Shown here piece after piece: positions 1 to 64,000 of a stretch of DNA of 64,000 bases. Under the pieces are notes generated by a model, which saw only the letters and a program-made list of their open reading frames with translations, did not search any database and was not told where the DNA came from. Source of the DNA: Clostridiales bacterium (GTDB lineage: Bacteria; Bacillota; Clostridia; Oscillospirales; Oscillospiraceae); NCBI GenBank assembly GCA_021202515.1, contig JAJQCW010000043.1, positions 1-64,000 of the forward strand, given 5' to 3'. The position numbers and the translations under genes are program-made. Numbering within the stretch: position 1 is the stretch's first letter; every line of letters starts with the position of its first letter.

Positions 1-129
1 CTAACGAATAAACTCTTCCCCTTTTCCTGGTTTCACATCATTGACAAATGAACACAATGGGGAATAAATGTCGCATCATGCGCCTGTCCCGCCACATGGA
101 CTTTTTACAAAATTCGATTTACATCAACA

Positions 130-1047
130 TTACAATGTCTCATCCAGATAATGAAGTCCCGTCAAAGTTTCGGAAACTTCCCACAGCTTTTTTGCGGTAT
201 CCAAGTTGTGAGATGCTTTATTCGACTTGACGACATCTGGCATTCTGCCTTTTGACGGCCCGAAGTATTCGCCTCCCACGACCTCTGCGTCTGTCGCCGC
301 ACGAATCAAAGGCATTGCGCCATAGATGGTCGGTTTCAAAAAACTGGCGACCAGCGTCAAAAACTTCTTTGTGAAGGCGTTATTCGCCTGCGCAGGCATG
401 ATATTTGTCTGCGCGATTCCTGGGTGCGCAGCAAGCGAAATCGTAGACTTGCCTGCACGCGAAAGACGCCGCTGCATTTCATAAGCAAACAGAAGCATTT
501 CCATTTTGGAACGGCCATAGGCCCGCCATCTGCCGTACTCCTTTCTGTTCTTATAATACAGATTCTCAAAATCTATCTTATTCCCAAAAAAGTAGGCAAG
601 GCTGCTGACGCTGACCACTCTCGCGCCAGGCGTCGCCTCCAGCAGGTCAACTAACCTTGCTGTCAGCGCAAAGTGGCCGAGATAGTTGGTTGCAAAGTGG
701 TTTTCAAACCCATCGACGGTTTCGGAATAGGGCGCCGCCATAATTCCGGCATTGTTGACGAGAACGTCGAGCCTATCGTATTTCTGCATGAATTGGTCTG
801 CAAAATCTGCAACGCTTTTTTGACTGGCAAGGTCTAAAAGCATGGTATCCAGCGCTGCGCCCGGAACCGCATCCTGAATCTTTTTCATGGCCGCTTCTGC
901 CCTTTGCGGGTTGCGGCAGGCCATCACGACCTTTGCGCCTTTCCGGGAAAGCTCCTTTGTCGTTTCAAATCCCAAGCCGCTGTTTGCCCCGGTCACGATC
1001 ATCACTTTGCCGGACAGATCCAGGATGCTCTCTAATGTCCAACTCAT
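130..1047 (-). CDS. SDR family NAD(P)-dependent oxidoreductase
   Basis: About 305 aa. The N-terminal Rossmann motif TGANSGLG and the catalytic YGRSK (YxxxK) place it in the short-chain dehydrogenase/reductase family, in the retinol-dehydrogenase/WW-oxidoreductase-like branch; substrate unknown. I chose the ATG at 1047 (MSWTLES) because a GGGGGA Shine-Dalgarno lies about 7 nt upstream; a longer reading frame continues back into the ferredoxin gene and is not needed. The stop of the upstream flavodoxin/ferredoxin gene (1050) is only 2 nt away, so the two are probably translationally coupled and cotranscribed. The pairing suggests a redox role for the couple, which is inference. Confidence 0.85.
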   Translation of the reverse strand: MSWTLESILDLSGKVMIVTGANSGLGFETTKELSRKGAKVVMACRNPQRAEAAMKKIQDAVPGAALDTMLLDLASQKSVADFADQFMQKYDRLDVLVNNAGIMAAPYSETVDGFENHFATNYLGHFALTARLVDLLEATPGARVVSVSSLAYFFGNKIDFENLYYKNRKEYGRWRAYGRSKMEMLLFAYEMQRRLSRAGKSTISLAAHPGIAQTNIMPAQANNAFTKKFLTLVASFLKPTIYGAMPLIRAATDAEVVGGEYFGPSKGRMPDVVKSNKASHNLDTAKKLWEVSETLTGLHYLDETL

Positions 1048-1049
1048 CG

Positions 1050-1862
1050 TCATTCCCCCACATGAAATTCCGACTGCATCATGTCCTTTAAAGTGACGTT
1101 CGGGTTCTGGTAGCGTCTGCGCTTCTCCGGCACATTGGGGTGACGAATGGCCCGGTTGGGACACCACATGATGCAGGCCATGCACTGCTGGCAGTCGTGG
1201 CCCCAGACCGGGCCGTCCCCGGTCAGTTGGATGTTCCCATTTTTGCAGAGCTTCTCACAGACGCCGCATTTGGTGCAGGCGTCTGTGGTGTAGAAGCCGC
1301 CCTCCACGCTGTCCCGGTCTACGCCCAGCCAGCCGTTGTAGGTCTTTGACGCCCAAGCGAGGAACCTGCGGTTGATGCCTTTGCGGTTTTTGGTGGGGAT
1401 GTCCGCCTGGATTTTTTCCGCAATTTTAACCGTGGCCTTGGCCTCGTGGTTCAGGTAAATACGGTTTGCCCAGTCCGGCAGGGGAGAGAAACCCACGATA
1501 TGGTTGGGCGGCATGGGGAGCATGAAGGTCTGAACAGCGAAGTCCGTTTTCGGCTGCAAAATGGCCTTCAGGTCGATGCAGACGTACCCGTCATAGCCGC
1601 CGCAGGTGGCAACAATGAAAATTTTCTGCTGTCTGGAGCAGCGGAGTTTTTCGCAGACCTCCTTCACCACCCGCGGCGGGCGGACAAACCAGGTAGCGGT
1701 CACAATGCCGATTCGTGTGCAGTCCGCCGGGACCTCCGGGGTGTCCCGCAGGGTGTAGACGGACAAAAGCGTTGTATTTCCCAGCCTCTCGCCAATGTGT
1801 TTCGCCACGGAGAGACTGTTCCCAGAGCCGGAGTAATAATAAATCACTGTCTTTTCGGTCAT
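1050..1862 (-). CDS. EFR1-type flavodoxin/4Fe-4S ferredoxin protein
   Basis: About 270 aa. The N-terminal half is flavodoxin-like (IYYYSGSGNSLSVAKHI, an FMN phosphate-loop type signature). The C-terminal part holds two 4Fe-4S ferredoxin motifs, CTKCGVCEKLCKNG and CQQCMACIMWCPNRAI. This matches the EFR1 family of cytoplasmic electron-transfer proteins, which are common in gut Clostridia. The ATG at 1862 follows GAGGTG by 4-5 nt; an in-frame GTG 12 nt upstream overlaps that SD and is less likely. It sits just ahead of the SDR gene, and a 170-nt spacer with short inverted repeats separates it from the HXXEE genes. Confidence 0.85.
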   Translation of the reverse strand: MTEKTVIYYYSGSGNSLSVAKHIGERLGNTTLLSVYTLRDTPEVPADCTRIGIVTATWFVRPPRVVKEVCEKLRCSRQQKIFIVATCGGYDGYVCIDLKAILQPKTDFAVQTFMLPMPPNHIVGFSPLPDWANRIYLNHEAKATVKIAEKIQADIPTKNRKGINRRFLAWASKTYNGWLGVDRDSVEGGFYTTDACTKCGVCEKLCKNGNIQLTGDGPVWGHDCQQCMACIMWCPNRAIRHPNVPEKRRRYQNPNVTLKDMMQSEFHVGE

Positions 1863-1885
1863 TTTGCACCTCACTTTAATAAGCT

Positions 1886-2053
1886 ATTAGCCGTTTGCTG
1901 TTAGCTGTTAGTTACGCACTGCCAGGCTAAAGCGAACAGCGTTAAACATCGGTTGGTCGTGAACGGTTTGTTTTGTGTATCGAATCCGAAGTGCAAAGCG
2001 AATCGGTAAGCACTACAAAGCTAATAGCTGATAGCTAAGAGCTAAAAGCTCAT
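1886..2053. repeat. TAGCT-rich inverted-repeat spacer
   Basis: A 170-nt intergenic stretch starts with AGCTATTAGCC plus GCTGTTAGCTGTTAG. It ends with CTAATAGCTGATAGCTAAG followed by AGCTAAAAGCT, so the two ends form imperfect inverted repeats built on TAGCT. No reading frame is evident. It may be a small non-autonomous repeat or an RNA structure between the HXXEE operon and the ferredoxin gene; I recognise no family. Confidence 0.4.
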
Positions 2054-2061
2054 ATTTGTTG

Positions 2062-2754
2062 TTACTTCAGACCGACCCTTTGCAGGATAGAGGGCTTGCT
2101 GTCCTGCCAGATGCTCAGCACTTTTTCCTTATGATAGCCATACATCTCCTCCTCGGCAAAGGGATAGGGATTTTTCCGGTTTCGCATCAGCAGCACGGGG
2201 GCGATAAAGCAAATGAGCATTGCGATGATCGCACCGGGAATGCCGACCCAGAGCTGCCACGCCTGTTCCGGCAGGGTGGTACACACATACCAGATATAGT
2301 AGATGGCGACGGGTAGCTGCAAAAACACGGTGGACCCCAAACCGGGGTTGTAAAAATCCTTCAACGAGAAGTTAATGAGCAGGCCATGGGCCGCAAGCTG
2401 TACTAGCACGCAAAGCACCTGCGAGGCCCCCAGCCAAATCACATTGGGGAAGCAAATCGCCAGAATGTAAAAGGCATAGCACAGAAACACGTTGCAGATG
2501 AAGCACTGCTGCGCGTTAAAGGGATACCGCTCCGGCGCTTCCTTCTCCCGGAAGGCAGCCATGTTGGTGATGGACGGCATCCCGCCGGGGAAGCCGTATT
2601 CCTCTACCTGATGGACCAGCATGGCCATCCAACTGAAAATCAAAATCGTCTGTAGTTTCGGCAGGTGCTCGCAGCCCCATAGCCCCATAATAAAAGCCAG
2701 AGCCACAAAGAGAACGCCGCCGATCCAGTACCAGTATCGTCTCCAGAATTTCAT
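2062..2754 (-). CDS. HXXEE domain membrane protein (paralogue 3)
   Basis: 230 aa with several hydrophobic helices. The family motif H48-x-x-E51-E52 is followed by YGFPGG. HXXEE proteins are integral membrane proteins of unknown function. ATG at 2754 with GAGG 8 nt upstream. Sequence and length are very close to the gene at 3477-4157 (both begin MKFWRR and share GLWGC, ILIFSWM and the HQ[VF]EEY block), so these are recent duplicates; the gene between them is a more distant member. Last gene of a three-gene minus-strand operon. Confidence 0.8.
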   Translation of the reverse strand: MKFWRRYWYWIGGVLFVALAFIMGLWGCEHLPKLQTILIFSWMAMLVHQVEEYGFPGGMPSITNMAAFREKEAPERYPFNAQQCFICNVFLCYAFYILAICFPNVIWLGASQVLCVLVQLAAHGLLINFSLKDFYNPGLGSTVFLQLPVAIYYIWYVCTTLPEQAWQLWVGIPGAIIAMLICFIAPVLLMRNRKNPYPFAEEEMYGYHKEKVLSIWQDSKPSILQRVGLK

Positions 2755-2769
2755 GTCGCCCGCCTCATA

Positions 2770-3474
2770 TCACTTCTTCCAGAAGGAGGGGTACTTCTCA
2801 TAATACTTGGCGTCGGCAAAGGCGAACACGCCCTTGTCCTGCTTGTAGACCCACTTTTTCAGCGGCGTCTCCGTCAGGACAATGCAAATCAGCATCATGA
2901 TGATGAACAGGATGATTGCCCAGAGCCAGTCGCTGCCGGTGACATTTTCCAAATGCGCCACGATATAAACCCCTGCGGGCAGGAACATCATCCAGGAAGT
3001 GGCAAATCCGGGGTGATAGATGGTTCTCTTGCCGTCCTTTCTCAGCCAGAAATAGGTGAGGGTGCCGGCGCCGGTGTGGGCGCACACTTCGATGAAGCAA
3101 AGCAGCATCATGCACAGGGCTGTGGCGTTGGAAAGGCCGGTGAAGAAGCTGAGGACCAGGTAAACCAGCGGAATCCACTGCAAGCCCACGTTGGTGATCA
3201 TGTCTGTCAGGCGGCTCATGGGGAACCGGTCAATCTGCTGCTTTTCGACCTCCTTCGGCCCCAGCAGAACGTTGTAAAAGATGTGAAGACCGCCGGGGAA
3301 TTTCCACTCCTCCAGCACATGGAAGGGCATAATCATCGCCACAAATACCGCGCCCTGTGCGCCCAAGGGCATTTTGTCCCAGAAGATGGCGGCGAGCACT
3401 CCGGTGACGACCCCCGTCACGCAAATGAAGATGATCCAGTTGATGTCACACCATTTGTCCAGCTTTTTAACCAT
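2770..3474 (-). CDS. HXXEE domain membrane protein (paralogue 2)
   Basis: About 234 aa, multi-helix membrane protein with H52-x-x-E55-E56 followed by WKFPGG, the HXXEE signature. It differs from its two neighbours in the N-terminus (MVKKLDKWCD) and has a longer C-terminal tail. The ATG at 3474 has AGGAGG about 10 nt upstream, which is why I reject a start further upstream. Two nt separate it from the stop of the upstream paralogue, so cotranscription is near certain. Function unknown. Confidence 0.8.
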   Translation of the reverse strand: MVKKLDKWCDINWIIFICVTGVVTGVLAAIFWDKMPLGAQGAVFVAMIMPFHVLEEWKFPGGLHIFYNVLLGPKEVEKQQIDRFPMSRLTDMITNVGLQWIPLVYLVLSFFTGLSNATALCMMLLCFIEVCAHTGAGTLTYFWLRKDGKRTIYHPGFATSWMMFLPAGVYIVAHLENVTGSDWLWAIILFIIMMLICIVLTETPLKKWVYKQDKGVFAFADAKYYEKYPSFWKK

Positions 3475-3476
3475 TG

Positions 3477-4157
3477 TTATTTGGCCTCCTTTGCAGCTTT
3501 CCGCTCTTCCCACAACGCCGCGACGTGTTCCTTGTTGTAGCCATACAGCTCCCGGTCCTCAAAGGGATAGGGAGAATTTTTGTCCTTCATCACCAAGATG
3601 GGGACGATAAAGGTGAGCAACAGCATGAGGATGGAACCGGGGATGCCCCACCAGAGCTGTCCCGCCTTCTCCGGCATGTAGGTGCAGACGTACCAGATGT
3701 AGTAAATCGCCACCGGCGTCTGCAAAACCGCCGTAGACGCCAGACCGGGATTGTACTTGCTTTTCAGCCGCACATTCATGGCGATACCGTGCCCCGGAAG
3801 CTGCCACACACCGGCCAGCACCTGACTGGCCCCCATCCAAACCAGGTTGGGGAAGCAGATGGGGATGATGTAGCTCAGATAGCAGAAGATGACATTGCTC
3901 AGAAAGCTCTGCCTCGCATTCAGCGGGTAGCGCTCCGGGTGCTCCGTCTCCCCCAGTCCAGCCATGTTGGAAATCAGGGGAAAACCGCCGGGAAACGCAT
4001 ATTCCTCAAACTGGTGCATCAGCATCCCCATCCAGCTAAAAATCAGGATGACCCGGATCTTGCTCAAGTGGTCGCAGCCCCACAGCCCCATGACAAAGGC
4101 CAGAAGCACAAAAAGGACGCCGCCGATGTAATACCAGTTTCGCCTCCAAAACTTCAT
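3477..4157 (-). CDS. HXXEE domain membrane protein (paralogue 1)
   Basis: 226 aa. Motif H48-x-x-E51-E52 in a YAFPGG context, with helices before and after. ATG at 4157 with AGGAGG 8 nt upstream. First gene of the HXXEE operon; the sigma-A promoter at 4246-4275 lies about 90 nt upstream. Three neighbouring HXXEE proteins suggest a multi-subunit or alternative-subunit membrane assembly (inference). The family has no assigned biochemical role. Confidence 0.8.
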   Translation of the reverse strand: MKFWRRNWYYIGGVLFVLLAFVMGLWGCDHLSKIRVILIFSWMGMLMHQFEEYAFPGGFPLISNMAGLGETEHPERYPLNARQSFLSNVIFCYLSYIIPICFPNLVWMGASQVLAGVWQLPGHGIAMNVRLKSKYNPGLASTAVLQTPVAIYYIWYVCTYMPEKAGQLWWGIPGSILMLLLTFIVPILVMKDKNSPYPFEDRELYGYNKEHVAALWEERKAAKEAK

Positions 4158-4245
4158 TTGATGAACCTCCTACCGAGAAAAAAGTTGATAAATTTTTGTG
4201 GCCTTCGCCGCGCAAATAAACTGAAGTATGGTTTATTTAACTGTC

Positions 4246-4275
4246 ATTATAATAGACGCAGGTAGTCAAAGTCAA
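4246..4275 (-). promoter_or_regulatory. Sigma-A promoter of the HXXEE operon
   Basis: Minus strand: -35 TTGACT (4270-4275), 18-nt spacer, -10 TATAAT (4246-4251). It reads toward the gene starting at 4157. The surrounding 4160-4334 stretch is AT-rich and otherwise empty. A TTGACTTTGACT direct duplication at the -35 could bind a regulator. Confidence 0.7.
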
Positions 4276-4334
4276 CAAACTGTTGTTGTTAAAATGTTTT
4301 GCGGACAACATAATCCATATTTTTTGTGTTAAAA

Positions 4335-4907
4335 TCAACAATTATTAAAAATTTGTCGATGTGAACCAGCGGGAGCTGACTTGCCCTTTTCGATTGCTCT
4401 TTGCGGACATACCTTCACACATTTTCCACAACTGATACAGGCATCCGTGATGCGATACCCCTTCGGCCGGACCGTTCCCTTTCCAATCGTATAACTCTCC
4501 CTGAAAATCGGATTGACACCGAGATGAAAGTATTCAATTTCGGCATCCCGTATTTCAAAAATGATACCAATTTTTCCTGTATCACCGGGATAAACATTGG
4601 CGAGATAGGGCTGCTCAGTAAAAATGATGTCCGTCCATTTCTGCCGCTCCTCCTGGGAGACGGGAATCGCCCGTCCGGAAAGGCGGCTCATTTCCTTGTA
4701 ACGGGTGTAGCCCAGCACCTGTACCCGCCCGTCGGATAACAGTTCCCGGCAAAAGTTCTTTCCCCTCGCCGTAAAAAAGTACATTGCGTCAGGCTCATAG
4801 TGAATGGCGCTGATATTTCTGACCTGCGGATTTCCATAGGAGTCTGCTGTTGAGAACGCTAGGACACCAACATATTGTAATTTCTTCAGACAGGTCTGTG
4901 CATCCAT
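4335..4907 (-). CDS. PPOX-like split-barrel protein with C-terminal 4Fe-4S motif
   Basis: 190 aa. Residues 1-140 resemble the pyridoxamine 5'-phosphate oxidase-like FMN-binding split barrel (GVLAFSTADSYGNPQVRNIS, then YFFTARGKNFCREL). The C-terminus adds one ferredoxin motif, CISCGKCVKVCPQRAI, about 25 residues from the end. One 4Fe-4S cluster on a split-barrel flavoprotein points to electron transfer between ferredoxin-type carriers and FMN. It starts 13 nt after the nitroreductase and is the last gene of the RiPP-like operon. The link to peptide maturation is inference from context only. Confidence 0.75.
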   Translation of the reverse strand: MDAQTCLKKLQYVGVLAFSTADSYGNPQVRNISAIHYEPDAMYFFTARGKNFCRELLSDGRVQVLGYTRYKEMSRLSGRAIPVSQEERQKWTDIIFTEQPYLANVYPGDTGKIGIIFEIRDAEIEYFHLGVNPIFRESYTIGKGTVRPKGYRITDACISCGKCVKVCPQRAIEKGKSAPAGSHRQIFNNC

Positions 4908-4920
4908 AAAAAGCCCCCAT

Positions 4921-5508
4921 CTAAACCCTTAATATACGGTCATTTTTGCGTGGCTTTCCTGCGGGGTGAGGGGCGCCCTCACGGGGATAGCCGAGCAGGA
5001 GCTGCATGACCGCATAATAATCCGTTCGGATGTTCCATTTCTTCAGGATTTCCTGCCCGTATGGGTCGGCAAACGCCGGCCATCCCTGGCCAAGATAGCA
5101 GGAACCGATTCCCAGAGAATCCGCCACCAGCATCATGTTTTCAGCGGCTACCGCACAGTCCTCTGCGGAAAAGAGGAAATTCTTCGGCGCAAACATGGTG
5201 ATGACCGTGGGCGCATCGTAAAAGGCGTTTTTGGTATTCGGGTCGTCAGCGATACTGGGCTGCTCTTTTGAAACATAGCTTGTGGCAGTCGCCATATGCG
5301 GGTTGGAGTTTTCCCGCTTGATGCGTCCCAGCCGTTCGTTGACCTCTCTATCCTGGCAGACAACAAGAATCACCCCCTGCTTTCCTCCGGCGCTGGGAGC
5401 GTAAAGACCGGCCTGCAAGATTTCCTGCAATGCCGCTTCTTCGATCTGCCTTGTATCAAAGCGTCGGATCGCTCTGCGGTGCATGATCGTTTCCATCAGT
5501 TCACCCAT
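4921..5508 (-). CDS. Nitroreductase family protein
   Basis: About 195 aa. Starts METIMHRRAIRRFD, the usual N-terminal signature of NAD(P)H:FMN nitroreductases. Internal features include GLYAPSAGGKQ, DAPTVITMFAP and LVADSLGIGSCYLGQ. ATG at 5508 (MGELMETIMHRR) has AGGAGG 9-10 nt upstream, within the end of the radical SAM gene; its stop (5510-5512) lies just ahead, so the genes are coupled. Flavin-dependent dehydrogenases of this fold act in several RiPP pathways, but many are general reductases, so a tailoring role is only a possibility. Confidence 0.85.
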   Translation of the reverse strand: MGELMETIMHRRAIRRFDTRQIEEAALQEILQAGLYAPSAGGKQGVILVVCQDREVNERLGRIKRENSNPHMATATSYVSKEQPSIADDPNTKNAFYDAPTVITMFAPKNFLFSAEDCAVAAENMMLVADSLGIGSCYLGQGWPAFADPYGQEILKKWNIRTDYYAVMQLLLGYPREGAPHPAGKPRKNDRILRV

Positions 5509-5509
5509 T

Positions 5510-6559
5510 TTATATGGCCTCCTTTTCTGATATTTCATGCCAGCACTGCGGGTCAACGGCGTAAAAGTTCCCGTCCTTCCCACTGGCTACAGCGGGACAG
5601 CCCCGGCAGAATGCCAGCAGCTCACATTTGGAGCATTTCTCAAACTTCGTGTATTCCCGGTAACGCTCCATCTCGCAGACCCAAACATCCGCCAAACGGT
5701 CGTCAAAGACATTGCCGACCTTGCTGTTCTGGACGCGGCGGCAGGCGTACACATCCCCGGTGGGCAGGATGGTCAGGTGACAGTTGCCGCAGTTGCAGCC
5801 TCCGTAAATCATCCCCTCCTCCACGGTTTCAGGGATTTTGAACGCGCCTGTCTCGTATTCGTAGAGCGTCCAGAGGTGGTCTTTCTTATTAAAGTAAGTC
5901 TGACATCCGGCGGCTTCATACGCTTTAAATTTCCTGTCGCAGTCTGCCAGCAGCTTGCGGTAACGGAGAGGTTCGATGCCGGTATCCTTTTCCTCCGATG
6001 TGGGGCAGTAGCGGGCGAAAGCGAACACATTCGCCCCGGCCGCGACAACTGCGTCAATGATGTCAGGTACTTCATCCATGTTTGTGCCAGAGACGGTGGT
6101 CATGATAACGCTGCGGATGCCTGCCCGGTTGATGCAGCCGATCTTTTCCAACGTAATGTCAAAGGAGCCGGGCTTGCGAAACCAGTCATGTGTTTCCCGC
6201 ATTCCGTCGATGGAGAGCTGGTACTTCTGGCAGCCATACTCCTTCAGACGGCGGGACACCTCATCCGTCAGATGAAACGGATTGCCAAGAATGGTAAAGG
6301 GGATGCCATGCTCTTTCATCAGCCCCAGCAGCTTCCAGAAGTCCGGGTGAAGGATGGGATCGCCGCCGGTGATATAAAAATACGGCAGACGATGATACAC
6401 CTCGCAGAAGTCCAGACAGTTGTAAAACGTGTCTTGCAACTGCTCCCAGTTCATAGCGTCCAGCTTTTTGCAGACGTTTTCGGAGAAGATGTAGCAGTGC
6501 TTGCACCGCTGATCGCATTCGTCTGTAATATGCCATTGAAAAGAAAAACACTGTTTCAT
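5510..6559 (-). CDS. Radical SAM/SPASM peptide maturase, ACGX-type system
   Basis: 349 aa. The radical SAM motif C14-DQR-C18-KH-C21 lies at the N-terminus, followed by the TIM-barrel region (FYITGGDPILHPDFW). A C-terminal SPASM-type region is rich in Cys (GGCNCGNCHLTILPTGDVYAC, CSKCELLAFCRGCP). It lies 125 nt downstream of a peptide made of ACGS/ACGA repeats. This pairing matches what protein-family databases call the ACGX system (radical SAM/SPASM protein plus ACGX-repeat peptide). SPASM enzymes commonly form thioether or C-C crosslinks on Cys-rich precursors; the modification here is not predictable. ATG at 6559. Confidence 0.85.
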   Translation of the reverse strand: MKQCFSFQWHITDECDQRCKHCYIFSENVCKKLDAMNWEQLQDTFYNCLDFCEVYHRLPYFYITGGDPILHPDFWKLLGLMKEHGIPFTILGNPFHLTDEVSRRLKEYGCQKYQLSIDGMRETHDWFRKPGSFDITLEKIGCINRAGIRSVIMTTVSGTNMDEVPDIIDAVVAAGANVFAFARYCPTSEEKDTGIEPLRYRKLLADCDRKFKAYEAAGCQTYFNKKDHLWTLYEYETGAFKIPETVEEGMIYGGCNCGNCHLTILPTGDVYACRRVQNSKVGNVFDDRLADVWVCEMERYREYTKFEKCSKCELLAFCRGCPAVASGKDGNFYAVDPQCWHEISEKEAI

Positions 6560-6618
6560 AGAGCAGGGTCTCCTTTGGAATTCTATCGTAAAATCCGATA
6601 AACGGATATTGTTTCGCA

Positions 6619-6652
6619 GGTGCCTGATGAACCGACAGCCTGATCGGGCACC
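6619..6652. promoter_or_regulatory. Hairpin between RiPP precursor and maturase
   Basis: GGTGCCTGAT (6619-6628) pairs with ATCGGGCACC (6643-6652) across a 14-nt loop: a 10-bp stem with one mismatch in the minus-strand RNA. No U-run follows, so it is more likely a processing or stability hairpin, or partial pausing site, that would raise precursor mRNA over maturase mRNA. Such spacer hairpins are frequent in RiPP operons. Confidence 0.45.
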
Positions 6653-6684
6653 GATTCACCAGGCGTTTGTGCTTGGACGGTTAA

Positions 6685-6924
6685 TTACTTGTCAGACACA
6701 CCGCAAGCAGAACCGCAGGCCGTGGGAGCCTCTGCCGGTTTGTCGGCCGCACCGCAGGCAGAGCCGCAAGCAGCAGGCGTTTCGGCAGGCTTGTCAGCCG
6801 CACCACAAGCAGAACCGTAGGCAGCGGGCTTTTCTTCCGGCTTGTCCGATGCTCCGCAGGCCGTACCACAGGAAGCAGCAGCAAACATCTTGTTGTTCCA
6901 TCCGAACAGATTGGAAAGTGCCAT
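6685..6924 (-). CDS. ACGX-repeat RiPP precursor peptide
   Basis: 79 aa. A short leader (MALSNLFGWNNKMFAAA) is followed by four copies of a 17-residue unit of the type ACGSACGAADKPAE plus a short linker; the last copy is cut after ACGSACGVSDK. Copy 1 reads SCGTACG. Copy 2 has Tyr where the first Cys should be (AYGSACG), so there are 7 Cys in total. ATG at 6924 with GGAGG 9 nt upstream. A TATAAT -10 element (6978-6983) lies 54 nt upstream, but its -35 falls in repeat A and is poor. First gene of the operon with the radical SAM maturase. Confidence 0.85.
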   Translation of the reverse strand: MALSNLFGWNNKMFAAASCGTACGASDKPEEKPAAYGSACGAADKPAETPAACGSACGAADKPAEAPTACGSACGVSDK

Positions 6925-6988
6925 TGTTGATTACCTCCGTATTTGTATTCAGGAGCCGTTTTGCTCTCTGTAATTTTATTATATGCCA

Positions 6989-7170
6989 GGAACCCCTCCG
7001 CCACCGCCTAAAGGCGGCGGCCCTCCTCCCCTTTCAGGGGAGGCAAGAGGGGATAGTGTTTGTCGTTTGATGTCATTTTTGTCCGATAGATGCGGAATTT
7101 TAGTGAAAAATCCCGCATTCTAGCCATTAAAATGCGCGTCTGATTCAAAGGGATAACCAGTTTTTATTAT
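6989..7170 (+). repeat. Dispersed structured repeat A, copy 1
   Basis: About 182 bp, closely matched at 47970-48146 in the same orientation. It opens with CCCCTCCGCCACCGCC, which contains two GC-rich stem-loops (GCCGCC..GGCGG and CCTCCCC..GGGGAGG). A less conserved middle follows, and it closes with AAAGGGATAACCAGTTTTTA. Both copies sit between a leftward and a rightward gene (here the RiPP precursor and hxlR). It has no coding capacity. It is probably a non-autonomous repeat or a mobile regulatory cassette, with unknown mobiliser. Confidence 0.65.
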
Positions 7171-7279
7171 ATCGGAGTCGCTTCTAAAAACAAGTATGCA
7201 CCTTTTTATTACATAGTAACTAAAAGGTAACCTATGGGTTTCCATGGGTTTATCTATTAAAATCCCCCTATTCTGTCTA

Positions 7280-7328
7280 TTGATTTTGATGGCGTGCTGC
7301 ATTATAATTCGAGTGTAACATTCGAATT
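7280..7328 (+). promoter_or_regulatory. hxlR promoter with overlapping operator
   Basis: -35 TTGATT (7280-7285), 17-nt spacer, -10 TATAAT (7303-7308). A perfect 7-bp inverted repeat AATTCGA (7306-7312)/TCGAATT (7322-7328) with a 9-nt gap overlaps the -10 and the start site. This is the expected place for a dimeric winged-helix repressor such as the HxlR product to autoregulate. ATG of hxlR is at 7365. Confidence 0.7.
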
Positions 7329-7364
7329 TAATGTTAGAAGAAAATAGAATGTGAGGTGCCATTT

Positions 7365-7691
7365 ATGAAAACAAAAGACGAGTTGCCTGATTGCCCTGTT
7401 GCGACAACCGTTTCTCTGATCGGGAGCAAGTGGAAACTCCTGATTTTACGAACTCTGCTGGTACGTCCCTGGCGGTTCAATGAGCTGCGGCGTGACCTGG
7501 AAGGAATCAGCCAGAAAGTGTTGACGGACAGCCTGCGCTCTATGGAGGAGGATGGGATTGTGATTCGTACCGTTTATGCTGAGGTTCCGCCGAGGGTAGA
7601 GTATTCTCTCAGCGAATTAGGGGAGTCAATGAAGCCTATCCTTAACGCCATGGAGGCATGGGGAACGGAGTATAAAAATAATTTGAGTTAA
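7365..7691 (+). CDS. HxlR family winged-helix transcriptional regulator
   Basis: 108 aa. Typical HxlR core: CPVATTVSLIGSKWKLLILR, FNELRRDLEGISQKVLTDSLR (recognition helix), and a wing with VPPRVEYSLSELG. The N-terminal Cys (CPV) is the residue used for redox or electrophile sensing in several HxlR proteins. ATG at 7365 with GAGGTG 6 nt upstream; an in-frame GTG at 7356 overlaps that SD. It is the only plus-strand gene of the left arm and is transcribed away from the RiPP operon, making it a candidate regulator of that operon and of itself. Confidence 0.85.
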   Translation: MKTKDELPDCPVATTVSLIGSKWKLLILRTLLVRPWRFNELRRDLEGISQKVLTDSLRSMEEDGIVIRTVYAEVPPRVEYSLSELGESMKPILNAMEAWGTEYKNNLS

Positions 7692-7749
7692 TCTATCATG
7701 TTGTCAAAAAAGTCATTTCCAGCAAATTAAGTGCAACAAAAAGATATAA

Positions 7750-8095
7750 AAGCCCTCCGCAGGGGTTTTGTTGCGCAAGCAACAAAATAAAGTGAAATCC
7801 GTGCTTTTAGCCGGGCGCACCCCAGGGTGGCCTCTCTTACCCCTTCGGGGCAATTCACCTCCTGTACCGGAAAAAGCACACAGGACGGCCCCAAACGTGC
7901 ACACGGGGAACCCGGCCAAAGCCCAGCAAAGCGGGTTTGGCTGGGAGAGGAGCCGCAGCCGCAGTGAGAGACCTTTCGCACTTGCGCGGAAGGGAACGAT
8001 ACGTAGCTTGCGGCGACGAAGTGCGCTGCCGGGGCCACATTTTCGACCAAAATCCGTGATTTTGGTTGAGAACCTGTCGTTTTTCGACAGGCTCA
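7750..8095 (-). repeat. Dispersed repeat B, copy 1 (opposite orientation to copy 2)
   Basis: About 345 bp with an inverted counterpart at 32482-32715. Shared blocks, in plus-strand order: AAGCCCTCCGCAGG; AGCCGGGCGCACCCCAGGGT; GCCTCTCTTACCCCTTCGGG; CACCTCCTGTACCGG; then a dyad (GACCAAAATCCGTGATTTTGGT) and a CCTGTCG..CGACAGG hairpin. Copy 1 has about 100 extra bp in the middle (roughly 7890-8020). No convincing gene. Highly structured and GC-rich; mobiliser unknown. Confidence 0.65.
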
Positions 8096-8159
8096 ATCTG
8101 TACTTCATGCGTCCTCTGATTTTGACTTGACTGTCAGACAGAAGCTGACTGCCCGGACG

Positions 8160-8197
8160 AAAAAAGAGCACTCCTCGGATCACTCCAAGAAGTGCTC
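8160..8197 (-). terminator. Rho-independent terminator (minus strand)
   Basis: GAGCACT (8166-8172) pairs with AGTGCTC (8191-8197), and a six-T run follows on the minus strand (8160-8165). No minus-strand gene now ends here. It is placed where transcription leaving lysS would have stopped before the mobile elements inserted (inference). Confidence 0.55.
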
Positions 8198-8274
8198 ACA
8201 GGTCTTGCCTGACCCTTATGCAGTTTCGCCTGAAATACACAACGCTTCGTAGCGATGCGTCATTCTTCAAAATT

Positions 8275-8296
8275 TTGCTGTCAAATTGCTGTCAAT
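8275..8296 (+). repeat. Paired 11-bp direct repeat, candidate integrase arm site
   Basis: TTGCTGTCAAA and TTGCTGTCAAT in tandem, period 11, ending 86 bp left of the att core at 8383. The right ends of elements 1 and 2 have the same layout (a repeat pair 68-81 bp left of the core). By analogy this stretch is the right end of a third element whose body is absent. Confidence 0.5.
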
Positions 8297-8382
8297 GCGG
8301 GGATGACACCAGAAATACTGCACAATATATAGTGAAATTCACATGATTCAAACACAACATGTTGCAGTTTTACTGGTCTATA

Positions 8383-8398
8383 GGCTTCATCGTCGGGA
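8383..8398. other. Attachment site core, left end of element 1
   Basis: GGCTTCATCGTCGGGA, identical over 16 bp to 16633-16648 and to the lysS 3' end at 25972-25987. Read on the minus strand with its left flank it still encodes a lysS-like tail (PTMKPIDQ then TAA), so it behaves as a former lysS 3' end. Confidence 0.8.
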
Positions 8399-8506
8399 TA
8401 TGCTCTATCCGACTTTCATCTAGTTTTATCCCGCTCCATAGTGTTCTAAAACCACAGAATCCCCGCAATTTTCGCATTTTTTCGGTTCGTCTGGTTTCGT
8501 CCTGTG

Positions 8507-8534
8507 CTTTTGAAATGGGTTAAATTGTGGGTTA
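8507..8534 (+). repeat. Element 1 left arm-type repeat pair
   Basis: Two copies of TGGGTTA (8516-8522 and 8528-8534, period 12) preceded by CTTTTGAAA. The same block occurs at the right end (16538-16564, period 11). Matching pairs at both ends of one element, differing between elements, are what tyrosine integrase arm-binding sites look like. Confidence 0.6.
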
Positions 8535-8564
8535 AAAAGCCCCGGATCTCTCCAGGGCTTTTTT
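8534..8564. terminator. Bidirectional terminator after int
   Basis: AAAGCCCC..GGGCTTTTTT hairpin (8536-8564), T-rich on both strands, 3 nt beyond the integrase stop. It ends the RHH-controlled leftward operon and would also block transcription entering from the left flank. Confidence 0.7.
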
Positions 8565-8567
8565 CGG

Positions 8568-9836
8568 CTATACGATCTTAATTTTCCCTTCCAGGTTATC
8601 AATGGCTTCCCGCTTTTTGCTTTCTGTCGCTTCTGCGTAAACGTTCATTGTGGTTCCTATGTCTGAATGACCCATGATCTCCTGAATAACCTTGATATTG
8701 GTTTCATTCTCGCAAAACCGTGTACAGAAGGTGTGACGCAGATTGTGAACGGAAAAATGCCGAATCAGCACCGGTTCCCGCCGCTCTAGTTTGGCCCGCT
8801 CCGTTTCTTCCTCGTTGTAGGCGGTATAGATCCGCACAATGGCCCGGTTGATTGCCGCCGGACTGTAGACGTTCCCAAAACGGTTTGTAAAGACAAAGCC
8901 GCTGTAACCGTCAATCTCTGCTGTACTGAATCCCTCTTGCATCTGTCGCAACCGCTCCTGCAATAATGCCTTGCGCACTTCGTCCAACATGGGAATGGTT
9001 CTACACCCGGCGCTTGTCTTTGGTGTGGTTATGTGCATTTCACAGTGACCGTTGTCTTGTACACGGTAAATCAGGTTGTGATTGATACTAATCGAGCGGC
9101 TTTCAAAGTCGCAGTCACACCAACGCAGGCCAATAAGTTCACCGACCCGGCACCCCGTACCAAGAAACACCGTAAAGAGGGGCAACCAATGCCGGTATAT
9201 CTTCGACTTTGACACATAGCCTATAAACGCCTCTTGTTCCTCAATGGTCAATGCGTGGCGTTTCGGCTTCTCCCAATCGTGGCCCTTTTTCAATTCTCCC
9301 ATAACTCCGTTTGTGGGGTTTACCCGGATTAAACCATCTCTCACCGCCATTTCAAAAACCGGGTGCAAAATCGTGTGTATAATCTCTGCACTGTTGGGCT
9401 TGAATCCCTTTTCAGTTATCAGGGAATTGTAGAAATTCTTGATGTCAGAATACCGAAAAGCTGTGATTTTCCGCTTCCCGATTGTGTCAGCGACATAATT
9501 CTTGTACATATAGACATAGTTGGTTCGCGTGGACTGCTTTAGTTCGCGCTTGCCCTCCATGTACGCCTTGAAAACGTCGTTTAGGGTCATTTTCGCCGCT
9601 GCATGGCTGTCTATACCGTCCCGAATGTCGTTTTCTATCGCCTTTTCCTTCTCTCGCAGGCTCAGGCCGTCCCGCTTGCCAGAAGGGGGTTTGTCAGTCG
9701 AAACGAGTTTCCAGCTATACACCGCCCGCCGGTTCCCGGCCTTGTCGGTGTACCGGTATCTATAGCTACCATCCGGGCGCTGATCCTCCCCGTCTCGCAG
9801 GTTGCGCCCCCTGCTGTCTTTCCGCTTTTCCGCCAT
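8568..9836 (-). CDS. int: Tyrosine site-specific integrase, element 1
   Basis: 422 aa, Tn916-Int-like architecture. The N-terminal beta-rich arm-binding domain contains YRYTDKAGNRRAVYSW. A SAM-like core-binding domain follows (LKQSTRTNYVYMYKNYV), then the catalytic domain. Visible catalytic residues: Arg in GTGCRVGELIGLRW; HNLRHTF (H-x-x-R); GH in IMGHSDIGTT; and the Tyr nucleophile in MNVYAEA. It acts at the lysS 3' end. About 60-70% similar by eye to the element 2 integrase. ATG at 9836 with GGCGGTGAG upstream. Probably the last gene of the operon driven by the promoter at 11196-11224, so under RHH control. Confidence 0.95.
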   Translation of the reverse strand: MAEKRKDSRGRNLRDGEDQRPDGSYRYRYTDKAGNRRAVYSWKLVSTDKPPSGKRDGLSLREKEKAIENDIRDGIDSHAAAKMTLNDVFKAYMEGKRELKQSTRTNYVYMYKNYVADTIGKRKITAFRYSDIKNFYNSLITEKGFKPNSAEIIHTILHPVFEMAVRDGLIRVNPTNGVMGELKKGHDWEKPKRHALTIEEQEAFIGYVSKSKIYRHWLPLFTVFLGTGCRVGELIGLRWCDCDFESRSISINHNLIYRVQDNGHCEMHITTPKTSAGCRTIPMLDEVRKALLQERLRQMQEGFSTAEIDGYSGFVFTNRFGNVYSPAAINRAIVRIYTAYNEEETERAKLERREPVLIRHFSVHNLRHTFCTRFCENETNIKVIQEIMGHSDIGTTMNVYAEATESKKREAIDNLEGKIKIV

Positions 9837-9902
9837 AGTCTCACCGCCTTTCTGCTATGACAACAGGAGCGGGCGCCAATGGCCCGCCCCTGCTTGTTGG
9901 TG

Positions 9903-10151
9903 TTATTCGCCGTCGTGGATCTTATAGGCCAGGTGAACCGGGTTGCGCGCCGCCGCGTCTCTGCCCATCTGTTCCAGACTCTTGACAAGATCCTCTGTGA
10001 CCTCTTCCGCCATAAAGAGCAGGTTTGAGGCTTTGCAGGCCATTTCCCCGTCTTTCGGCTCCACGTCAATTTTTATTGCTATGACCTCTAGCGCATAGAG
10101 AAGGGCTTGCAGGCGGCCCGCCTTCTCTATGGCCGTTTCCGCATTGTTCAT
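9903..10151 (-). CDS. Hypothetical small element protein
   Basis: 82 aa, beginning MNNAETAIEKAGRLQALLYA. ATG at 10151 with AAGGGGGA 6-7 nt upstream; a longer frame to the right overlaps the next gene and has no SD. Predicted mostly helical, with an acidic middle. Position between the coiled-coil gene block and int puts it in the RHH-controlled operon. Not recognised. Confidence 0.6.
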   Translation of the reverse strand: MNNAETAIEKAGRLQALLYALEVIAIKIDVEPKDGEMACKASNLLFMAEEVTEDLVKSLEQMGRDAAARNPVHLAYKIHDGE

Positions 10152-10224
10152 GGTGTTCCCCCTTGCTTGACGTTCGGTTGCTTGCCCCGCCGGGGGCTGC
10201 GTCTCCGGCGGGGCCTCTGTTGGC

Positions 10225-10590
10225 TTACGCTTCCTCCATAAATGCCTTCGTGTCGGCGGTTGCTTCCTCCAGCGCGGCATACGCTTCACATGCCCGGAGG
10301 TCCTTCCAGCCTGTGTCCTTGACATACATGAGCGCACTTGCCAGCGCTTCCGCCAGGTTCTCCGAAACCGTCGCGGTGAAAAGCGTATCAAAATACGCCG
10401 CCGCGCCCTCGCACTGTTCCAAGCCGCCGTTTTCCTTGACGTGTTCCCAATAGCGAACCGCCGTGAAAATCTCATTGATCTTCTCCATGCAGGCAACGAG
10501 CGGTTCACACTCACCGTCAACCACACGGGGCTGCAATTCGTCCCGCGCTTCCTCCAGGCTTGCAAGCAAATTGTTGATGTAGGTTTCCAT
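10225..10590 (-). CDS. Hypothetical acidic helical protein
   Basis: 121 aa, beginning METYINNLLASLEEARDELQ, acidic and Ala-rich, fully helical in appearance, no catalytic motif seen. ATG at 10590 with GGGAACATT upstream (moderate SD). The 157-nt gap on its right contains a long hairpin (CCTCTTGTGTG..CACACAAGGGG, about 10696-10742) without a U-run. Element-specific gene in the int operon; function unknown. Confidence 0.6.
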   Translation of the reverse strand: METYINNLLASLEEARDELQPRVVDGECEPLVACMEKINEIFTAVRYWEHVKENGGLEQCEGAAAYFDTLFTATVSENLAEALASALMYVKDTGWKDLRACEAYAALEEATADTKAFMEEA

Positions 10591-10747
10591 AATGTTCCCT
10601 TTCTGCCCTTTTGGGCGGTGTTTTGTTGTATCTTCGTCTTGACGAGCGGGGAGAACGGCGGTAAAATAGCACCATCCTCCCCTTTGTGGGTAGGTGTTGG
10701 GCCTCTTGTGTGGTACTTTGGTCGGTCACTCACACAAGGGGCTTTCT

Positions 10748-11023
10748 TTAGCCAATGACAAAGCGGATCTGCGTGGTCTGCTTCATGTACTGCGCGGCCA
10801 GGTCCGGGTTTTCCCGGCGAAAGCGGGCGCTGTCAAATCGACTGCTGTTGACGTTCTTCCAGGAAGCGGCCCAACCGTCGCCGGTGAGGGTATCTTCGCC
10901 CCGCTCCACCATAGCACCCTTGAGGGTGTCGGTCAGGGCTTCCGCCTCTGCCTGAAGCTCTGCAATTTGGTTCTTGATGTCCAACAGGGCTTGCGCGGTC
11001 AGGTTCAGTTCGTTGACGCTCAT
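10748..11023 (-). CDS. Small coiled-coil phage-type protein, RHH-controlled
   Basis: 91 aa. N-terminal coiled coil (LTAQALLDIKNQIAELQAEA), then a compact C-terminal part with GDGWAASWKNVNSSRFDSAR and PDLAAQYMKQT. The same plan occurs in the element 2 protein at 21337-21621 (coiled coil; DGTGYTIRYT; SNRFNSTAFKKAQPDVYKAY), so the two are homologues. They resemble short early phage proteins of unknown role. ATG at 11023 with GGAGG 7-8 nt upstream. First gene after the promoter at 11196-11224, with a 170-nt untranslated leader. Confidence 0.75.
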   Translation of the reverse strand: MSVNELNLTAQALLDIKNQIAELQAEAEALTDTLKGAMVERGEDTLTGDGWAASWKNVNSSRFDSARFRRENPDLAAQYMKQTTQIRFVIG

Positions 11024-11195
11024 TGTGTTACCTCCAATCTGTCTTTGTGTGGTGTGGTCAGGTTGAGCGCCGGGGGGCGTTTTAGAGCTGCCTTCCAGAG
11101 GTCTATTCCAAATCCCGTCCCGGTCTTGCCTCGCGTTCTTGCTGTTACCCGTCCGCTATGGCTCAACCATGTGTTTCTTCCTTCAACGTGAGTAT

Positions 11196-11302
11196 ATTAT
11201 AACATCGTTGCGCAACGATAGCAATAGGCGTATTATACAAAGTTACGCAACGATATTTGTGCATTTTATATAGTTGCGCAACGTTGAAAAACACGCTATA
11301 AT
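11196..11302. promoter_or_regulatory. Divergent RHH switch of element 1 (three operators)
   Basis: Three dyads share a TTGCGCAA-type core: O1 ATCGTTGCGCAACGAT (11204-11219), O2 GTTACGCAACGAT (11242-11254), O3 AGTTGCGCAACGTT (11272-11285). O1 fills the spacer of the leftward promoter (-35 TTGCTA 11219-11224, 17 nt, -10 TATAAT 11196-11201). O3 covers the -35 of the rightward promoter (TTGCGC 11274-11279, 17 nt, -10 TATAAT 11297-11302). Binding of the RHH product would shut both. Element 2 repeats this layout at 21025-21131. Confidence 0.75.
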
Positions 11303-11328
11303 TATTGTATTTTGGAGGGGGTGCGAAC

Positions 11329-11535
11329 GTGGGAAAACCAAGTACAAAAGCGCAGAATAAATACATTGCGAAAGTGTATGACCGAATTAACCTTGTAGTC
11401 CCAAAAGGGCGAAAAGATGTAATTAAGGAACACGCCGCCCAACAGGGGGAAAGCGTCAATACCTTCATCAACCGCGCTATAACAGAAACCATCGAGCGGG
11501 ACACAGAAGGGGAAGCACCGAATAAACAGCCGTGA
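11329..11535 (+). CDS. Ribbon-helix-helix (Arc-type) repressor, element 1
   Basis: 68 aa. Arc-like RHH: a beta strand in YDRINLVVPKGRKD, then helices IKEHAAQQGE and SVNTFINRAITETIE. GTG start at 11329, 9 nt after GGAGGGG. The core is closely similar to the element 2 RHH protein (YDRIQLVVPKGEKDKIK, ESVNSFIGHAI). Expected to bind the three TTGCGCAA operators directly upstream, repressing itself and the divergent operon that includes int. A strong bidirectional terminator follows at 11559-11592. Confidence 0.85.
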   Translation: MGKPSTKAQNKYIAKVYDRINLVVPKGRKDVIKEHAAQQGESVNTFINRAITETIERDTEGEAPNKQP

Positions 11536-11558
11536 AACCATCTCTAATCTGCTATGAC

Positions 11559-11592
11559 AAAAGCCCCGTGCTTCGTTTGCACGGGGCTTTCT
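11559..11592. terminator. Bidirectional terminator between RHH gene and terS
   Basis: AAGCCCCGTG and CACGGGGCTT form a 10-bp stem with a 9-nt loop, with T-rich tracts on both sides. It ends the rightward RHH transcript and the leftward packaging/replication operon. The 11593-11767 gap shows nothing else. Confidence 0.8.
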
Positions 11593-11767
11593 TGAAGGAA
11601 AAAATCTCGATGAAGAAACCGGGTCAACGGCTTCTCTGTTCGCCCCTATTATATGTCACCTGTGCCGCCTTGTCAATGCCCCTAAAATCGCGCTAAAGCG
11701 CCTACAATGGCGTTTACCGGTTTAGCCGTATAGTTTTCCTTTCCGCTGCCTTTGCCGCCTCTGTGGT

Positions 11768-12184
11768 TCATTCTGCGCGTTCTCCAGAAACGGCCCCTGC
11801 AAAACAGGTTTCTTCGGCGTCTATCTCTGGTAGGTAGATAACAACGTCATCCTCCGATATGCCGGGCTTGTCCTCTTCCTGTGGCAAGAACATTCCCGCC
11901 GCTTTTGCCAACAATTCGCTTGCCTTTAATCGAACGGCGGTTCTCTCTCGTTCGTCGTTCATGGTCTGAGACCAAAAGGCTTTAATGTCCTGAGCGGTTG
12001 CAATTCGCGCCTCTGCTGCTTCGTCCTGCAATCGCCGGATATACGCCGCAATGTCAGCTTTTGTCAACAGCCGTTGTCCGGTTTGTCGAGCGGTTTTTTT
12101 GGTATAGCCCGCCCTTCGTGCTGCTTCTGCTGCGTTCGGGTTTGCGGCGCATTCTTCCGCAAACCGTTTTTGTCGTTCGGTCAA
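11768..12184 (-). CDS. terS: Phage terminase small subunit-like protein
   Basis: 138 aa. The N-terminal DNA-binding helix-turn-helix MTERQKRFAEEC..NAAEAARRAGYTKKTARQTG is the usual Terminase_2 signature. The middle (DIKAFWSQTMNDERERTAVRLKASELLAKA) is also typical. In phages TerS recognises the pac/cos site for the large subunit. Here no large terminase or structural gene is present, which fits redirection of a helper phage's packaging to the satellite. ATG at 12184, overlapping the end of the upstream gene (12181) by 4 nt. Confidence 0.85.
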   Translation of the reverse strand: MTERQKRFAEECAANPNAAEAARRAGYTKKTARQTGQRLLTKADIAAYIRRLQDEAAEARIATAQDIKAFWSQTMNDERERTAVRLKASELLAKAAGMFLPQEEDKPGISEDDVVIYLPEIDAEETCFAGAVSGERAE

Positions 12185-12693
12185 AACTCCACCTCCCCGT
12201 CTGTCGGTAAATCTTCCGGCGGGTCTTGCCCCATGACCGCCACAAGGTTTATAAGCGCCCGCTCATGTAGGCGTGTTGTACGGCGCAGGAAAGAATCTTC
12301 ACGGTCTGCAAAATCAGCTTTCGACCCGAAAAGCATCTGTGAGATGTCCTTCCAGCGTTCGCCGTCAAGATAGCGCATTTCGATAACGGCCTTTTCATCT
12401 GGTTTTCGCAGTCGGTCAACATATTGCTCAACCATGCGCCGCCGGTCTGCCTGCGCTGTAATCATGCTCCTGATTTTATTTTCAAACTCTTCCTTTTGGG
12501 CCAGCATTGAAGCAACCCGGTCATGGTTTGGGGAGCCTCGCGGCATACCGTCAAGGTTTGGGGATCCGGTTCCTTCTATTCGCGCTTCCAGGCGCTCCAG
12601 CCGCTCTATTTGAACGTCTATCGCGTGTTCGCCGTCCAGGAAGCGCAGGAGCCATTGCTTCACGTTTTCGGTTGTGACTCCTGCGCCGTCCAT
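12181..12693 (-). CDS. Phage late-transcription-regulator-like protein (ArpU/RinA/DUF1492 type)
   Basis: About 170 aa. Helical N-terminus, then a sigma-70 region-4-like tail: EKAVIEMRYLDGERWKDISQ, a short insertion, and LRRTTRLHERALINL. In Firmicutes phages proteins of this type sit directly ahead of terS and activate the late/packaging genes. The same order is kept here. ATG at 12693 with GGAGG 8 nt upstream; an upstream in-frame ATG (12747) lacks an SD. May interact with helper-phage control; inference. Confidence 0.7.
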   Translation of the reverse strand: MDGAGVTTENVKQWLLRFLDGEHAIDVQIERLERLEARIEGTGSPNLDGMPRGSPNHDRVASMLAQKEEFENKIRSMITAQADRRRMVEQYVDRLRKPDEKAVIEMRYLDGERWKDISQMLFGSKADFADREDSFLRRTTRLHERALINLVAVMGQDPPEDLPTDGEVEF

Positions 12694-12767
12694 ATTCCCA
12701 CCCTCCGTCGTTCCTTCGTGGTTCCTCGCTGTTCTCTCGCGGTTCATTCACGTCCACGCGGCGGCTG

Positions 12768-13544
12768 TTAGCCCCGGCGTACTCCGTTGTAACTCTTTTG
12801 GACTTTCGACTTTTGGCTTGTTTTGGGTTCTGTTCCCTTCTGCATTTGCCGGATCATGTCCCGGCGGGCCTTCTGCGCCGAATCGTCCGAAATGGCGACT
12901 TTCCGCTTTTGGGCCGAATCGCCCGAAACAGCGACTTTGCGCTTTTTGGTGGAGCGGCGCTTTTCGTCTCCCCTGTGGGCTTTCTGCGCTGAATTGCCAG
13001 AAACGGCGGTTTTGTGCTTTTGGGTGGAGCGGCTTTCTTTGCTTTTTGAGGGAGCCTTTTTGAAGATCTCCACCCATGAAGCAGGCACCGCCATAGAATC
13101 CGCCCTCTTTTGGTCTCGTTTCAAGCTGCATTCCCCCTTGTAGCCTGCAAAATCGTTTATCAGGTGTGTACCGTAAGCGTCATTGTACACGCTCAGAAGA
13201 TATTGAAGTTGGTTCTCAAAATCGGCGTCATGGCCGTCACCTTCACCGCCGCCCATTCTCAGGTGCGCCAGCTCATGGAGAATCAAGAAGGCCAGATAGT
13301 CCCCGTCATGGAGAAACGCCGCCTTTTCAACGCCGATCCCCGCGCAGTCTCCCCAACCGCAATAAATCCCATCATTGGGCGGGGCAAAGTCTCCGGTGCT
13401 GGTTTCGCCGTCCCATGTGAAAAGGACGGTCAAAACCGGCTTCCCGTCTTTTACAAAGTCGCCATAAAACAAGCTCCATACTTGCCAGGGTTTCCGCCGG
13501 TATCTGGTTGAGCTGTGGCGGCGCAACTCGTTTTTGCTTTTCAT
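12768..13544 (-). CDS. Putative zinc metallopeptidase (HExxH) with repetitive basic tail
   Basis: 258 aa. Residues 80-110 contain ILHELAHLRM (H90-E91-x-x-H94) and a downstream His (H105), the layout of SprT-like/YgjP-like zincins. After about residue 165 comes a basic tail with four degenerate repeats of the KRKVAVSGDSAQK type, visible as tandem repeats in the DNA (about 12850-13030). ATG at 13544. Possibly a protein acting on DNA or on protein-DNA complexes; the tail may bind nucleic acid. Element 2 also encodes a SprT-like zincin, though of a different subtype. Confidence 0.65.
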   Translation of the reverse strand: MKSKNELRRHSSTRYRRKPWQVWSLFYGDFVKDGKPVLTVLFTWDGETSTGDFAPPNDGIYCGWGDCAGIGVEKAAFLHDGDYLAFLILHELAHLRMGGGEGDGHDADFENQLQYLLSVYNDAYGTHLINDFAGYKGECSLKRDQKRADSMAVPASWVEIFKKAPSKSKESRSTQKHKTAVSGNSAQKAHRGDEKRRSTKKRKVAVSGDSAQKRKVAISDDSAQKARRDMIRQMQKGTEPKTSQKSKVQKSYNGVRRG

Positions 13545-13574
13545 CCATTGCCTTTTGCCCCTTCCAGAATCGCG

Positions 13575-13754
13575 CTAAAGCCCCGTGAACGTGCCTCTTT
13601 GGTTTTTCTGTTTCGTTACCTCCAGCCCGTCAAAACGCGCCTGTGGACGTTTTACGCGGTTCCCGCTGTCTTCTGCTGCGTCCTTGCAATCGCAAATTTC
13701 GCCGGGGTCCAGATTGGCACCGCAAAAGGGGCATTCCCGATAAAAGCGGCTCAT
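13575..13754 (-). CDS. Small zinc-ribbon protein (59 aa)
   Basis: 59 aa, MSRFYRECPFCGANLDPGE then CDC. A CxxC pair and a later CxC are a common motif in short phage proteins of the 'CPFCGANLDPGE' kind. The start ATG at 13754 is 4 nt after the stop of the upstream gene and the stop is TAG at 13575. Codon use matches the neighbours and it exactly fills the gap between them. Role unknown; probably zinc binding. Confidence 0.65.
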   Translation of the reverse strand: MSRFYRECPFCGANLDPGEICDCKDAAEDSGNRVKRPQARFDGLEVTKQKNQRGTFTGL

Positions 13755-13757
13755 GGA

Positions 13758-14252
13758 TTACACCCGCTTTCCAAAGCTGCGCTCAAACCTTTCCTGCACC
13801 CCCTCAACGTGTCGAGAGAGAAGAAGAGCGTCAAACTTCGAGAGGCTGCTCAGCTTGAAATCTTCGTCAACCTGCCTTTTCAGCGCAGAACGAGCGGCGG
13901 TGAGCTGCGACCCGATTTTTCGCAGTTCTGAAAGAGCGGCGTTCGCCTCGTTGATCTTCTCAGCGAAAAGCGCCCTTTCCTCCTGTGTGACCGTTGGTGT
14001 CGTCCCTTCCAACCGCTCCAGTTCCAAGCCGGCCATTTTTCGGACTACCTCAGAGCGGCTTTTGTCATCAACCGCCGCTTGCAGTTCTGCGCGGCGTTCC
14101 TCGTTGTGTGCTTGCTCCTGCTGAATCCGTGCGCTGATAGCGTCCAGAATTTCAGCGGCTTCTTTTTTTGCGACATCGACAGAAAGAGCGGTCAACCGGT
14201 AGTCGCTGGCCAGTTGGTCAAGCTGCTTTGCATCTTCTAAAAATTTTGACAT
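13758..14252 (-). CDS. Coiled-coil hypothetical protein
   Basis: 164 aa, almost entirely helical and charged (ILDAISARIQQEQAHNEERRAELQAA; LFAEKINEANAALSELRKIG), so a long coiled coil. ATG at 14252 with GGAGGGA about 8 nt upstream. In the replication block of element 1. No family recognised; may be a scaffold or nuclease-inhibitor-like protein. Confidence 0.6.
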   Translation of the reverse strand: MSKFLEDAKQLDQLASDYRLTALSVDVAKKEAAEILDAISARIQQEQAHNEERRAELQAAVDDKSRSEVVRKMAGLELERLEGTTPTVTQEERALFAEKINEANAALSELRKIGSQLTAARSALKRQVDEDFKLSSLSKFDALLLSRHVEGVQERFERSFGKRV

Positions 14253-14320
14253 CGTTTTTCCCTCCTACAAATATTCCACTCTTTAGAGTTAGCGCCCACT
14301 TTCACAAGCAGGCGCTTCAC

Positions 14321-15001
14321 TCATTTCAAAAGATCTGCGATTGCCTCATAGTCTGAATCAAACCGCCTTCCGGTCCGCTCTTTCATTTCTGAAAAATCAT
14401 CAATGACTTTTTTCGTGTGTGGTGCATCTTCAACCGAATCCTCACCAACAAAAAGCGTCAAGGCGGCAAGTTCGCTGTCACTCAGAAAGACGTTGTTAAA
14501 ACGACCATGCGGCGTTTTTTTGCAACCATCGACCGACGAAAAAGCGACGTTTTCCTTTTCTGGACTTACCTTGTCTTTCCTTCCCTTATCTTTACTTATC
14601 TGCGTATCCGTCCCGTTCACGTCCCGTTTACGCTTCGTTTCCGTGGCGTTTCCGTCCCGTTTACGGCGTGTACCCTGTTCATTTTCAGGCTGTAACTGTT
14701 CCAGAAGGTTGTGATATTCGCTTTCTGTGTAGCAATCGCGCCTCAAATTGTTGTTTCTTCTCCAGTCCGTAATAAAGACAACAAGATCATCGTTGACAAC
14801 TTGAACAAAATTGCTTTCAATCAATGGATTTAGGTCTTCTTCCTCCATCCCGTATAATCGAAAGACGGGAAATGTTTCTGTAAAACCGTCGTCGTCTGCC
14901 TCCAGCCCTAAAAAGAAATACAGAAGCTGTGACGACTGAGGGAGCCTTAAAAATCTTGCGGACTGAATCACCGCCTTCGCAAACATCCGTTTTGCCGCCA
15001 T
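14321..15001 (-). CDS. Phage-type replication protein (replisome organiser-like)
   Basis: About 226 aa. The N-terminal domain reads MAAKRMFAKAVIQSARFLRL then PQSSQLLYFFLGLEADDDGF, a pattern common at the N-terminus of Firmicutes phage replication initiators (winged-helix, origin binding). A low-complexity linker rich in KRKRD follows, then a C-terminal helical part likely to contact the host helicase. ATG at 15001 with GAGGG 10 nt upstream; a longer frame to the right is overlap with the previous gene. The satellite's replication origin is likely inside or beside this gene. Confidence 0.75.
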   Translation of the reverse strand: MAAKRMFAKAVIQSARFLRLPQSSQLLYFFLGLEADDDGFTETFPVFRLYGMEEEDLNPLIESNFVQVVNDDLVVFITDWRRNNNLRRDCYTESEYHNLLEQLQPENEQGTRRKRDGNATETKRKRDVNGTDTQISKDKGRKDKVSPEKENVAFSSVDGCKKTPHGRFNNVFLSDSELAALTLFVGEDSVEDAPHTKKVIDDFSEMKERTGRRFDSDYEAIADLLK

Positions 15002-15005
15002 TGCT

Positions 15006-15437
15006 CTAACCCTCGCCGCCTGTGTCCATCTCATCAAAAGAGAGCTGATCCGGGTTTGCGCCGCCTTGCTCAACGGCCCGCGCTGTTCGTAGAATCTCAC
15101 GGGCGCGGCCTCTCATCGAGCCAACAAAGCGCCGTGTGTCGAGTTCGTTTGCAGGCAGGAAATAACCGGCAATCCCCTCGCTTGTGCTGCTCAGAATCGG
15201 TATTCCCCGGCGGCGTTCGCGCTCAATTTGCCGCCGTATGGCCCGGCCATTCTCCCCGGTCAACCTCTCCAGGTCCCGGAGTGTCAAGGCATTTTCAGGA
15301 CCGGTCAACAGTAAGCTTGCAATACCTCCGGCCAGTGTGTTAAAATCTTCTTTGGGGAAAGTGTCACCACGCATACCCCCATTTTCTGTCCGTTCCGGTG
15401 TTGCAGCACTGGAGCGGGCTTCTTTTGTTGTTTCCAT
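15006..15437 (-). CDS. HTH DNA-binding protein of element 1
   Basis: About 143 aa. The middle, PENALTLRDLERLTGENGRA then IRRQIERERRRGIPI, is a winged-helix of the kind found in phage replication and regulatory proteins. The C-terminus is basic (RRFVGSMRGRAREIL). ATG at 15437 with GGAGGTGAG 4-7 nt upstream; the frame stays open further right but that part overlaps xis and has no SD. Lies between the excisionase and the replication protein. Probable DNA-binding accessory replication factor. Confidence 0.65.
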   Translation of the reverse strand: METTKEARSSAATPERTENGGMRGDTFPKEDFNTLAGGIASLLLTGPENALTLRDLERLTGENGRAIRRQIERERRRGIPILSSTSEGIAGYFLPANELDTRRFVGSMRGRAREILRTARAVEQGGANPDQLSFDEMDTGGEG

Positions 15438-15489
15438 CGTCTCACCTCCGAATAACCGGCTGGTTAAGTGGTAGTCAAAAAAATTAGAT

Positions 15490-15699
15490 TCACTCGCTAA
15501 TCGAATCAAGATAAGTCTGAATTTTGCGCACATTCCAGAGAACACGCCGCCCAATCTGGACACGAGCGCCCGCTGCCGTCCCGGTGCTAATCGCAGTTTG
15601 CCGCCCCGCGTTAAGCAGGGACATAAGGCCCTCAGTATCAACAGTGAGCGGGTTGTATTTCTCGCCTTGTCTGGTTGCCTTTGCCGCCGTTCTTTCCAT
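15490..15699 (-). CDS. xis: Excisionase-like small HTH protein
   Basis: 69 aa. MerR/excisionase-like ending: LMSLLNAGRQTAISTGTAAG followed by ARVQIGRRVLWNVRKIQTYL. This is the usual form of small excisionases in Firmicutes integrative elements, which bend DNA at the element end and steer integrase toward excision. ATG at 15699 with GGAGGTGAGG about 8-11 nt upstream; the further ATG at 15750 has no SD. First gene of the leftward lytic-type operon, facing the cI-like gene. Confidence 0.75.
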   Translation of the reverse strand: MERTAAKATRQGEKYNPLTVDTEGLMSLLNAGRQTAISTGTAAGARVQIGRRVLWNVRKIQTYLDSISE

Positions 15700-15743
15700 T
15701 GTTTCCTCACCTCCGTCTTTTTGCGTCTTGCGTTTTGTTTTGC

Positions 15744-15782
15744 TTGACATGACAAGTATATCATGATAAGATGTCCTTGTAA
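15744..15782. promoter_or_regulatory. Overlapping face-to-face promoters (xis / cI-like switch)
   Basis: Rightward promoter for the repressor: TTGACA (15744-15749), 17 nt, TAAGAT (15767-15772). Leftward promoter for xis and the replication block: TTACAA (15777-15782), 16 nt, TATACT (15755-15760). The two overlap almost fully, so only one can be used at a time. ACAAG..CTTGT dyads within them are candidate repressor sites. Confidence 0.7.
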
Positions 15783-15823
15783 ATTACCACAAAACGCAAA
15801 TTTTCAAACGGAGGATTCAGAAA

Positions 15824-16477
15824 ATGTTTTATTCATGGCACAAAATAGGCGAACGAATCAGACAATGTAGGAAGGAAAAGGGAATGAATCAAGAACAACT
15901 CGCGGATAGAATAGGAGACGAAACCGGAAAGACCCTAAAACGGCAAACTTTAGCAAATTGGGAAAACGGAAAACCAATATGTAAACTTGAACAGTTGGCG
16001 GCCTTATGTCACATTTTTGACTGTGAAATGGGTTATTTGCTTTGTGAAGATGGATACAACCATAAGACACGCGCCAAAACAGATATAGAATACGAAACAG
16101 GGCTGTCAACACTTGCAGTTGATAATCTTATAGCAGCTTCCGATCAATTAGAAAAAGTACTTGATCCGAACGAGAGTTTATACGATGTGCAAGCATATGA
16201 ACAAGATTATGCCGATCCCAACAACAGAAATTTCATTATTGGTTCTCTTGCAAAAATCCGCTTTCTAAACCTGCTGCTTGAAGAAAGCGACGTATGGGAA
16301 GAAATCTCCGTGTGCGCTTTTGATTATAGGAAGTATATGGACGCGCACGAGAATGTACCCTATTATGATATTGATGGCGTTCCAATGTCTCTATTCGCTC
16401 AGGCGTCGGCGGAAAAGGCTAAATTAGCCCTTGAAAGGCTCTTTGGGAAGAGCAACGGACGCACTTTCGATTATTGA
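15824..16477 (+). CDS. XRE-family cI-like repressor
   Basis: 217 aa. N-terminal HTH_3: GERIRQCRKEKGMNQEQLAD then GKTLKRQTLANWENGKPICK. The C-terminal 130 residues are helical with no visible S24 peptidase Ser/Lys, so induction is more likely by an antirepressor or helper-phage protein than by RecA-driven self-cleavage. ATG at 15824 with GGAGGATT upstream. Divergent from the xis-rep operon, with which it shares overlapping promoters; the presumed lysogeny switch of element 1. A strong terminator follows (16481-16521). Confidence 0.85.
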   Translation: MFYSWHKIGERIRQCRKEKGMNQEQLADRIGDETGKTLKRQTLANWENGKPICKLEQLAALCHIFDCEMGYLLCEDGYNHKTRAKTDIEYETGLSTLAVDNLIAASDQLEKVLDPNESLYDVQAYEQDYADPNNRNFIIGSLAKIRFLNLLLEESDVWEEISVCAFDYRKYMDAHENVPYYDIDGVPMSLFAQASAEKAKLALERLFGKSNGRTFDY

Positions 16478-16480
16478 AAA

Positions 16481-16521
16481 AAGCACCGAACGGCGGTTTT
16501 AATGTCCGCTGTTCGGTGCTT
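16481..16521 (+). terminator. Terminator after the cI-like repressor
   Basis: AAGCACCGAAC pairs with GTTCGGTGCTT, with an inner GCGG/CCGC stem, followed by TCTCTTTTT. Confidence 0.85.
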
Positions 16522-16537
16522 CTCTTTTTCCGTTTTT

Positions 16538-16564
16538 CTTTTGAAATGGGTTAAAATTGGGTTA
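16538..16564 (+). repeat. Element 1 right arm-type repeat pair
   Basis: Two TGGGTTA copies (16547-16553, 16558-16564; period 11) preceded by CTTTTGAAA, matching the left-end block at 8507-8534. It lies 68 bp from the att core. Confidence 0.6.
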
Positions 16565-16632
16565 TTTTCCGTTTTTGATGGAGCGGAAAACGCCGTTTTT
16601 CGTTGATATTTCAATGTTTTTACTGGTCAATA

Positions 16633-16648
16633 GGCTTCATCGTCGGGA
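16633..16648. other. Attachment site core, junction of elements 1 and 2
   Basis: Same 16-bp core as at 8383 and 25972. Its left flank (ACTGGTCAAT before the core) is nearly that of 8372-8382; its right flank starts element 2. Read on the minus strand it encodes PTMKPIDQ followed by TAA, a second alternative lysS tail. Confidence 0.85.
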
Positions 16649-16797
16649 ATAAATTTTGAATTACACTAAAACAGGCCTTTGACTTTGCATTTTGTACGTT
16701 TCTGCTCCAGCAACCACAACATATTGTGGTATTCCGCTCTATCATCGTGTAAAACGGTGTCTAAGGCCTAAAATACTATTGGTTTTCAGCTTATGAC

Positions 16798-16820
16798 TTT
16801 TTGGTACAATTTTGGTACGG
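16798..16820 (+). repeat. Element 2 left arm-type repeat pair
   Basis: TTGGTAC twice (16801-16807, 16812-16818; period 11) after a T-run. The right end has TTGGTAA twice (25868-25874, 25880-25886; period 12). Candidate integrase arm-binding sites specific to element 2. Confidence 0.6.
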
Positions 16821-16867
16821 TGCTTTTTCGCTTTCCAAAACAGGACTTTGAAAACAGGCCATTGAAA

Positions 16868-18142
16868 TTAGGCGAGTTTAATCTTACCTTGCAGACTGGA
16901 AAAAGCCTCTTGCTTAATCTGCGTTGTTAAATCCGTGTATACGTCAAGCGTTGTGTCGATACTGCTATGCCCCATAATTTCCTGAATGATCTTCAAGTTG
17001 ACCTTGTCGGATTCATTCTCACATAACCGGGAACAAAACGTGTGCCGTAAATTGTGCGCTGTGAAGTGTGGCAACAGCACCGGCTCTCGATTCTCTGCTT
17101 GCGCCCGTTCTGTTTCCTCTGCGTTATACGCCTTACGGATTCTTTCTATTCCTCGGTTAATACTAGCGGGTGAATACACACCGCCGTCACGGTTCACAAA
17201 CACAAATCCAGAGTAGCCATCTATGACAGCCCTGTTAAATCCTGTGTGTAACTGACAGTTGTACTCCCTTAATAGTGCGTCCCTCACCTCGTCGAACATT
17301 GGAATCACACGGATACCCGCCGCCGTTTTCGTGGTGGTAATGTGATACTCACATTTCCCGTTATCTTGCGGCCTGTAAATCAAGTTGTGGTTAATGGAGA
17401 TAAGATTGTTTTCAAAGTCGCAATCCTCCCATCGTAAACCAATCACCTCACCCACTCTGCAACCTGTTCCAAGAAACACGGTCAAGAGCGGCAACCAATG
17501 CCTATATGTCGTAGAACCCCGTACATAATCGACAAATGCCTTTTGCTCATCCGCTGAAAGAGCTTTCCTTGTGGGCTTGTTCCAGTCACGCCGCTTCTTA
17601 ATCTCTGCCATAACACCATCTGTTGGATTCTTGCGGATAATGTCGTCTCTAACCGCTGTTGCAAATATCGGGTGTAAAATAGTATTGACCACCTCCATAC
17701 TGTTGGGCTTAAATCCTTGTTCATCAATCAGGGAGTTATAAAGCCGTTTAATATCGCTGTATTTGATATTTGCTATCTTTTTGGAACCTAAAACACCGCT
17801 GATATATTTACGGTACATATATTTATAATTTGTCCGTGTGGACTGCTTCAATGGCCGTTCCTCTATGTATTCTTCAAAGAAATCGTTTAGCGTTGTCTTA
17901 CCGGCTGAAACGGTGTCAATCCCGCTCATCAAGTCCCGCTCTATCTCTTGTTCCAGTTCACGCAATGACAGCGTTTTAGGCTTTCCCCGTGGTGTCGGGT
18001 CATTAGCGTTTAATCTCCAAGAGTAGACGCATTGTGTCTTACCGTGTATATCCGTGTATCTATACTCATACCTCCCATTAGTCCGCTGGTACTCCCCTTT
18101 ATGGAGAACTCGATTCTTCTTGTCTTTCCGGTTGTGTGCCAT
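16868..18142 (-). CDS. int: Tyrosine site-specific integrase, element 2
   Basis: 424 aa, same architecture as the element 1 integrase: arm-binding N-terminus (YEYRYTDIHGKTQCVYSWRL), core-binding domain (LKQSTRTNYKYMYRKYI), catalytic domain. Catalytic residues visible: GTGCRVGEVIGLRW, HNLRHTF, IMGHSSIDTT, and the Tyr in DVYTDL. Target is the lysS 3' end. ATG at 18142 with AAAGGGG upstream. No excisionase gene is recognisable in this element, so excision may rely on an unrecognised small protein or on the neighbour's Xis (inference). Confidence 0.95.
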   Translation of the reverse strand: MAHNRKDKKNRVLHKGEYQRTNGRYEYRYTDIHGKTQCVYSWRLNANDPTPRGKPKTLSLRELEQEIERDLMSGIDTVSAGKTTLNDFFEEYIEERPLKQSTRTNYKYMYRKYISGVLGSKKIANIKYSDIKRLYNSLIDEQGFKPNSMEVVNTILHPIFATAVRDDIIRKNPTDGVMAEIKKRRDWNKPTRKALSADEQKAFVDYVRGSTTYRHWLPLLTVFLGTGCRVGEVIGLRWEDCDFENNLISINHNLIYRPQDNGKCEYHITTTKTAAGIRVIPMFDEVRDALLREYNCQLHTGFNRAVIDGYSGFVFVNRDGGVYSPASINRGIERIRKAYNAEETERAQAENREPVLLPHFTAHNLRHTFCSRLCENESDKVNLKIIQEIMGHSSIDTTLDVYTDLTTQIKQEAFSSLQGKIKLA

Positions 18143-19159
18143 TCAAACCCCTTTCATTCCAGCACACGATATAGCTATTATTATCATACTATATTATGTT
18201 CCTCATTTCAATTTTAATTTGCCACCCAGTTCCATAACCACGGGCTTTTGTGTACTTCAAGTGTGGCGTTTTAACTTTTTATCTGCCATCCAGCCCCATA
18301 ACCACGGCGTTTTTGAATACTTTTTCATAGAATAATCCCTTATTATTGTTTATTTGTTCTGGAAATATATTTATTTTAGTATATTTTAAGAACTTTTTAA
18401 CAGTATTTATAAATATAGTCATAATGAACAAAAAACGTGATTTATTTTTAATTTATTTATGAATAATAAATAAACACAAGTTTTTTAATTATCTTCCCTC
18501 AATCACCTGTCACCTACCCCGGTTGTTATCGCCTTTATTCCAACCGCTCCAATAGGATAACCGTCCCTTTCTCTTTTGGATATGATAACCCTGTCAAATC
18601 CCGTAGCTTGTTCTCTGTAATACAGGATTCTTATTTTCAGAACTTTTTCACCGGATTGCTTTGTAGGATAACCTCAGATTGTTTTTGTCTCTTTTATCTA
18701 TTAGCAACCGTTCGTAACTGTCCGCTGTACGGGGAGTTACGAATTTGCCTAGCAGGTTCTACCCTGCTAAACCAAAAATCCTTGCAACTTTTTTCAGAAC
18801 ATTTCTCATAACTTTTAGGATGGTTTACCGACCTTACGGTTTACTCACTGGAAAAATTATGAAAAGCCCGTCAAGAGAAAATAGTACGAACAGGAATAAT
18901 TCTAGCCTGAAACAAGAGGCTCTGTTCTGGACTGCCGGAGAAGAAAGGGAACGCGGCCCCCGAATCGTTCGTAACTGCCCGCTGTACGGGGAGTTACGTC
19001 AATTTGGCCTTTGCAAAAAATGACGTGAAGCAAAAAGTTCTTGCAAAATCCCATAACCACCGGCTCTCATGGCACCTGTTTGTAGCAAAAGGTTCTGAAA
19101 ACACGGTGACTATGGGATAATCAGCCTATTATATAGTCTGCAAAAAATGACGTGGTGTA
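18143..19159. other. Non-coding, AT-rich, repeat-bearing region (candidate origin/attP arm region)
   Basis: About 1 kb without a gene. It holds: a 23-bp direct repeat containing CCATAACCACGG (18221-18243, 18285-18307; 20 of 23 match) and a third partial copy at 19051-19063; a very AT-rich stretch (18340-18500); and a hairpin repeat TTCGTAACT..AGTTACG around a CCGCTGTACGG centre at 18711-18743 and again at 18968-18998. A separate TAGCAGG/CCTGCTA hairpin lies at 18750-18769. Placed directly downstream of rep, this fits a plasmid-type origin; the first repeats could also be integrase arm sites. Confidence 0.5.
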
Positions 19160-20056
19160 TCAACCATCAAAGAACCGTTTTGACACTTCTATAAAGCTGT
19201 TGTTTGTTCCGACATAGAAAATGTTCGGGTTAATGCAAATTTTGGCGTCACTACTATACAGACTGTTATAAATATATGCGCAAAATCTTTCCATTCTGTA
19301 TTCACCCGCATACTCTACCCAAACAGGAAAACGCAAGGTGTCATAAATTTTCAACAGCCTATGGATGTTTGTCAAATTGTAACCAATTCTCTCGCAAAAC
19401 TCCGAAATTGATAACAATTCTATCTTATTTATATCTTTCTCGAATGGATTATTACAGATAAGATTGTACTCTCTGTTTATAAATGGGAGTAGCTTAAACA
19501 AATACCCTAGCTGTTTGTGGTACAGCCCGTTAGCCGCTCCGTATAACGCCCTTACACCCTTATCATAGAACTGTTGATACTCTGTAAACGCTTTCTTTTG
19601 CAACTTTCCGCGCTTGAAAAACGCTTCATTTAGATATAAAAAGCCGTTTTCATCCTCATATACATATTTTGGACTGACCTCTTTCCAGAAGTTAGCCGTG
19701 TGCCTTGCGGATAACCCCAACACGGCGGGGAGATTTTTCCGCTCCATGTGTGTCTTTCTGGTTCTCATAACCGCGTTGTCATATCGCGCATAGGTACTCA
19801 GGTATATGAGCCTTGTAACCATAGCGGGGGATACTCCTTCAAATCTGGAATCGCTTCTCACGAAATAGTATTGCATCCCCTCTTTCCTACGGTGTTCAAA
19901 CTCACGTTCCAGCCGCTTTGCCTGCTCGTCTATACGGCGTTGTATCTCGTTCTGCTCTGTAACCCTTGCTCCGTAGTCCATGCCGCCGATTGCTTCACCT
20001 GTGGCCCGGTCAATAAACAGTATGTCCTTCTCTAAGTCTGTGCCTATATGGATCAC
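19160..20056 (-). CDS. rep: Plasmid/element replication initiator-like protein
   Basis: 298 aa. A coiled N-terminus (IQRRIDEQAKRLEREFEHR) is followed by a winged-helix-like domain (VTRLIYLSTYARYDNAVMRT, then LPAVLGLSARHTANFWKEV). A second globular part follows with LLSISEFCERIGYNLTNIHR. I read it as a Rep-type initiator of low-GC Firmicutes elements, by pattern only. Start is GTG at 20056 with AAGAAAGG close upstream. Transcribed from a strong promoter (20498-20526) through a 440-nt leader, typical of copy-number control. Confidence 0.6.
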   Translation of the reverse strand: MIHIGTDLEKDILFIDRATGEAIGGMDYGARVTEQNEIQRRIDEQAKRLEREFEHRRKEGMQYYFVRSDSRFEGVSPAMVTRLIYLSTYARYDNAVMRTRKTHMERKNLPAVLGLSARHTANFWKEVSPKYVYEDENGFLYLNEAFFKRGKLQKKAFTEYQQFYDKGVRALYGAANGLYHKQLGYLFKLLPFINREYNLICNNPFEKDINKIELLSISEFCERIGYNLTNIHRLLKIYDTLRFPVWVEYAGEYRMERFCAYIYNSLYSSDAKICINPNIFYVGTNNSFIEVSKRFFDG

Positions 20057-20526
20057 TAGCCTTTCTTAATGATGAAATTTATCTTTTGTTGATTCAATTA
20101 AGGGGGAAGAACTCCGCTCCATTCCCTTGACCCGTTTTTCTCATAGCCCATTCATTAGGCACCGCCTCCCTCCAAAAGATTGTATAGCCTCAACCACGCC
20201 CTAAAAGCGTGAATCGCTCACAAGGCCCCTAGAACGCTCTGTAATGCGTTCTGCTTCTCGGATGTGATTCTATATTACCATGCGCCTAAAACGCTCCTAC
20301 GGGGCTTTTACGGCCTTGTAGCGCGTTTCTGCCTGTTGTGCCGCTCCAAGACAACAAAAAAGCGCACAACAGAAAGGCATAGCTGTAGACTATACCGATT
20401 CATGTTGCACGCCTGCTGACAGCGAGGCTTTGATGTACCCGGCTCAAACCGGGTATATAGAGATTCAATGCAAGCTGTTCAATTTTTAGCCACGATAATT
20501 ATACCACACTACCGGATACCCGTCAA
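20057..20526 (-). promoter_or_regulatory. rep promoter and long structured leader
   Basis: Minus-strand promoter: -35 TTGACG (20521-20526), 17-nt spacer, -10 TATAAT (20498-20503). The transcript would run about 435 nt before the rep start. The leader contains several stems, notably CTGTTGTGC..GCGCACAACAG (about 20333-20374) and ACCCGG..CCGGGT (about 20438-20456). Leaders of this sort usually mediate attenuation or antisense control of Rep; I saw no clear opposing promoter. Confidence 0.55.
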
Positions 20527-20623
20527 GTGCAGTCACAGAAAGTTCACAATCAAGTCTTTCGCAGTCAGAATTAAAATGACCACTTCAACCTTCCCCTATA
20601 ATCGCAAGGGGGGTGTCAAGCAA

Positions 20624-20995
20624 TTAGCCCTCCCCGTCTGTCCTCATTTTTTCCAAGACGGCCGCCTTTACATAGTCCTCTACCGTCTGACCGTCCTCTA
20701 GCAAGGCGGTTAGTTTTTCCATGTCAGAATCTGAAAATGCGATTGACAGTGAGATGGAGCGACTTATAACATTATCCCCGGCGTTCCCGTCTGGAATACC
20801 AAAACCACCCGCCATTGCTAACTCTATGGCGTGGCCGATGAAAGAATTAACGCTCTCGTTCGCAGCTTGCGCCGCCGCCTTTATCTTGTCTTTCTCACCT
20901 TTTGGAACTACTAATTGAATCCGGTCATATCTCTTTTGCAAATTCTCATCGTTCCATTTCTTGTTTGCTCTTTTTCTTGCTTCACTCATTGCCAT
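20624..20995 (-). CDS. Ribbon-helix-helix (Arc-type) repressor, element 2
   Basis: 123 aa. The RHH core YDRIQLVVPKGEKDKIK..ESVNSFIGHAIELA is close to the element 1 protein. It has an extra N-terminal basic stretch (SEARKRANKKWNDENLQKR) and a C-terminal extension (SISLSIAFSDSDMEKL). ATG at 20995 with GGGGG 7 nt upstream. Three palindromic operators lie directly ahead; it should repress itself and the rightward operon from 21103. The mirror-image copy of this module is in element 1. Confidence 0.85.
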   Translation of the reverse strand: MAMSEARKRANKKWNDENLQKRYDRIQLVVPKGEKDKIKAAAQAANESVNSFIGHAIELAMAGGFGIPDGNAGDNVISRSISLSIAFSDSDMEKLTALLEDGQTVEDYVKAAVLEKMRTDGEG

Positions 20996-21024
20996 AGCAA
21001 TACCCCCTTAAAAATATTCATCCT

Positions 21025-21131
21025 ATTATAAATCAAAAGAAACACTTGCGCAAGTGTACAATATGCACAAATACACTTACACAACTTTGTACACTTTGAC
21101 GATTGGCTTTACACTTGCACAAGTGTACAAT
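21025..21131. promoter_or_regulatory. Divergent RHH switch of element 2 (three operators)
   Basis: Operators: ACACTTGCGCAAGTGT (21042-21057), ACACTTACACAACTTTGT (21073-21090), ACACTTGCACAAGTGT (21111-21126). The first covers the -35 of the leftward RHH promoter (TTGCGC 21048-21053, 17 nt, TATAAT 21025-21030). The third fills the spacer of the rightward promoter (TTGGCT 21103-21108, 17 nt, TACAAT 21126-21131). Promoter geometry, operator count and the 31-bp spacing on the RHH side all match element 1; only the operator flanks differ. A 200-nt leader follows to the gene at 21337. Confidence 0.75.
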
Positions 21132-21336
21132 TTAATCATCCCAAACAGAGAGGCGCAAGTCAAGGCGGACGAAGTAGCGCAAGCGAACCAAGAACGCAAG
21201 ACAAGAGTGAGACAGGATAAGAGAGATTGAGACGCGGCAAAGCCACTAGATGTTTAACGCCACTCACCACTTGCAAGCCACACTTCAAACACCACACCAC
21301 GAACCACTACACCATGAATCAAAAGGAGATAAGAAC

Positions 21337-21621
21337 ATGACTACCAACGAACTGAAAGAGACCATCGAACAGTTGAGAGAGTACGAAGAACTCTCCAACG
21401 AAGTCACCGCGCTGATTGACAGCTTGAAAGACAGCCTCAAAGCCGAACTCACCACCCGCAACTGTGAAGAACTCACCGTTGATGGGACGGGCTACACCAT
21501 CCGCTACACCACCGTTTTGAGCAACCGCTTCAACAGCACCGCTTTTAAGAAAGCACAACCGGACGTTTACAAGGCGTATCTCAAGCCCGTTTCTAGCCGC
21601 CGCTTCACCGTCAGCGACTAA
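21337..21621 (+). CDS. Small coiled-coil phage-type protein, RHH-controlled (element 2)
   Basis: 94 aa. N-terminal coiled coil (NELKETIEQLREYEELSNEV) then VDGTGYTIRYTTVLSNRFNS and PDVYKAYLKPVSSRRF. Homologous in plan and motifs to the element 1 protein at 10748-11023. ATG at 21337 with AGGAG 7-9 nt upstream. First gene of the operon under the RHH switch. Function unknown. Confidence 0.75.
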   Translation: MTTNELKETIEQLREYEELSNEVTALIDSLKDSLKAELTTRNCEELTVDGTGYTIRYTTVLSNRFNSTAFKKAQPDVYKAYLKPVSSRRFTVSD

Positions 21622-21758
21622 AGAAAAGCCCTTGCATAACCACCGCCTAAAGTTGCTATGCAAGAGCCTGAACCGCTACCCATTGGAGCGGGTAAGAAAA
21701 TTCTAACTTATCCGCTCCAAAAAGTCAATACTCAAATGAATGATAGGAGCGAAATTAA

Positions 21759-22412
21759 ATGAAACAAGTGAACAAAATGAGCCGCTTAACCGGTCAGCTT
21801 GAGAAAATCTTTCGTCTGCTGAACGAAGATCTGTTCAATGACGAACTGCCCACCCCCATTATCACCGTTATCCCCACTTCCAGAGCCTACGCTCATTATA
21901 CCCCGTGGGACGCTTGGAGTAGCAAGGACGAATACAAGAGAGAGATCAATATTTCCTCTGCCTACCTTGCAAGACCTCTCGAAGAAGTCATTGCCTCTCT
22001 GCTTCATGAAATGGTGCATATGTACAACGATTGTATCTTGAATGTACCGGACACCAGCAACAAGGGAGTGTACCACAATAAGAACTTCAAGAGAGAAGCC
22101 GAAGCTCACGGCCTGATTGTTACCCGCTCCGAAAAATACGGCTACAGCCACACCGCCCCCTCTGATATGCTGATTGAGTGGATACTTACCCATGACGAAC
22201 TGCGAGAGATTGAACTTTGCCGTGTGATACCCGGAACCGTTCTCGTAGGAGTGGGAACGAAAACCGAGAACGGTGACGGAGTGCAAGTCAAGCCCACCAG
22301 CACCAGCCACCACCGCAAGTATATGTGTCCCCGCTGTGGTAACAGTTGCAGAGCCACCAAGCAAATCAACCTCATCTGTGGTGACTGTCTGGAACGCATG
22401 ATTGAAGCATAG
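21759..22412 (+). CDS. SprT-like zinc metallopeptidase domain protein
   Basis: 217 aa. SprT core: LEKIFRLLNEDLFNDELPTP, then H83-E84-x-x-H87 in SLLHEMVHMYN and a third likely ligand H106 in GVYHNKNFKREA. A C-terminal zinc ribbon, CPRCGNSC..LICGDC, completes the SprT/Spartan-like layout. Relatives act on DNA-protein crosslinks or serve phage genomes in unknown ways. ATG at 21759 with AGGAG upstream. A GGAGCGG..CCGCTCC hairpin (21683-21718) precedes it. Same operon as the coiled-coil gene. Confidence 0.85.
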   Translation: MKQVNKMSRLTGQLEKIFRLLNEDLFNDELPTPIITVIPTSRAYAHYTPWDAWSSKDEYKREINISSAYLARPLEEVIASLLHEMVHMYNDCILNVPDTSNKGVYHNKNFKREAEAHGLIVTRSEKYGYSHTAPSDMLIEWILTHDELREIELCRVIPGTVLVGVGTKTENGDGVQVKPTSTSHHRKYMCPRCGNSCRATKQINLICGDCLERMIEA

Positions 22413-22526
22413 CGGCCACAAATTGAAGTGTTCAACCTACCACCCACGCGCTACAATAAACCTAACAGGGGGGGAGCAATCCCCCCTCACCGTCAACCAT
22501 TCCAGAGAACAAAAGGACGTGAAACA

Positions 22527-22783
22527 ATGAGCATATCAAAAAGAGTAGACTATTTTGCCCCCTAGAGGACATAACGGGGATAGTTGACCATGTCGCCCCC
22601 CTGTTGAACCTGTCAGCACTTGACGCCCGTATTCTCGAACAGATACTGTTAGGGGATAGCACCGAAACCGCCGCCGCCTACTGTGGCGTATCTGTCACCA
22701 CCTGCACCCGCGCTGTCAAGCGCATTGTCACCCGTGCCGCTGATTGTGTGGAATCCAGACTGAAAAGAGGTGAACAGGCTTGA
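22527..22783 (+). pseudogene. Frame-disrupted small HTH/sigma-like gene
   Basis: ATG at 22527 (MSISKRVDYFAP) meets TAG at 22563, right after a C5 run (22558-22562). One base back, the -1 frame is open to TGA at 22781-22783. It encodes about 74 more residues including LDARILEQILLGDSTETAAA then YCGVSVTTCTRAVKRIVTRA, a clear helix-turn-helix. The TGA overlaps the TTG start of the next gene (22780), the usual operon coupling, so the downstream frame is real. Either a frameshift mutation, a sequencing error in the C run, or programmed -1 slippage. Confidence 0.6.
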
Positions 22784-23166
22784 AAAAAGGACGCTTCAAA
22801 GTTATCGGAATGGCCGAATTTAGGAACTATTGTGCCGAAAACCCCGGCAACTCTTACGTTTACGACACAGAGAACGTGCTTGTTGACATCAACAGCATAC
22901 CGGACGAACTGCAAAACGAAAACCTTCGTTCTTTGTCTGCGGTTCACCAAACCAGCCATTACGCCATCGCTGTCACCATGCTGGCCCCCTTCAACTCCAT
23001 CTGCTTTGCCAATCAGAACGGCGAACACAAAGACACCCTCACTTTCCACCGTGTGAAAGAAATCAGACTGAAAAAAGGCTCTGGGTGGGACGTTATCAGA
23101 ATCAGGTTAGAGGGAGACCCCAACAAGGTTTATGTAATTTTGGCAGACCACGAATGGGTAGAATAA
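22780..23166 (+). CDS. Hypothetical element protein
   Basis: 128 aa, beginning MKKGRFKVIGMAEFRNYCAE; mixed alpha/beta. TTG start at 22780 with AGGTG 8 nt upstream, overlapping the stop of the frame-disrupted gene. The C-terminal half (LTFHRVKEIRLKKGSGWDVI) looks like a compact beta domain. Last gene of the rightward operon; terminator at 23176-23203. Not recognised. Confidence 0.65.
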   Translation: MKKGRFKVIGMAEFRNYCAENPGNSYVYDTENVLVDINSIPDELQNENLRSLSAVHQTSHYAIAVTMLAPFNSICFANQNGEHKDTLTFHRVKEIRLKKGSGWDVIRIRLEGDPNKVYVILADHEWVE

Positions 23167-23175
23167 CAGAAAAGA

Positions 23176-23203
23176 GCGGGGAGAAATCCCCGCCTTTCTT
23201 TTT
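23176..23203 (+). terminator. Terminator of the element 2 rightward operon
   Basis: GCGGGG..CCCCGC hairpin followed by CTTTCTTTTT. Confidence 0.8.
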
Positions 23204-23207
23204 GGAA

Positions 23208-23231
23208 TGAAAATTAAAGTGTACTTTTTAA
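23208..23231 (+). repeat. 24-bp direct repeat, left copy
   Basis: Matches 25727-25750 at 23 of 24 positions (core AAAATTAAAGTGTACTT). The two copies flank a 2.5-kb block that starts with a serine recombinase and ends after a small RHH gene. The left copy overlaps the last codons of the recombinase gene. Confidence 0.55.
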
Positions 23232-23830
23232 GGCTCTTCATTTGCGAACTGATAGAATGTCGTTCGCTTTAACCCGGTCAACTCCATAGCCCTTTTCGCT
23301 GTAATCGTGCCGCCCTTCCACTGTTCCATGACTGCGTTCCAGTTGTCAGGCTTTACGGCTCTCGGTCTGCCTAAGTGCTTTCCTTTGGCCTTTGCCGCCG
23401 CTATTCCTTCCTCCTGTCTCTGCCTGATTGTAACCCGCTCCTGTTCTGCGATACTGCCCAAAACCTCAATGAGAATGTTGTTCACCATGTCGAAAACCCA
23501 CTCTTGCCCTTTTGGATACTCTATCATGGTAGTGGGTAGGTCAAGGACTTTCAACCGGATACCGCTGGCCTTGAAATACTCCAGTTCGTTTTTGATGTCT
23601 GCCTTGTTCCGGCTCAACCTGTCCAGCGACTTGACAACCAGCGTGTCACCGCGTCTCAGCATAGCAGACTTTAACGCCTGATACCCCGCTCGTTCTAAGT
23701 TCTTTCCGCTTTCCTTGTCGGTAATGATGTCCCGCTCGTTTGCGCCCATTGCAAGGAACGCATCTATTTGGCGGTCTAAGTTTTGCTCTCTGCTGGAAAC
23801 TCTTGCATAGTAGAATGTACGGCTCTCCAT
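23228..23830 (-). CDS. Serine recombinase (resolvase/invertase family)
   Basis: About 200 aa. N-terminal catalytic domain: FYYARVSSREQNLDRQIDAF carries the nucleophilic Ser in RVSS; GDTLVVKSLDRLSRNK carries the conserved Arg-rich motif. Long helix EVLGSIAEQERVTIRQRQEE; C-terminal HTH (GTITAKRAMELTGLKRTTFY). Standard length for Tn3-type resolvases/Hin invertases. ATG at 23830 (MESRTFYYAR) with GGGGG 8 nt upstream. May resolve element multimers (fits a plasmid-like element) or mobilise the 23208-25750 block. Confidence 0.9.
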   Translation of the reverse strand: MESRTFYYARVSSREQNLDRQIDAFLAMGANERDIITDKESGKNLERAGYQALKSAMLRRGDTLVVKSLDRLSRNKADIKNELEYFKASGIRLKVLDLPTTMIEYPKGQEWVFDMVNNILIEVLGSIAEQERVTIRQRQEEGIAAAKAKGKHLGRPRAVKPDNWNAVMEQWKGGTITAKRAMELTGLKRTTFYQFANEEP

Positions 23831-24020
23831 ATCAGTAACCCCCTTGTCTGTTTCTGATACTATCATAGCAGACAGGGGGAGACTTGCATACTTTAATTAT
23901 CCGCAAAGGTGGTTTAACTTTTCGGACATATCCAGAAATGGAACAAGGTACTTTCCGAACAGGGAAACGCCACCGTTCGGGGCTGTCCGTAAAGGTAGAC
24001 TTTTCCGGATAGATATAGGT

Positions 24021-24629
24021 TCATCTTGAGCCTGCTGGAATTAAAGCGGTTAAATTTATTTTTGTATTTTCTTTTTCGCTATCTAAATAGTCAATGTCAA
24101 AAACTAAGCTATCTCCATTACCGTCATACATACCAGAATCTACCTTAATAGCGGCAGCGTTTGGGTAATCATCATATGTAAAACTTCCACTTATTGTTGC
24201 ACTTATACCGTCCTCTATATTAGCGTAAACCCAAGCGTCGTTTGTTCCCAAAATATTTTCCGCATCGTCTAATATTAAAACGTGTACATTGATAGCAGTT
24301 AATGTGTAACCTGAATTATTTTTAACTACAAAACTATAATAAAGCTCCCTTCCCATACCTATGTCCGAATAGTCCTCTATTTTTGCAGTACCTTCAATTA
24401 AGGAAAGGTCGCCTGCAACCAGCGTACCCTCAAAGTCCGATGAATTTTCGTTAGATGGTAAGGTGTCAGCACCTTCTTCATAACTGTTTGTATTTTCCAC
24501 GTTGGTAACATCATCATTCGTAATATTGTTATCCGTGGTGCTACTGGTAGTAGAACACGCAACAAGCAGGCACAAGAATAGAGAACACGCTAGACACATC
24601 ATTGACTTTTTCACAAATTTACGCCGCAT
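24021..24629 (-). CDS. Lipoprotein with FxLYD-like domain
   Basis: 202 aa. Lipoprotein signal: basic start (MRRKFVKKS), hydrophobic core, lipobox LLVAC. An acidic Ser/Thr/Asn-rich linker is followed by a beta-sandwich-like domain with ELYYSFVVKNNSGYTLTAIN, resembling the FxLYD domain of surface lipoproteins. ATG at 24629 with AGAGG 9 nt upstream. Third gene of a leftward operon with the zinc-ribbon protein and another lipoprotein. AT-rich, unlike host genes. Cargo of element 2; role unknown. Confidence 0.75.
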   Translation of the reverse strand: MRRKFVKKSMMCLACSLFLCLLVACSTTSSTTDNNITNDDVTNVENTNSYEEGADTLPSNENSSDFEGTLVAGDLSLIEGTAKIEDYSDIGMGRELYYSFVVKNNSGYTLTAINVHVLILDDAENILGTNDAWVYANIEDGISATISGSFTYDDYPNAAAIKVDSGMYDGNGDSLVFDIDYLDSEKENTKINLTALIPAGSR

Positions 24630-24652
24630 AGTAATGTACCTCTGACAGGAAT

Positions 24653-24856
24653 TTAATACTCGTGATTAAATCCACACTTTCCGCAATAGTAACACTGCTT
24701 CTTTTTTCCAAGTGCTCCACCAACAAGACCGACAGGGCCGAGCAAAACTGCACCGACAGCGGCTTTCCCGACACTGAATCCCTTGTTTGAAGTGTCTACA
24801 AGTTTCCAGTTTGTTTTTTCTCCGCACATTGGGCATTTATTAGGTGCTTTTCCCAT
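24653..24856 (-). CDS. Zinc-ribbon small protein with Gly-rich hydrophobic segment
   Basis: 67 aa. CPMCG near the N-terminus and CYYCGKCGF near the C-terminus form a split zinc ribbon around a Gly/Val/Leu-rich segment (AVGAVLLGPVGLVGGALGKK) that could cross or dip into the membrane. ATG at 24856 with GAGGGG 8 nt upstream. Between two lipoprotein genes, so probably envelope-associated. No function known. Confidence 0.7.
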   Translation of the reverse strand: MGKAPNKCPMCGEKTNWKLVDTSNKGFSVGKAAVGAVLLGPVGLVGGALGKKKQCYYCGKCGFNHEY

Positions 24857-24880
24857 GATCTTAACCCCTCTCCATGTTCT

Positions 24881-25357
24881 CTAGTTAGTACTGTTGACCT
24901 GCTGTTGCTGTTCTAGTGCATCCACCAAACAGTCAATGCAAAACAAGGCATCTTCGTCTATATAGCATCCACATCCACCACACCTGTTTGAATGAGTAGT
25001 ACAACAATTCGTATCACCGGAACTCGCAATATAGTTTGTACATCCCTCGTGTGCACATTTTGTTGTGCGTGTACCGTATTTGTTAGTAAAAGAAGTGTAA
25101 GTTGTTGTGCGAGAAGATTCTTTTGATTCTTGCGCTTCCTGTGTCTCCTGCTCCTCCTGTGGTTCTTGCGTTTCCTGCGCCGCTTGTGATTCCTGTATCT
25201 CCTGTTCCTCTGTCAAATCCTGTGTTTCATGTGATTCTTGACTATCTTCGGTCTGGACTTCCGTAGATACGGGGGCAGTTTGTGAGTTACTGCATGATAC
25301 CATTGCAGGCAAAAAGACAAGGCATAGCAAAACAAACACGAATAATTTTTTCTTCAT
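24881..25357 (-). CDS. Lipoprotein with Glu/Gln repeats and Cys-rich C-terminus
   Basis: 158 aa. Lipoprotein signal with lipobox AMVSC. Residues 35-80 are an extended low-complexity Gln/Glu region (repeats of the QETQE, QESQ type). The C-terminus is Cys-rich (CAHEGCTNYI, RCGGCGCYIDEDALFCIDC), likely zinc-binding or disulfide-bonded. ATG at 25357 with AGAGGAGAGG upstream. First gene of the operon from the promoter at 25428-25456. The repeat region may vary in length between strains. Confidence 0.75.
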   Translation of the reverse strand: MKKKLFVFVLLCLVFLPAMVSCSNSQTAPVSTEVQTEDSQESHETQDLTEEQEIQESQAAQETQEPQEEQETQEAQESKESSRTTTYTSFTNKYGTRTTKCAHEGCTNYIASSGDTNCCTTHSNRCGGCGCYIDEDALFCIDCLVDALEQQQQVNSTN

Positions 25358-25392
25358 AGTGAAACCTCTCCTCTGTAATGACTACAATTTGT

Positions 25393-25456
25393 ATTCGATT
25401 TTTAATATCGAATTTAGAATATTTTTAATTATAGCAAAACAAGGTACAATAGTCAA
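25393..25456 (-). promoter_or_regulatory. Promoter and operator of the lipoprotein operon
   Basis: Minus strand: -35 TTGACT (25451-25456), 17-nt spacer, -10 TATAAT (25428-25433). Just downstream lies the inverted repeat ATTCGAT (25393-25399)/ATCGAAT (25407-25413), a plausible site for the RHH protein encoded divergently from 25476. Confidence 0.65.
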
Positions 25457-25475
25457 TACGGAATGGAGTGATTAA

Positions 25476-25661
25476 ATGGCAAAATTTATAGCACGCAAAC
25501 CAGAGAAGGAAGTAATCTCCATGCGGATACCAGTGGATATTTTGCAGGAAATAGATTGTAAAGCCGCCGCTGTGGGGATAAGCCGAAATGAACTACTGAA
25601 TCAAATGATACTATACGCTCTCTCCAACATGGAAGAACCAGACAATAATACCGCAAACTAA
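25476..25661 (+). CDS. Small ribbon-helix-helix (CopG/Arc-like) protein
   Basis: 61 aa. KEVISMRIPVDILQEIDCKA then AAVGISRNELLNQMILYALS is a compact RHH fold with the beta strand VISMRIP. ATG at 25476 with GGAGTG 5-8 nt upstream. Divergent from the lipoprotein operon, whose start region carries a TTCGAT dyad. Likely a local regulator. Terminator at 25660-25697. Confidence 0.8.
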   Translation: MAKFIARKPEKEVISMRIPVDILQEIDCKAAAVGISRNELLNQMILYALSNMEEPDNNTAN

Positions 25662-25697
25662 CCATTGCCGCTTATTTTTGGCAATGGTTATCTTTTT
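25660..25697 (+). terminator. Terminator after the small RHH gene
   Basis: AACCATTGCC and GGCAATGGTT form a perfect 10-bp stem, followed by ATCTTTTT. Confidence 0.8.
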
Positions 25698-25726
25698 CCT
25701 GTGTGCAACGCCTTACCGGGGCTGTC

Positions 25727-25750
25727 TGAAAATTAAAGTGTACTTCTTAA
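25727..25750 (+). repeat. 24-bp direct repeat, right copy
   Basis: Near-identical to 23208-23231 (one mismatch). It follows the small RHH gene and its terminator and closes the 2.5-kb cargo block of element 2. Confidence 0.55.
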
Positions 25751-25808
25751 CTTTTAGAGTGTCAGGTACTATCCCCCAAAAACAGGCCATTGGAAACAGG
25801 CCATAGAA

Positions 25809-25834
25809 AAAGCACCGCGCTAAAACGGTGCTTT
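25809..25834 (-). terminator. Minus-strand terminator now serving lysS
   Basis: AAAGCACCG..CGGTGCTTT stem followed on the minus strand by a T-run (25806-25811). It lies about 125 nt past the current lysS stop, inside element 2, so the element brings a new terminator for the host gene. Confidence 0.65.
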
Positions 25835-25864
25835 CCTATGCTATATCTGCTATATCGTGTTAAA

Positions 25865-25890
25865 TTTTTGGTAAGTTCTTTGGTAACACG
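25865..25890 (+). repeat. Element 2 right arm-type repeat pair
   Basis: TTGGTAA at 25868-25874 and 25880-25886, matching in kind the TTGGTAC pair at the left end. 81 bp from the att core. Confidence 0.6.
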
Positions 25891-25958
25891 TTGAAACCAG
25901 TTGCTCAAACACACCATATAGCACACATATCTACAATATCATCACTATATATTGTGTT

Positions 25959-27452
25959 TTAACCTTCAATCGGCTTCATCGTCGGGAACAACAGCACATC
26001 CCTTATACTTGCGCTGTCGGTCAGCAGCATCACCAACCGGTCCACGCCGAATCCCAGACCACCCGTGGGAGGCATCCCGTATTCCAGGGCGTTGATGAAG
26101 TCGTAATCCACCTGAGCCTTGCTGTCCGGGTCCAGCGCCTTGCGCTCGGCCACCTGCCGCTCAAAACGCTCCCGCTGGTCTATGGGGTCGTTCAGCTCGG
26201 AGAAGGCGTTGCCGAACTCTGTGGCGTTGATGAAATACTCAAACCGCTCGGTAAAGGCCGGGTCGGTGGGCTTGCGCTTGGCCAGAGGGCTGATCTCCAC
26301 CGGGTAGTCGTAGATAAAGGTGGGCTGAATCAGTTTGTCCTCCACATAGGCGTCGAAGAACTCTGCCAGGATCGCCCCCTTGGTGGGCACCTCCGGCAGG
26401 TCGATGTCGTGTTCCTTGGCACAGGCAATGGCGTCCTCATCGGTTTTCCAGTCGGCAAAATCCACACCGCTGTACTTCTTCACTGCCTCCACCATGGTCA
26501 GCCGCTCCCAGTGGCTCAGGTCGATCTCATGGCCCTGATATGGGATGACCAGAGAACCGCAGACCACCTGGGCCACGTCCTTCATCATGTCCTCCACCAG
26601 GTCCATCATGCCGTGGAAGTCGGTGTACGCCTGATACAGCTCGATGGTGGTAAACTCCGGGTTGTGCTTGGGGTCCATCCCCTCGTTGCGGAAAATCCGG
26701 CCCACCTCGTAGACCCGGTCCATGCCGCCCACGATGAGCCGCTTTAAGTAAAGCTCCGTCTCAATGCGCAGCACCATGTCCATGTCCAGGGTGTTGTGGT
26801 GGGTGTAGAAGGGACGGGCGGTAGCGCCGATCTCAAAGGGGGTCAGGATGGGGGTGTCCACCTCCAGGAAGCCACGCTGATCCAGGAAGGACCGCAACTC
26901 CCGCAAAATCATGCTGCGCTTGACAAAGGTGTCCTTTACGTCCGGGTTGACGATCAGATCCACGTAGCGCTGGCGGTAGCGGGTCTCCCGGTCTGTCAGG
27001 CCGTGGAACTTCTCCGGCAGGGGATTCAGGCTCTTGGCCAGCAGCGTGACCGCCTCGGCCCGGACAGAGATCTGCCCCTTTTCCGTCTTAAAGACCTGGC
27101 CCGTCACACCGACGATGTCGCCGATGTCACACTTTTTGAACCAGGCGTAGGTCTCCTCCCCCACCAGGTCCCGGCGCACATAAAGCTGTACCCGACCAGT
27201 GTTATCCTGCAAATCGCAGAAGGACACCTTGCCCATGCCCCGCTTGCTCATCAGGCGGCCCGCCACGGAGACGATGCTGCCCTCCAGCAGGTCATAATGC
27301 TCGTTGATGGCCTCGGCGTGGGTGTCCACATCATACTTGGTCACCTGAAAAGGATCGTGCCCGGCCTCCTTGAGGGCGGTCAGCTTGTCGCGGCGAATCT
27401 GGAGGATCTCCGACAGGCTCTTTTCCGATTCCGGCTGAAACTTTCTTCCCAT
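25959..27452 (-). CDS. lysS: Lysine--tRNA ligase (class II)
   Basis: 497 aa, normal length. An N-terminal OB-fold anticodon-binding domain (about residues 60-170) is followed by the class II catalytic core: motif 2 in FRNEGMDPKHNPEFT and motif 3 GLGFGVDRLVML. Charges tRNA-Lys with lysine using ATP. Its 3' end is the target of both integrative elements. The present C-terminus, FPTMKPIEG, is completed by element 2, whereas the other two att copies would give PIDQ. Catalytic motifs are untouched. 10 nt downstream of greA, so the two are cotranscribed. Confidence 0.97.
   Translation of the reverse strand: MGRKFQPESEKSLSEILQIRRDKLTALKEAGHDPFQVTKYDVDTHAEAINEHYDLLEGSIVSVAGRLMSKRGMGKVSFCDLQDNTGRVQLYVRRDLVGEETYAWFKKCDIGDIVGVTGQVFKTEKGQISVRAEAVTLLAKSLNPLPEKFHGLTDRETRYRQRYVDLIVNPDVKDTFVKRSMILRELRSFLDQRGFLEVDTPILTPFEIGATARPFYTHHNTLDMDMVLRIETELYLKRLIVGGMDRVYEVGRIFRNEGMDPKHNPEFTTIELYQAYTDFHGMMDLVEDMMKDVAQVVCGSLVIPYQGHEIDLSHWERLTMVEAVKKYSGVDFADWKTDEDAIACAKEHDIDLPEVPTKGAILAEFFDAYVEDKLIQPTFIYDYPVEISPLAKRKPTDPAFTERFEYFINATEFGNAFSELNDPIDQRERFERQVAERKALDPDSKAQVDYDFINALEYGMPPTGGLGFGVDRLVMLLTDSASIRDVLLFPTMKPIEG
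25972..25987. other. Attachment site core inside lysS 3' end
   Basis: GGCTTCATCGTCGGGA encodes (minus strand) residues FPTMKP of LysS. Identical to the cores at 8383 and 16633. Everything to its left, including the last residues and stop of lysS, comes from element 2. Confidence 0.85.
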
Positions 27453-27462
27453 ACTTCCGCCC

Positions 27463-27939
27463 TCAGTTCACAGTGATGCCGAGCACCTTGTACTCGATAT
27501 CCCCTTCCGGCGCCTCGACAATGGCCGTGTCGCCCACAGCCTTGCCCAGCAGGGCCTTGCCAAAGGGGGACTCCTCCGAGATGCGCCCGTTCATGGGGTC
27601 CGCCTCCTGGGAGCCGACCATCCGGTACTCCAGCTCCTCCTCGAACTCCACGTCGTAGACCTTGACCGTGCAGCCGATGCCCACCACGTCGTTGCCCGCG
27701 GCGGTCTCGTCGATCAGCTCGTAGTTGTCCAGAATGGCCTGTACCTCGGCTTCCCGGGAGTAGAGCTTGCCCTGCTGGTCCTTAGCCTCGTCGTACTCGC
27801 TGTTTTCGGACAGGTCACCAAAGGAGCGAGCCTCTTTGATCATATCCGCTACTTCTTTTTCACGAACGCCCTTCATCCATGCCATTTCGTCCTGTAATTC
27901 CTTCAGGCGCGCCGGGGTCAGCTTCACGGGATTTGCCAT
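27463..27939 (-). CDS. greA: Transcription elongation factor GreA
   Basis: 158 aa, the standard size. An N-terminal coiled coil whose tip carries the acidic residues (ARSFGDLSENSEYDEAKDQQ) is followed by a C-terminal FKBP-like domain. Rescues backtracked RNA polymerase by stimulating transcript cleavage. ATG at 27939 (MANPVKLT) with AAAGGTG 8 nt upstream. Preceded by a promoter and a hairpin plus U-run that could attenuate it. Followed directly by lysS, an order common in Firmicutes. Confidence 0.95.
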   Translation of the reverse strand: MANPVKLTPARLKELQDEMAWMKGVREKEVADMIKEARSFGDLSENSEYDEAKDQQGKLYSREAEVQAILDNYELIDETAAGNDVVGIGCTVKVYDVEFEEELEYRMVGSQEADPMNGRISEESPFGKALLGKAVGDTAIVEAPEGDIEYKVLGITVN

Positions 27940-27969
27940 AATAAAAACACCTTTCTTCCATAGAGAGTG

Positions 27970-28093
27970 AAAAAAACCATAAGGAAACCGCAGTTTTGCC
28001 TGCAACAAAACTGCATCGGTTTCCTCATGCGGAATGTGAACCTCACATGAGACGATACTATAAGTAGTATATGCAATTTTTTCGGGCTGTCAA
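27970..28093 (-). promoter_or_regulatory. greA-lysS promoter with leader attenuator-like hairpin
   Basis: Minus strand: -35 TTGACA (28088-28093), 16-nt spacer, -10 TATACT (28066-28071). In the leader, AGGAAACCG/CGGTTTCCT (27982-27990 and 28017-28025) enclose a second stem GCAGTTTTG/CAAAACTGC. TTATGG and seven T's (27970-27976) follow, as in an intrinsic terminator, 31 nt before the greA ATG. Early termination here would make greA expression depend on RNA polymerase behaviour. Confidence 0.6.
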
Positions 28094-28129
28094 GCGTTTT
28101 CCGGACTTTTTGCGAAAGAACGTCTGCAA

Positions 28130-28948
28130 TCAGCCCAACAGATACCGTTCGATGGCCTGGCTGACGCCGCTGTGGTCGCAGTCGGCCACCACCGCCCGGC
28201 AGGCCGCCCTGACTGGTTCCGCAGCGTTGCCCACCGCTACCGGCAGCCCGGCTCTTTTCAAAACAGGCAGGTCGTTAAAGCTGTCCCCCACCGCAATGGT
28301 CTCCCCCAGGGGCAGTCCCAGGTGGCGGCAGAGGATCTCCAGCCCCACGCCCTTGTCCACCCCCTGGGCGGAAATCTCCAGCGAGGTCTCCTCCGCCAGA
28401 GCCGTGGTGAGAGGCAGTCCTTCTACGGCCAGCAGGGTGTCCGCCCGGTCCTTCGGCGAGGTGTGGTACAGACAAATTTTTTCAAACGTCCAGTTCTGTG
28501 CCTGTGCATACCGGTAGATGTCGTTGGTGGAAAGGCAATTCTTCTGAAAATGGTTCTGATAGTGAGCCATTTTGAAGTGGGACAAATCAGACAGATGCCG
28601 AATGTCCATGACCGCCCGGTTGTGAACAAGGAGTTGGGGCATGATGTCCCGGGAACTGGTGTAATCCAGGATGGTTTTCGCCGCCTGGGGGTCGATGGTC
28701 TGGAGGTAGATCGCCTGCTCTTCCTCCCTGTCGTAGACGCAGGCCCCGCTCTCGCAGAGGACGTAGCGCATGGCCGGAAAAAGGGCCAGGAAAGGTTCCA
28801 ACTCTCCGATACTGCGCCCGGTGGAGAACACCACCTGCTTGCCCGCCTCCAGTGCGCGGGTGATGGCGGCAGTGTCCTCCGGTGAAATTTCCTTTTGGCT
28901 GTTCAAAAGCGTGCCGTCCATGTCGGCGGCCAAAAGCTGATAGGGCAT
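28130..28948 (-). CDS. HAD-superfamily (Cof-type) phosphatase
   Basis: About 272 aa. HAD motif I DMDGTLLNSQ, motif II STGRS, motif III Lys region, motif IV GDSFNDLPVL, and a C2-type cap between. Cof-type sugar/nucleotide phosphatases of this size act on small phosphorylated metabolites, often several. I prefer the ATG at 28948 (MPYQLLAADMDG); an alternative ATG at 28969 lies 21 nt upstream. Stands alone between greA and the PBP gene. Confidence 0.9.
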   Translation of the reverse strand: MPYQLLAADMDGTLLNSQKEISPEDTAAITRALEAGKQVVFSTGRSIGELEPFLALFPAMRYVLCESGACVYDREEEQAIYLQTIDPQAAKTILDYTSSRDIMPQLLVHNRAVMDIRHLSDLSHFKMAHYQNHFQKNCLSTNDIYRYAQAQNWTFEKICLYHTSPKDRADTLLAVEGLPLTTALAEETSLEISAQGVDKGVGLEILCRHLGLPLGETIAVGDSFNDLPVLKRAGLPVAVGNAAEPVRAACRAVVADCDHSGVSQAIERYLLG

Positions 28949-28994
28949 GGGAATCACCGCTTTCTTCATTATTTTGAAAATCGTAAAGGAGTCA

Positions 28995-30344
28995 TCAGCT
29001 ACACGCAGCCTCCAGCACTGCCGCCGCCACGGACCCCGCGACGCTGGAACCCCAGCCACCGTTTTCCACGATGACCACAAAAGCATAAGGATACTCGTCA
29101 TCGTCGATGAAGCCCACGAACCAGGCGTGGGGAGAACCGGAACCCACCTCGGCGGTGCCGGACTTGGCGCAGACCGCCAGGTCGCCAAACTGAGACTGAC
29201 CGTAGTGACTGACCACGTTGTTGCGCATCATGGTTGTTAGCTGCTCACAGGTGGACGAAGCCCAGCCAATGAAGGTGGTCTCGGTGGCCTCGGTGGTGGT
29301 CAGCCCCACGCTGCCTGTCACCGACAGCAGCAACCGGGGCACCGCAGCCTCTCCGCCGGAGGCGATGCAGCCCATCAGGGTCAGCATGGCGCAGGGGTTT
29401 ACCAGGTCCTCATACTGCCCCACGCCGGACCAGCCCTCGTCCACAGCGGAGACCGTGGTGGAAAAGCTGCCGGTGGCGGTGGGGATACCGGAGACGCTGA
29501 GGCTGCTGAGCAACCCCGCCTCCTCCGCGTATTGTTTCAGCGTCTCGCCGCCAATTTCGTTGGCGAGGGTAGCAAAGGCCCCATTACAGCTATCAGCCAG
29601 CGCGGTCTTAAAGTCTACCGTGCCGTGGGCGGAGGGACAGGTTACGGTGCTGCCGTCGTCGTACTCCAGGGAACCGTCACAGGTAAAGGTAAAGCTGTCC
29701 AAATCGCTCAGCGTCTCGATGGCCGCCGCGCTGGTCACCAGCTTGAAGGTGGAGCCGGGGGTGTAGGTGCTGGAGAGGAACCGGTTCAGATAGGCCCCGT
29801 CATAACTCTCGTCCCCGGCGTTGATGGCGGCGATCTCGTCCTCATCGTCCGGGTCAAAGGCGGGGGTGGAGAGCATACACAGCAGGTCGCCGGTTTTGTA
29901 GTTGTACAAGGCCACCACGCCGTCGCGCCCGTCCATGGCCTCGTAAGCCACCTTGTTCAGTTGGGCATCCAGGGTCAGGTTCACCTGGTTGCCGGTGCCG
30001 TTGGTGCCGAAAATCAGGCTGAACCCCACCAGCTCGTCCGCAAAGACGGACTTGGCCCCCACGGAGATGCTACCGTTCCGGTCGCCAATGGCGTGGACGG
30101 TGGAGACGCGAATTTCATAGTCGTCGTTATAGGCATCATTTTCGCAGTCGTAGAGGACCACGCCGTTCCGGTCCGCGATGGACCCGGAGGAAATGCTGCC
30201 GTTGCTGTAGACGTGGCGGTTGGCGGAGTAAGAGGCCCAGGACGCGCCGTTGAGGACGTAGAACACCAGCAGCACGCACATCCCCAAAATCAGCGCCAGG
30301 ATAAAGAACAGCACAAACAGGGTGCGGTTTTTTAGCTGCTTCAT
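28995..30344 (-). CDS. Penicillin-binding transpeptidase (PBP2/FtsI-like)
   Basis: About 449 aa. One N-terminal membrane helix (LFVLFFILALILGMCVLLVF) then a transpeptidase domain. SxxK is in YTPGSTFKLV, SxN is SCN in ADSCNGAF, and the third motif is KSG in CAKSGTAEVG. The short pre-domain lacks the long pedestal of high-mass class B PBPs. Crosslinks peptidoglycan. ATG at 30344 with GGAGG 7 nt upstream, overlapping the stop of the FtsW-like gene (30341). That coupling supports a glycosyltransferase-transpeptidase pair, as with FtsW-FtsI or RodA-PBP2. Confidence 0.9.
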   Translation of the reverse strand: MKQLKNRTLFVLFFILALILGMCVLLVFYVLNGASWASYSANRHVYSNGSISSGSIADRNGVVLYDCENDAYNDDYEIRVSTVHAIGDRNGSISVGAKSVFADELVGFSLIFGTNGTGNQVNLTLDAQLNKVAYEAMDGRDGVVALYNYKTGDLLCMLSTPAFDPDDEDEIAAINAGDESYDGAYLNRFLSSTYTPGSTFKLVTSAAAIETLSDLDSFTFTCDGSLEYDDGSTVTCPSAHGTVDFKTALADSCNGAFATLANEIGGETLKQYAEEAGLLSSLSVSGIPTATGSFSTTVSAVDEGWSGVGQYEDLVNPCAMLTLMGCIASGGEAAVPRLLLSVTGSVGLTTTEATETTFIGWASSTCEQLTTMMRNNVVSHYGQSQFGDLAVCAKSGTAEVGSGSPHAWFVGFIDDDEYPYAFVVIVENGGWGSSVAGSVAAAVLEAACS

Positions 30345-32431
30345 GGCTTGTCCTCCCATTCGTCGTCCTTGAGGAAGTAGGAACGCCAGTCGTCCGCGTC
30401 GGCGGTGGCTTCGCCGGTCTCGTCAGAGAAATCGATGTCCGGGAAATCGTCGCTGTTGTCCTCTTCTGGCGGGGCAGAAGACTTCGGCGCAGGGGACGCC
30501 GAGGTGGGCCGGTCGATGCGGGTCGGTTCGTCGTCGGATTCGGGGCGGCGGATGACAGTTTCCGCGTCGTCGGCGGCTGCAAAGGGCGCGCCCCGCCGGA
30601 AAAAGCCTGTGGCGGCCCGCCAGCTATCCGGCTCATCCTCCGGTTCGTTCTTTTTCCGGCGTTTGGGCAGTCGAACGGCCAGCCCTGCGTTTTGCCGAGC
30701 ATCCGAGGCTTTGATAAAGGCCAGCAGCGCCCAACAGGACATCATGGAACTGCCGCCCACGGAGACGAAGGGCAGCGTTACGCCGGTCAGCGGGAGCAGG
30801 TCGGTGGAGCCGAACACGTTCAGCATGGTCTGCACCACGAAAATCATGGCAGCGGAGCAGGCAGTGATGACATAGAAGCTGCTGCGGGCGATGCTGGCCT
30901 CCCGCACGGCGAAAATCGCCAGCAGGACGATGGCCGCCACCGCCGTCACCGCCAGGATCAGCCCCAGCTCCTCCGCCAGCACGCCAAACACCAGATCCGT
31001 GTTGGCCGCGCCGATGTTTTTCAGCCAGCCGTCCCCTACTCCCTGTCCGAACAGGCCGCCGCTGGCAATGGCGGACATGGTGCGGGTCTGCTGATAGCCC
31101 AGGTTGGAGGGGTCCTCCCAGACGTGGCGGTAGACGGCGAACCGGGCGAAAATATAGGATTTATATTGCAAAATGAGATACCCGCCGGAGATGGCGGCGG
31201 CCAGCAAAAACAGCACCGAGGCCAGGTCGCCGCTGCGCAGGAAGGTGATAGCCAGCAGCGCCACAAAGAAAATCAGGGCGGTGCCAAAGTCGCTCATCAG
31301 ACCCAGGCAGCCCACGCAGAACAGGGAGTAGCCCAGGGTGTAGAGCAGATTTTTCTTGTTGAACATCCGGTCAAGCGTAGTCGCTCCCACCAGGATAAAG
31401 ACGATTTTGACGAACTCCGAGGGCTGGAAGGAAATCGGCCCAATGGCGAGCCAGTTTTTCGCGCCGAAGAGCCGCTCCCCCAGCAGGAGATTAAAGGCCA
31501 GCAGCGCCATGGAAGCCACCGCCAAAGGCCAGCGGATTTGGGTGACAAACTCCAGGTCCCGCAGGCAGATGGACAGGGCGAAGAACAGCACCACCCCCAA
31601 CGCCACGCAGAGGGTCTGCTTTTTCAGTCCGCTGGGGGACGAGGACGCCGTCACGGTCAGACAGAGAGTGGTCAGGAAAAAAGCCAGCGTCTCGATCTCA
31701 AACCCGGTCCGCCGGAAGATGCGATAAATCAGGTAGACCACCCACATCAGGGCGCACAGCGCCCCGAAGCAACCCGCCACAATGGTCTGGTACTCCGCGT
31801 CCACGGCGTTCCACAGTTGAAAACACAGCATCCCCTGGAACAGGCTCAGCAGAAACAGCGTGACGCCGGGCGAAAAGGCTTTGCCGGGCTTGGACCGGCG
31901 CTGGGCCTGCTGCCGCTCCTCCTCGGCAGTGGAGGGCAAAAAACAGGCGTCCACCCCGCCGAAGCTGATGATGTCGCGGGCTTTGAGGGCGGCGGTCTGA
32001 AAGACGGTGGTGCCGTTCAGGGTGACGCCGTTTTTGCTGTTCAGAGCGTAGAGCAACCAGTTCCCCTTGCTGTCCCGAATCAGGGCGGCGTGGTTCCGGG
32101 AGACGGTGCCATATGATAAAATCACATCGCACCGGCGGGACCGTCCCACCAGGTTCTCCCAGTGGTTCAGGGGCAGACGGGTGCCGTCCGTCAGCACCAG
32201 GCTGCCCCAGGTCTCCTGCTCCATGCGGCTCTGGAACAGGCTCCTGCCGCAGCGCACCACCACCAGCACCCCAAAAACGGGCAGGGCGTAGTGGAACAGC
32301 CCGCCCAGCAGAGAAGTCAGCAGGCTCATCAGGGCCTCGTTTCCGCGCAAGGAGGTGAAAAGGGACGCAATGCCCTGCCCCATGGTTTGCAGGCCCTGTA
32401 TAATTGTCTGAATAACATCTGCGGCGCTCAT
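30341..32431 (-). CDS. FHA domain-FtsW/RodA/SpoVE fusion protein
   Basis: About 696 aa. A first membrane helix is followed by an FHA domain at about residues 80-165 (VGRSRRCDVILSYGTVSRNH, ALNSKNGVTLNGT). A polytopic SEDS domain of about ten helices covers residues 185-590 (signatures IGPISFQPSEFVKI, GLFGQGVGDGWLKNIG, LPLTGVTLPFVSVGGSSM). The C-terminal 100 residues are acidic and unstructured. SEDS proteins polymerise glycan strands from lipid II; the FHA domain would bind a phosphothreonine partner, tying synthesis to a Ser/Thr kinase. ATG at 32431 with GGAGG 5-6 nt upstream. Confidence 0.9.
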   Translation of the reverse strand: MSAADVIQTIIQGLQTMGQGIASLFTSLRGNEALMSLLTSLLGGLFHYALPVFGVLVVVRCGRSLFQSRMEQETWGSLVLTDGTRLPLNHWENLVGRSRRCDVILSYGTVSRNHAALIRDSKGNWLLYALNSKNGVTLNGTTVFQTAALKARDIISFGGVDACFLPSTAEEERQQAQRRSKPGKAFSPGVTLFLLSLFQGMLCFQLWNAVDAEYQTIVAGCFGALCALMWVVYLIYRIFRRTGFEIETLAFFLTTLCLTVTASSSPSGLKKQTLCVALGVVLFFALSICLRDLEFVTQIRWPLAVASMALLAFNLLLGERLFGAKNWLAIGPISFQPSEFVKIVFILVGATTLDRMFNKKNLLYTLGYSLFCVGCLGLMSDFGTALIFFVALLAITFLRSGDLASVLFLLAAAISGGYLILQYKSYIFARFAVYRHVWEDPSNLGYQQTRTMSAIASGGLFGQGVGDGWLKNIGAANTDLVFGVLAEELGLILAVTAVAAIVLLAIFAVREASIARSSFYVITACSAAMIFVVQTMLNVFGSTDLLPLTGVTLPFVSVGGSSMMSCWALLAFIKASDARQNAGLAVRLPKRRKKNEPEDEPDSWRAATGFFRRGAPFAAADDAETVIRRPESDDEPTRIDRPTSASPAPKSSAPPEEDNSDDFPDIDFSDETGEATADADDWRSYFLKDDEWEDKP

Positions 32432-32481
32432 GGAAACCTCCAACAGGGAAACAAACAGAAATTGTACAAAAACGGACCCTC

Positions 32482-32715
32482 TGAGCCTGCCGTAAACGAC
32501 AGGCTCTCGACCAAAATCACGGATTTTGGTCGAACATGCGGCCCCTGCATCGCACTCGCTGCGCTCGCACGTTTGGGGCCTCCCTGTGTGCTTTTGCCGG
32601 TACAGGAGGTGAATTGCCCCGAAGGGGCAAGAGAGGCCACCCTGGGGTGCGCCCGGCTAAAAGCACGAATTTCAATTTATTTTGCCGCAAGCGGCAAAAC
32701 TCCTGCGGAGGGCTT
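32482..32715 (+). repeat. Dispersed repeat B, copy 2
   Basis: About 234 bp, the inverted counterpart of 7750-8095 without its middle 100 bp. Contains CTCGACCAAAATCACGG dyad, the block with CGTTTGGGGCC, GTACAGGAGGTGAATTGCCC, and CCTGCGGAGGGCTT at its right end. Lies between the ABC ATPase gene and the FHA-FtsW gene. No gene inside. Confidence 0.65.
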
Positions 32716-32797
32716 CTATAACATCACGCACTTCTTCATTTTCTTTTTAATAATCTGAAACGGACCTCAATAAAAGGCCCGTTTTGAGAATGATCCC

Positions 32798-33592
32798 TCA
32801 GTATTGCTCCATAAACTCCTCGTACAGGTCCACCACTTCGCTGGTCTTGCCGATCATCTTGATGTCGCCATCGTGGAGCCAGATGACCTTTTCGCAGATG
32901 TCCTGGATGGTGGAGGTACTGTGGGAGACGATGATGACGGTGCGGTTTTTCTCCGCGATCAGCTCCTTCATCTTGTTGAAGCTCTTCTTTTTGAAGTGGC
33001 TGTCGCCCACGCTGAGGACCTCGTCCACCAGGATAATGTCGGTCTTGAGGATGGCGGTGATGGCAAAGCCCAGCTTGGACTGCATACCGCTGGAATAGGT
33101 CTGCACGGGTTTGTCAATAAAGCTGCCCAGCTCAGAAAACTCGATAATTTCGTCAATTTGCTCGTCGATGCGCTGCTTGGAAAAGCCCATCAGCATCCCG
33201 GAGAGGTAGATGTTCTCCCGGCCCGGCAGCTTCTTCTGGAAGCCGATGCCCAGAGCCAGCAGAGAGACCGTGTGGCCATGGAGGTCCACCACGCCCCGGT
33301 CCGCCTCGAAGATGCCAGCCAGCACCCGGAGCAGCGTGGACTTGCCGGAACCGTTTCGTCCGATGAGGCCCACGATCTCGCCCTGGGCGATTTCAAAGGA
33401 AATGCCGTGGAGGGCCTCAAAATGTTCGATGCGGCCTGTTTTTTTGGTATTGTCCTGGGCTTTTGCGGCCTTGCGCTTGCTGACGGGGACAATGCTCCGG
33501 TAGCTCAGATAAACATCTTCAACTGTGATGGCTGGAACAGGGCCATCTGTCTGCACGGCAGCGGCGGCGGGAGAGGGTTTAAACAGTTTCAT
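32798..33592 (-). CDS. ABC transporter ATP-binding protein, polysaccharide export (TagH/Wzt-like)
   Basis: About 264 aa. Walker A GLIGRNGSGKST, signature YSSGMQSKLGFA, Walker B DIILVDEVLSVGD, switch His in VSHST. The D-loop form 'DEVLSVGD' and the N-terminal insertion after SYRS are typical of ATPases that power teichoic acid/O-antigen export. No permease gene is adjacent, so its partner lies elsewhere. No good SD is visible for either the ATG at 33592 (chosen) or at 33619, so the start is uncertain. Downstream of argR in the place often held by recN. Confidence 0.85.
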   Translation of the reverse strand: MKLFKPSPAAAAVQTDGPVPAITVEDVYLSYRSIVPVSKRKAAKAQDNTKKTGRIEHFEALHGISFEIAQGEIVGLIGRNGSGKSTLLRVLAGIFEADRGVVDLHGHTVSLLALGIGFQKKLPGRENIYLSGMLMGFSKQRIDEQIDEIIEFSELGSFIDKPVQTYSSGMQSKLGFAITAILKTDIILVDEVLSVGDSHFKKKSFNKMKELIAEKNRTVIIVSHSTSTIQDICEKVIWLHDGDIKMIGKTSEVVDLYEEFMEQY

Positions 33593-33731
33593 AAACAGCA
33601 GCTCTTTCACTGCGCCCATAAACAGGCGCGATCACAGGTTTTGGGTATTGTACCACAAAGCGGCGAAAATTGCAACCGGAAAAGGAACGGGCGCACGGGA
33701 GCCTCAATTGCTTTTCACATGTGCAAATGCT

Positions 33732-34196
33732 TCAAACGCTGCCGTCCTGCACCATTGCCCGCAGCTCCCCGCAGAAGCGCTCTGCGTCCTGGTTGGTGCG
33801 CATGATGAGCAGCACGGTGTCGTCTCCGGCCAGCGACCCCACCATGTCGGGCAGCTCCATGCCGTCCAGCGCGGCTGCGGCGGCGTTTGCCAGGCCGGGC
33901 ATGGTCTTGAGCACCACCAGGTTTTGGGCGCAGTCGAAGGAGGTGACTCCCTCCCGGAAGATGTTTTGCAGTCGGTCCGAGCGCCCTGCCTGCCGGTTTT
34001 GCAGGGAGACGGCGTAGTGATAACTGCCGGAGGCGGCCATCTCCTTGACCAGGTGCAGTTCTTTCATGTCCCTGGAAATGGTGGCCTGAGTGCAATGAAA
34101 TCCCCGCTCCCCCAGGGCCAGCAGCAGTTGCTCCTGGGTCTCGATGCACTGGTTTTGGACGATTTCTAAAATCATCCTCTGTCGCTGTTCCTTCAT
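33732..34196 (-). CDS. argR: Arginine repressor ArgR
   Basis: 154 aa. N-terminal winged helix (RQRMILEIVQNQCIETQEQL; TQATISRDMKEL) and C-terminal arginine-binding/hexamerisation domain (GLANAAAAALDGMELPDMVG then SLAGDDTVLLIMRT). Represses arginine biosynthesis when arginine is bound. ATG at 34196 with GGGAGGA 4-6 nt upstream. 20 nt downstream of nadK; end of the xseA-xseB-ispA-dxs-tlyA-nadK-argR run, a standard Firmicutes order. Confidence 0.95.
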   Translation of the reverse strand: MKEQRQRMILEIVQNQCIETQEQLLLALGERGFHCTQATISRDMKELHLVKEMAASGSYHYAVSLQNRQAGRSDRLQNIFREGVTSFDCAQNLVVLKTMPGLANAAAAALDGMELPDMVGSLAGDDTVLLIMRTNQDAERFCGELRAMVQDGSV

Positions 34197-34216
34197 ACCG
34201 TCCTCCCTTCTTCGGG

Positions 34217-35077
34217 CTACCGCCGCCCCAGTTTCTGGTTCAAAATTTCGTAAAAGCTGCGCCCGGTCAGGCGGACCAGCTTGATGGTGTGGCTGGAGCA
34301 GCGCAGCTCCACCGTGTCCCCGCTGGAGAGGCGGAAGGCCCGCCCTCCGTCCGCCGAGAGATAGGCGCTCTTGTGGGAGAGGTGACCCACCGTCACGTCC
34401 ACAATGCGCTCCTTGCCCAGCACACAGGACTTGGTCAGCAGATCGTGGGCACAGATGGGCGTGATGATGATATTTTCGGCGGTTGGCTCCACGATGGGGC
34501 CTCCGGCGGACATGGAATAGGCTGTGGAGCCGGTGGGGGTACAGACGATGACCCCGTCGCCGGAATACTCCATGATTTTCACCTTGTCGCCGTAGACGGT
34601 CATATCCAGCACCCGGGCCACCGCCCCGTTGGAGATGACCACATCGTTCAGGGCGGTGTCCCAGAAAATGCTTCTCCCGTCCCGGAGGACCCGCATATCC
34701 AGCATCATCCGCTGCTCGGTGGTATACTTGCCCTGGGCGATCTGTCGCAGCAGGTGCAGCTCCCCCACCTCCAGCTCTGCCATAAAGCCCACGCTGCCCA
34801 TGTTCACTCCCAGGATGGGGATGCGGTAGGTCCGGGCCAGTCGCGCGGAGTGGAGAATGGTGCCGTCTCCGCCAAAGCAGATGAGCAAATCGGCGTTTTT
34901 GATCTCCGTATGGATGTCCCGCAGCTTCAGATCCTTGGGCAATTCCAGGGAACGGTCCGGGCGAAAGGGCAGGCACAGACAGGTCTCCACACCGCAGCTC
35001 CGCAGGATGCGCTCCGCCTCCCGCACAGCGGTCAACCCCTTGTCCCGGTAGGGGTTGGGACTTAAAATCACTTTCAT
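34217..35077 (-). CDS. nadK: NAD kinase
   Basis: 286 aa. GGDGT motif in LLICFGGDGTILHSARLA, NMGSVGFMAELE, and TPTGSTAYSMSAGGPIVEP are all diagnostic. Phosphorylates NAD to NADP using ATP or polyphosphate. ATG at 35077 overlaps the end of tlyA (35074) by 4 nt, so translation is coupled. Cytosolic. Confidence 0.96.
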   Translation of the reverse strand: MKVILSPNPYRDKGLTAVREAERILRSCGVETCLCLPFRPDRSLELPKDLKLRDIHTEIKNADLLICFGGDGTILHSARLARTYRIPILGVNMGSVGFMAELEVGELHLLRQIAQGKYTTEQRMMLDMRVLRDGRSIFWDTALNDVVISNGAVARVLDMTVYGDKVKIMEYSGDGVIVCTPTGSTAYSMSAGGPIVEPTAENIIITPICAHDLLTKSCVLGKERIVDVTVGHLSHKSAYLSADGGRAFRLSSGDTVELRCSSHTIKLVRLTGRSFYEILNQKLGRR

Positions 35078-35880
35078 TTCTGTTTCTCCAATGCCTCATG
35101 GGAGTCACGCACCAGCGCCGCCAGCTCCGGAGCGGTGTTTTCTCCCGGCTGGACGCTGAGCCAGCCCAGATACTCGATGTTTCCCTCCGGCCCGCGGATG
35201 GGGGAATAGGTCAGCCCCCGCACCGTCAGGCCGCTGGCCGCCGCGTGGGTCAAAAACTGCTCCAGCACCTCCAGGTGGACCGCCGGGTCCCGGACGACGC
35301 CTTTCTTGCCCACTTTGCCCTTCCCTGCCTCAAACTGGGGCTTGACCAGGCAGACCATCTGAGCGTTTTCCGCCAATAGTGGCCGGAGGGCCGGCAAAAT
35401 CAGGCCCAGGGAGATAAAAGACACGTCCACCGACACAAAGTCCAGCGGTTCCGGGATTTGTTCCCGCGTCAGGTAACGGGCGTTGGTGCGCTCCATGCAG
35501 ACCACCCGCGGGTCGCTGCGGAGCTTCCAGTCCAGTTGACCATAGCCCACGTCCACGGCGTAGACCTTTTGCGCGCCGTTTTGCAGCATACAGTCGGTGA
35601 AACCGCCAGTGGAGGCGCCGCAGTCCATGGCAGTCACCCCGTCCAGATGGATGGGCCAGGTCTGCATCGCCTTTTCCAGCTTGAGACCGCCCCGGCTGAC
35701 GTAGGGCAACGTTTTGCCCCACACCTCAATTTGAGCGTCATCTGCCACCGGCGCGCCGCACTTGTCCACCCGTTTGCCGTCCACAAAGACCAAGCCGCTC
35801 ATGATGATGGCCTGGGCCTTCTGGCGGCTCTCCGCATAACCCAGTTCCGTTATCCGCACATCCAGGCGTTTTTTTGCCAT
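35074..35880 (-). CDS. tlyA: TlyA family RNA 2'-O-methyltransferase
   Basis: About 268 aa. N-terminal S4 RNA-binding domain (KRLDVRITELGYAESRQKAQ, GLVFVDGKRV) and FtsJ-like SAM methyltransferase domain (DCGASTGGFTDCMLQNGA, SVDVSFISL). TlyA enzymes 2'-O-methylate rRNA; the related YqxC is called a putative hemolysin in older annotations. ATG at 35880 with GGAGGG 7 nt upstream. Between dxs and nadK as in other Clostridia. Confidence 0.93.
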   Translation of the reverse strand: MAKKRLDVRITELGYAESRQKAQAIIMSGLVFVDGKRVDKCGAPVADDAQIEVWGKTLPYVSRGGLKLEKAMQTWPIHLDGVTAMDCGASTGGFTDCMLQNGAQKVYAVDVGYGQLDWKLRSDPRVVCMERTNARYLTREQIPEPLDFVSVDVSFISLGLILPALRPLLAENAQMVCLVKPQFEAGKGKVGKKGVVRDPAVHLEVLEQFLTHAAASGLTVRGLTYSPIRGPEGNIEYLGWLSVQPGENTAPELAALVRDSHEALEKQK

Positions 35881-35920
35881 GTAACGTCCCTCCAAAGGCC
35901 CTTTTCTCTCTTGTTACATC

Positions 35921-37762
35921 TTACATCATTTCCAGCCCGGCGGCGGCGATCTGCTCCCAACTGATGTCCAGCATCCGGCGCTGCTGCTCCACGGTCCCGT
36001 GGGGGATAAAATCCTTGCCGCAGTTCAGCAGGCGCAGTTTGTCCACCTGCACGCCGCGGGTCATCAGCTCTGCCGCCAGGACCATGCCCGCGCAGTTCTG
36101 GTGAACGACCTCTTCCGCCACCAGCAGACGGCCCGTCTTTTGGACGGACGCCGCCACCGGGTCGGCGTCAATGGGGTGGACCCGGTTGAGCTTGAGGACC
36201 TCTACGGAGTACCCGGACGCCTCGATTTGCTCCACAGCCCGGAGAACCTCTCCGGTCAGAATCCCGTGGGTGACGATGGTCAGGGCGGTCCCCTGCTGTA
36301 ACGTGACCGTCGGCTCCGGTCCCGCGTCGCCGGAGTAGCCGTTTTCACCGCCCCGGGGGTAGCGGACAGCCACCGGCCCCTGGCATTTCTCCACCGCCCA
36401 GCGAAGCTGATTGGACAGCTCCGCAAAGCTGGCCGGAGCCAGCACCGTCATGCCGGGAACGGTGGAGAGATAGGCCAGGTCAAACACACCCTGATGGGTC
36501 TCCCCGTCCGCGCCCACCAGTCCGGCCCGGTCCACGCCAAAGACCGCGTGGAGGCCGCTCAGGGCGATGTCGTGGATCAGCATATCGTAGCCGCGCTGCA
36601 AGAAGGTGGAGTAGACGGCGAACACCGGCACCGCGCCCTGTTTGGCCATGCCGCCGCTCATCGCCACGGCGTGACCCTCCGCAATGCCCACGTCGAAGCA
36701 TCGCTCCGGGAACTGGGTAGCGAACTCGTCCAGCCCCGTGCCGGACTGCATGGCCGCTGTGACGGCGCAAACCCGGTTGTCTGTCGCGGCGATGGAGGTC
36801 AGTGTCTCCCCAAAGACGGCGGAGAAGTCGGTGCCGCTCTGTTTCAGCGGCTTGCCCGTGGCCGGGTCAAAGGGACTGACCCCGTGGAACAGGTGGGGTT
36901 CCCGCTCAGCAGGTGGATAGCCTTTCCCCTTTACAGTGCGGACATGGACCAAGACCGGCCCCTCCAGCTCCTTCGCCCACCGGAGGATACGCGTCAGCTC
37001 AGAGAGGTTGTGGCCATTCACTGGCCCCAGGTAAGTGAATCCCATATCCTCAAACATGCTGCTGGGCAAAATAGAGCCTTTGACCGCCTGTTTGATTTTA
37101 TGAGTGACGCGATAGAGTTTTTTGCCGCCGGGGATGTGATTACACACGCTCCGGTAGACCTTCTTGAAGCGCAGGTACTGGGGGCGCAGGTGGTGCCGGG
37201 AGAGCAGCTTGGCCACGCCGCCCACGTTTTTCTTGATGGACATTCCGTTGTCATTGAGGATGACCACCAGGTTCTCCCCGCTCTGTCCCGCGTCGGAGAG
37301 GCCCTCGTAGGCCAAGCCGCCGGTCAGCGCGCCGTCGCCAATGAGCGCCACAATATTGTAATCCTCTCCCAACTGGGTCCTGGCGCGCGCCATGCCCAGG
37401 GCCACAGAGACAGAATTGGAGGCGTGACCGGCCACAAAAGCGTCGTGGACGCTCTCGTTGGGCTTGGGGAACCCGGCCAGGCCGTTCAGCTTGCGCATGG
37501 TGTCCATCCTGTCCGCCCGCCCGGTGAGCATTTTATGACAGTAGCACTGGTGTCCCACGTCGAACACCAGCCGGTCTTTTGCGGTGTCATAGGTGCGGTG
37601 GAGGGCGACGGTCAGCTCCACCGTACCCAAATTCGAGGCCAGATGGCCCCCCGTCTGGGAAACAGAGCGAACCAGCTCCTCCCGCAGCTCCTGACACAGC
37701 GCGACCCCCTCGCTGTCGGTCATCTCTGTCCAGTTGATCTGTTGGAACTCGTCTGGAAGCAT
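35921..37762 (-). CDS. dxs: 1-deoxy-D-xylulose-5-phosphate synthase
   Basis: About 613 aa. TPP-binding motif GDGALTGGLAYEGLSDAGQS..N, catalytic His regions GHQCYCHK and HVRTVKGKGYPPAE, and a transketolase-type pyrimidine domain with the DRAGLVGADGETHQG signature. Makes DXP from pyruvate and glyceraldehyde-3-phosphate, first step of the MEP isoprenoid route. ATG at 37762 with AAGGGG 8 nt upstream. In one transcriptional run with ispA, which extends the isoprenoids it feeds. Confidence 0.96.
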   Translation of the reverse strand: MLPDEFQQINWTEMTDSEGVALCQELREELVRSVSQTGGHLASNLGTVELTVALHRTYDTAKDRLVFDVGHQCYCHKMLTGRADRMDTMRKLNGLAGFPKPNESVHDAFVAGHASNSVSVALGMARARTQLGEDYNIVALIGDGALTGGLAYEGLSDAGQSGENLVVILNDNGMSIKKNVGGVAKLLSRHHLRPQYLRFKKVYRSVCNHIPGGKKLYRVTHKIKQAVKGSILPSSMFEDMGFTYLGPVNGHNLSELTRILRWAKELEGPVLVHVRTVKGKGYPPAEREPHLFHGVSPFDPATGKPLKQSGTDFSAVFGETLTSIAATDNRVCAVTAAMQSGTGLDEFATQFPERCFDVGIAEGHAVAMSGGMAKQGAVPVFAVYSTFLQRGYDMLIHDIALSGLHAVFGVDRAGLVGADGETHQGVFDLAYLSTVPGMTVLAPASFAELSNQLRWAVEKCQGPVAVRYPRGGENGYSGDAGPEPTVTLQQGTALTIVTHGILTGEVLRAVEQIEASGYSVEVLKLNRVHPIDADPVAASVQKTGRLLVAEEVVHQNCAGMVLAAELMTRGVQVDKLRLLNCGKDFIPHGTVEQQRRMLDISWEQIAAAGLEMM

Positions 37763-37833
37763 CGTTGCAACCCCTTTATCTCTAGTTCTATAGACTTCTT
37801 TCTCGCTGCTTCTCCAGTTTGCATCACAGGCTG

Positions 37834-38286
37834 TCAGGGGAAAATCACCATCTGGAACAGCAAACTGACACACAGCCCCAGCAGCGCCCCGAAAAACACC
37901 TGTAAAGGCGTATGGCCTAACAGCACTTTGACCTGCAAATTCAACAGCTCTGGCGTCATCTGCTGCCAGTTTTGCAGGATCAGATTGATGACTTTCGCTT
38001 GCTCCCCGGACTGGCGGCGCACGTTGCAGGCGTCGTACATGACCACAATGGCCATCACCGCTGAAACCGCGAACAGTCCTGAGTCAAACCCGTAGAGCAG
38101 CCCCGTGGTCACAGTACAGCAGGTGACCAGCGCCGAATGAGAGCTGGGCATCCCCCCGCTGGACAAAATGTGATGCAGGGTCACTCTCCCCTCTGTGATC
38201 CACTGGAGCAGGCCCTTGGTCAGTTGCGCCAGCAGCCAGCTCAGGGCGCTGAGCAACAGGATTTGGTTCCCAAAGGTCAGGTACAT
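37834..38286 (-). CDS. Divergent PAP2 family membrane protein (YuiD/DUF212)
   Basis: 150 aa, four to five membrane helices. SSGGMPSSHSALVTC is the PAP2-like phosphatase motif and GHTPLQVFFGALLG a second conserved block. Likely a membrane phosphatase acting on lipid or isoprenoid diphosphates, which fits the isoprenoid genes on both sides. ATG at 38286. Between ispA and dxs. Confidence 0.88.
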   Translation of the reverse strand: MYLTFGNQILLLSALSWLLAQLTKGLLQWITEGRVTLHHILSSGGMPSSHSALVTCCTVTTGLLYGFDSGLFAVSAVMAIVVMYDACNVRRQSGEQAKVINLILQNWQQMTPELLNLQVKVLLGHTPLQVFFGALLGLCVSLLFQMVIFP

Positions 38287-38321
38287 ATTGATTCCTCCCC
38301 ATCACGGCGAATCGAGGCCGC

Positions 38322-39203
38322 TCAATTCGCCCTTCCTGCCAGGTAGTCCGCAAGGTCATCCAGAAAAGCGGTTTCGGAGAACGCCCCTCGCAGGGCGCGC
38401 TTGGCCGCCGCCGTCTGTTCGTTCACCACCGCCTGGCACTGTTCCAGCCCCAGATGGGACACATAGGTGGACTTATGGCTCTCCGCGTCGTTGCCCACGG
38501 GCTTGCCCATGGTGGTCGCGTCGCTGGTCACGTTCAGCATATCGTCCCGGATTTGGAAGGCCAGGCCGATGGCGTCGGCATAAGCCGCCGCAGACCGAAC
38601 CTCGTCGCTGTCCGCAGGGAATCCCGCCGCCAGCACACCCATGACGCAGGCCGCCCGCAGCAGGCAGCCTGTTTTCAGGGCGTTCATCTGAGCGATTTCG
38701 TCCAGGGAGAGGTCCCTCTGCTCTCCCTCAATGTCCAACTGCTGTCCGCCGCACATCCCCGCATAGCCCGCGGCTTGGGCCAACTCCAGCGCCGCTGCCG
38801 CCCGGACATCGCCAGGCAGGTCGGCGCTGAGAATGGCCTGAAACGCCGCGCTCTGGAGGGCGTCTCCCGCCAGAGTCGCGGTACACTCGCCGTATACCAC
38901 ATGGTTGGTGGGTCGGCCCCGACGCAGGCTGTCGTTGTCCATGCAGGGCAGGTCGTCGTGGATGAGAGAATAGGTGTGAAGCATTTCTACTGCACAGGCA
39001 ATCGGGAGAGCTTTTTGGGGGTCTCCCCCGGCGATTTCACAGAATTTCAGCGTCAACACGGGCCGGATACGCTTGCCGCCCGCCAGCAGGCTGTAGCGCA
39101 TGGCCTCCAGCAGCCGTTGCTGGGGTAAATTCTCTGCAAAGTAGTTTTCCAGCGCAGTTTCGATTTTCCTCTGGCAGAGGGTCAATTCCTCCTGAAAGGT
39201 CAT
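38322..39203 (-). CDS. ispA: Polyprenyl (farnesyl/geranyl) diphosphate synthase
   Basis: 293 aa. First Asp-rich motif DDLPCMDND and second DDMLNVTSD, plus GGKRIRPVLTLKF, are diagnostic of trans-prenyltransferases. Condenses IPP with allylic diphosphates to C15-type chains for undecaprenyl phosphate and quinones. ATG at 39203, directly after the xseB stop (39207). Confidence 0.94.
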   Translation of the reverse strand: MTFQEELTLCQRKIETALENYFAENLPQQRLLEAMRYSLLAGGKRIRPVLTLKFCEIAGGDPQKALPIACAVEMLHTYSLIHDDLPCMDNDSLRRGRPTNHVVYGECTATLAGDALQSAAFQAILSADLPGDVRAAAALELAQAAGYAGMCGGQQLDIEGEQRDLSLDEIAQMNALKTGCLLRAACVMGVLAAGFPADSDEVRSAAAYADAIGLAFQIRDDMLNVTSDATTMGKPVGNDAESHKSTYVSHLGLEQCQAVVNEQTAAAKRALRGAFSETAFLDDLADYLAGRAN

Positions 39204-39206
39204 CCC

Positions 39207-39437
39207 TTATTCCCCCTTCATCGGCTGTTCCACCGGCGCGGTGTTCGCGGCTCCAGTCAACTTGAGAACCTTCTGCTCAGCGGTGTCCAACTGCTTGGCA
39301 CAGGCGGCAGCCAGCTTAGTCCCCTCTTCAAAGAGGGCCATGGACTCCTCCAGCGTGGCCTCGCCCTTCTCCAACAGGGTGACGATCTCCTCCAGCCGGA
39401 GCATGGATTCCTCGAATGTTTTCCTTCTTGCAGCCAT
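39207..39437 (-). CDS. xseB: Exodeoxyribonuclease VII small subunit
   Basis: 76 aa. KTFEESMLRLEEIVTLLEKG followed by EATLEESMALFEEG is the signature helix pair of XseB, the small subunit that packs on XseA. ATG at 39437, overlapping nothing but only 2 nt from the xseA stop. Confidence 0.94.
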   Translation of the reverse strand: MAARRKTFEESMLRLEEIVTLLEKGEATLEESMALFEEGTKLAAACAKQLDTAEQKVLKLTGAANTAPVEQPMKGE

Positions 39438-39439
39438 GG

Positions 39440-40642
39440 TTACTCCTTTTTGTCGTCAACGGTACAAATCAGCCGTCCATCGGCCAGCCGCACCTGGATT
39501 TGCTCTCCGCTGTCCACCTGATGCACAGAGGACAACACCTTTTTCCCCTTCTGAGCCACGGCGTAACCCCGGCCCAGCACCTTCAGAGGGCTCATGGCGT
39601 CCAGCCCGGCAGAGAGGACGCTGAACCGCCGCTGTTCGCTGTTCAGGCGGCGCTCCATGCCACTGGTCAGCCGCTGCTGGGTGTAGTTCAGCAGCATCCG
39701 CCGGTCATTGACCGGAGCCATTGGGTCGGTCAGTGCGCGGGAACCGGTGCAGCGCTCCAGCCGGGCGTGGTACTGGCGCAGGCGGTTGTTCTGGCTCTGT
39801 ACCAGCCGCTCCCTCAGGTTCAGCAGGGTGTCATAGACCTCGTTCTGGTCGGGAACCGCCAGCTCCGCCCCGTTGGAGGGAGTCGCGGCCCGCAGGTCCG
39901 CCACAAAGTCGGCGATGGTCACATCCGGCTCGTGTCCCACGGCGGAGATAACGGGAATTTCCGAGGCGTAGATGGCCCGCGCCACTCTCTCGTCGTTGAA
40001 GGCCCACAAATCTTCCATGCTGCCCCCGCCCCGGCCCACGATGAGCACTTCGGCCACCTTCCAGCGGTTGGCGGCGGCGATTGCGGCGGAGATCTCCGCC
40101 GGGGCCTCTGTCCCCTGGACCCGGACAGGCAACAGCTTGACCTGGGCCATGGGCCAGCGGGCGTTCAGGATGCGGAGCATATCGTGGAGCGCGGCCCCGG
40201 CGGAACTGGTGACGATGCCCACCGTCTCCGGCATCCGGGGCAGGGGCTTTTTGTGGGCCGGGTCGAACAGCCCCTCAGCTTGGAGCCGGTTTTTTAGTTG
40301 CTCAAAGGCCACGTACAACTCTCCCACGCCGTCGGGCGTCAGGGCCTCCACATAGAGCTGATAAGCCCCGTCCCTGGGGAACACCGTCACGCGACCATAG
40401 GCGATGACCTTCATGCCGTTTTCCGGTTTGAAGCGCAGCCGGACGGCGGAGTTGCGGAACATGACGCACCGCAGCGCCCCCTGGTCGTCTTTCAGGGAAA
40501 AATAGTGATGCCCGGAGGGGTATTTTTTGTAGTTGGAAACTTCCCCCCGAATATAGATCCGGCTCAGCAACCGGTCTCCGTCCAGCAGACCCTTGACGTA
40601 GGTGTTCACCTGGGAGACGGTGTAGATATTCTGTGCTGTCAT
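39440..40642 (-). CDS. xseA: Exodeoxyribonuclease VII large subunit
   Basis: 400 aa. N-terminal OB fold (IYIRGEVSNYKKYPSGHHYF, SLKDDQGALRCVMFR), catalytic domain with LIVGRGGGSMEDLWAFNDE and GHEPDVTIADFVADLRAATP, then a long coiled coil that binds XseB copies. Degrades single-stranded DNA from both ends. ATG at 40642 with GGAGG 5-6 nt upstream; overlaps the end of the M22 gene by 4 nt. Confidence 0.96.
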   Translation of the reverse strand: MTAQNIYTVSQVNTYVKGLLDGDRLLSRIYIRGEVSNYKKYPSGHHYFSLKDDQGALRCVMFRNSAVRLRFKPENGMKVIAYGRVTVFPRDGAYQLYVEALTPDGVGELYVAFEQLKNRLQAEGLFDPAHKKPLPRMPETVGIVTSSAGAALHDMLRILNARWPMAQVKLLPVRVQGTEAPAEISAAIAAANRWKVAEVLIVGRGGGSMEDLWAFNDERVARAIYASEIPVISAVGHEPDVTIADFVADLRAATPSNGAELAVPDQNEVYDTLLNLRERLVQSQNNRLRQYHARLERCTGSRALTDPMAPVNDRRMLLNYTQQRLTSGMERRLNSEQRRFSVLSAGLDAMSPLKVLGRGYAVAQKGKKVLSSVHQVDSGEQIQVRLADGRLICTVDDKKE

Positions 40643-41565
40643 TGTCCCCTCCGCAGGCGGCGGTCTGTCAAAACCGCCACGCCCATGGCGTTGTCGGTGG
40701 AAAATTCCGGCTGGGCGAACACCGCCCCGCTCATGACCCGCCGCAGCTGGCTGTTGGAGGCTACGCCGCCGGAACAGAGGACGGGCAGACCGGGGTATTC
40801 CTTCAAGGCTGCATCGGTGCAGCGTACAATGACGGAGGCCAGGGTGTTCAGGGTGAATTTTGCCACGTCTGCGGGGGCCTCCCCCTTTGCGATCAAATCG
40901 CTGGCTTTGTTCTCCATGCCGGAGAGAGAGAACCGCAGCCCGTCCAGCCGCACCCGGAACTTCGCTTTGCTGTCTGACTGGGCGGCCAGCGCGTCCAGCG
41001 GACGCCCTGCCGGGAAGGGCAGCATCAGCTTTACCCCCACCCGGTCGATGAGCTGTCCGGCGGAGAGATCGGTGGTGCCGCCGATGCACGCAGCCCGAAC
41101 GTTGCTGCCCTCCGGCTCCACCAGCAGCAGCTCTGTGGTGCCGCCGGAGAGGTGCCATGCCAGCAACGGGCAGTCCAGTAGGTCCAGCCGCCCCGCCGAC
41201 CAACAGGCGGCGGCGATGTGCCCCTGCTGGTGCGAGAAGGCAAAGAAGGGGACCCCCAGCGTCTCTGCCAGCACCTTGCCCTGGGACTCTCCCGCCAGGA
41301 AGCAGGGCATATAGGAGCCTTCCACCGCCCGGGGGCGGGTGCTGGCGCCCACGGCCTCCAGCCCCTCCAACCAACCGGCCTCACGCAGCGCGGCGAACCG
41401 CTCTGGCAGACGCTTGACGTGCTGAAACAAGGCGTCGCTCTGGCGCAGGCCTAGTTCCCCTTCCCGCACGGTCAGCAGGCGGCCCTCGTTCCGGCCCGTC
41501 CCGTCAGGGCGACAGACGGCGGCGGAGGTGGTGTAATTGCTGGTGTCAATGCCCAGGCAGCTCAT
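40639..41565 (-). CDS. M22/Kae1-like family protein (TsaD paralogue)
   Basis: 308 aa, shorter than the usual 335-345 aa of TsaD. ASKHA fold with GIDTSNYTTSAAV, the metal-binding HQQGH motif (HxxxH) and a glycine loop SGGTTELLLVE, and CSGGVASNSQLRR near the C-terminus. Some Clostridia carry this second M22 gene beside nusB/xseA in addition to a true tsaD, so a tRNA t6A role should not be assumed. ATG at 41565, overlapping the nusB stop. Confidence 0.82.
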   Translation of the reverse strand: MSCLGIDTSNYTTSAAVCRPDGTGRNEGRLLTVREGELGLRQSDALFQHVKRLPERFAALREAGWLEGLEAVGASTRPRAVEGSYMPCFLAGESQGKVLAETLGVPFFAFSHQQGHIAAACWSAGRLDLLDCPLLAWHLSGGTTELLLVEPEGSNVRAACIGGTTDLSAGQLIDRVGVKLMLPFPAGRPLDALAAQSDSKAKFRVRLDGLRFSLSGMENKASDLIAKGEAPADVAKFTLNTLASVIVRCTDAALKEYPGLPVLCSGGVASNSQLRRVMSGAVFAQPEFSTDNAMGVAVLTDRRLRRGQ

Positions 41566-42014
41566 TGCTCCGCCGCCTCAGCCCGGACGAAGGAACCGAG
41601 AATCCCGTTGACGAAGGAGACAATCTTCTCATCCTCGTACTTCCGCGTCAGTTCCACGGCGGCGTCGATGGCCGCGCCGTTGGGCACCTCCGGCATATAC
41701 AAAATCTCAAACATGGCAACCCGCATGATGGCCGCCGCCACCCTGGGGATGCGCTCGAACCGCCAGCCGATGGCGTAGCGCTCGATGAACAGGTCCAGCT
41801 CATAGCCGTGGTCGCCCACGCCGGTGACAAGGCGGCGGATGTAGGCCAACTGAGCCTCGTCCGGGAACTCCCCATACAGAGGGTCCTCCTGGGCCAGTTC
41901 GGTGAAGCGCTCCTCGGTCAGTTGGTCGTCCAGCAAAGCCTGGGCGCTCAGGTTGGTGAAGCCCAGCTCATAGGAAAAGTGAACCGCGATCTCTCTTGCG
42001 GCAGTTCTGGTCAT
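41562..42014 (-). CDS. nusB: Transcription antitermination factor NusB
   Basis: About 150 aa, all-helical. TRTAAREIAVHFSYELGFTN opens it and RVAAAIMRVAMFEILYMPEV, NGAAIDAAVELTRKYEDEK close it, matching NusB. Binds boxA RNA with S10 to promote rRNA antitermination. ATG at 42014 with GGAGG 10 nt upstream. Starts the DNA-repair/isoprenoid gene run after the spoIIIA operon. Confidence 0.93.
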   Translation of the reverse strand: MTRTAAREIAVHFSYELGFTNLSAQALLDDQLTEERFTELAQEDPLYGEFPDEAQLAYIRRLVTGVGDHGYELDLFIERYAIGWRFERIPRVAAAIMRVAMFEILYMPEVPNGAAIDAAVELTRKYEDEKIVSFVNGILGSFVRAEAAEQ

Positions 42015-42192
42015 AACAAGTATTCCTCCCACTCATTTCCGGTGCTGCGCCGGAACAAACGTAAATATACAGAAGATAGGTACATTATACATCAGAATAT
42101 GCAAAATGAAAACACTCTTTTTCCGCAAACACGCAGAAAAAACAGGCATCGGCGGGCCGATACCTGTGAGAATGCCGAAACCGTGTGCAGTT

Positions 42193-42861
42193 TTATTCCT
42201 CCGCCTGGATGACTTTGACGTTGCTGGCGGAGAAGTCCGTCTCTCCACAGACGATGTCCGTCACCACCGCTACATCGCTGGCCTCCAATTCCACGCCTCC
42301 GGCGGAGACCACCACGCTGACGCTGTTGTCCCCGATGAAGGCCACGCAGTCGGTGTACCCCTTGGCCAGAATCAGGCTCTCGATCTCCGACTCCTGCAAC
42401 GTGGCCGAGGCCATGGCGGTGATGCTCTCCGCCGCGGCGGAGACCGCAGTCTCGTCCGCCTCCGGGTCGTCTACCGTCTCCTGGAGGATGGAGAGGGCGC
42501 TGTCCCTGGCCTCCTCCCGGTTCAGGCGGGCGGTGTCAAAGTAGCTGTCGGTTTCCGCCGCCAGCTCCTCCTCGCCCAGTGCGTCCTCCGCCCACTCCCC
42601 GTCCTCTGCCGCCAGCGCGCTCTCTGCGGACGATTCCGCTGAGGTGTCCGCAGAAGCGGAGCCATCTGCACTGCTGTCGGAGAGCAGGATTTGGGAATCG
42701 GAGTTCACCAGCTCCGCCTCCCCCAGTGTCTTACCGGCGGAGACCGAGCTGTCCCCCATGGCGGTGTCGCTCTGGTCATAAGACCAGTTCAAATAGACCG
42801 CCACACAGACGAACAGCACGATTGCCGCCACCACCGCGTTGCGTTTCCACAGGTTCATCAT
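42193..42861 (-). CDS. spoIIIAH: Stage III sporulation protein AH
   Basis: 222 aa. One N-terminal membrane helix (NAVVAAIVLFVCVAVYLNWS), a long acidic Ser/Ala-rich linker (residues 50-130), and a C-terminal ring-building YscJ/FliF-like domain (ESITAMASATLQESEIESLI). It pairs with SpoIIQ to form the forespore-mother cell channel. ATG at 42861, overlapping spoIIIAG. The linker is longer than in Bacillus. Confidence 0.88.
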   Translation of the reverse strand: MMNLWKRNAVVAAIVLFVCVAVYLNWSYDQSDTAMGDSSVSAGKTLGEAELVNSDSQILLSDSSADGSASADTSAESSAESALAAEDGEWAEDALGEEELAAETDSYFDTARLNREEARDSALSILQETVDDPEADETAVSAAAESITAMASATLQESEIESLILAKGYTDCVAFIGDNSVSVVVSAGGVELEASDVAVVTDIVCGETDFSASNVKVIQAEE

Positions 42862-43385
42862 TCATTGCCTCCCGTTCTTGCACATACTGAGATACTGTCC
42901 GCGCCCAGCCCTGTCAGCGCCGCCACCGCCTTGACCACCTGGAGCCGCACCGTGGCGCTGCCGCCGCCGTCGCAAACCACCAGCGCCCCCTGGAAAGTGG
43001 GATAGATGACCTGAGTGGTCACGGTGGTCTGCTGGCTGGAGCCGTTGTTGATGACCACGGTGGTGACGCTGGAGCTGTCCCCGTCGGCCTCCCAGTCCGC
43101 AGCCAAAACCGTCTCGCTGCCGGCGGACAGGGTCAACACAACCTCCGTCTCCCCCACTCCGTCGATTTGGGCCAGACTCTCCGCCAGCCGGGTCTCCATG
43201 GCGGTCAAATCAAAGGCGTCCGCCGTCTCGCCTGAGGTCGCTTGGGCGGTGGTCTCCCGCTTTGTTGCCACACCATCGGGCCAGGCCAGCAGCACCAGCC
43301 CCACCAGCAGGATGAGCAGGGCGTATTGATAGCGTTTCAGCGGCTCCAGCAGCTTTTTCCAGTCAAAAGGCTTCTTTTCGTTCAC
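42858..43385 (-). CDS. spoIIIAG: Stage III sporulation protein AG
   Basis: About 175 aa. Membrane helix (YQYALLILLVGLVLLAWPDG), then a ring-building domain (METRLAESLAQIDGVGETEV, VVLTLSAGSETVLAAD). Forms a large ring in the mother-cell membrane. GTG start at 43385 with GGAGG 7 nt upstream, overlapping spoIIIAF by 4 nt. Confidence 0.92.
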   Translation of the reverse strand: MNEKKPFDWKKLLEPLKRYQYALLILLVGLVLLAWPDGVATKRETTAQATSGETADAFDLTAMETRLAESLAQIDGVGETEVVLTLSAGSETVLAADWEADGDSSSVTTVVINNGSSQQTTVTTQVIYPTFQGALVVCDGGGSATVRLQVVKAVAALTGLGADSISVCARTGGNE

Positions 43386-43876
43386 TCGCCTCCCTCCTTT
43401 TCCGTAAACTGCACCGCCTGGGCCTCCAGGCCAAGCTCCTCCTCCGCCAGGTCGATGAGCCACGCCTGCTCCGTCTGGCTGAGGCTGCCGGAGACCGTCA
43501 CCGTCTCCGGCACGAGCATCCCCTCCCGCTGGCCGCAGGAGACGGCGACAGTGCAGACAATCCCCGCCCCTTCCGCCTTGTCCTCAATATATGCAGCGGT
43601 ATTCCGGGCTATGAGTTCTTCCGTCAGGGCGCTGTTGGCGTCCACAAGCGCGGTGTTGTAGTCCCCCAGCCCGGCGTAATAGTCCTGAAAGTCCTCCAGC
43701 AGTTGGGTATAGTCCGTCCGCACCGCCGGTTGCACCAGCACGAAGAAAATCAGCAGGCCACAGGTCAGATTGCTGACCCGCTTCACCGGTCCCGGCGGCA
43801 TCAGCGCCTGACAGAGGGCGGTCAGCAGTGAAACGGCCGTCACCGCCAATATCCACTGGCGGAGGCTTTCCAACAT
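43382..43876 (-). CDS. spoIIIAF: Stage III sporulation protein AF
   Basis: 164 aa. Two N-terminal membrane helices (LRQWILAVTAVSLLTALCQA, NLTCGLLIFFVLVQP), then a soluble alpha/beta domain. Matches SpoIIIAF in size, membrane layout and position between AE and AG. ATG at 43876. Confidence 0.9.
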   Translation of the reverse strand: MLESLRQWILAVTAVSLLTALCQALMPPGPVKRVSNLTCGLLIFFVLVQPAVRTDYTQLLEDFQDYYAGLGDYNTALVDANSALTEELIARNTAAYIEDKAEGAGIVCTVAVSCGQREGMLVPETVTVSGSLSQTEQAWLIDLAEEELGLEAQAVQFTEKEGGE

Positions 43877-43891
43877 GATTTCTCTCCCCTT

Positions 43892-44989
43892 TCAGCCCGT
43901 GGCTACAGCCAGCGTCGCAAAGACGGAAATCATCACCAGCAGGGCGGCGGTGCCGGTCATGCCCAATACCAGGGCGAAGGCTCCGGCGATGTCGTCAATG
44001 AGCTTGGGGATTTTTCCCTGGCTGATGACCGCCGCCAGCACTGCCGCCAGCCGGTAGGCCAGATACTGCGCCCCCAGCCGCAGGAATGGCGTGACGCAGA
44101 ACCCCAGCACAGCCACCACGCCGAAGCTGCCCACCAGATTTTTCACGATGCCCACCCCGGAGAGCACCGTCTCCGTGGCGTTGGAGAGGATGCCGCCCAC
44201 CACCGGCACCATACTGGAGATGACAGTGCGGGTCAGCTTAATGGTGGCCGCGTCGGTCCCTGCCGCCGCCACGCTGGTCAGCGACAGATACCCGGTGAAG
44301 AGCAGCAACAGCACCGTCAACAACGACGTGACCGCCCACTTGAGCAGCCGGGCAATCTCCCCCAGCCCCCGGTTATCCACCACCGCAGCGGCGGCACAGG
44401 CCGCCGTGTAGAGGTAGACGAAGGGAATCAACACCCGGTCAATGAGCGTGACCAGCACCGTGGAAAAGAACACCGTTGCCATTTGCCTTGCCACACCGCC
44501 GGTGACGGAGCCGCTGGCCACCGAACAGGTGGTGATGACCGGGATAAGCAGGTTGGAGAAGGTGTCGATGCGCTCGATGGCCGTTTTTCCCAGTTCCATC
44601 AGGGAGGACACGTCGGACACGGAAACCGCCGTCACCGCCACCGTTCCCACCACCGCCGCCGGGTCTTTGGCTCCGCCGGTGACAGCGCCCAACCCCTCCG
44701 CCACCTCGCAGAAGAGGACGATGAGCAGCAACACGCCGCTGCTCCCAACTGCGTCTTTCACCGCCGCCGAAAGCTGCCCGGACAGCAAGTCCCCCAGCTC
44801 GCCCAACGCTTCATTTAAGTTAAAGGTGTCATTCAGTTCCAGCTCCGCGCCGGAGGCGGAGGCGGCGTCCTCCAGGGCCTCGGTGTCGATGCTGTCCCAC
44901 TGGGCTTCGGTCACGTCAGCGGCCTGGCACACCGGCACGCACAGCAGCAGGAGCAGCAGCGCCAAAATCGCAATCCCAACTCGTTTCAT
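43892..44989 (-). CDS. spoIIIAE: Stage III sporulation protein AE
   Basis: 365 aa with a signal-like N-terminus (ILALLLLLLCVPVCQA) and about seven membrane helices. GVARQMATVFFSTVLVTLID and LFTGYLSLTSVAAAGTDAAT are typical of SpoIIIAE, the large membrane component of the channel. ATG at 44989, overlapping spoIIIAD by 4 nt. Confidence 0.92.
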   Translation of the reverse strand: MKRVGIAILALLLLLLCVPVCQAADVTEAQWDSIDTEALEDAASASGAELELNDTFNLNEALGELGDLLSGQLSAAVKDAVGSSGVLLLIVLFCEVAEGLGAVTGGAKDPAAVVGTVAVTAVSVSDVSSLMELGKTAIERIDTFSNLLIPVITTCSVASGSVTGGVARQMATVFFSTVLVTLIDRVLIPFVYLYTAACAAAAVVDNRGLGEIARLLKWAVTSLLTVLLLLFTGYLSLTSVAAAGTDAATIKLTRTVISSMVPVVGGILSNATETVLSGVGIVKNLVGSFGVVAVLGFCVTPFLRLGAQYLAYRLAAVLAAVISQGKIPKLIDDIAGAFALVLGMTGTAALLVMISVFATLAVATG

Positions 44990-45372
44990 AGCAACTCACT
45001 GACCAGGGCGACCACCGCCTGCACCAGCGGCAGCGCCGCGTAAAGGGCGCACAGCCCGCCGCACAGCTCCAGGACCATGGCAACGCTCCCCGCTCCCGCA
45101 TCCCGGCAGACCTGGGCCGCGAGGCCGGTGACGAGGGCGATACCCACGGTTTTCAGCAGCGGTGTGAGCAGGTCGTTGTCCACCCCGGCCAGTTCCGCCA
45201 AGGTGTAAATCAGTTCGAGAAGCTCGGACAGCTCCTGCCCCGCCGCCAGCAGCAGTCCGGCGCAGATCAGCACCCCCAGCAACAGGGCAATTTCCCCCGT
45301 CTGCCGCCGTACCGTCACCAGGCAGACCACCCCGATCATGGCCCCCGCCGCCAGTTGGTAGATGGACGGCAT
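44986..45372 (-). CDS. spoIIIAD: Stage III sporulation protein AD
   Basis: About 128 aa, four membrane helices (IYQLAAGAMIGVVCLVTVRR, GEIALLLGVLICAGLLLAAG). Homologous in its first half to SpoIIIAC. I place the start at ATG 45372 (MPSIYQLA), 1 nt past the AC stop; no SD is seen, so it depends on coupled translation. Confidence 0.88.
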   Translation of the reverse strand: MPSIYQLAAGAMIGVVCLVTVRRQTGEIALLLGVLICAGLLLAAGQELSELLELIYTLAELAGVDNDLLTPLLKTVGIALVTGLAAQVCRDAGAGSVAMVLELCGGLCALYAALPLVQAVVALVSELL

Positions 45373-45373
45373 C

Positions 45374-45568
45374 TCAGAGGTCAAACAGGACCTTGACCAG
45401 GTCAAACAGCTCGCTGATCTCCTGCACCACCAGCATCAGCACCACCACCAACCCAGCCAGCGTCACCATGGTGGCCTGCTCGTCCCGCCCGGAGCGGGTC
45501 AGCACCTGGTTCAGCACTGAGACCAAAATCCCAATGGCCGCTATCCGAAAAATCAGGTCAACATCCAT
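45374..45568 (-). CDS. spoIIIAC: Stage III sporulation protein AC
   Basis: 64 aa, two membrane helices (IFRIAAIGILVSVLNQVL; TMVTLAGLVVVLMLVVQEIS), exactly the size of SpoIIIAC in other spore formers. ATG at 45568, 12 nt downstream of spoIIIAB. Confidence 0.92.
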   Translation of the reverse strand: MDVDLIFRIAAIGILVSVLNQVLTRSGRDEQATMVTLAGLVVVLMLVVQEISELFDLVKVLFDL

Positions 45569-45580
45569 GTTTTTTCCTCA

Positions 45581-46087
45581 TCAGAATAGAATCAGCACCG
45601 CCAGCAGCCCCGCCGAGGCCGCCAGGGTATACCACAGCCGCCCCTCTCCCCGCAGAGTCTCCCGCCGCCGGGCCTGGCAGCGGCGAAGGGCTTCGGCGGC
45701 ATCCGCCAGCCTGTCGCACTGTTCCTCCGCGCCGCAGACGCCCAACACCTGCCCCACCTGAGAGAGCGTTTCCCGCTCCTCCCGGCTCAGGGAAAGTCCG
45801 CTTTCCTGTATCGCAACCTCCCACAGGGCGGCGAAGGGACGCTGTTCCAGCTCCTTCAGCCGGAGGGCGGCAAAGAACCGGCGAACCGTCCCCTCTGGAG
45901 AGCGCCCGGCCTGGGCCAACAGTTCCTCCATGGGCGGCGCACAAATGGTGAGCTGTCGTCGCATCCCGTCCAACGCCTGGGCCAAAGCACCCAGTTGGGC
46001 GATGTGTTCTCGTTCCATCCGCAGCCGCTGGCAGACGGGCAGCAGGCACCCCAGCAGGACGCAGACCGCGCCAGCACATTTAACCAT
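45581..46087 (-). CDS. spoIIIAB: Stage III sporulation protein AB
   Basis: 168 aa. Helical protein with hydrophobic ends (AGAVCVLLGCLLPVCQRL; AASAGLLAVLILF) and the GEGRLWYTLA closing block of SpoIIIAB, which has a type II secretion GspF-like core. ATG at 46087 overlaps spoIIIAA by 8 nt. Confidence 0.9.
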   Translation of the reverse strand: MVKCAGAVCVLLGCLLPVCQRLRMEREHIAQLGALAQALDGMRRQLTICAPPMEELLAQAGRSPEGTVRRFFAALRLKELEQRPFAALWEVAIQESGLSLSREERETLSQVGQVLGVCGAEEQCDRLADAAEALRRCQARRRETLRGEGRLWYTLAASAGLLAVLILF

Positions 46088-46976
46088 CCTCTATCGGCTC
46101 CACCCGGTAGCTGCGGCGGGTCCCCTGGCGGGTGATGTGGATGACTTGGCGGAAGATTTTCTCTTCCAACAGCCGCCGGTACAGGGGCCGCCGCCGCAGG
46201 TCCTCCAAACTGCCGCCGTGAGCGGTGGCCAGCACCGCCACCCCGCAGTTGGCGGCGGCGGAGAGAGCGGCGATATCCTCCGGCGCGGTGATCTCGTCCG
46301 CCGCCAGCAACTGGGGATTCATAGTCCGCAGCAACAGTTGCAGCCCCTCCGCCTTGGGGCAGCCGTCCAGCACATCGGTACTGGCCCCCACGTCGAATTG
46401 GGGAACGCCGTGCCAAAGGGCGGCCACCTCGCCCCGCTCGTCCGCCAGCCCCACCCGCTGTCCGTACCGGTCCGGCCCCAGCCGAACCAGCTCCCGCAGG
46501 AGAGTAGTCTTTCCCAGCCCCGGCGGGGAGAGCAGCAGCGTGGACACCGCTCCATCTGCCCTAAATACCTGCTCCGCCGCTTCCCATCCGATGCCCTGGA
46601 CCGGGTGCGCGATGCGGAGGCACAGGGAGGACAGCGCCCGGTAGCCGTGAATTTTGCCCTCCCGCAGGTCCACTGTGCCGGTGACGCCCAGCCGGTGGCC
46701 CCCTTTCAGGGGCAAAAAGCCCTGGCAGAGCTTTTCCACCGCCGCGTGGTAGCTGGCGCAGGTGGCGATCTCCAGGGTCAGCCGCAAATCGTCCGCCGTC
46801 AGCTCCAGGGGCTTGCCCATCCACAACACCGGCGTTTCCCGCCCATCCGCGCCGCAGAGGGCGAAGGGCCGCCCGGCCCGCAGACGCAGTTCCTCCGGGT
46901 CCTGCCCGGAGGAAAGCACCGCCAGACGCAACTCCCGGGGCAGAAACGCCGCCGCCTGTTCCAAAGGCGTCGCCAA
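46080..46976 (-). CDS. spoIIIAA: Stage III sporulation protein AA (ATPase)
   Basis: 298 aa. P-loop SPPGLGKTTLLRELVR, Walker B-like LLAADEITAPED, secretion-ATPase-like RecA fold. Powers the SpoIIIA-SpoIIQ channel that feeds the engulfed forespore. Start is TTG at 46976 (MATPLEQ) with GGAGG 8 nt upstream. First gene of the eight-gene operon; only about 50 nt separate it from the preceding terminator, so its sporulation promoter must lie there, though I could not assign a sigma-E site. Confidence 0.93.
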   Translation of the reverse strand: MATPLEQAAAFLPRELRLAVLSSGQDPEELRLRAGRPFALCGADGRETPVLWMGKPLELTADDLRLTLEIATCASYHAAVEKLCQGFLPLKGGHRLGVTGTVDLREGKIHGYRALSSLCLRIAHPVQGIGWEAAEQVFRADGAVSTLLLSPPGLGKTTLLRELVRLGPDRYGQRVGLADERGEVAALWHGVPQFDVGASTDVLDGCPKAEGLQLLLRTMNPQLLAADEITAPEDIAALSAAANCGVAVLATAHGGSLEDLRRRPLYRRLLEEKIFRQVIHITRQGTRRSYRVEPIEDG

Positions 46977-47025
46977 TGTGACCCCCTCCTCGTTGTGGTA
47001 TGGGACAATCTATGCTCCCGGGCGC

Positions 47026-47064
47026 AAAAAAAGAACGCGCCGCAGCCTTGCAGCACGTTCTTTT
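47026..47064 (-). terminator. Terminator of the CYTH-TIGR04076 operon
   Basis: GAACGTGCTGC pairs with GCGGCGCGTTC (one mismatch) on the minus strand, followed by seven T's. Confidence 0.8.
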
Positions 47065-47077
47065 CAAAGATGATGTT

Positions 47078-47422
47078 TTATCGAACGGGGGTGTAGTCGA
47101 TTTGAGATGGTTCCCCGGTGGCCTCCAGCTTGAAAATCACCGGGCGCAGTCCGTCGTTGCAACAGCAAATCGCCACGCCGGGCTTACGAATCCAATCCCC
47201 ATAGTAGAATAACTCGTTCCCTGCTCCGTGGGCCAGAGCAAACACATATTGGTAGATTGCCTTCCACGCCTCGTCGCACAGACCCTCTGGCTTGGCGTAG
47301 TCCGCGTAAAAAACCTGTCCCTCCCGCAGCATGGGGCAGGCGGTTAGCCCTTCCGCGCCGTATTCTTCCGCCAGCTCTTGGTTCAGCGTGGTTTTCAGCA
47401 CCGTGATTTTGACCTTTTGCAT
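47078..47422 (-). CDS. TIGR04076 family protein
   Basis: 114 aa. MQKVKITVLKTTLNQELAEE opens it, with a conserved FALAHGAGNELFYYGDW and CCNDGLRPVIFKLEA. The two adjacent Cys residues and the overall pattern match the TIGR04076 family, small cytosolic proteins of unknown function common in Clostridia. ATG at 47422 with GGAGGAG 5 nt upstream; 2 nt after the CYTH gene. Confidence 0.8.
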   Translation of the reverse strand: MQKVKITVLKTTLNQELAEEYGAEGLTACPMLREGQVFYADYAKPEGLCDEAWKAIYQYVFALAHGAGNELFYYGDWIRKPGVAICCCNDGLRPVIFKLEATGEPSQIDYTPVR

Positions 47423-47424
47423 CG

Positions 47425-47910
47425 TTACTCCTCCTCCGGGTCGGGGACAAACCCATTCAAATAGTACGACCCCATGGTGAACCGTTTGTCGTAGGTCAGC
47501 TCTTTGCCCAGACAGGGCAGCGGCTCCCAGGCGTTGGCCGCCTCCTCGCTCTCGAACTCCACCTCCGCGTAGGAAAAGGCACCGTGATCCACTTCGGAAC
47601 ACTCCAGCACATGGCCGTCGGGCAGGCGGTAAGCGTGGTAGTCCTTGTGGACCATAGGCCGGTCCAGCATCCCCGCCAACTCCTCGAACTGCGACCGTTC
47701 GATGGGGGTCTCTACCTCGTGGCGGGACAGGGTGCCTTTGCTCTTGATGCAGAGGATATAGGTGCAGTCCCCGGTGGCGCAGTTGCGGCTGCGGCGGATG
47801 CGGACGGTGACGGGGACGTTGGCCAGATAGCCCTGGTCGGTCTCCAGGTGGACGATTTCAGGGTAATCCGTAGGAAAGGCGGTCAGCCAGAATTTGCGTT
47901 CGATTTCCAT
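47425..47910 (-). CDS. CYTH domain protein
   Basis: 161 aa. The N-terminal MEIERKFWL is the ExExK motif of the CYTH (triphosphate tunnel) superfamily; further charged strands include VTVRIRRSRN, CIKSKGTLSRHEVE and YAEVEFESEE. Family members hydrolyse triphosphates (inorganic PPPi or thiamine triphosphate) with a divalent metal. ATG at 47910. Repeat A copy 2 lies upstream. Confidence 0.88.
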   Translation of the reverse strand: MEIERKFWLTAFPTDYPEIVHLETDQGYLANVPVTVRIRRSRNCATGDCTYILCIKSKGTLSRHEVETPIERSQFEELAGMLDRPMVHKDYHAYRLPDGHVLECSEVDHGAFSYAEVEFESEEAANAWEPLPCLGKELTYDKRFTMGSYYLNGFVPDPEEE

Positions 47911-47969
47911 AATGATTTCCTCACTTGCAACTTTATTGTCTAGCCAGCCCCTTTACTCGGCCTTGCACT

Positions 47970-48146
47970 GGAAACCCCTCCGCCACCGCCTACGGCGGCG
48001 GCCCTCCTCCCCTTTCAGGGGCGGCAAGAGGCGGAAGTGCTTGTTGATTGTTGCCGGTTTTGTTCGACAGATGAGGGATTTTCAGTAAAAATCTCATCTG
48101 CCACTAGAAACACAGATGATTTAAAGGGATAACCAGTTTTTATTAT
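47970..48146 (+). repeat. Dispersed structured repeat A, copy 2
   Basis: About 177 bp, same orientation as 6989-7170: CCCCTCCGCCACCGCC opening with two GC-rich hairpins, diverged centre, AAAGGGATAACCAGTTTTTA ending. Between the leftward CYTH gene and the rightward MocR gene, whose promoter begins 32 nt beyond it. A short piece of the ending (GGATAACCAGTTT) also occurs at 60092 in the leader of the M18 peptidase gene. Confidence 0.65.
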
Positions 48147-48177
48147 TGTACCGAATCTTCCACCGCCCGTCAAGGGG

Positions 48178-48206
48178 TTGACCGTCGCCTCATTTGACCT
48201 TATAAT
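48178..48206 (+). promoter_or_regulatory. Promoter of the MocR-type regulator gene
   Basis: -35 TTGACC (48178-48183), 17-nt spacer, -10 TATAAT (48201-48206); ATG at 48253. Direct repeats of TTGACC (48178 and 48194) flank the spacer and could serve as MocR binding sites, which are often paired direct repeats. Confidence 0.75.
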
Positions 48207-48252
48207 AACTTCTGATTTTAAAGTTTTTTATCAGGTCAAGGAGGTTATTCCC

Positions 48253-49656
48253 ATGCTCACCCCATCCTTAGACAGCAACGCCAAAGAACCCCTCTACGAA
48301 CAGCTCTACCGGTTCCTCCGCCGGGAGATCGAGACGGGCCGCATCCCCGCCGGGGAGCGGCTGCCCTCCAAACGGAAGCTGGCCAGCGACGCCCATCTCA
48401 GCGTGGTCACAGTGGAAACCGCCTACAGCCAACTTGTGGCCGAGGGCTACCTCCGCAGCGAGGACCGGCGGGGCTTTTTCGTCCAACAGGCAGCCTCCCG
48501 CCCAGAGCAGGCCCAGCCACTGTCACCGCCTCTGCCCGCCTCTCCCGCGAAACCCAGTTGCCCCTATGACTTCGCCACCAATGCGGTTGACGCAGAGTTT
48601 TTCCCCTTCTCCACCTGGGCCAAGCTGACCCGGGAGGTCCTCTCCAGCCGGGACAGCGCCCTGCTGTCCGCAGCCCACCCCCAGGGGGTGCCGGAGCTGC
48701 GCCAGGCCATTGTCAGCCACCTCTACCACTTCCGGGGCATCCAGGTACAACCGGAGCAAATCGTAGTGGGGGCTGGGTCGGAGTATCTGCTCTCCCTGCT
48801 GGTCCAACTGCTGGGCCGGGAGGGGGGCTACGCCGTGGAGGACCCTGGCTACCAAAAGACGGAACAAATTCTCTCCCACAGCGGCGCGCAGGTGTACCCC
48901 ATCCCCGTGGACGAGCAAGGGCTGCGGGTGGACCTGCTGAAACAGTCCGGGGCGCGGGTGGTCCATGTGACCCCCTCCCACCACTTCCCGCTGAGCCTGG
49001 TCATGCCGGTGACCCGGCGGCGGGCGCTGCTGGACTGGGCCGCCGCCAAACCGGACCGATACATCATTGAGGACGACTACGACAGCGAGTTCCGCCTCTC
49101 CGGGCGGCCCATCCCCGCCCTCCAGGGCCTGGACCAGGACGAGCGGGTGATCTATTTGAATACGTTTACAAAAAGCCTGGCGCCGTCCATGCGCATCAGT
49201 TATATGGTGCTCCCAGCACAATTGGCCTGCCGTTACCAGCAGGAGTTCTTCTTTTACTCCTCCACCGTCCCCTCTTTTGAGCAGTACACCCTGGCGCTGT
49301 TCATGGACCGGGGACACCTGGAGCGTCATATCTGGCGCACCAGGAAAAACTACAAGGCCCGCCGAGATACCCTGCTAAACGCAGCAAAAGAAAGCGGTTT
49401 GACCGAATTTTCCGACTTTTCCGGCGGCGAAGCCGGGCTGCATCTGCTGCTGAAAGTACACGCCCAGCGGACAGAGCAACAACTTGTGGAAGCCGCTGAG
49501 AGCGTCGGCGTCCGGGTCTATCCCCTGCGGCAGTTTTACCGGCTTTCCGTCCCCCAGTCCTATATCCCCACCTTCGTCATGGGCTACGCCAGGATGCGTG
49601 AAGACGAGATTCAAGAAGCCATTCACCGTTTGGTGATGGTTTGGATAACAGCCTGA
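48253..49656 (+). CDS. MocR family (GntR-aminotransferase) regulator, PdxR-like
   Basis: 467 aa. Winged helix at residues 10-80 (EPLYEQLYRFLRREIETGRI, LPSKRKLASDAHLSVVTVET) joined to a fold-type I aminotransferase domain. The PLP Lys lies in YLNTFTKSLAPSMRISYMVL, with DDYDSEFR upstream. MocR proteins sense PLP or amino-acid adducts; PdxR activates PLP synthesis, but no pdxST is adjacent, so the target is open. ATG at 48253 with GGAGG 8 nt upstream. Own promoter at 48178-48206. Confidence 0.9.
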   Translation: MLTPSLDSNAKEPLYEQLYRFLRREIETGRIPAGERLPSKRKLASDAHLSVVTVETAYSQLVAEGYLRSEDRRGFFVQQAASRPEQAQPLSPPLPASPAKPSCPYDFATNAVDAEFFPFSTWAKLTREVLSSRDSALLSAAHPQGVPELRQAIVSHLYHFRGIQVQPEQIVVGAGSEYLLSLLVQLLGREGGYAVEDPGYQKTEQILSHSGAQVYPIPVDEQGLRVDLLKQSGARVVHVTPSHHFPLSLVMPVTRRRALLDWAAAKPDRYIIEDDYDSEFRLSGRPIPALQGLDQDERVIYLNTFTKSLAPSMRISYMVLPAQLACRYQQEFFFYSSTVPSFEQYTLALFMDRGHLERHIWRTRKNYKARRDTLLNAAKESGLTEFSDFSGGEAGLHLLLKVHAQRTEQQLVEAAESVGVRVYPLRQFYRLSVPQSYIPTFVMGYARMREDEIQEAIHRLVMVWITA

Positions 49657-49996
49657 CTTTCTGTTTCGAACTTTTATTCTTTCATTTTCCATAAGTTCTG
49701 CATCGCTGTTTGAGCTTATGGAAAGCTTATGGAAAATGAAATTATTTTTCTGGCCGGAATGTAACATTTTGTTACTAATTTTCTGTTACTTCCCCAAATT
49801 AAAGCGATTAATCCTCATTTTTTTAGGCGTTTTGTGCTGTCTGATTTTTCCATTCACTCGTTTTTGTTCAAATTTCACTTGACAACAGCCGTTTTTGGGT
49901 ATATACTGCAAGAGCGTTAAGAATTGTAACAAAAATTACAAAGCGTAACCAAATCACAATAGAGTGTTTACACCCTATTTCTGTGGAGGTCTATGT
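49657..49996 (+). promoter_or_regulatory. Intergenic region: terminator hairpin and promoter of the G5/3D gene
   Basis: TTCATTTTCCATAAG (49681-49695) and CTTATGGAAAATGAA (49726-49740) form a perfect 15-bp stem followed by ATTATTTTT, the MocR gene terminator. Then palindromes GTAACATTTTGTTAC (about 49761-49775) and TGTAACAAAAATTACA (about 49926-49941) bracket a promoter: TTGACA (49879-49884), 17 nt, TATACT (49902-49907). The TGTAAC-type motifs recall WalR-type sites on cell-wall hydrolase genes but spacing is not canonical. Confidence 0.6.
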
Positions 49997-51064
49997 ATGA
50001 TTCAACCGAATACTGAGGCGGCGCCAAAACGTCTGGCTGCTCTTGCTCTGCGTCTTGTTGCCGTCTTTGCCCTCGTGCTGGCGGTGGTCCTTGTGCTGGC
50101 CAACCCCGCGAAGGCCAAAAACGTCTATAACATCCAGGCGGACTCCGACACCTACACCATTGAGACCACATCGGACGAGGTGGACGAGGTGCTGGACGAG
50201 GCCGGGATCGATGTCAGTGCAACCGATACCATCAACACCCAGGAATCTGAGGACGCGGTGGACGTGTCCATCACCCGCGCCGAGTACGCCACCTTGACCG
50301 TGGATAAGACCCTCTCCACCGTCCTCCTTCAAGAGGATGACACTGTGCAGGATGTTCTCACCCGCCTGAACGTGGAGCTGGGCGAAAACGACATCGTTTC
50401 CATGGACCTGGACGAGACCGTCAGCGGCGGTGACTCCATCGTGGTCAACCGGGTGGAGATCAGCTATTACGACGAGGTGGAGACTTCCGCCTACGACACC
50501 GCCCGCGTCGCTGACCCCGACAGCTACATCGGCACCGAATACATCAAGCAGGCCGGTGTCGCCGGGACCGTCACCTATACTTATGAGAAGAAAATCATCG
50601 ACGGCGGTGAACCTATCATCGCCCTGGTAAACACCGAGACCACCGACATGGTCACCGAAATCACCGCCTACGGCACCAAGGTCTATTTCTCCGGCCTCAG
50701 CTCCCTGAGCGCCTCCAGCGTCTATATGACCAACAAGGATGAGGAACTGGGGACCGTCACCATGTCCGACGGCAGCACCTACGGTTACAGCTCGGTGAAG
50801 AGCTTTACCGCCACCGCCTACACCTCCAAGTCCGGCAAGCACACCTCTACCGGGCGCACCGCCCAGGTGGGCGTGGTCGCGGTGGACCCCTCCGTCATTC
50901 CCTACGGGACCCGGATGTACATCACCAGCGGCAGCATCGTCTACGGCGTTTGCGTGGCCGGGGACTGCGGGGTCAAGGGCAACACCATCGACCTGTATTA
51001 CGACTCCAAATCCCAGTGTTACTCCTTCGGTCGCCGGAGCTGCACCGTCTACTTCCTGAACTAA
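49997..51064 (+). CDS. Secreted/anchored G5 and 3D domain cell-wall protein (YabE-like)
   Basis: 355 aa. An N-terminal helix (LAALALRLVAVFALVLAVVL) anchors or exports it. Then two DUF348 (ubiquitin-like) modules at about 45-150, a G5 domain at about 155-225 (YEKKIIDGGEPIIALVNTET), and a C-terminal 3D domain (SFTATAYT; AVDPSVIPYGTRMYI; GDCGVKGNTIDLYY) with the three conserved Asp. Relatives (YabE, YocH, resuscitation factors) are lytic enzymes or stationary-phase survival factors. ATG at 49997 with GGAGG 8 nt upstream. Confidence 0.9.
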   Translation: MIQPNTEAAPKRLAALALRLVAVFALVLAVVLVLANPAKAKNVYNIQADSDTYTIETTSDEVDEVLDEAGIDVSATDTINTQESEDAVDVSITRAEYATLTVDKTLSTVLLQEDDTVQDVLTRLNVELGENDIVSMDLDETVSGGDSIVVNRVEISYYDEVETSAYDTARVADPDSYIGTEYIKQAGVAGTVTYTYEKKIIDGGEPIIALVNTETTDMVTEITAYGTKVYFSGLSSLSASSVYMTNKDEELGTVTMSDGSTYGYSSVKSFTATAYTSKSGKHTSTGRTAQVGVVAVDPSVIPYGTRMYITSGSIVYGVCVAGDCGVKGNTIDLYYDSKSQCYSFGRRSCTVYFLN

Positions 51065-51079
51065 ATTCGTTACCCTCTC

Positions 51080-51120
51080 CCCTCCCCTGCCGGGACACGC
51101 TTCCGGCGGGGGAGGGTTTT
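51080..51120 (+). terminator. Terminator of the G5/3D gene
   Basis: CCCTCCCCTGCCGG pairs with CCGGCGGGGGAGGG, followed by TTTT. Confidence 0.8.
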
Positions 51121-51153
51121 CTCTGTCTGCCCCTTTTCCTCACAGAAAAATAT

Positions 51154-51182
51154 TTGACAAAAGTGGTATTCTATCGTATTAT
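51154..51182 (+). promoter_or_regulatory. Promoter of the alpha/beta hydrolase gene
   Basis: TTGACA (51154-51159), 17-nt spacer, TATTAT (51177-51182); ATG at 51216 with AAGGAGG. Confidence 0.75.
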
Positions 51183-51215
51183 CATGTTATAAGAACAGAC
51201 AAGGAGGTATCTGCC

Positions 51216-52022
51216 ATGAAAATTGAAACCACCCTCCCCATCAACAACGGCACCGAGCTTTATCTGGTCAAGGACACCGTCACCCGCCCCAGAGCGGCGG
51301 TGGTCATTGTCCACGGGCTGTGCGAGCACCAGGGCCGGTATGACTACGTGGCCGCCCGGCTCAACGCTCAGCAGCTCAACGTCTATCGCTTCGACCACCG
51401 GGGCCACGGGCGCTCCGGCGGCAAGCGGGTCTATTACGACGACTGGAAGGAAATCAGCGACGACGTGAACTCCGCCGTGGAGCTGGCAGCCCAGGAGAAC
51501 CCCGGTCTGCCCATCTACGTGGTGGGCCACAGCATGGGCGGCTACGCCACGGCCTGCTTCGCCACCCGGTTCCCCGGAAAGGCGGCGGGTATCGTCCTCT
51601 CCGGCGCTCTGACCCGGTACAACAACCCGCTGATGGGCGAGCTGCCCATTGCGGCCCCGGCGGACACCTACGTTCCCAACGCTCTGGGAGACGGCGTTTG
51701 CTCTGACCCGGCGGTGGGCGAAGCCTATACCGCGGACCCCTACGTAGAGAAGCAAATCTCTGTGGGCCTGATGAACAGTCTGGCCGGTGGTATCAGCTAT
51801 CTCAAGGAGAACCCCGCCCGGTTTACCGACCCGGTCTTGATTCTCCACGGGCAGAACGACGGCCTGGTCAGCCCGCTGGACTCCCTCCAGCTCTACGCGG
51901 AGATCGCGTCCCAGGACAAGGCCCTGCGGGTCTATGCCGGGATGTGTCACGAGATCTTCAACGAGTTCGACAAGGACGAGCCGATTGGGGATATGATCGC
52001 CTGGCTGAATAAGCGCATCTGA
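51216..52022 (+). CDS. Alpha/beta hydrolase, monoacylglycerol lipase-like
   Basis: 268 aa. Nucleophile elbow GHSMGG, oxyanion region VHGLCEHQGRYDYVAARL, FDHRGHGRSGG, catalytic Asp in LHGQNDGLVSPL and His in GMCHEIFNE. Serine aldehyde-type lysophospholipase/monoglyceride lipase family; cytosolic, no signal peptide. Single-gene unit with its own promoter and a terminator at 52068-52097. Confidence 0.9.
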   Translation: MKIETTLPINNGTELYLVKDTVTRPRAAVVIVHGLCEHQGRYDYVAARLNAQQLNVYRFDHRGHGRSGGKRVYYDDWKEISDDVNSAVELAAQENPGLPIYVVGHSMGGYATACFATRFPGKAAGIVLSGALTRYNNPLMGELPIAAPADTYVPNALGDGVCSDPAVGEAYTADPYVEKQISVGLMNSLAGGISYLKENPARFTDPVLILHGQNDGLVSPLDSLQLYAEIASQDKALRVYAGMCHEIFNEFDKDEPIGDMIAWLNKRI

Positions 52023-52067
52023 CAAGTTCCCCTCCCCTGCCGGGGCATAATTTCCTTAACACCCACG

Positions 52068-52097
52068 AAAGCACGGTGCATTAACGCCGTGCTTTTT
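52068..52097 (+). terminator. Terminator of the alpha/beta hydrolase gene
   Basis: AAAGCACGG pairs with CCGTGCTTT, ending in TTTTT. Confidence 0.85.
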
Positions 52098-52131
52098 CTA
52101 TGAGCCAGTTAAAATTTTTTAACTCCAGATA

Positions 52132-52203
52132 TTGACGAATCCCCCCGAAAGGACGTATAATGAAGCGGTCTGTACTGTGGCTTTTCCCACAGCAGGCCGC
52201 TTC
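52132..52203 (+). promoter_or_regulatory. pdaA promoter with leader hairpin
   Basis: TTGACG (52132-52137), 18-nt spacer, TATAAT (52156-52161). The transcript start region is a long hairpin: GCGGTCTG..CTGTGG/CCCACAG..CAGGCCGC (about 52166-52202). No U-run follows, so it may stabilise the mRNA or act as a protein site. Confidence 0.6.
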
Positions 52204-52271
52204 TCCCGCAAGTATCCCCTTTTTGCGGTTACAATAATAGATACAAACATCATTTTGGAGGTTTTACCGTT

Positions 52272-53303
52272 ATGAAAGGTTTCCACCGACAGATCACCGC
52301 GCTGCTTCTGGCGTTTTCCCTCTGTCTTTCCCTGCTGACCGGCTGCGCCGGAGGCAGCAGTTCCACTTCTTCCGCAGATGCCAGCGCCGAAGGCTCTGCC
52401 GCCGAAGCCAGTGTCGCTGCCGAGGTCACGGAGGGCGACACCAGCGCGGACAGCTCCGCCGAGACGGACCCCGCTGACGCTTCCGACAGTGCCGACAGCT
52501 CCGCGGGCACTAATGCGGAGGAGACCGGCACAGTCTCCGGCCCCTACGACTACACTGTGAAGATGGACGTGACAAACGTGGACTTTGACGCCCTCAGCGC
52601 CCTGAGCAACGAGAGCCTGTCCTATGGGTTCAGCAACAGCAACCGGGACGAGCTGAACCGGCCCGACGGCATTTACTATTATGACAACTACTATAGCCAA
52701 TACAACGGCTACACCCACATCGACACCGAGGAAAAAATCATCTACCTGACAATGGATGAGGGGTACGAAAACGGCTGCACGCCGGACATCCTGGACACCC
52801 TGAAAGAGAAGGGCGTCACCGCCGTGTTCTTCATCACCAAGCAGTTTTATGACGAGCAGCCCGACCTGGTACAGCGTATGATCGACGAGGGCCACATTGT
52901 GGGCAACCACACCTGCGCCCACCCCTCCGGCGGAATGCCCCAGCTGGGGGCCGAGGCCGAGTACGAGGACATCAAGACTCTGAACGACCTGGTCTATGAC
53001 ACCTTCGGCTATCAGATGAGGCTGTTCCGGTTCCCTGAGGGCGTGGCCAGCGAGCAGGCCGTGGCCCTGCTGGACCAGATGGGCTACAAGAGCGTATTCT
53101 GGTCCTTCGCCTACAAGGACTACGACACCGAGAACCAGATGGACCCGGACGAGGCCCTCAGCGCCTGTCTGGAGTACCTGCACCCCGGCGCGATCTACCT
53201 GCTCCATGCGGTGTCCACCACTAATTCGGAGATTTTGGGCGACTTCATCGACGGTGCGCGGGAACAGGGCTATGAATTCGGCGTGTTCCCGGTGGAGGAC
53301 TGA
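52272..53303 (+). CDS. pdaA: PdaA-type polysaccharide deacetylase lipoprotein
   Basis: 343 aa. Lipoprotein signal with lipobox LLTGC; a Ser/Ala/Asp-rich linker to about residue 90; then a NodB-homology domain. The first motif is TMDEGYENG, the form seen in PdaA (delta-lactam de-N-acetylase). GNHTCAHPS supplies the metal His pair (HxxxH: H-T-C-A-H), and RFPEG, LLHAVS close the site. PdaA-type enzymes deacetylate MurNAc in spore cortex synthesis, consistent with a spore former. ATG at 52272 with GGAGG upstream. Confidence 0.88.
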   Translation: MKGFHRQITALLLAFSLCLSLLTGCAGGSSSTSSADASAEGSAAEASVAAEVTEGDTSADSSAETDPADASDSADSSAGTNAEETGTVSGPYDYTVKMDVTNVDFDALSALSNESLSYGFSNSNRDELNRPDGIYYYDNYYSQYNGYTHIDTEEKIIYLTMDEGYENGCTPDILDTLKEKGVTAVFFITKQFYDEQPDLVQRMIDEGHIVGNHTCAHPSGGMPQLGAEAEYEDIKTLNDLVYDTFGYQMRLFRFPEGVASEQAVALLDQMGYKSVFWSFAYKDYDTENQMDPDEALSACLEYLHPGAIYLLHAVSTTNSEILGDFIDGAREQGYEFGVFPVED

Positions 53304-53322
53304 CCGACAAAACAAACGTGTG

Positions 53323-53359
53323 ACCCCCACGCTTTCCTTTCGCAGGATAGCGTGGGGGT
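53323..53359. terminator. Bidirectional terminator between pdaA and the esterase gene
   Basis: ACCCCCACGCT pairs with AGCGTGGGGGT; ACTTTTCTC follows on the plus strand. Confidence 0.8.
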
Positions 53360-53427
53360 ACTTTTCTCTCATCCTCAACGGCGGAAAACCCGGTCATTGA
53401 ACATGGCTCATTGCAAATTGCAAATTG

Positions 53428-54297
53428 TCATGCGTTATCCGCCTCTGCGCCCGCGTCCAGTTCAATACCAAACTCCCGCATAGCCTCCATAATGTGGCTG
53501 GTGCTGACATCCCGGAACTCCGGCTCACCAAACACTGAGAACAGCCACTCTACGCTCATATCCAGCCACTTCGCTACATGAGGGCTGAGGACCTGGCTGG
53601 AGCCGTTGGCGCTGGTGGCGTTGGCCAGGCTGTACCCGTGAGGACCCTTCTGGAACAGGTGAAACTCACACAGCAGTCCGTGGTCGTCGTAGGCGGTCAC
53701 CAGATCCAGGCACATGCGCCGGGTCAGCGTGTCCTCGCCAGTGGTGAACACGAACAGGGGCGGCACGTCCGCCGTCACCTGAGGAGCCAGGTCCAGCCAA
53801 CGGGCCTCCTCCGGCGTGGGTTCGTCCTTGCCGGTCAGCAGGCGGCACATCAGCGTGTTGCCGTCCATCACCAGTTTGGTGGCGGGATAGCCCAGAATCA
53901 GGCCGTTGGGCTTCTCCTGCCCCCACAGACCCCCGGCCAGCGCCAGGTGTCCCCCGGCGGAAAAACCGCAGGCCAGAATCTTCTCCGGGTCGATGTTCCA
54001 CTCCTCCGCGTGGGCACGGATGAGGCCAATGGCCCAGTCCAGCTCTTGCAGCGGGGCGAAGCCAACCGCGTCCCAGCCCAGGGAGTAGCGCAGCAGAAAG
54101 GCGTGGAGGCCCTTGGCGGCGTAGGCCAGCGCCACCGGCTCCGCCTCACGGGGAGAGTGGTAGAGGTAGCCCCCGCCGGGGCAGATCACCACCGCCGGGC
54201 GTTTGACCTCCTGGCCCAGGTTCAGGCTGCCGTCCAGCAGATACGCCTCCAGCGTGACCTTTTCCCGCTCCGGGTGGGGAATTTGTATCGTTTTCAT
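53428..54297 (-). CDS. Alpha/beta hydrolase, carboxylesterase (HSL/BD-FAE-like)
   Basis: About 289 aa. Oxyanion motif CPGGGYLYHS, nucleophile GFSAGGHLAL, catalytic Asp near FTTGEDTLTRR and His in KGPHGYSLAN. This form (PGGGY..GxSAGGH) is typical of acetyl-xylan esterase/lipase-like enzymes that deacylate sugars or short esters. ATG at 54297 (MKTIQIPHPER) with AGAGGTG 9 nt upstream. The intrinsic terminator of the upstream RNA is only about 48 nt away, so the gene may be read by read-through. Confidence 0.88.
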   Translation of the reverse strand: MKTIQIPHPEREKVTLEAYLLDGSLNLGQEVKRPAVVICPGGGYLYHSPREAEPVALAYAAKGLHAFLLRYSLGWDAVGFAPLQELDWAIGLIRAHAEEWNIDPEKILACGFSAGGHLALAGGLWGQEKPNGLILGYPATKLVMDGNTLMCRLLTGKDEPTPEEARWLDLAPQVTADVPPLFVFTTGEDTLTRRMCLDLVTAYDDHGLLCEFHLFQKGPHGYSLANATSANGSSQVLSPHVAKWLDMSVEWLFSVFGEPEFRDVSTSHIMEAMREFGIELDAGAEADNA

Positions 54298-54344
54298 CTT
54301 GTTTGACACCTCTTAGTAAACTGTTTTGAAAGGTTCCTGTGCCG

Positions 54345-54681
54345 AAAAAAAGAGCTGACCCAAACCAAGCTTTTTCTGGTCTGGGTCAGCTCTTTGCTAT
54401 TTTGAAATCAAGCACCATAACCATTCCCTCACTTTCACTGGCACGGGTGGGCAACAACCCATCAATGGAGCTTCTGTGAACAGGGCACCTCGCAACCACC
54501 ACACCTGCGCTGGATTACCTCCCTCAGCCTTGACCGGGGACGGGATTACCACGGGAATCTTGTGGCTTCGCGCTGTACCAAATGGAAGGGACACCATCGG
54601 CGATTTTTGAACTCAGGGCAGCCGCCGGAACACCACCCACAAGAGAAAGAGTACTCTCGTTTTCTCTCACTTCTTTTTGTT
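54345..54681 (-). ncRNA. Probable ~337-nt non-coding RNA or regulatory leader
   Basis: A perfect promoter and a strong terminator bracket a GC-rich stretch with no convincing reading frame. Promoter: minus strand TTGACA, 17 nt, TATACT. Terminator: AAAGAGCTGACCCAAACC..GGTCTGGGTCAGCTCTTT, then a T7 run. Inner sequence has several complementary blocks (for example GAGAGTACTC; CTCATGCC-free GC-rich arms). I do not recognise SRP, tmRNA, RNase P or T-box signatures. Either a stand-alone structured RNA or a riboswitch-like leader of the esterase gene at 54297. Confidence 0.65.
54351..54394 (-). terminator. Intrinsic terminator of the 54345-54681 RNA
   Basis: An 18-nt arm with GAGCTGACCC pairs almost perfectly across an 8-11 nt loop and is followed by seven T's on the minus strand. 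Confidence 0.85.
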
Positions 54682-54687
54682 GAATAA

Positions 54688-54716
54688 AGTATAACAGACC
54701 TTACTCTATTTGTCAA
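54688..54716 (-). promoter_or_regulatory. Consensus sigma-A promoter of the candidate RNA
   Basis: -35 TTGACA (54711-54716), spacer 54694-54710 (17 nt), -10 TATACT (54688-54693). One of the best promoter matches in the window. Confidence 0.8.
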
Positions 54717-54807
54717 GCACTTTTTCAAACTTTTTATTTTTTCTTTTTCCGAAAGAACACACCCGGCCGGGAAGGTTCCCTGTCCCCCAGCCGGGTGTTA
54801 AATTGTC

Positions 54808-57576
54808 TCAACTATCCTCGTGGCCGGAGAATGCCTCCGCGTCGGCGGCGGCGCTCATGGCCTTCGCCAGCTCCAGATTGGCGTCCAACCCAGACTGCTG
54901 GCCCATTTGGAGCTTCATCTCGCTCCAGCGCTCCTTGCTGACCAGCACCTTCCGGGGCTTGGACCCCTCGAAGGGGCCGACCACGCCGGCCTCCTCCATT
55001 TGGTCCACCAGACGGGCGGCCCGGGCATAGCCCAGTTTCAGCTTCCGCTGGAGCATGGAGACCGAGGCCATCTCGGTTTCCACCACGGTGTCCACCGCGT
55101 CCACAAATAAGGGGTCTCTCCCCTCGTCCTGCTCCGGCTGCTGGTCTGTGCCGTCCGGCATGGTCACGTTCATGGCGGAGGCCCCGCCCTTGCCCTTCTT
55201 GTCGTTCTGTTTGGCGAACTCCTCCACCTGCTGAATGACTTCCTCATCGTAGCTGGGCGCGGAATTGGCCTTGATGTCCTCGATGACGGCGTTTACCTCC
55301 TCCTCGGAGATGAAGCAGCCCTGCACCCGGCGCTTTCCCTTGCCCAGGGGGGCGAAGAGCATATCGCCGTTGCCCACCAGGTTCTCCGCGCCGGAGCTGT
55401 CCAAAATGATGCGGGACTCCAGGGAGGACGCCACCGCCAGGGCGATCCGAGAGGGGATGTTGGCCTTCATCAGACCGGTGATAACGTCGGTAGAGGGCCG
55501 CTGGGTGGCGATGATCAGGTGCATTCCGGCGGCGCGGCCCATCTGGGCCACCCGGCAGATGGATTCTTCCACCTCCTTGGCTGCCACCAGCATCAGGTCG
55601 GCCAGCTCGTCGATGACGATCACCACGCGGGGCAGCTTTTTGGCCCCAAGGTCGGGGTTGGCCTCCACCACTGCGTTGTAGGTGTTCAGTTCCCGCACCC
55701 CCTGCCCGGCGAAGAGCTGGTAGCGCTGCATCATCTCATACACCGCCCATTGCAGCGCGCCCGCCGCCTTTTTGGGGTCAGTGACCACGGGGATGCGCAG
55801 GTGGGGAATGCCGTTGTAGTTGCCCAGCTCCACCATCTTGGGGTCGATCATAATCAGGTTCACGTCCTCCGGGGAGGACTTGTAGAGCAGCGAAATGATG
55901 AGGGAGTTGGTGCAGACCGACTTGCCGGAGCCGGTGGTGCCGGCGATGAGCATATGGGGCAGCTTGGCGATGTCCCCCACCACATTGTTGTTGGCGATGT
56001 CCTTGCCCACGGCAAAGGCCACAGGGGACTTGGCCTCCCGGAACTCCTTGGAGTCGATGACCGAGCGGATGGTGACCTGGTTGACCAGCTTGTTGGGGAC
56101 CTCGATGCCCACCACCGAGTTCTGCCCCGGCACCGGGGCAATGCGGACGCTGACCACGCCCAGGCTCAGGGCGATGTCCTTGGAGAGGTTGGTCAGCTTG
56201 TTGAGGCGGATACCCCGCTCCAGCTCCAGGTCATACCGGGTGACGGAGGGGCCGCGGGTGACCTCCACGATGTTGGACTCGATGCCGAAAGACTGGATCG
56301 TTTCCTCCAGAAGCGCTCTGGTCTGTTCCAGCTCCTTCCCGGCGGCGCTGCCGTTGACCCCTTCCGCCTGATGCAGCAGCGCAACAGAGGGCGCATGATA
56401 CCCTTCCTCCTTTGCCGCCGCAGGTGGTTCTTTTGTGGGCGTTTGAACGGGAGCGGCGCCTTTTTTCCTGGACTTTTTCGCGGGCTGCTCCTCCTGCTCC
56501 TCCTGCTGCACTTTGGCAAGATAATCTCCCGGTGTGCTCACCGCGGGTTTGCCGTTGAACAGCTTCTCATTCTTGCTCTGTTTCCTGGGCATCTGGCTGG
56601 CGGGAATGAAGTCCTGGCCCTCCGGGATAATGGTTTCCACCACCGGCGGCTCCATCTCATGGGGAGCAGGCTCCACCTCGTCCACCGGCAGGTCAAATTC
56701 CTTGCGGAATCGCCGCCTGGTAACGGGACGTGGGGTTTCTTTCTTTTCCGCCGGGGCTTCCGGCTCCTCCGGCTCTTCCAGCTCTTCCCCTTCCTCGTCC
56801 TCTTCCAGGTCGTAGGCCGCACCTGGTTTCAGCCGCTCCAGCAGACTGGGACGGGGCTGCTCCTCCACCGCCTGCCGTGCCGCCTTTTCCCTGCGGCGTT
56901 TTTCCTGCCGGGCAGAAAAAGCGCCGATGATTTTGTCGGCCAACAGCTCCGGCGTGACGCAGGTCAGCACCATGACAACGGCCGCCGTTACCAACAGCAG
57001 CAGAAACAGCGCCCCCCACCGGCTGAACACCTGGGAGAGGGCCACCGCCGCCGAGCCGCCCAGCACACCGCCGGTGTACCCCTGTCCCTGGAGGTCCCAC
57101 AGGCGGCTCACGCCGTCGGTAGCCAGGTTCAGGTCCAGGGTTCCGAGGACGGTATGCACCATCGCCCCAACCAGCAGCGGCAGCAGCAGCGCGCAGACCG
57201 TCCGCCCTAGGACGGGCCGGTTCCGGTGGAAGAACAGTACGCCGCTGGCGATGAGCAATCCCACCGGCGCGAACCAGTAGCCGCAGCCCACTAGCCCCCG
57301 CTCCAGCCACTCCAGGAAAGCGATAAAACTCCCCTGCACCTGGAACCAGCTCAGGGCGGAAAACACCGCCAGCAGCAACAGCACCGCCGCCCACACTGTC
57401 CGGGCAGTACCGGCCTGGGCCGCATTGCGCCGCCGCCCGGCGGGAGCCGGGGTTTTTGCCGACGACGCTTTGGACGCGGCAGGCTTGGACTTATTCGCGG
57501 CGGATTTTCTGGCCTGCGCAGGCTTTTTGGTCGTCGTCTTTTTGGTCTGAGATTTTTTTGTCTGACTTGCTGCCAT
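54808..57576 (-). CDS. ftsK: DNA translocase FtsK/SpoIIIE
   Basis: 922 aa. A basic Lys/Thr/Ala-rich start, four N-terminal membrane helices (about residues 55-210), a charged linker with Glu-rich stretches, then the motor: Walker A AGTTGSGKSVCTNSL, Walker B VVIVIDELADLM. A C-terminal gamma winged helix follows (LQRKLKLGYARAARLVDQME). Pumps chromosome DNA across the division or sporulation septum. ATG at 57576 with AGGAGA 7 nt upstream. Confidence 0.95.
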   Translation of the reverse strand: MAASQTKKSQTKKTTTKKPAQARKSAANKSKPAASKASSAKTPAPAGRRRNAAQAGTARTVWAAVLLLLAVFSALSWFQVQGSFIAFLEWLERGLVGCGYWFAPVGLLIASGVLFFHRNRPVLGRTVCALLLPLLVGAMVHTVLGTLDLNLATDGVSRLWDLQGQGYTGGVLGGSAAVALSQVFSRWGALFLLLLVTAAVVMVLTCVTPELLADKIIGAFSARQEKRRREKAARQAVEEQPRPSLLERLKPGAAYDLEEDEEGEELEEPEEPEAPAEKKETPRPVTRRRFRKEFDLPVDEVEPAPHEMEPPVVETIIPEGQDFIPASQMPRKQSKNEKLFNGKPAVSTPGDYLAKVQQEEQEEQPAKKSRKKGAAPVQTPTKEPPAAAKEEGYHAPSVALLHQAEGVNGSAAGKELEQTRALLEETIQSFGIESNIVEVTRGPSVTRYDLELERGIRLNKLTNLSKDIALSLGVVSVRIAPVPGQNSVVGIEVPNKLVNQVTIRSVIDSKEFREAKSPVAFAVGKDIANNNVVGDIAKLPHMLIAGTTGSGKSVCTNSLIISLLYKSSPEDVNLIMIDPKMVELGNYNGIPHLRIPVVTDPKKAAGALQWAVYEMMQRYQLFAGQGVRELNTYNAVVEANPDLGAKKLPRVVIVIDELADLMLVAAKEVEESICRVAQMGRAAGMHLIIATQRPSTDVITGLMKANIPSRIALAVASSLESRIILDSSGAENLVGNGDMLFAPLGKGKRRVQGCFISEEEVNAVIEDIKANSAPSYDEEVIQQVEEFAKQNDKKGKGGASAMNVTMPDGTDQQPEQDEGRDPLFVDAVDTVVETEMASVSMLQRKLKLGYARAARLVDQMEEAGVVGPFEGSKPRKVLVSKERWSEMKLQMGQQSGLDANLELAKAMSAAADAEAFSGHEDS

Positions 57577-57705
57577 AACAAATTCTCCTTCGTGCAGAAA
57601 CCGCTGACGGCGCGCCCAGCCCTTGCGCCAGGTTCGTTTCATCAGCGGTTTCGTTCATGAATCCGGCGGACAGCAGGGCCCGTCGAACGGAAAAGTAGAG
57701 TTGCC

Positions 57706-58542
57706 TTAAAGCACGAAGCTAAGTACCAGGGCAAGCACGCCTACGCCCCAGCAGTAATAGGCAAACGCGCCGAATTTGCCCTTGTCTGAGAGCAAATTCA
57801 CCAGACGAATAGCGAAGTAGCCGGAGACCGTCGCCACCAGCACCCCCACCAGGTAGACCGGGATCATATCTGCGTCAATGCCCACCTCCAGCGCGTCTTT
57901 CAGGCTGAGGATGTTGGCTCCGATGACCGCCGGGATGCTCATCAGGAAGGAGTAACGCACGGCGTACTCCCGCTGATACCCCCGAAGCAGACCCGCCGCA
58001 ATGGTGGTGCCGGAGCGGGACAGGCCGGGCACCGTAGCCAGGCCTTGGGCGCAGCCCACCACCAGAGCGTCCACGATGGTGGCATTTTTCTCCGTCTTTT
58101 TGCCATGGGCCATGCGGTCAGAGACAAAGAGCAAGGTGCCCGTCACCAGCAAAGCGAAACCGATGAAATAAGTGTTGCTATAGAGACTGTCCACCAGATC
58201 CTTGATGGGCAGCACCAGGAACAGGGGCAAGGTACCCACGATAATGAGCAAAATCATCCGCCGGGCGGGAGGGACCTCCTTGCCCTTGGTGCCGCCGTGG
58301 GCCAGGTCTCCGATCCACCGGAAGAACTCCAAAATCATCTCCCAGATATCCCGCCAGTAGACGATAAACACGGCGATCAGCGTTCCCAGGTGGAGCAGCA
58401 CGTCAAAAAACATGCTGGTCTCTTCCGCGCTTTGCAGCCCCAGGAAGTTTTGAAACAGCGAGAGGTGACCGGAGCTGGAAATGGGCAAAAACTCAGCGAT
58501 GCCCTGTACCAGGCCCAGAAATGCGGATTGCAGATAGGTCAT
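57706..58542 (-). CDS. uppP: Undecaprenyl-diphosphatase UppP/BacA
   Basis: 278 aa, about eight membrane helices. GIAEFLPISSSGHLSLFQNF and PGLSRSGTTIAAGLLRG are the two catalytic blocks of BacA-type phosphatases. Recycles undecaprenyl diphosphate to the carrier used for peptidoglycan, and gives some bacitracin resistance. ATG at 58542. Confidence 0.96.
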   Translation of the reverse strand: MTYLQSAFLGLVQGIAEFLPISSSGHLSLFQNFLGLQSAEETSMFFDVLLHLGTLIAVFIVYWRDIWEMILEFFRWIGDLAHGGTKGKEVPPARRMILLIIVGTLPLFLVLPIKDLVDSLYSNTYFIGFALLVTGTLLFVSDRMAHGKKTEKNATIVDALVVGCAQGLATVPGLSRSGTTIAAGLLRGYQREYAVRYSFLMSIPAVIGANILSLKDALEVGIDADMIPVYLVGVLVATVSGYFAIRLVNLLSDKGKFGAFAYYCWGVGVLALVLSFVL

Positions 58543-58598
58543 AGGTTTGGTTCCTCCAAAACAGGCGAAATGGATAGAGATTGAAGCAATGGTGGCCC

Positions 58599-59987
58599 TT
58601 AGTCGTTGTAGAAGGCCCGCATTGCCCGGTAGGTCATATAGCAGTCCAGCTTGCCGGACACCTCAAAGGGAGAGTGCATGGCCAGCAGAGGGGTGCCCGC
58701 GTCCAGCGTAGGGATGCCCCGGCGGGTCATATAGTGGGCGATGGTGCCGCCGCCGCCCTCGTCTACCTTGCCCAGCTCGCAGATCTGCCAGACCACGCCG
58801 TCGGCGTCCAGCACCCGGCGGGCATAGGCCACTACCTCGGCAGGGGCGTCCGACGCGCCGCTCTTGCCCCGGCTGCCGGTGTACTTGCACAGGCCCACGC
58901 CCTTGTTCAGCCGGGCGGCGTTGTGGGTGTCGTACACATAAGCGAAGTTGGGATCGTAGGCGGCGGTCACATCCACGGAGAGGCAGAAGGAGTTCTCGAT
59001 GCAGGTGTTCAGGTCGGCGCCCTGGGCACGGCACAGGTCGGCCAAGAAGATGTCGAAATAGGCGCTGTCCATACCGGTCAGCCCGTAGGAGCCGATCTCC
59101 TCCTTGTCGGTGAGGATGCAGATACCGGTGCGCTGGAGGGTGTCCTCGCTGTCGAACAGAGCCTTGAGGATGGCGTATCCACAGACCCGGTCATCCTGAC
59201 CGTAGCCGCCGATCAGGGAGCGGTCCAGCCCCACATCCGCCGGGTGGTAGGCGGGCGTGGCGCACAGCTCGGCGGAGATCAAATCGGCCTCGGTGATGCC
59301 GTACTTTTCGTTCAGCAGGTTCAACACCATCTGCTTGACCCGGTCCTTTTCGTCCTTTTCGGGAACGGGGCAGCTACCCAGGATGATATTCAGGTCCTCG
59401 CCCTTGATGGCCTGCCACAGGGGTTCCTTGGACTGTTTATCCGCCAGGTGGGGCAGCAGGTCGGGGATGGTCAGCACAGGGTCGCCGGGTTCGTCGCCGA
59501 TGCGAACGGTGACGGTGGTGCCGTCCGCCTTGCAGACCACGCCGCGAAGGGCCAGAGGGATGGAGACCCAGTGGTATTTGCGGATGCCGCCATAGTAGTG
59601 GGTCTTGGCCAGGGCCAGTTCGCTGTCCTCATAGAGAGGGGTGGGCTTCAGGTCCAGCCGGGGGCAGTCGATGTGCGCGCCGCCGATGACCACGCCCTGC
59701 TCCAGGGACTTCTGTCCGATGACTGCCAGCAAAATGGACTTGTTGCTGATGACGCGATAGACCTTGTCGCCGGGTTTCAGGGCTTCGCCCCGCACCAGAG
59801 GCCGGTAGCCCCGCTCTTTCGCCAGCGCCACAGTCTCGGTCACGCACTCCCGCTCGGTGTGGCCCTTGTCCAGGTAGTCCTTGTACCCTTCGCAGTAGGC
59901 GTTCATCTCTGCACGCTCCGCCGCCGAAATGCGGTCATAGCCGTTGTCCCGGTTCAGCAAAAGCGTTTCCTTTTTTGTTTCTTCCAT
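58599..59987 (-). CDS. M18 family aminopeptidase
   Basis: 462 aa. Metal and catalytic blocks: GGAHIDCPRLD, DRSLIGGYGQDDRVC, LTDKEEIGSYGLTGMDSA, SVDVTAAYDP, and MHSPFEVSGKLD. M18 enzymes are large cytosolic zinc aminopeptidases preferring acidic or neutral N-termini. ATG at 59987 with AGGAG 9 nt upstream; promoter at 60121-60149. Confidence 0.92.
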   Translation of the reverse strand: MEETKKETLLLNRDNGYDRISAAERAEMNAYCEGYKDYLDKGHTERECVTETVALAKERGYRPLVRGEALKPGDKVYRVISNKSILLAVIGQKSLEQGVVIGGAHIDCPRLDLKPTPLYEDSELALAKTHYYGGIRKYHWVSIPLALRGVVCKADGTTVTVRIGDEPGDPVLTIPDLLPHLADKQSKEPLWQAIKGEDLNIILGSCPVPEKDEKDRVKQMVLNLLNEKYGITEADLISAELCATPAYHPADVGLDRSLIGGYGQDDRVCGYAILKALFDSEDTLQRTGICILTDKEEIGSYGLTGMDSAYFDIFLADLCRAQGADLNTCIENSFCLSVDVTAAYDPNFAYVYDTHNAARLNKGVGLCKYTGSRGKSGASDAPAEVVAYARRVLDADGVVWQICELGKVDEGGGGTIAHYMTRRGIPTLDAGTPLLAMHSPFEVSGKLDCYMTYRAMRAFYND

Positions 59988-60120
59988 GATAATCGGCTCC
60001 TATCAAAATCCAAAATTTAGGATACCCCTTTGTATCAGCCTTTTTAGTGATTTCAAACGGAAAACCTCTCCACCACATGGCTGCGCAAAAAGGATAACCA
60101 GTTTCAAAAACTACTCACAC

Positions 60121-60149
60121 ATTGTATCCATTTGTTTGCGGTTTGTCAA
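60121..60149 (-). promoter_or_regulatory. Promoter of the M18 aminopeptidase gene
   Basis: Minus strand TTGACA (60144-60149), 17-nt spacer, TACAAT (60121-60126). The 130-nt leader contains AAACTGGTTATCC (60092-60104), the same motif that closes repeat A. Confidence 0.75.
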
Positions 60150-60193
60150 CCATCTGTAAACCGCTCTTCGTCATCGCAAGGGCCTGGCTGCTG

Positions 60194-60787
60194 TCACGGC
60201 TCCCTCAGCAGCCGCCGGAACAGTTCCCGCACCTCCGCCTGGAACGCCTCCCGGCTGCCGTCGTTGACCAGTACATAGTCGCACATGGCCCGATACCACG
60301 CCTCGTCCTTCTGGGCGGCGACTCTGGCGCGGGCGTAGTCCTCGCTGATGCCCTCTCTGTCCATAATGCGCCGCACCCGGACCTCTGCCGGGGCGCAGAT
60401 CGCTATGATTTTGTCGCAGTCCTCTCGCAGCTCGCTCTCCAGCAGGGCCACCGCGTCAATGGCCGCTCCAGCGCGCCCGGTCTGCTCCGCCTCCCGGACC
60501 TGGCAGCGGACCTCCCGAACGATGAAGCCGAAGGTAATACCGTTCAAGTCGGCCAGCGCTTGTGGGTCGTGAAATACGATGTCCCCCAGCTTCTTCCGGT
60601 CGATCCCCTCCGGGCCGGACACCGGCCCGAACCGGGCGGTCAGCGCCTCTTGCAGTGGTACGCTGGTGCGCAGCAGCTCATGATAGATGGCGTCGCAGTC
60701 CAGAACCGCCGCGTTCAGCGCCTCCAGCTCTCGGAGGGCAGTGGTCTTACCCGCGCCGGTGCCGCCGACGATGCCCAGCACCTTCAT
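60194..60787 (-). CDS. coaE: Dephospho-CoA kinase
   Basis: About 197 aa. P-loop GIVGGTGAGKTTALRELE, DCDAIYHELL, and ALLESELREDCDKIIAICAP are typical of CoaE, the last step of coenzyme A synthesis. ATG at 60787 overlaps the tsaC stop (ATGA), with GGAAG upstream. Confidence 0.93.
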   Translation of the reverse strand: MKVLGIVGGTGAGKTTALRELEALNAAVLDCDAIYHELLRTSVPLQEALTARFGPVSGPEGIDRKKLGDIVFHDPQALADLNGITFGFIVREVRCQVREAEQTGRAGAAIDAVALLESELREDCDKIIAICAPAEVRVRRIMDREGISEDYARARVAAQKDEAWYRAMCDYVLVNDGSREAFQAEVRELFRRLLREP

Positions 60788-61821
60788 CGGACTTCCACCA
60801 CGTGGAACCCGGCAGCCTTTTTCAGTCGGTTGCCCACTGCCAGCCCCAGCCCCTCGGAGTCGGGGCACTGGGCATAAATTTCCTGCACCTGGGTACTATC
60901 GAAGGCCCGCAGCGCATCGAACACCCGCCTGGCCTGCTCCGCCTTGTCCTCCACGCTGCCCAGGGACTGCACCACCTGCTCCTGGTAACGCTCCGCGAAC
61001 TCGTCAAAGCAGATGACCCCGGAGTACCGGCCCACGTTGGCCTGAATAAACCGTGCGCTGCGCTCCGGCTCCCCCACCACCACAGTGACAGGGGCCTTGG
61101 GCGCATAGTGCCGGTAGGCCATGCCGGGGGCGCGGGGCACCTCGCCGGGAGCCGGTTCGCTGGTGACGGCCCCGTTGATGCGGACGGTGCCAATGACCGC
61201 CTGAATGTCCTCCAGAGGCATTCCGCCGGGGCGGAGCAACTGTGGCGGCTCACAGGTCAGGTCGATGATGGTGGATTCCACCCCCACAGCGCAGTCTCCC
61301 CCGTCCACGATGCCCTCGATTTTACCCGCCATGTCCTCGATGACGTGCTGGGCGGTGGTGCAGCTTGGGCGGCCCGATGTGTTGGCGCTGGGGGCCGCCA
61401 CCGGCACCCCCGCCGCCTTTATAATCGCCAGGGCCACGGGATGGGAGGGGCAGCGGACGGCCACGGTGTCCAGCCCGCCGGTGGTGCGCTTGGGCACCAC
61501 GTCTTTGGCCTGCAAGATCATAGTCAGGGGGCCGGGCCAGAATTGTTCCGCCAGCCGGTAGGCCACTTCCGGCACATCTTTGCAATAGTCCGCCAGCCAA
61601 TCCGCCGAGGGGACGTGGATGATGAGCGGGTTGTTGGAGGGGCGGCCCTTGGCCTCGTAAATGCGGCGCACCGCGTCCTCGTTCAGCGCGTCCGCCCCCA
61701 AACCGTAGACGGTCTCCGTGGGGATGGCCACCAGTCCGCCCTCCCGGATGATATGCGCGGCCTGGTCGATTTCTTCCTGATATCCCTCTGCCTGGGGGAT
61801 GATAAACAGCTTGGTTCTCAT
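60784..61821 (-). CDS. tsaC: L-threonylcarbamoyladenylate synthase (Sua5/YwlC type)
   Basis: 345 aa. YrdC core: GGLVAIPTETVYGLGADALN, KGRPSNNPLIIHV, DTVAVRCPSHPVALAIIKAA, and SANTSGRPS. The extra C-terminal Sua5 domain (about 210-345) marks the long Sua5 form. Makes the threonylcarbamoyl-AMP used for tRNA t6A37. ATG at 61821. Next to prfA, an order frequent in Firmicutes. Confidence 0.94.
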   Translation of the reverse strand: MRTKLFIIPQAEGYQEEIDQAAHIIREGGLVAIPTETVYGLGADALNEDAVRRIYEAKGRPSNNPLIIHVPSADWLADYCKDVPEVAYRLAEQFWPGPLTMILQAKDVVPKRTTGGLDTVAVRCPSHPVALAIIKAAGVPVAAPSANTSGRPSCTTAQHVIEDMAGKIEGIVDGGDCAVGVESTIIDLTCEPPQLLRPGGMPLEDIQAVIGTVRINGAVTSEPAPGEVPRAPGMAYRHYAPKAPVTVVVGEPERSARFIQANVGRYSGVICFDEFAERYQEQVVQSLGSVEDKAEQARRVFDALRAFDSTQVQEIYAQCPDSEGLGLAVGNRLKKAAGFHVVEVR

Positions 61822-61839
61822 GCTTTGCCTCTTAACGGT

Positions 61840-62907
61840 TTATAACGAATGTTCCGCCAGCTTCTCCGCTTGTGCGGCGGAGGCCAGCGCGTCGATCAGC
61901 TCGTCCAGCGCTCCATCCATGACGCTGTCCAGCTTGTAAAGGGTCAATCCGATCCGGTGGTCCGTGACCCGGCCCTGGGGGAAGTTGTAGGTGCGGATGC
62001 GCTCGTTGCGCATCCCCGTTCCCACCTGGCTGCGGCGGTCCGCCGCCACCGTCTCCTGCTGCTCCCGCAGCTTTTGCTGGTAGAGCCTGGCCCGCAAAAT
62101 CTCCAGCGCCCGGTCTTTGTTCTGGAACTGGCTGCGCTGATCCTGGCACTCCACCACCGTCCCCGTGGGGATGTGGGTCACGCGGATGGCGGAAGAGGTC
62201 TTGTTGATGTGCTGGCCTCCTGCGCCAGAGCTGCGGAAGGTGTCGATGCGCAGGTCGTTTCGGTCCAATTCAAACTCTACCTCGTCCACCTCCGGTAGCA
62301 CTGCCACGGTGACGGTGGAGGTGTGGACCCGCCCACCGGATTCCGTCTCCGGCACCCGCTGGACCCGGTGGACGCCGGATTCGTACTTCATGCGGGAATA
62401 AACGTCCTCGCCGCTGACGGTAAAGGTAATTTCCTTCACACCGCCCAATTCGGTCAGACTGGCGTTGGCGACCTCCTGTTTCCAGCCCCGGCGGTCTCCG
62501 TACATGCCGTACATCCGGTAGAGGGAGTGGGCGAACAGGGCGGCTTCCTCTCCCCCGACCCCGGCGCGAATCTCCACAATGACATTTTTGCCGTCGTTGG
62601 GGTCCTTGGGCAGGAGTAAAATTTGCAGCTCCCGCTCCAGCCGCTGAGCGTCCTCCTTGGCGGTCTGGTACTCCTCCGCTGCCAGCGCCCGCAGCTCCGG
62701 GTCCGGGTCGTGGGACAGTTCCTCGGACTGCTCCATGGTCTCCTGGCAGCGCTGCCACGCCCGGTAGGTGGTCACCAGCTCCTCCAGCTCCCGCAGTTCC
62801 CGGTTCAGTTTTGCCACCAGAGCGGCGTCGTCGTAGGTCTCCGGCTGGTTGAGCCGGGCCTGCACCAGACTGTACCGCTGCTCCAGTTGCCGCAGTTTTT
62901 CAAACAT
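61840..62907 (-). CDS. prfA: Peptide chain release factor 1
   Basis: 355 aa. GGQ at residues 230-232 (SSGAGGQHINKTSSA) is the hydrolysis motif. The codon-recognition tripeptide is PET at 186-188, the PxT form of RF1 (UAA/UAG). ATG at 62907 (MFEKLRQLEQ) with AAGGA 10 nt upstream; an in-frame ATG 21 nt earlier overlaps ydcF. Confidence 0.96.
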   Translation of the reverse strand: MFEKLRQLEQRYSLVQARLNQPETYDDAALVAKLNRELRELEELVTTYRAWQRCQETMEQSEELSHDPDPELRALAAEEYQTAKEDAQRLERELQILLLPKDPNDGKNVIVEIRAGVGGEEAALFAHSLYRMYGMYGDRRGWKQEVANASLTELGGVKEITFTVSGEDVYSRMKYESGVHRVQRVPETESGGRVHTSTVTVAVLPEVDEVEFELDRNDLRIDTFRSSGAGGQHINKTSSAIRVTHIPTGTVVECQDQRSQFQNKDRALEILRARLYQQKLREQQETVAADRRSQVGTGMRNERIRTYNFPQGRVTDHRIGLTLYKLDSVMDGALDELIDALASAAQAEKLAEHSL

Positions 62908-62908
62908 T

Positions 62909-63682
62909 TTATATCGTTCCTTTGTCAAACAGCCAGGATTTCACCAGCGCCGCGCCCTCTCTGGCCCGGAAGTAGGTCTTGTACCCGATTCCACCCGGCA
63001 CCGGTGTGGAGAGGGTGCTGATTTCCAGCCCAATGCGCCGGGCCAACAGCTTCACCCGCGCCAAATGCGCCCCGTTGCTGACCACCAGCAGGTTTTCCGT
63101 GGAATATCCCTGACTTTGCAGCAGCCGGGCGGAAAAGAGCAGGTTCTCCAGGGTGTTGGTGGCGCTTTCCTCCAATAAAATTTGTTCCCGATGGAAACCG
63201 CCCTCGACCAGATAGTCCGCCATGCAGGAGGCTTCGGAGAACGGCTCGTCGTCCCCCATCCCGCCGGTGACCACCACGGTCATGTCCGGGTGGGTGTCCA
63301 AATAGTCCAGAGCAACGTCCAGCCGCCCTGTCAGCACTGGGGAGGGTTCGTGGTTCCAGAGCTTGGCTCCCAGAATCACCATGACCTCCGGCTCCCCGTT
63401 GATTTGGCTGTCAGAATTTGCGTAAATCATCGCTTCCAGCCCTCCAAACACTGCGCAGACCGCCAGCACCCCGGCGGCGGCGGACCGGAGCAGCCATTTT
63501 CTCTGGCGGGGCGGCAGCAGCGCGGCCACGGTCAGCAGCGCCAGCAGCACTGCCAGGCCCCACAGGACCAGCGCCCCAAAGAGCCACGGTCGGCCTCCCG
63601 TGTACAGCAGATACCCTCCGGCTGCCAGCAGGAGCAGCGCTCCCGCCCCGCCCAAGGACCAGCGCCGGGCCAACGTGTTCAC
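62909..63682 (-). CDS. YdcF/ElyC-family membrane protein
   Basis: About 257 aa. Three N-terminal helices (GGAGALLLLAAGGYLLYTGG and following), then a DUF218 domain: VMVILGAKLWNHEPSPVLTG, VVVTGGMGDDEPFSEASCMA, ATNTLENLLFSARLL, VVSNGAHLARV. E. coli ElyC and SanA of this family affect envelope lipid carriers. GTG start at 63682 with GGAGG 7 nt upstream, overlapping the ABC-F stop by 4 nt. Confidence 0.88.
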   Translation of the reverse strand: MNTLARRWSLGGAGALLLLAAGGYLLYTGGRPWLFGALVLWGLAVLLALLTVAALLPPRQRKWLLRSAAAGVLAVCAVFGGLEAMIYANSDSQINGEPEVMVILGAKLWNHEPSPVLTGRLDVALDYLDTHPDMTVVVTGGMGDDEPFSEASCMADYLVEGGFHREQILLEESATNTLENLLFSARLLQSQGYSTENLLVVSNGAHLARVKLLARRIGLEISTLSTPVPGGIGYKTYFRAREGAALVKSWLFDKGTI

Positions 63683-64000
63683 TTTTCCGCCTCCAGCTCC
63701 AGGGACAATGCCTCCCACTCCTCGTAGAGGGTGGCAAGCTGCTCCTCCAATGTCTGTTGCTCGACGGTCAGCTCCTGGAGCCGCTGGTAGTCGGTGGCGT
63801 GGACCTCCATCTCGCCCTCCAACTCAGCCTGTCGCTCCTCGGTTTTGGCGATCTCCCGCTCGATTTGGTTCAGGCGCTTTTCCAACTGCTTGGTGCCGCC
63901 GGTGCGCTTGGGCTTTTCCTTTTTGGGCTTCTCCACCTTGGGCTGGAGGACACTGCGCAGTTCTTCCTCCCTGGCCTTTTTCGCCAGCCACGCCTCATAG
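63679..64000 (-). CDS. ABC-F ATPase, C-terminal end (cut by window edge)
   Basis: Partial; the frame is open to the window edge. The visible end reads YEAWLAKKAREEELRSVLQ, a Lys-rich linker (KPKKEKPKRTGG) and a coiled coil (KQLEKRLNQIEREIAKTEER, LEEQLATLYEEWEALSLELE). This is the ABC_tran_CTD coiled coil of Uup/YkpA-like ABC-F proteins, which act on the ribosome. The ATPase domains lie beyond 64000. Confidence 0.8.
   Translation of the reverse strand, partial: YEAWLAKKAREEELRSVLQPKVEKPKKEKPKRTGGTKQLEKRLNQIEREIAKTEERQAELEGEMEVHATDYQRLQELTVEQQTLEEQLATLYEEWEALSLELEAEK

Follow-up and report, generated by a model that had tools for sequence, protein, structure and literature searches.

A probable re-addressable three-dyad switch with an Arc-type RHH repressor in two elements stacked at lysS

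Introduction

Two elements inserted in tandem at one lysS site carry the same promoter layout, three 16-bp dyads between two divergent promoters, and we consider it likely that this is a re-addressable switch in which one Arc-type RHH protein represses both promoters. The elements lie in the window, by which we mean the whole stretch of 64,000 nucleotides that was analysed. An earlier note on this DNA had proposed a modular device with diverging specificity, and that proposal is strongly supported by the presence of the layout in 48 of 115 promoter clusters, by 28 different operator cores and by the covariation of these cores with the contact residues of the repressor. Our case is computational and comprises the layout, its spacing, the placement of the promoters, the covariation, the stacking of the elements and the structure of a leader RNA.

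RHH repressors, three-operator switches and the divergence of immunity specificity are already known kinds of things. For the combination of a conserved RHH chassis, a natural bipartite code and a leader RNA, no precedent was recognised in a limited literature search or in Rfam, and the same limited literature search on the switch, the RNA and the satellites gave nothing that we recognised as matching this system.

Genomic setting

The bounds of the elements follow from three copies of a 31-nt direct repeat (family D3), the last of which lies at the 3' end of lysS (Table 1). Element 1 is 8368-16617 (8.25 kb) and element 2 is 16618-25956 (9.34 kb), and the two are tandem insertions at one site. 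The empty site is seen in two genomes of the same genus (L200 and L201), in which the left flank, 8112-8398, is matched at 86% identity and continues directly into lysS.

Table 1. Features of the two elements and the adjoining lysS gene, in coordinates of the window
Feature	Position	Strand	Remarks
Left att repeat, element 1	8368-8398		D3 copy
Integrase, element 1 (Tn916-type)	8568-9836	-	Pfam Integrase_DNA 1.9e-28, Phage_integrase 3.2e-24; phrog_1
Coiled-coil gene, element 1	10748-11023	-	91 aa; phrog_434 9.1e-12, phrog_6244 6.8e-10
Structured leader RNA, element 1	11061-11168	-	covariance model R1, 111 bits (training-set member)
Opposing promoter, element 1	11196-11224	-	-35 TTGCTA 11219-11224, 17-nt spacer, -10 TATAAT 11196-11201; 10/12 matches
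Far operator, element 1	11204-11219		ATCGTTGCGCAACGAT; 8/8 pairs self-complementary
Middle operator, element 1	11239-11254		AAAGTTACGCAACGAT; 5/8 pairs
Near operator, element 1	11270-11285		ATAGTTGCGCAACGTT; 6/8 pairs; includes RHH -35
RHH promoter, element 1	11274-11302	+	TTGCGC 11274-11279, 17-nt spacer, TATAAT 11297-11302
RHH repressor 1 (RHH1)	11329-11535	+	68 aa from GTG; contact triplet R-N-V; phrog_13890 1.3e-24 (ORF 11305-11535)
Cro/C1-type regulator, element 1	15824-16477		Pfam, profile searches
Middle att repeat, junction of elements 1 and 2	16618-16648		D3 copy (97%)
Integrase, element 2	16868-18142	-	Pfam; phrog_1 2.2e-74
RHH repressor 2	20624-20995	-	123 aa; contact triplet R-Q-V; phrog_13890 1.4e-17
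RHH promoter, element 2	21025-21053	-	TTGCGC 21048-21053, 17-nt spacer, TATAAT 21025-21030
Near operator, element 2	21042-21057		ACACTTGCGCAAGTGT; 8/8 pairs; includes RHH -35
Middle operator, element 2	21073-21088		core TTACACAA; degenerate, under the 5/8 cut
Opposing promoter, element 2	21103-21131	+	-35 TTGGCT 21103-21108, 17-nt spacer, -10 TACAAT 21126-21131; 9/12 matches
Far operator, element 2	21111-21126		ACACTTGCACAAGTGT; 7/8 pairs; one end base enters hexamer
Structured leader RNA, element 2	21155-21274	+	R1 41.4 bits, E 5.4e-7 (outside training set)
Coiled-coil gene, element 2	21337-21621	+	94 aa; phrog_6244 9.6e-12
Right att repeat, 3' end of lysS	25957-25987		D3 copy (81%)
lysS	25959-27452	-	class II tRNA synthetase D/K/N, Pfam 1.8e-88; lysS call by eye

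Element 1 carries an integrase, a terminase small subunit (terS), a DnaD-like loader, a phrog_36 regulator and a Cro/C1-type regulator, and element 2 an integrase, a SprT-like protein and a DNA invertase-type recombinase. Among the searched ORFs of both elements, which are a part of the total, none matched capsid or tail proteins, and among those of element 2 none matched terS; on these ORFs both elements look like satellites or remnant prophages. As to the features of PICI-type islands, size, int, att and the empty site are present, and terS with the DnaD-like loader was found in element 1 only, again among the part of the ORFs that was searched.

The SaPI/PICI Stl switch belongs to satellites with int, terS and a divergent repressor, and it is induced by a helper phage. 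Our elements share the satellite size, int, a divergent repressor and, in element 1, terS, and differ in that the repressor is an RHH protein and not Stl. We regard it as rather unlikely that the elements are phage-inducible islands whose RHH protein acts as a Stl-like repressor relieved by a helper-phage protein: the sizes of 8.25 and 9.34 kb, int, the terS and DnaD-like genes of element 1 and the lack of capsid and tail matches among the searched ORFs would all suit this reading, which has against it the separate Cro/C1-type regulator of element 1, the lack of a terS match among the searched ORFs of element 2 and the occurrence of the same RHH type in complete phage genomes and in an inovirus. 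Given the Cro/C1-type regulator, the RHH protein may not be the master repressor of element 1.

Three smaller features of the elements deserve mention. A further small CopG/RHH-like repressor gene (phrog_18157, 1.9e-6) lies near the right end of element 2, at 25476-25661 on the forward strand; a 36-nt direct repeat (18706-18741 and 18963-18998, 94%) separates the integrase of element 2 from the next gene; and a perfect TTGACA/17/TATAAT promoter match (12/12) on the reverse strand at 11676-11648, between terS and RHH1, is directed toward RHH1.

The RHH proteins

Both repressors belong to the RHH superfamily by their matches to phrog_13890, with an Arc-like match to phrog_582 at 1.9e-4; their Pfam matches are under the gathering scores. 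A profile search of the PDB returned 2k1o (3.3e-5, named 'Putative'), an Arc fusion (1u9p, 8.2e-5) and Arc (1b28, 1.3e-3). The predicted structure has an extended stretch followed by helices at 28-38 and 43-61, together with an extra N-terminal helix, and in Foldseek its top match is Arc 1bdv (probability 0.94, E 0.51); ranks 1-7, which we take to be RHH proteins, all have E above 0.1.

The likeness to the Arc repressor of phage P22 extends to the residues that covary with the operators, as described below, which align with Arc 9, 11 and 13: N21 and V23 of RHH1 correspond to Arc 11 and 13, and a one-step extension of the alignment places R19 opposite Arc 9. These three positions are given as the base contacts of Arc in the excerpted text of PMC12645479. 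The differences from Arc are the three dyads in a divergent promoter region, the extra N-terminal helix and the use of one chassis with many addresses.

We considered whether the RHH protein might be the antitoxin of a type II toxin-antitoxin pair and rejected this, as no partner toxin was recognised. The coiled-coil proteins encoded across the divergent region have no match to toxin families in Pfam or PHROGs; the 3' side of RHH1 holds a terminator-like hairpin (11570-11587, from a scan in which 0.9 would be expected by chance) and then genes on the opposite strand; and PADLOC gave a single weak match, PDC-M38B at 5e-4, to the coiled-coil protein of element 2.

Promoters and operators in the window

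Each element has three 16-bp dyads, with 31 bp from near to middle in both and 35 and 38 bp from middle to far. The best-three-dyad scores are 33 and 34 for the two elements, against shuffle means of 27.9 and 28.1, and 0 of 20 shuffles equalled either. Much of this arrangement had been described in the earlier note, and it was borne out in both elements at the positions of Table 1: three operators, a TTGCGC/17-nt/TATAAT RHH promoter overlapping one of them, a middle operator 31 bp from the one on the RHH side, and a far operator filling the 17-nt spacer of the opposing promoter, of which one end base reaches the hexamer. In element 1 it is the last base of the far operator that falls outside the spacer.

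A consensus promoter scan listed both opposing promoters; the RHH promoters are absent from it because TTGCGC matches TTGACA at only 3 of 6 positions. For the opposing promoter of element 2 a separate promoter-pairing script favoured a different pair, TTTACA and TTTAAT. The two elements have an identical core despite the change of the contact residue from N to Q, and the flanks are ATCG in one and ACAC in the other.

The lambda OR region, and lambdoid immunity regions in general, likewise have three operators between divergent promoters, with repressor specificities that differ between relatives. Three operators of which the outer two each lie over one promoter are found here in the window pair and in most of the 78 regions described below. 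The present repressor is an RHH and not a helix-turn-helix protein, no Cro-like second repressor was recognised, and one protein would be expected to act on both promoters. The conjugation switch of pLS20 is another mobile-element switch of Gram-positive bacteria with divergent promoters and differs, so far as the title of PMC4207663 tells, in its overlapping promoters and in DNA looping.

We propose that the Arc-type RHH repressor would bind the three dyads between the two divergent promoters. Bound to the near dyad, it would cover the -35 of its own promoter; bound to the far one, it would fill the -35/-10 spacer of the opposing promoter. The middle dyad probably aids cooperative binding, a role that we propose because the distance from the near to the far dyad stays close to 66 bp. 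A single small protein would then repress its own gene and the opposing operon (leader RNA, coiled-coil gene and, in element 1, perhaps int), with its own level held low and the operon silent, and on a fall in repressor the operon would be transcribed through the leader RNA. The chassis would be kept as the address, i.e. the dyad sequence, and the residues that read it change together, and co-resident elements, here two at one lysS site, could keep separate switches. We infer binding, the repression of both promoters, cooperativity and insulation or immunity as the cause of divergence from the sequences; the inducing event, and the part that the leader RNA may take in the mechanism, are likewise suppositions.

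Recurrence of the layout

RHH relatives occur at five places in the window's own genome, in 84 of 300 family genomes (138 places, summed by hand) and in 37 of 391 class genomes, a count that includes the own genome and one family member. The loci come from about 98 of the 138 family places (the weaker being mostly omitted), and 45 more represent the 52 places outside the family; viral contigs, genome contigs and phages were added. The first set (L001-L118) consists of 123 anchored regions minus 5 duplicates, i.e. 118, and the full set of 179 domain hits minus 6 without an anchor, 1 short and 5 duplicates, i.e. 167, including secondary or partial domain hits (for instance three in L109) that can count only as misses or noise. 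A held-out set has 51 regions in 36 clusters, none joined to the first set.

An unsupervised search, blind to spacing and sequence, took the best three sites of any palindromic six-base half-site with a spacer of 0-4. In the first set, 38 of 81 promoter clusters beat all 60 shuffles and 34 of 81 had spacings within 31-45 and 23-34 bp, where the shuffles predict 0.92; this window was chosen after inspection of the first-set results. For the loci outside the family it was fixed beforehand, and there 7 of 36 clusters fell within it against 0.47 expected, and 6 of 36 beat all shuffles.

A search with the spacing constrained found the dyad triple in 78 of the 167 regions upstream of RHH genes (48 of 115 clusters), which beat all 40 shuffles. 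Of 167 control windows, 5 did so; each control was taken from the loci under study as the closest match in GC content among at most six drawn. A score of at least 33 was reached by 43 RHH regions and 0 controls. The remaining 89 of the 167 regions have no spaced triple at this threshold, and outside the family the triple is present in only 11 of 51 regions, with 40 misses. By eye, some of the 78 have two good sites only (L069, L082, L097, L100, L110, L141 and L145).

Where the triple is present its relation to the promoters is regular. With about 40 positions allowed in each case, the RHH -10 lies 18-20 nt from the centre of the near dyad in 48 of 78 regions, and the opposing -10 lies 10-11 nt from the centre of the far dyad in 54 of 78. 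A reading of the dyads as an RNA hairpin or terminator was rejected on the basis of these fixed distances to promoter elements in most of the 78 regions. In the 63 strongest loci the near-to-far distance has a mean of 65.8 bp (sd 2.5) and the near-middle and middle-far gaps are negatively correlated (-0.39), both with gaps constrained by the search window. Mean dyad matches, of 12, are 11.40 for the far, 10.95 for the middle and 10.73 for the near dyad in these loci, so that the far dyad is the best matched and the middle is no worse than the near. The degenerate middle operator of the earlier note is therefore a property of both elements of the window and does not extend to the 63 strongest loci.

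Such a well-matched dyad inside a promoter spacer might alternatively point to a dual regulator, following the model of MerR-like logic, in which the RHH protein represses its own promoter and activates or remodels the opposing one via the far and middle dyads. We hold this to be improbable, since a dimer lodged in the spacer would be expected to obstruct polymerase, and the opposing promoter, with its 17-nt spacer and at least 4 matches per hexamer in most of the 78, seems self-sufficient.

Of 157 RHH loci, 41 have a divergent coiled-coil gene no more than 900 nt away. At two loci (L007 and L072) a 39-aa hydrophobic peptide replaces it, with its start 41-42 nt from the centre of the far dyad.

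Operator sequence and the residues that read it

Among the 78 operators there are 28 distinct symmetrised six-bp cores, the symmetric consensus losing asymmetric centres such as GTACCC; the operator tree gives 23 groups when cut at a distance of 0.4 and 11 when cut at 0.5. Operator sequence covaries with the RHH strand residues aligned with Arc 9, 11 and 13 rather than with the helices. In partial Mantel tests on 75 of the 78 (after near-identical proteins were dropped, and with profile columns 27-62 as the helix body), the correlation of operator with contacts given the helix body is 0.36, with 0 of 2000 permutations as high, and that of operator with helix body given contacts is 0.04, with 351 of 2000 as high. 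For proteins at most 70% identical, the operator distance to the nearest neighbour is 0.471 by contact triplet, 0.661 by helix body and 0.676 for all, and the triplet neighbour was better than the helix-body neighbour in 63 cases and worse in 13, of 78.

The correlation can be divided along the operator. The inner bases correlate with strand indices 1, 3 and 5 (r 0.33, 0.37 and 0.30, with 0 of 500 permutations for each) and weakly with two pre-strand residues (0.19 and 0.07); the outer bases correlate with these two pre-strand residues (r 0.52 and 0.29, 0 of 500 each) and have r of 0.00, 0.02 and 0.09 with the three strand indices. This suggests a bipartite code in which the strand residues would track the core and the pre-strand residues the flank. 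Shared descent is not removed from these correlations, because non-contact strand positions have a partial r of 0.25 with the operator (0 of 2000) and the top five columns for the core or inner bases include two from outside the strand (index -8 and 24).

Outside the family, 8 of 11 loci share a triplet with the first set, and their core distance is 0.246 against 0.657 for all; 8 of these 8 are closer than average and 0 of 5000 random draws were as low, in a comparison that was not blind, the operators having been inspected beforehand. One triplet can nonetheless go with differing dyads, as for RNT (L027, L045 and L106) and RET (L075 versus L024). If binding is confirmed, the 78 promoter regions, each with a readable operator beside its repressor, would be a natural data set, and a natural code, for the reading of DNA by RHH proteins, from which testable predictions (strand residues to core) and candidate orthogonal repressors can be drawn.

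The coiled-coil gene and its leader RNA

The homologous coiled-coil gene that the earlier note had seen in both elements is indeed shared, at 32% identity and with the same leading PHROG matches. The protein is similar to the C-terminal portion of the phrog_434 exonuclease family; the model for element 2 (pLDDT 86.6) has a long helix followed by strands, and a fold search of the PDB with the coiled-coil model gave nothing significant. Judged by gene order alone, the operon may continue into int in element 1. As a regular member of the operon int was rejected: none of the 11 coiled-coil loci that leave 1400 nt or more of space has a codirectional homologue of the window integrases. One of these 11 (L049) has an integrase of a different type adjoining, and at another locus (L035:924-1179) the coiled-coil gene is split across two frames.

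In both elements the coiled-coil operon has as its leader a structured RNA, conserved and showing compensatory changes. Several loci share a similar fold in the region that separates the opposing promoter from the coiled-coil gene. Because an initial MAFFT alignment of 15 leaders did not retain the outer helices, 8 were realigned with a structure written by hand. In this structure of 20 pairs, 95.8% of cells are paired against 78.9 in shuffles, 10 pairs are changed on both sides, and there are 26 compensatory cells against 9.2 in shuffles (0 of 500 as many); the number of pair types is unremarkable (82 of 500 shuffles). The covariance model R1, built from these 8 leaders and without that of element 2, recovers the element 2 leader at 41.4 bits. 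Its 29 matches, of which 25 are distinct, show double changes in 16 of 18 pairs and 91 such cells against 24.2 in shuffles, these being matches fitted to the model and including two weak ones that are probably chance.

The leader RNA was found in 26 of 300 family genomes (34 hits), and the sampled loci outside the family gave only three R1 matches, with E of 0.3 to 0.9. At three loci (L070, L121 and L150) the coiled-coil leaders are too short for the RNA. Rfam at its gathering score had 0 matches in the window; permissive searches, of 451 bases at the element 1 leader and of 17.9 kb in five loci, yielded two tRNAs in other places and miRNA models that scored well under their cut-offs. We consider the leader a candidate new RNA family.

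Of 31 loci with the RNA (L167, L168 and L170-L198), 29 have a coiled-coil gene; an RHH hit is present in 25, and is weak in two of these. In four of the six without RHH (L168, L190, L192 and L198) a Cro/C1-type HTH gene (Pfam HTH_26) is nearby, and one might ask on this account whether a host factor or a Cro/C1-type protein reads the dyads and the RHH gene is a bystander. We give this hardly any credence, as the dyad sequence tracks the contact residues of the RHH protein.

Phage antitermination leader RNAs such as put are also structured RNAs at the operon start of a phage-like element, and tandem pairs are a further point of likeness; ours differs in having no Rfam match. We speculate, tentatively and with rather less than even confidence, that there are two layers of control, a DNA address read through the bipartite RHH code and a leader RNA gate (a helix junction, sometimes in tandem) that would serve as an antiterminator or as a binding site for the coiled-coil protein. 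Elements would re-address the DNA layer to coexist, and the RNA layer would be kept, also under Cro/C1-type repressors. An instance of a tandem leader pair before a coiled-coil gene is found in the own genome (L168, C20:6929-7148), where the divergent neighbour is a Cro/C1-type HTH protein (HTH_26) and not RHH.

Co-residence and insulation

In the unsupervised search each of the five RHH relatives of the own genome has a dyad set of its own; three (L001, L003 and L004) pass the spaced test and two (L002 and L114) have other spacing. Across genomes, 0 of 17 within-genome pairs have an operator distance below 0.35, compared with 7.8% of 2986 between-genome pairs; 1.3 would be expected, and 17 pairs, with genome labels assigned by hand, are too few to decide the matter. 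Immunity or insulation between stacked elements, as a hypothesis, would fit these data; if binding is confirmed, the differing addresses might explain how stacked elements escape silencing by one another.

Alternatively, the operators may have diverged by neutral co-drift of repressor and sites, unrelated to the insulation of co-resident elements. This is a possibility that we take seriously without holding it probable: avoidance within genomes (0 of 17 pairs, 1.3 expected) is not demonstrated, which leaves room for drift, and what speaks against it, suggestively only, is that many symmetrised cores occur on one layout, also inside one cluster of homologous promoters (c87), and that the two stacked elements and the five relatives of the own genome all differ.

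The compatibility of elements in gut Clostridia becomes testable in this way, for instance with Castelnaud and Chenonceau, which the excerpted text of PMC10197239 places among the induced prophages of Flavonifractor plautii. Both carry RHH genes with different dyads and both barely pass the spaced test (30 vs 29); in the unsupervised search the best three sites of Chenonceau are spaced at 41 and 19.

We also considered whether an RHH paralogue of the own genome (L002) controls a CRISPR system. It adjoins an array, yet the repeat orientation and a Cas4 ORF (Pfam 3.1e-15) mark this as the trailer end; control of CRISPR was rejected and the dyads beside the array are probably there by chance. The RHH relative at L164:12748-18038 (own genome, C75:25000-44999), with TTGCGCAA dyads, is at the trailer end of a CRISPR array. 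The C75 array has 74 repeat-end matches, the divergent promoter of the RHH gene would read antisense into it, and the Cas4 ORF lies beyond.

Two further loci are of interest for the arrangement of their sites. In an inovirus (L117, PQ006124.1), three CACTTGTGACAWAGTG sites with spacings of 24 and 33 lie upstream of an RHH relative, in the interval between that gene and an RstB-like gene. Another locus (L082, G271:C43) has three consecutive RHH genes of this family, two of them with their own spaced dyads, of which the third site is poor.
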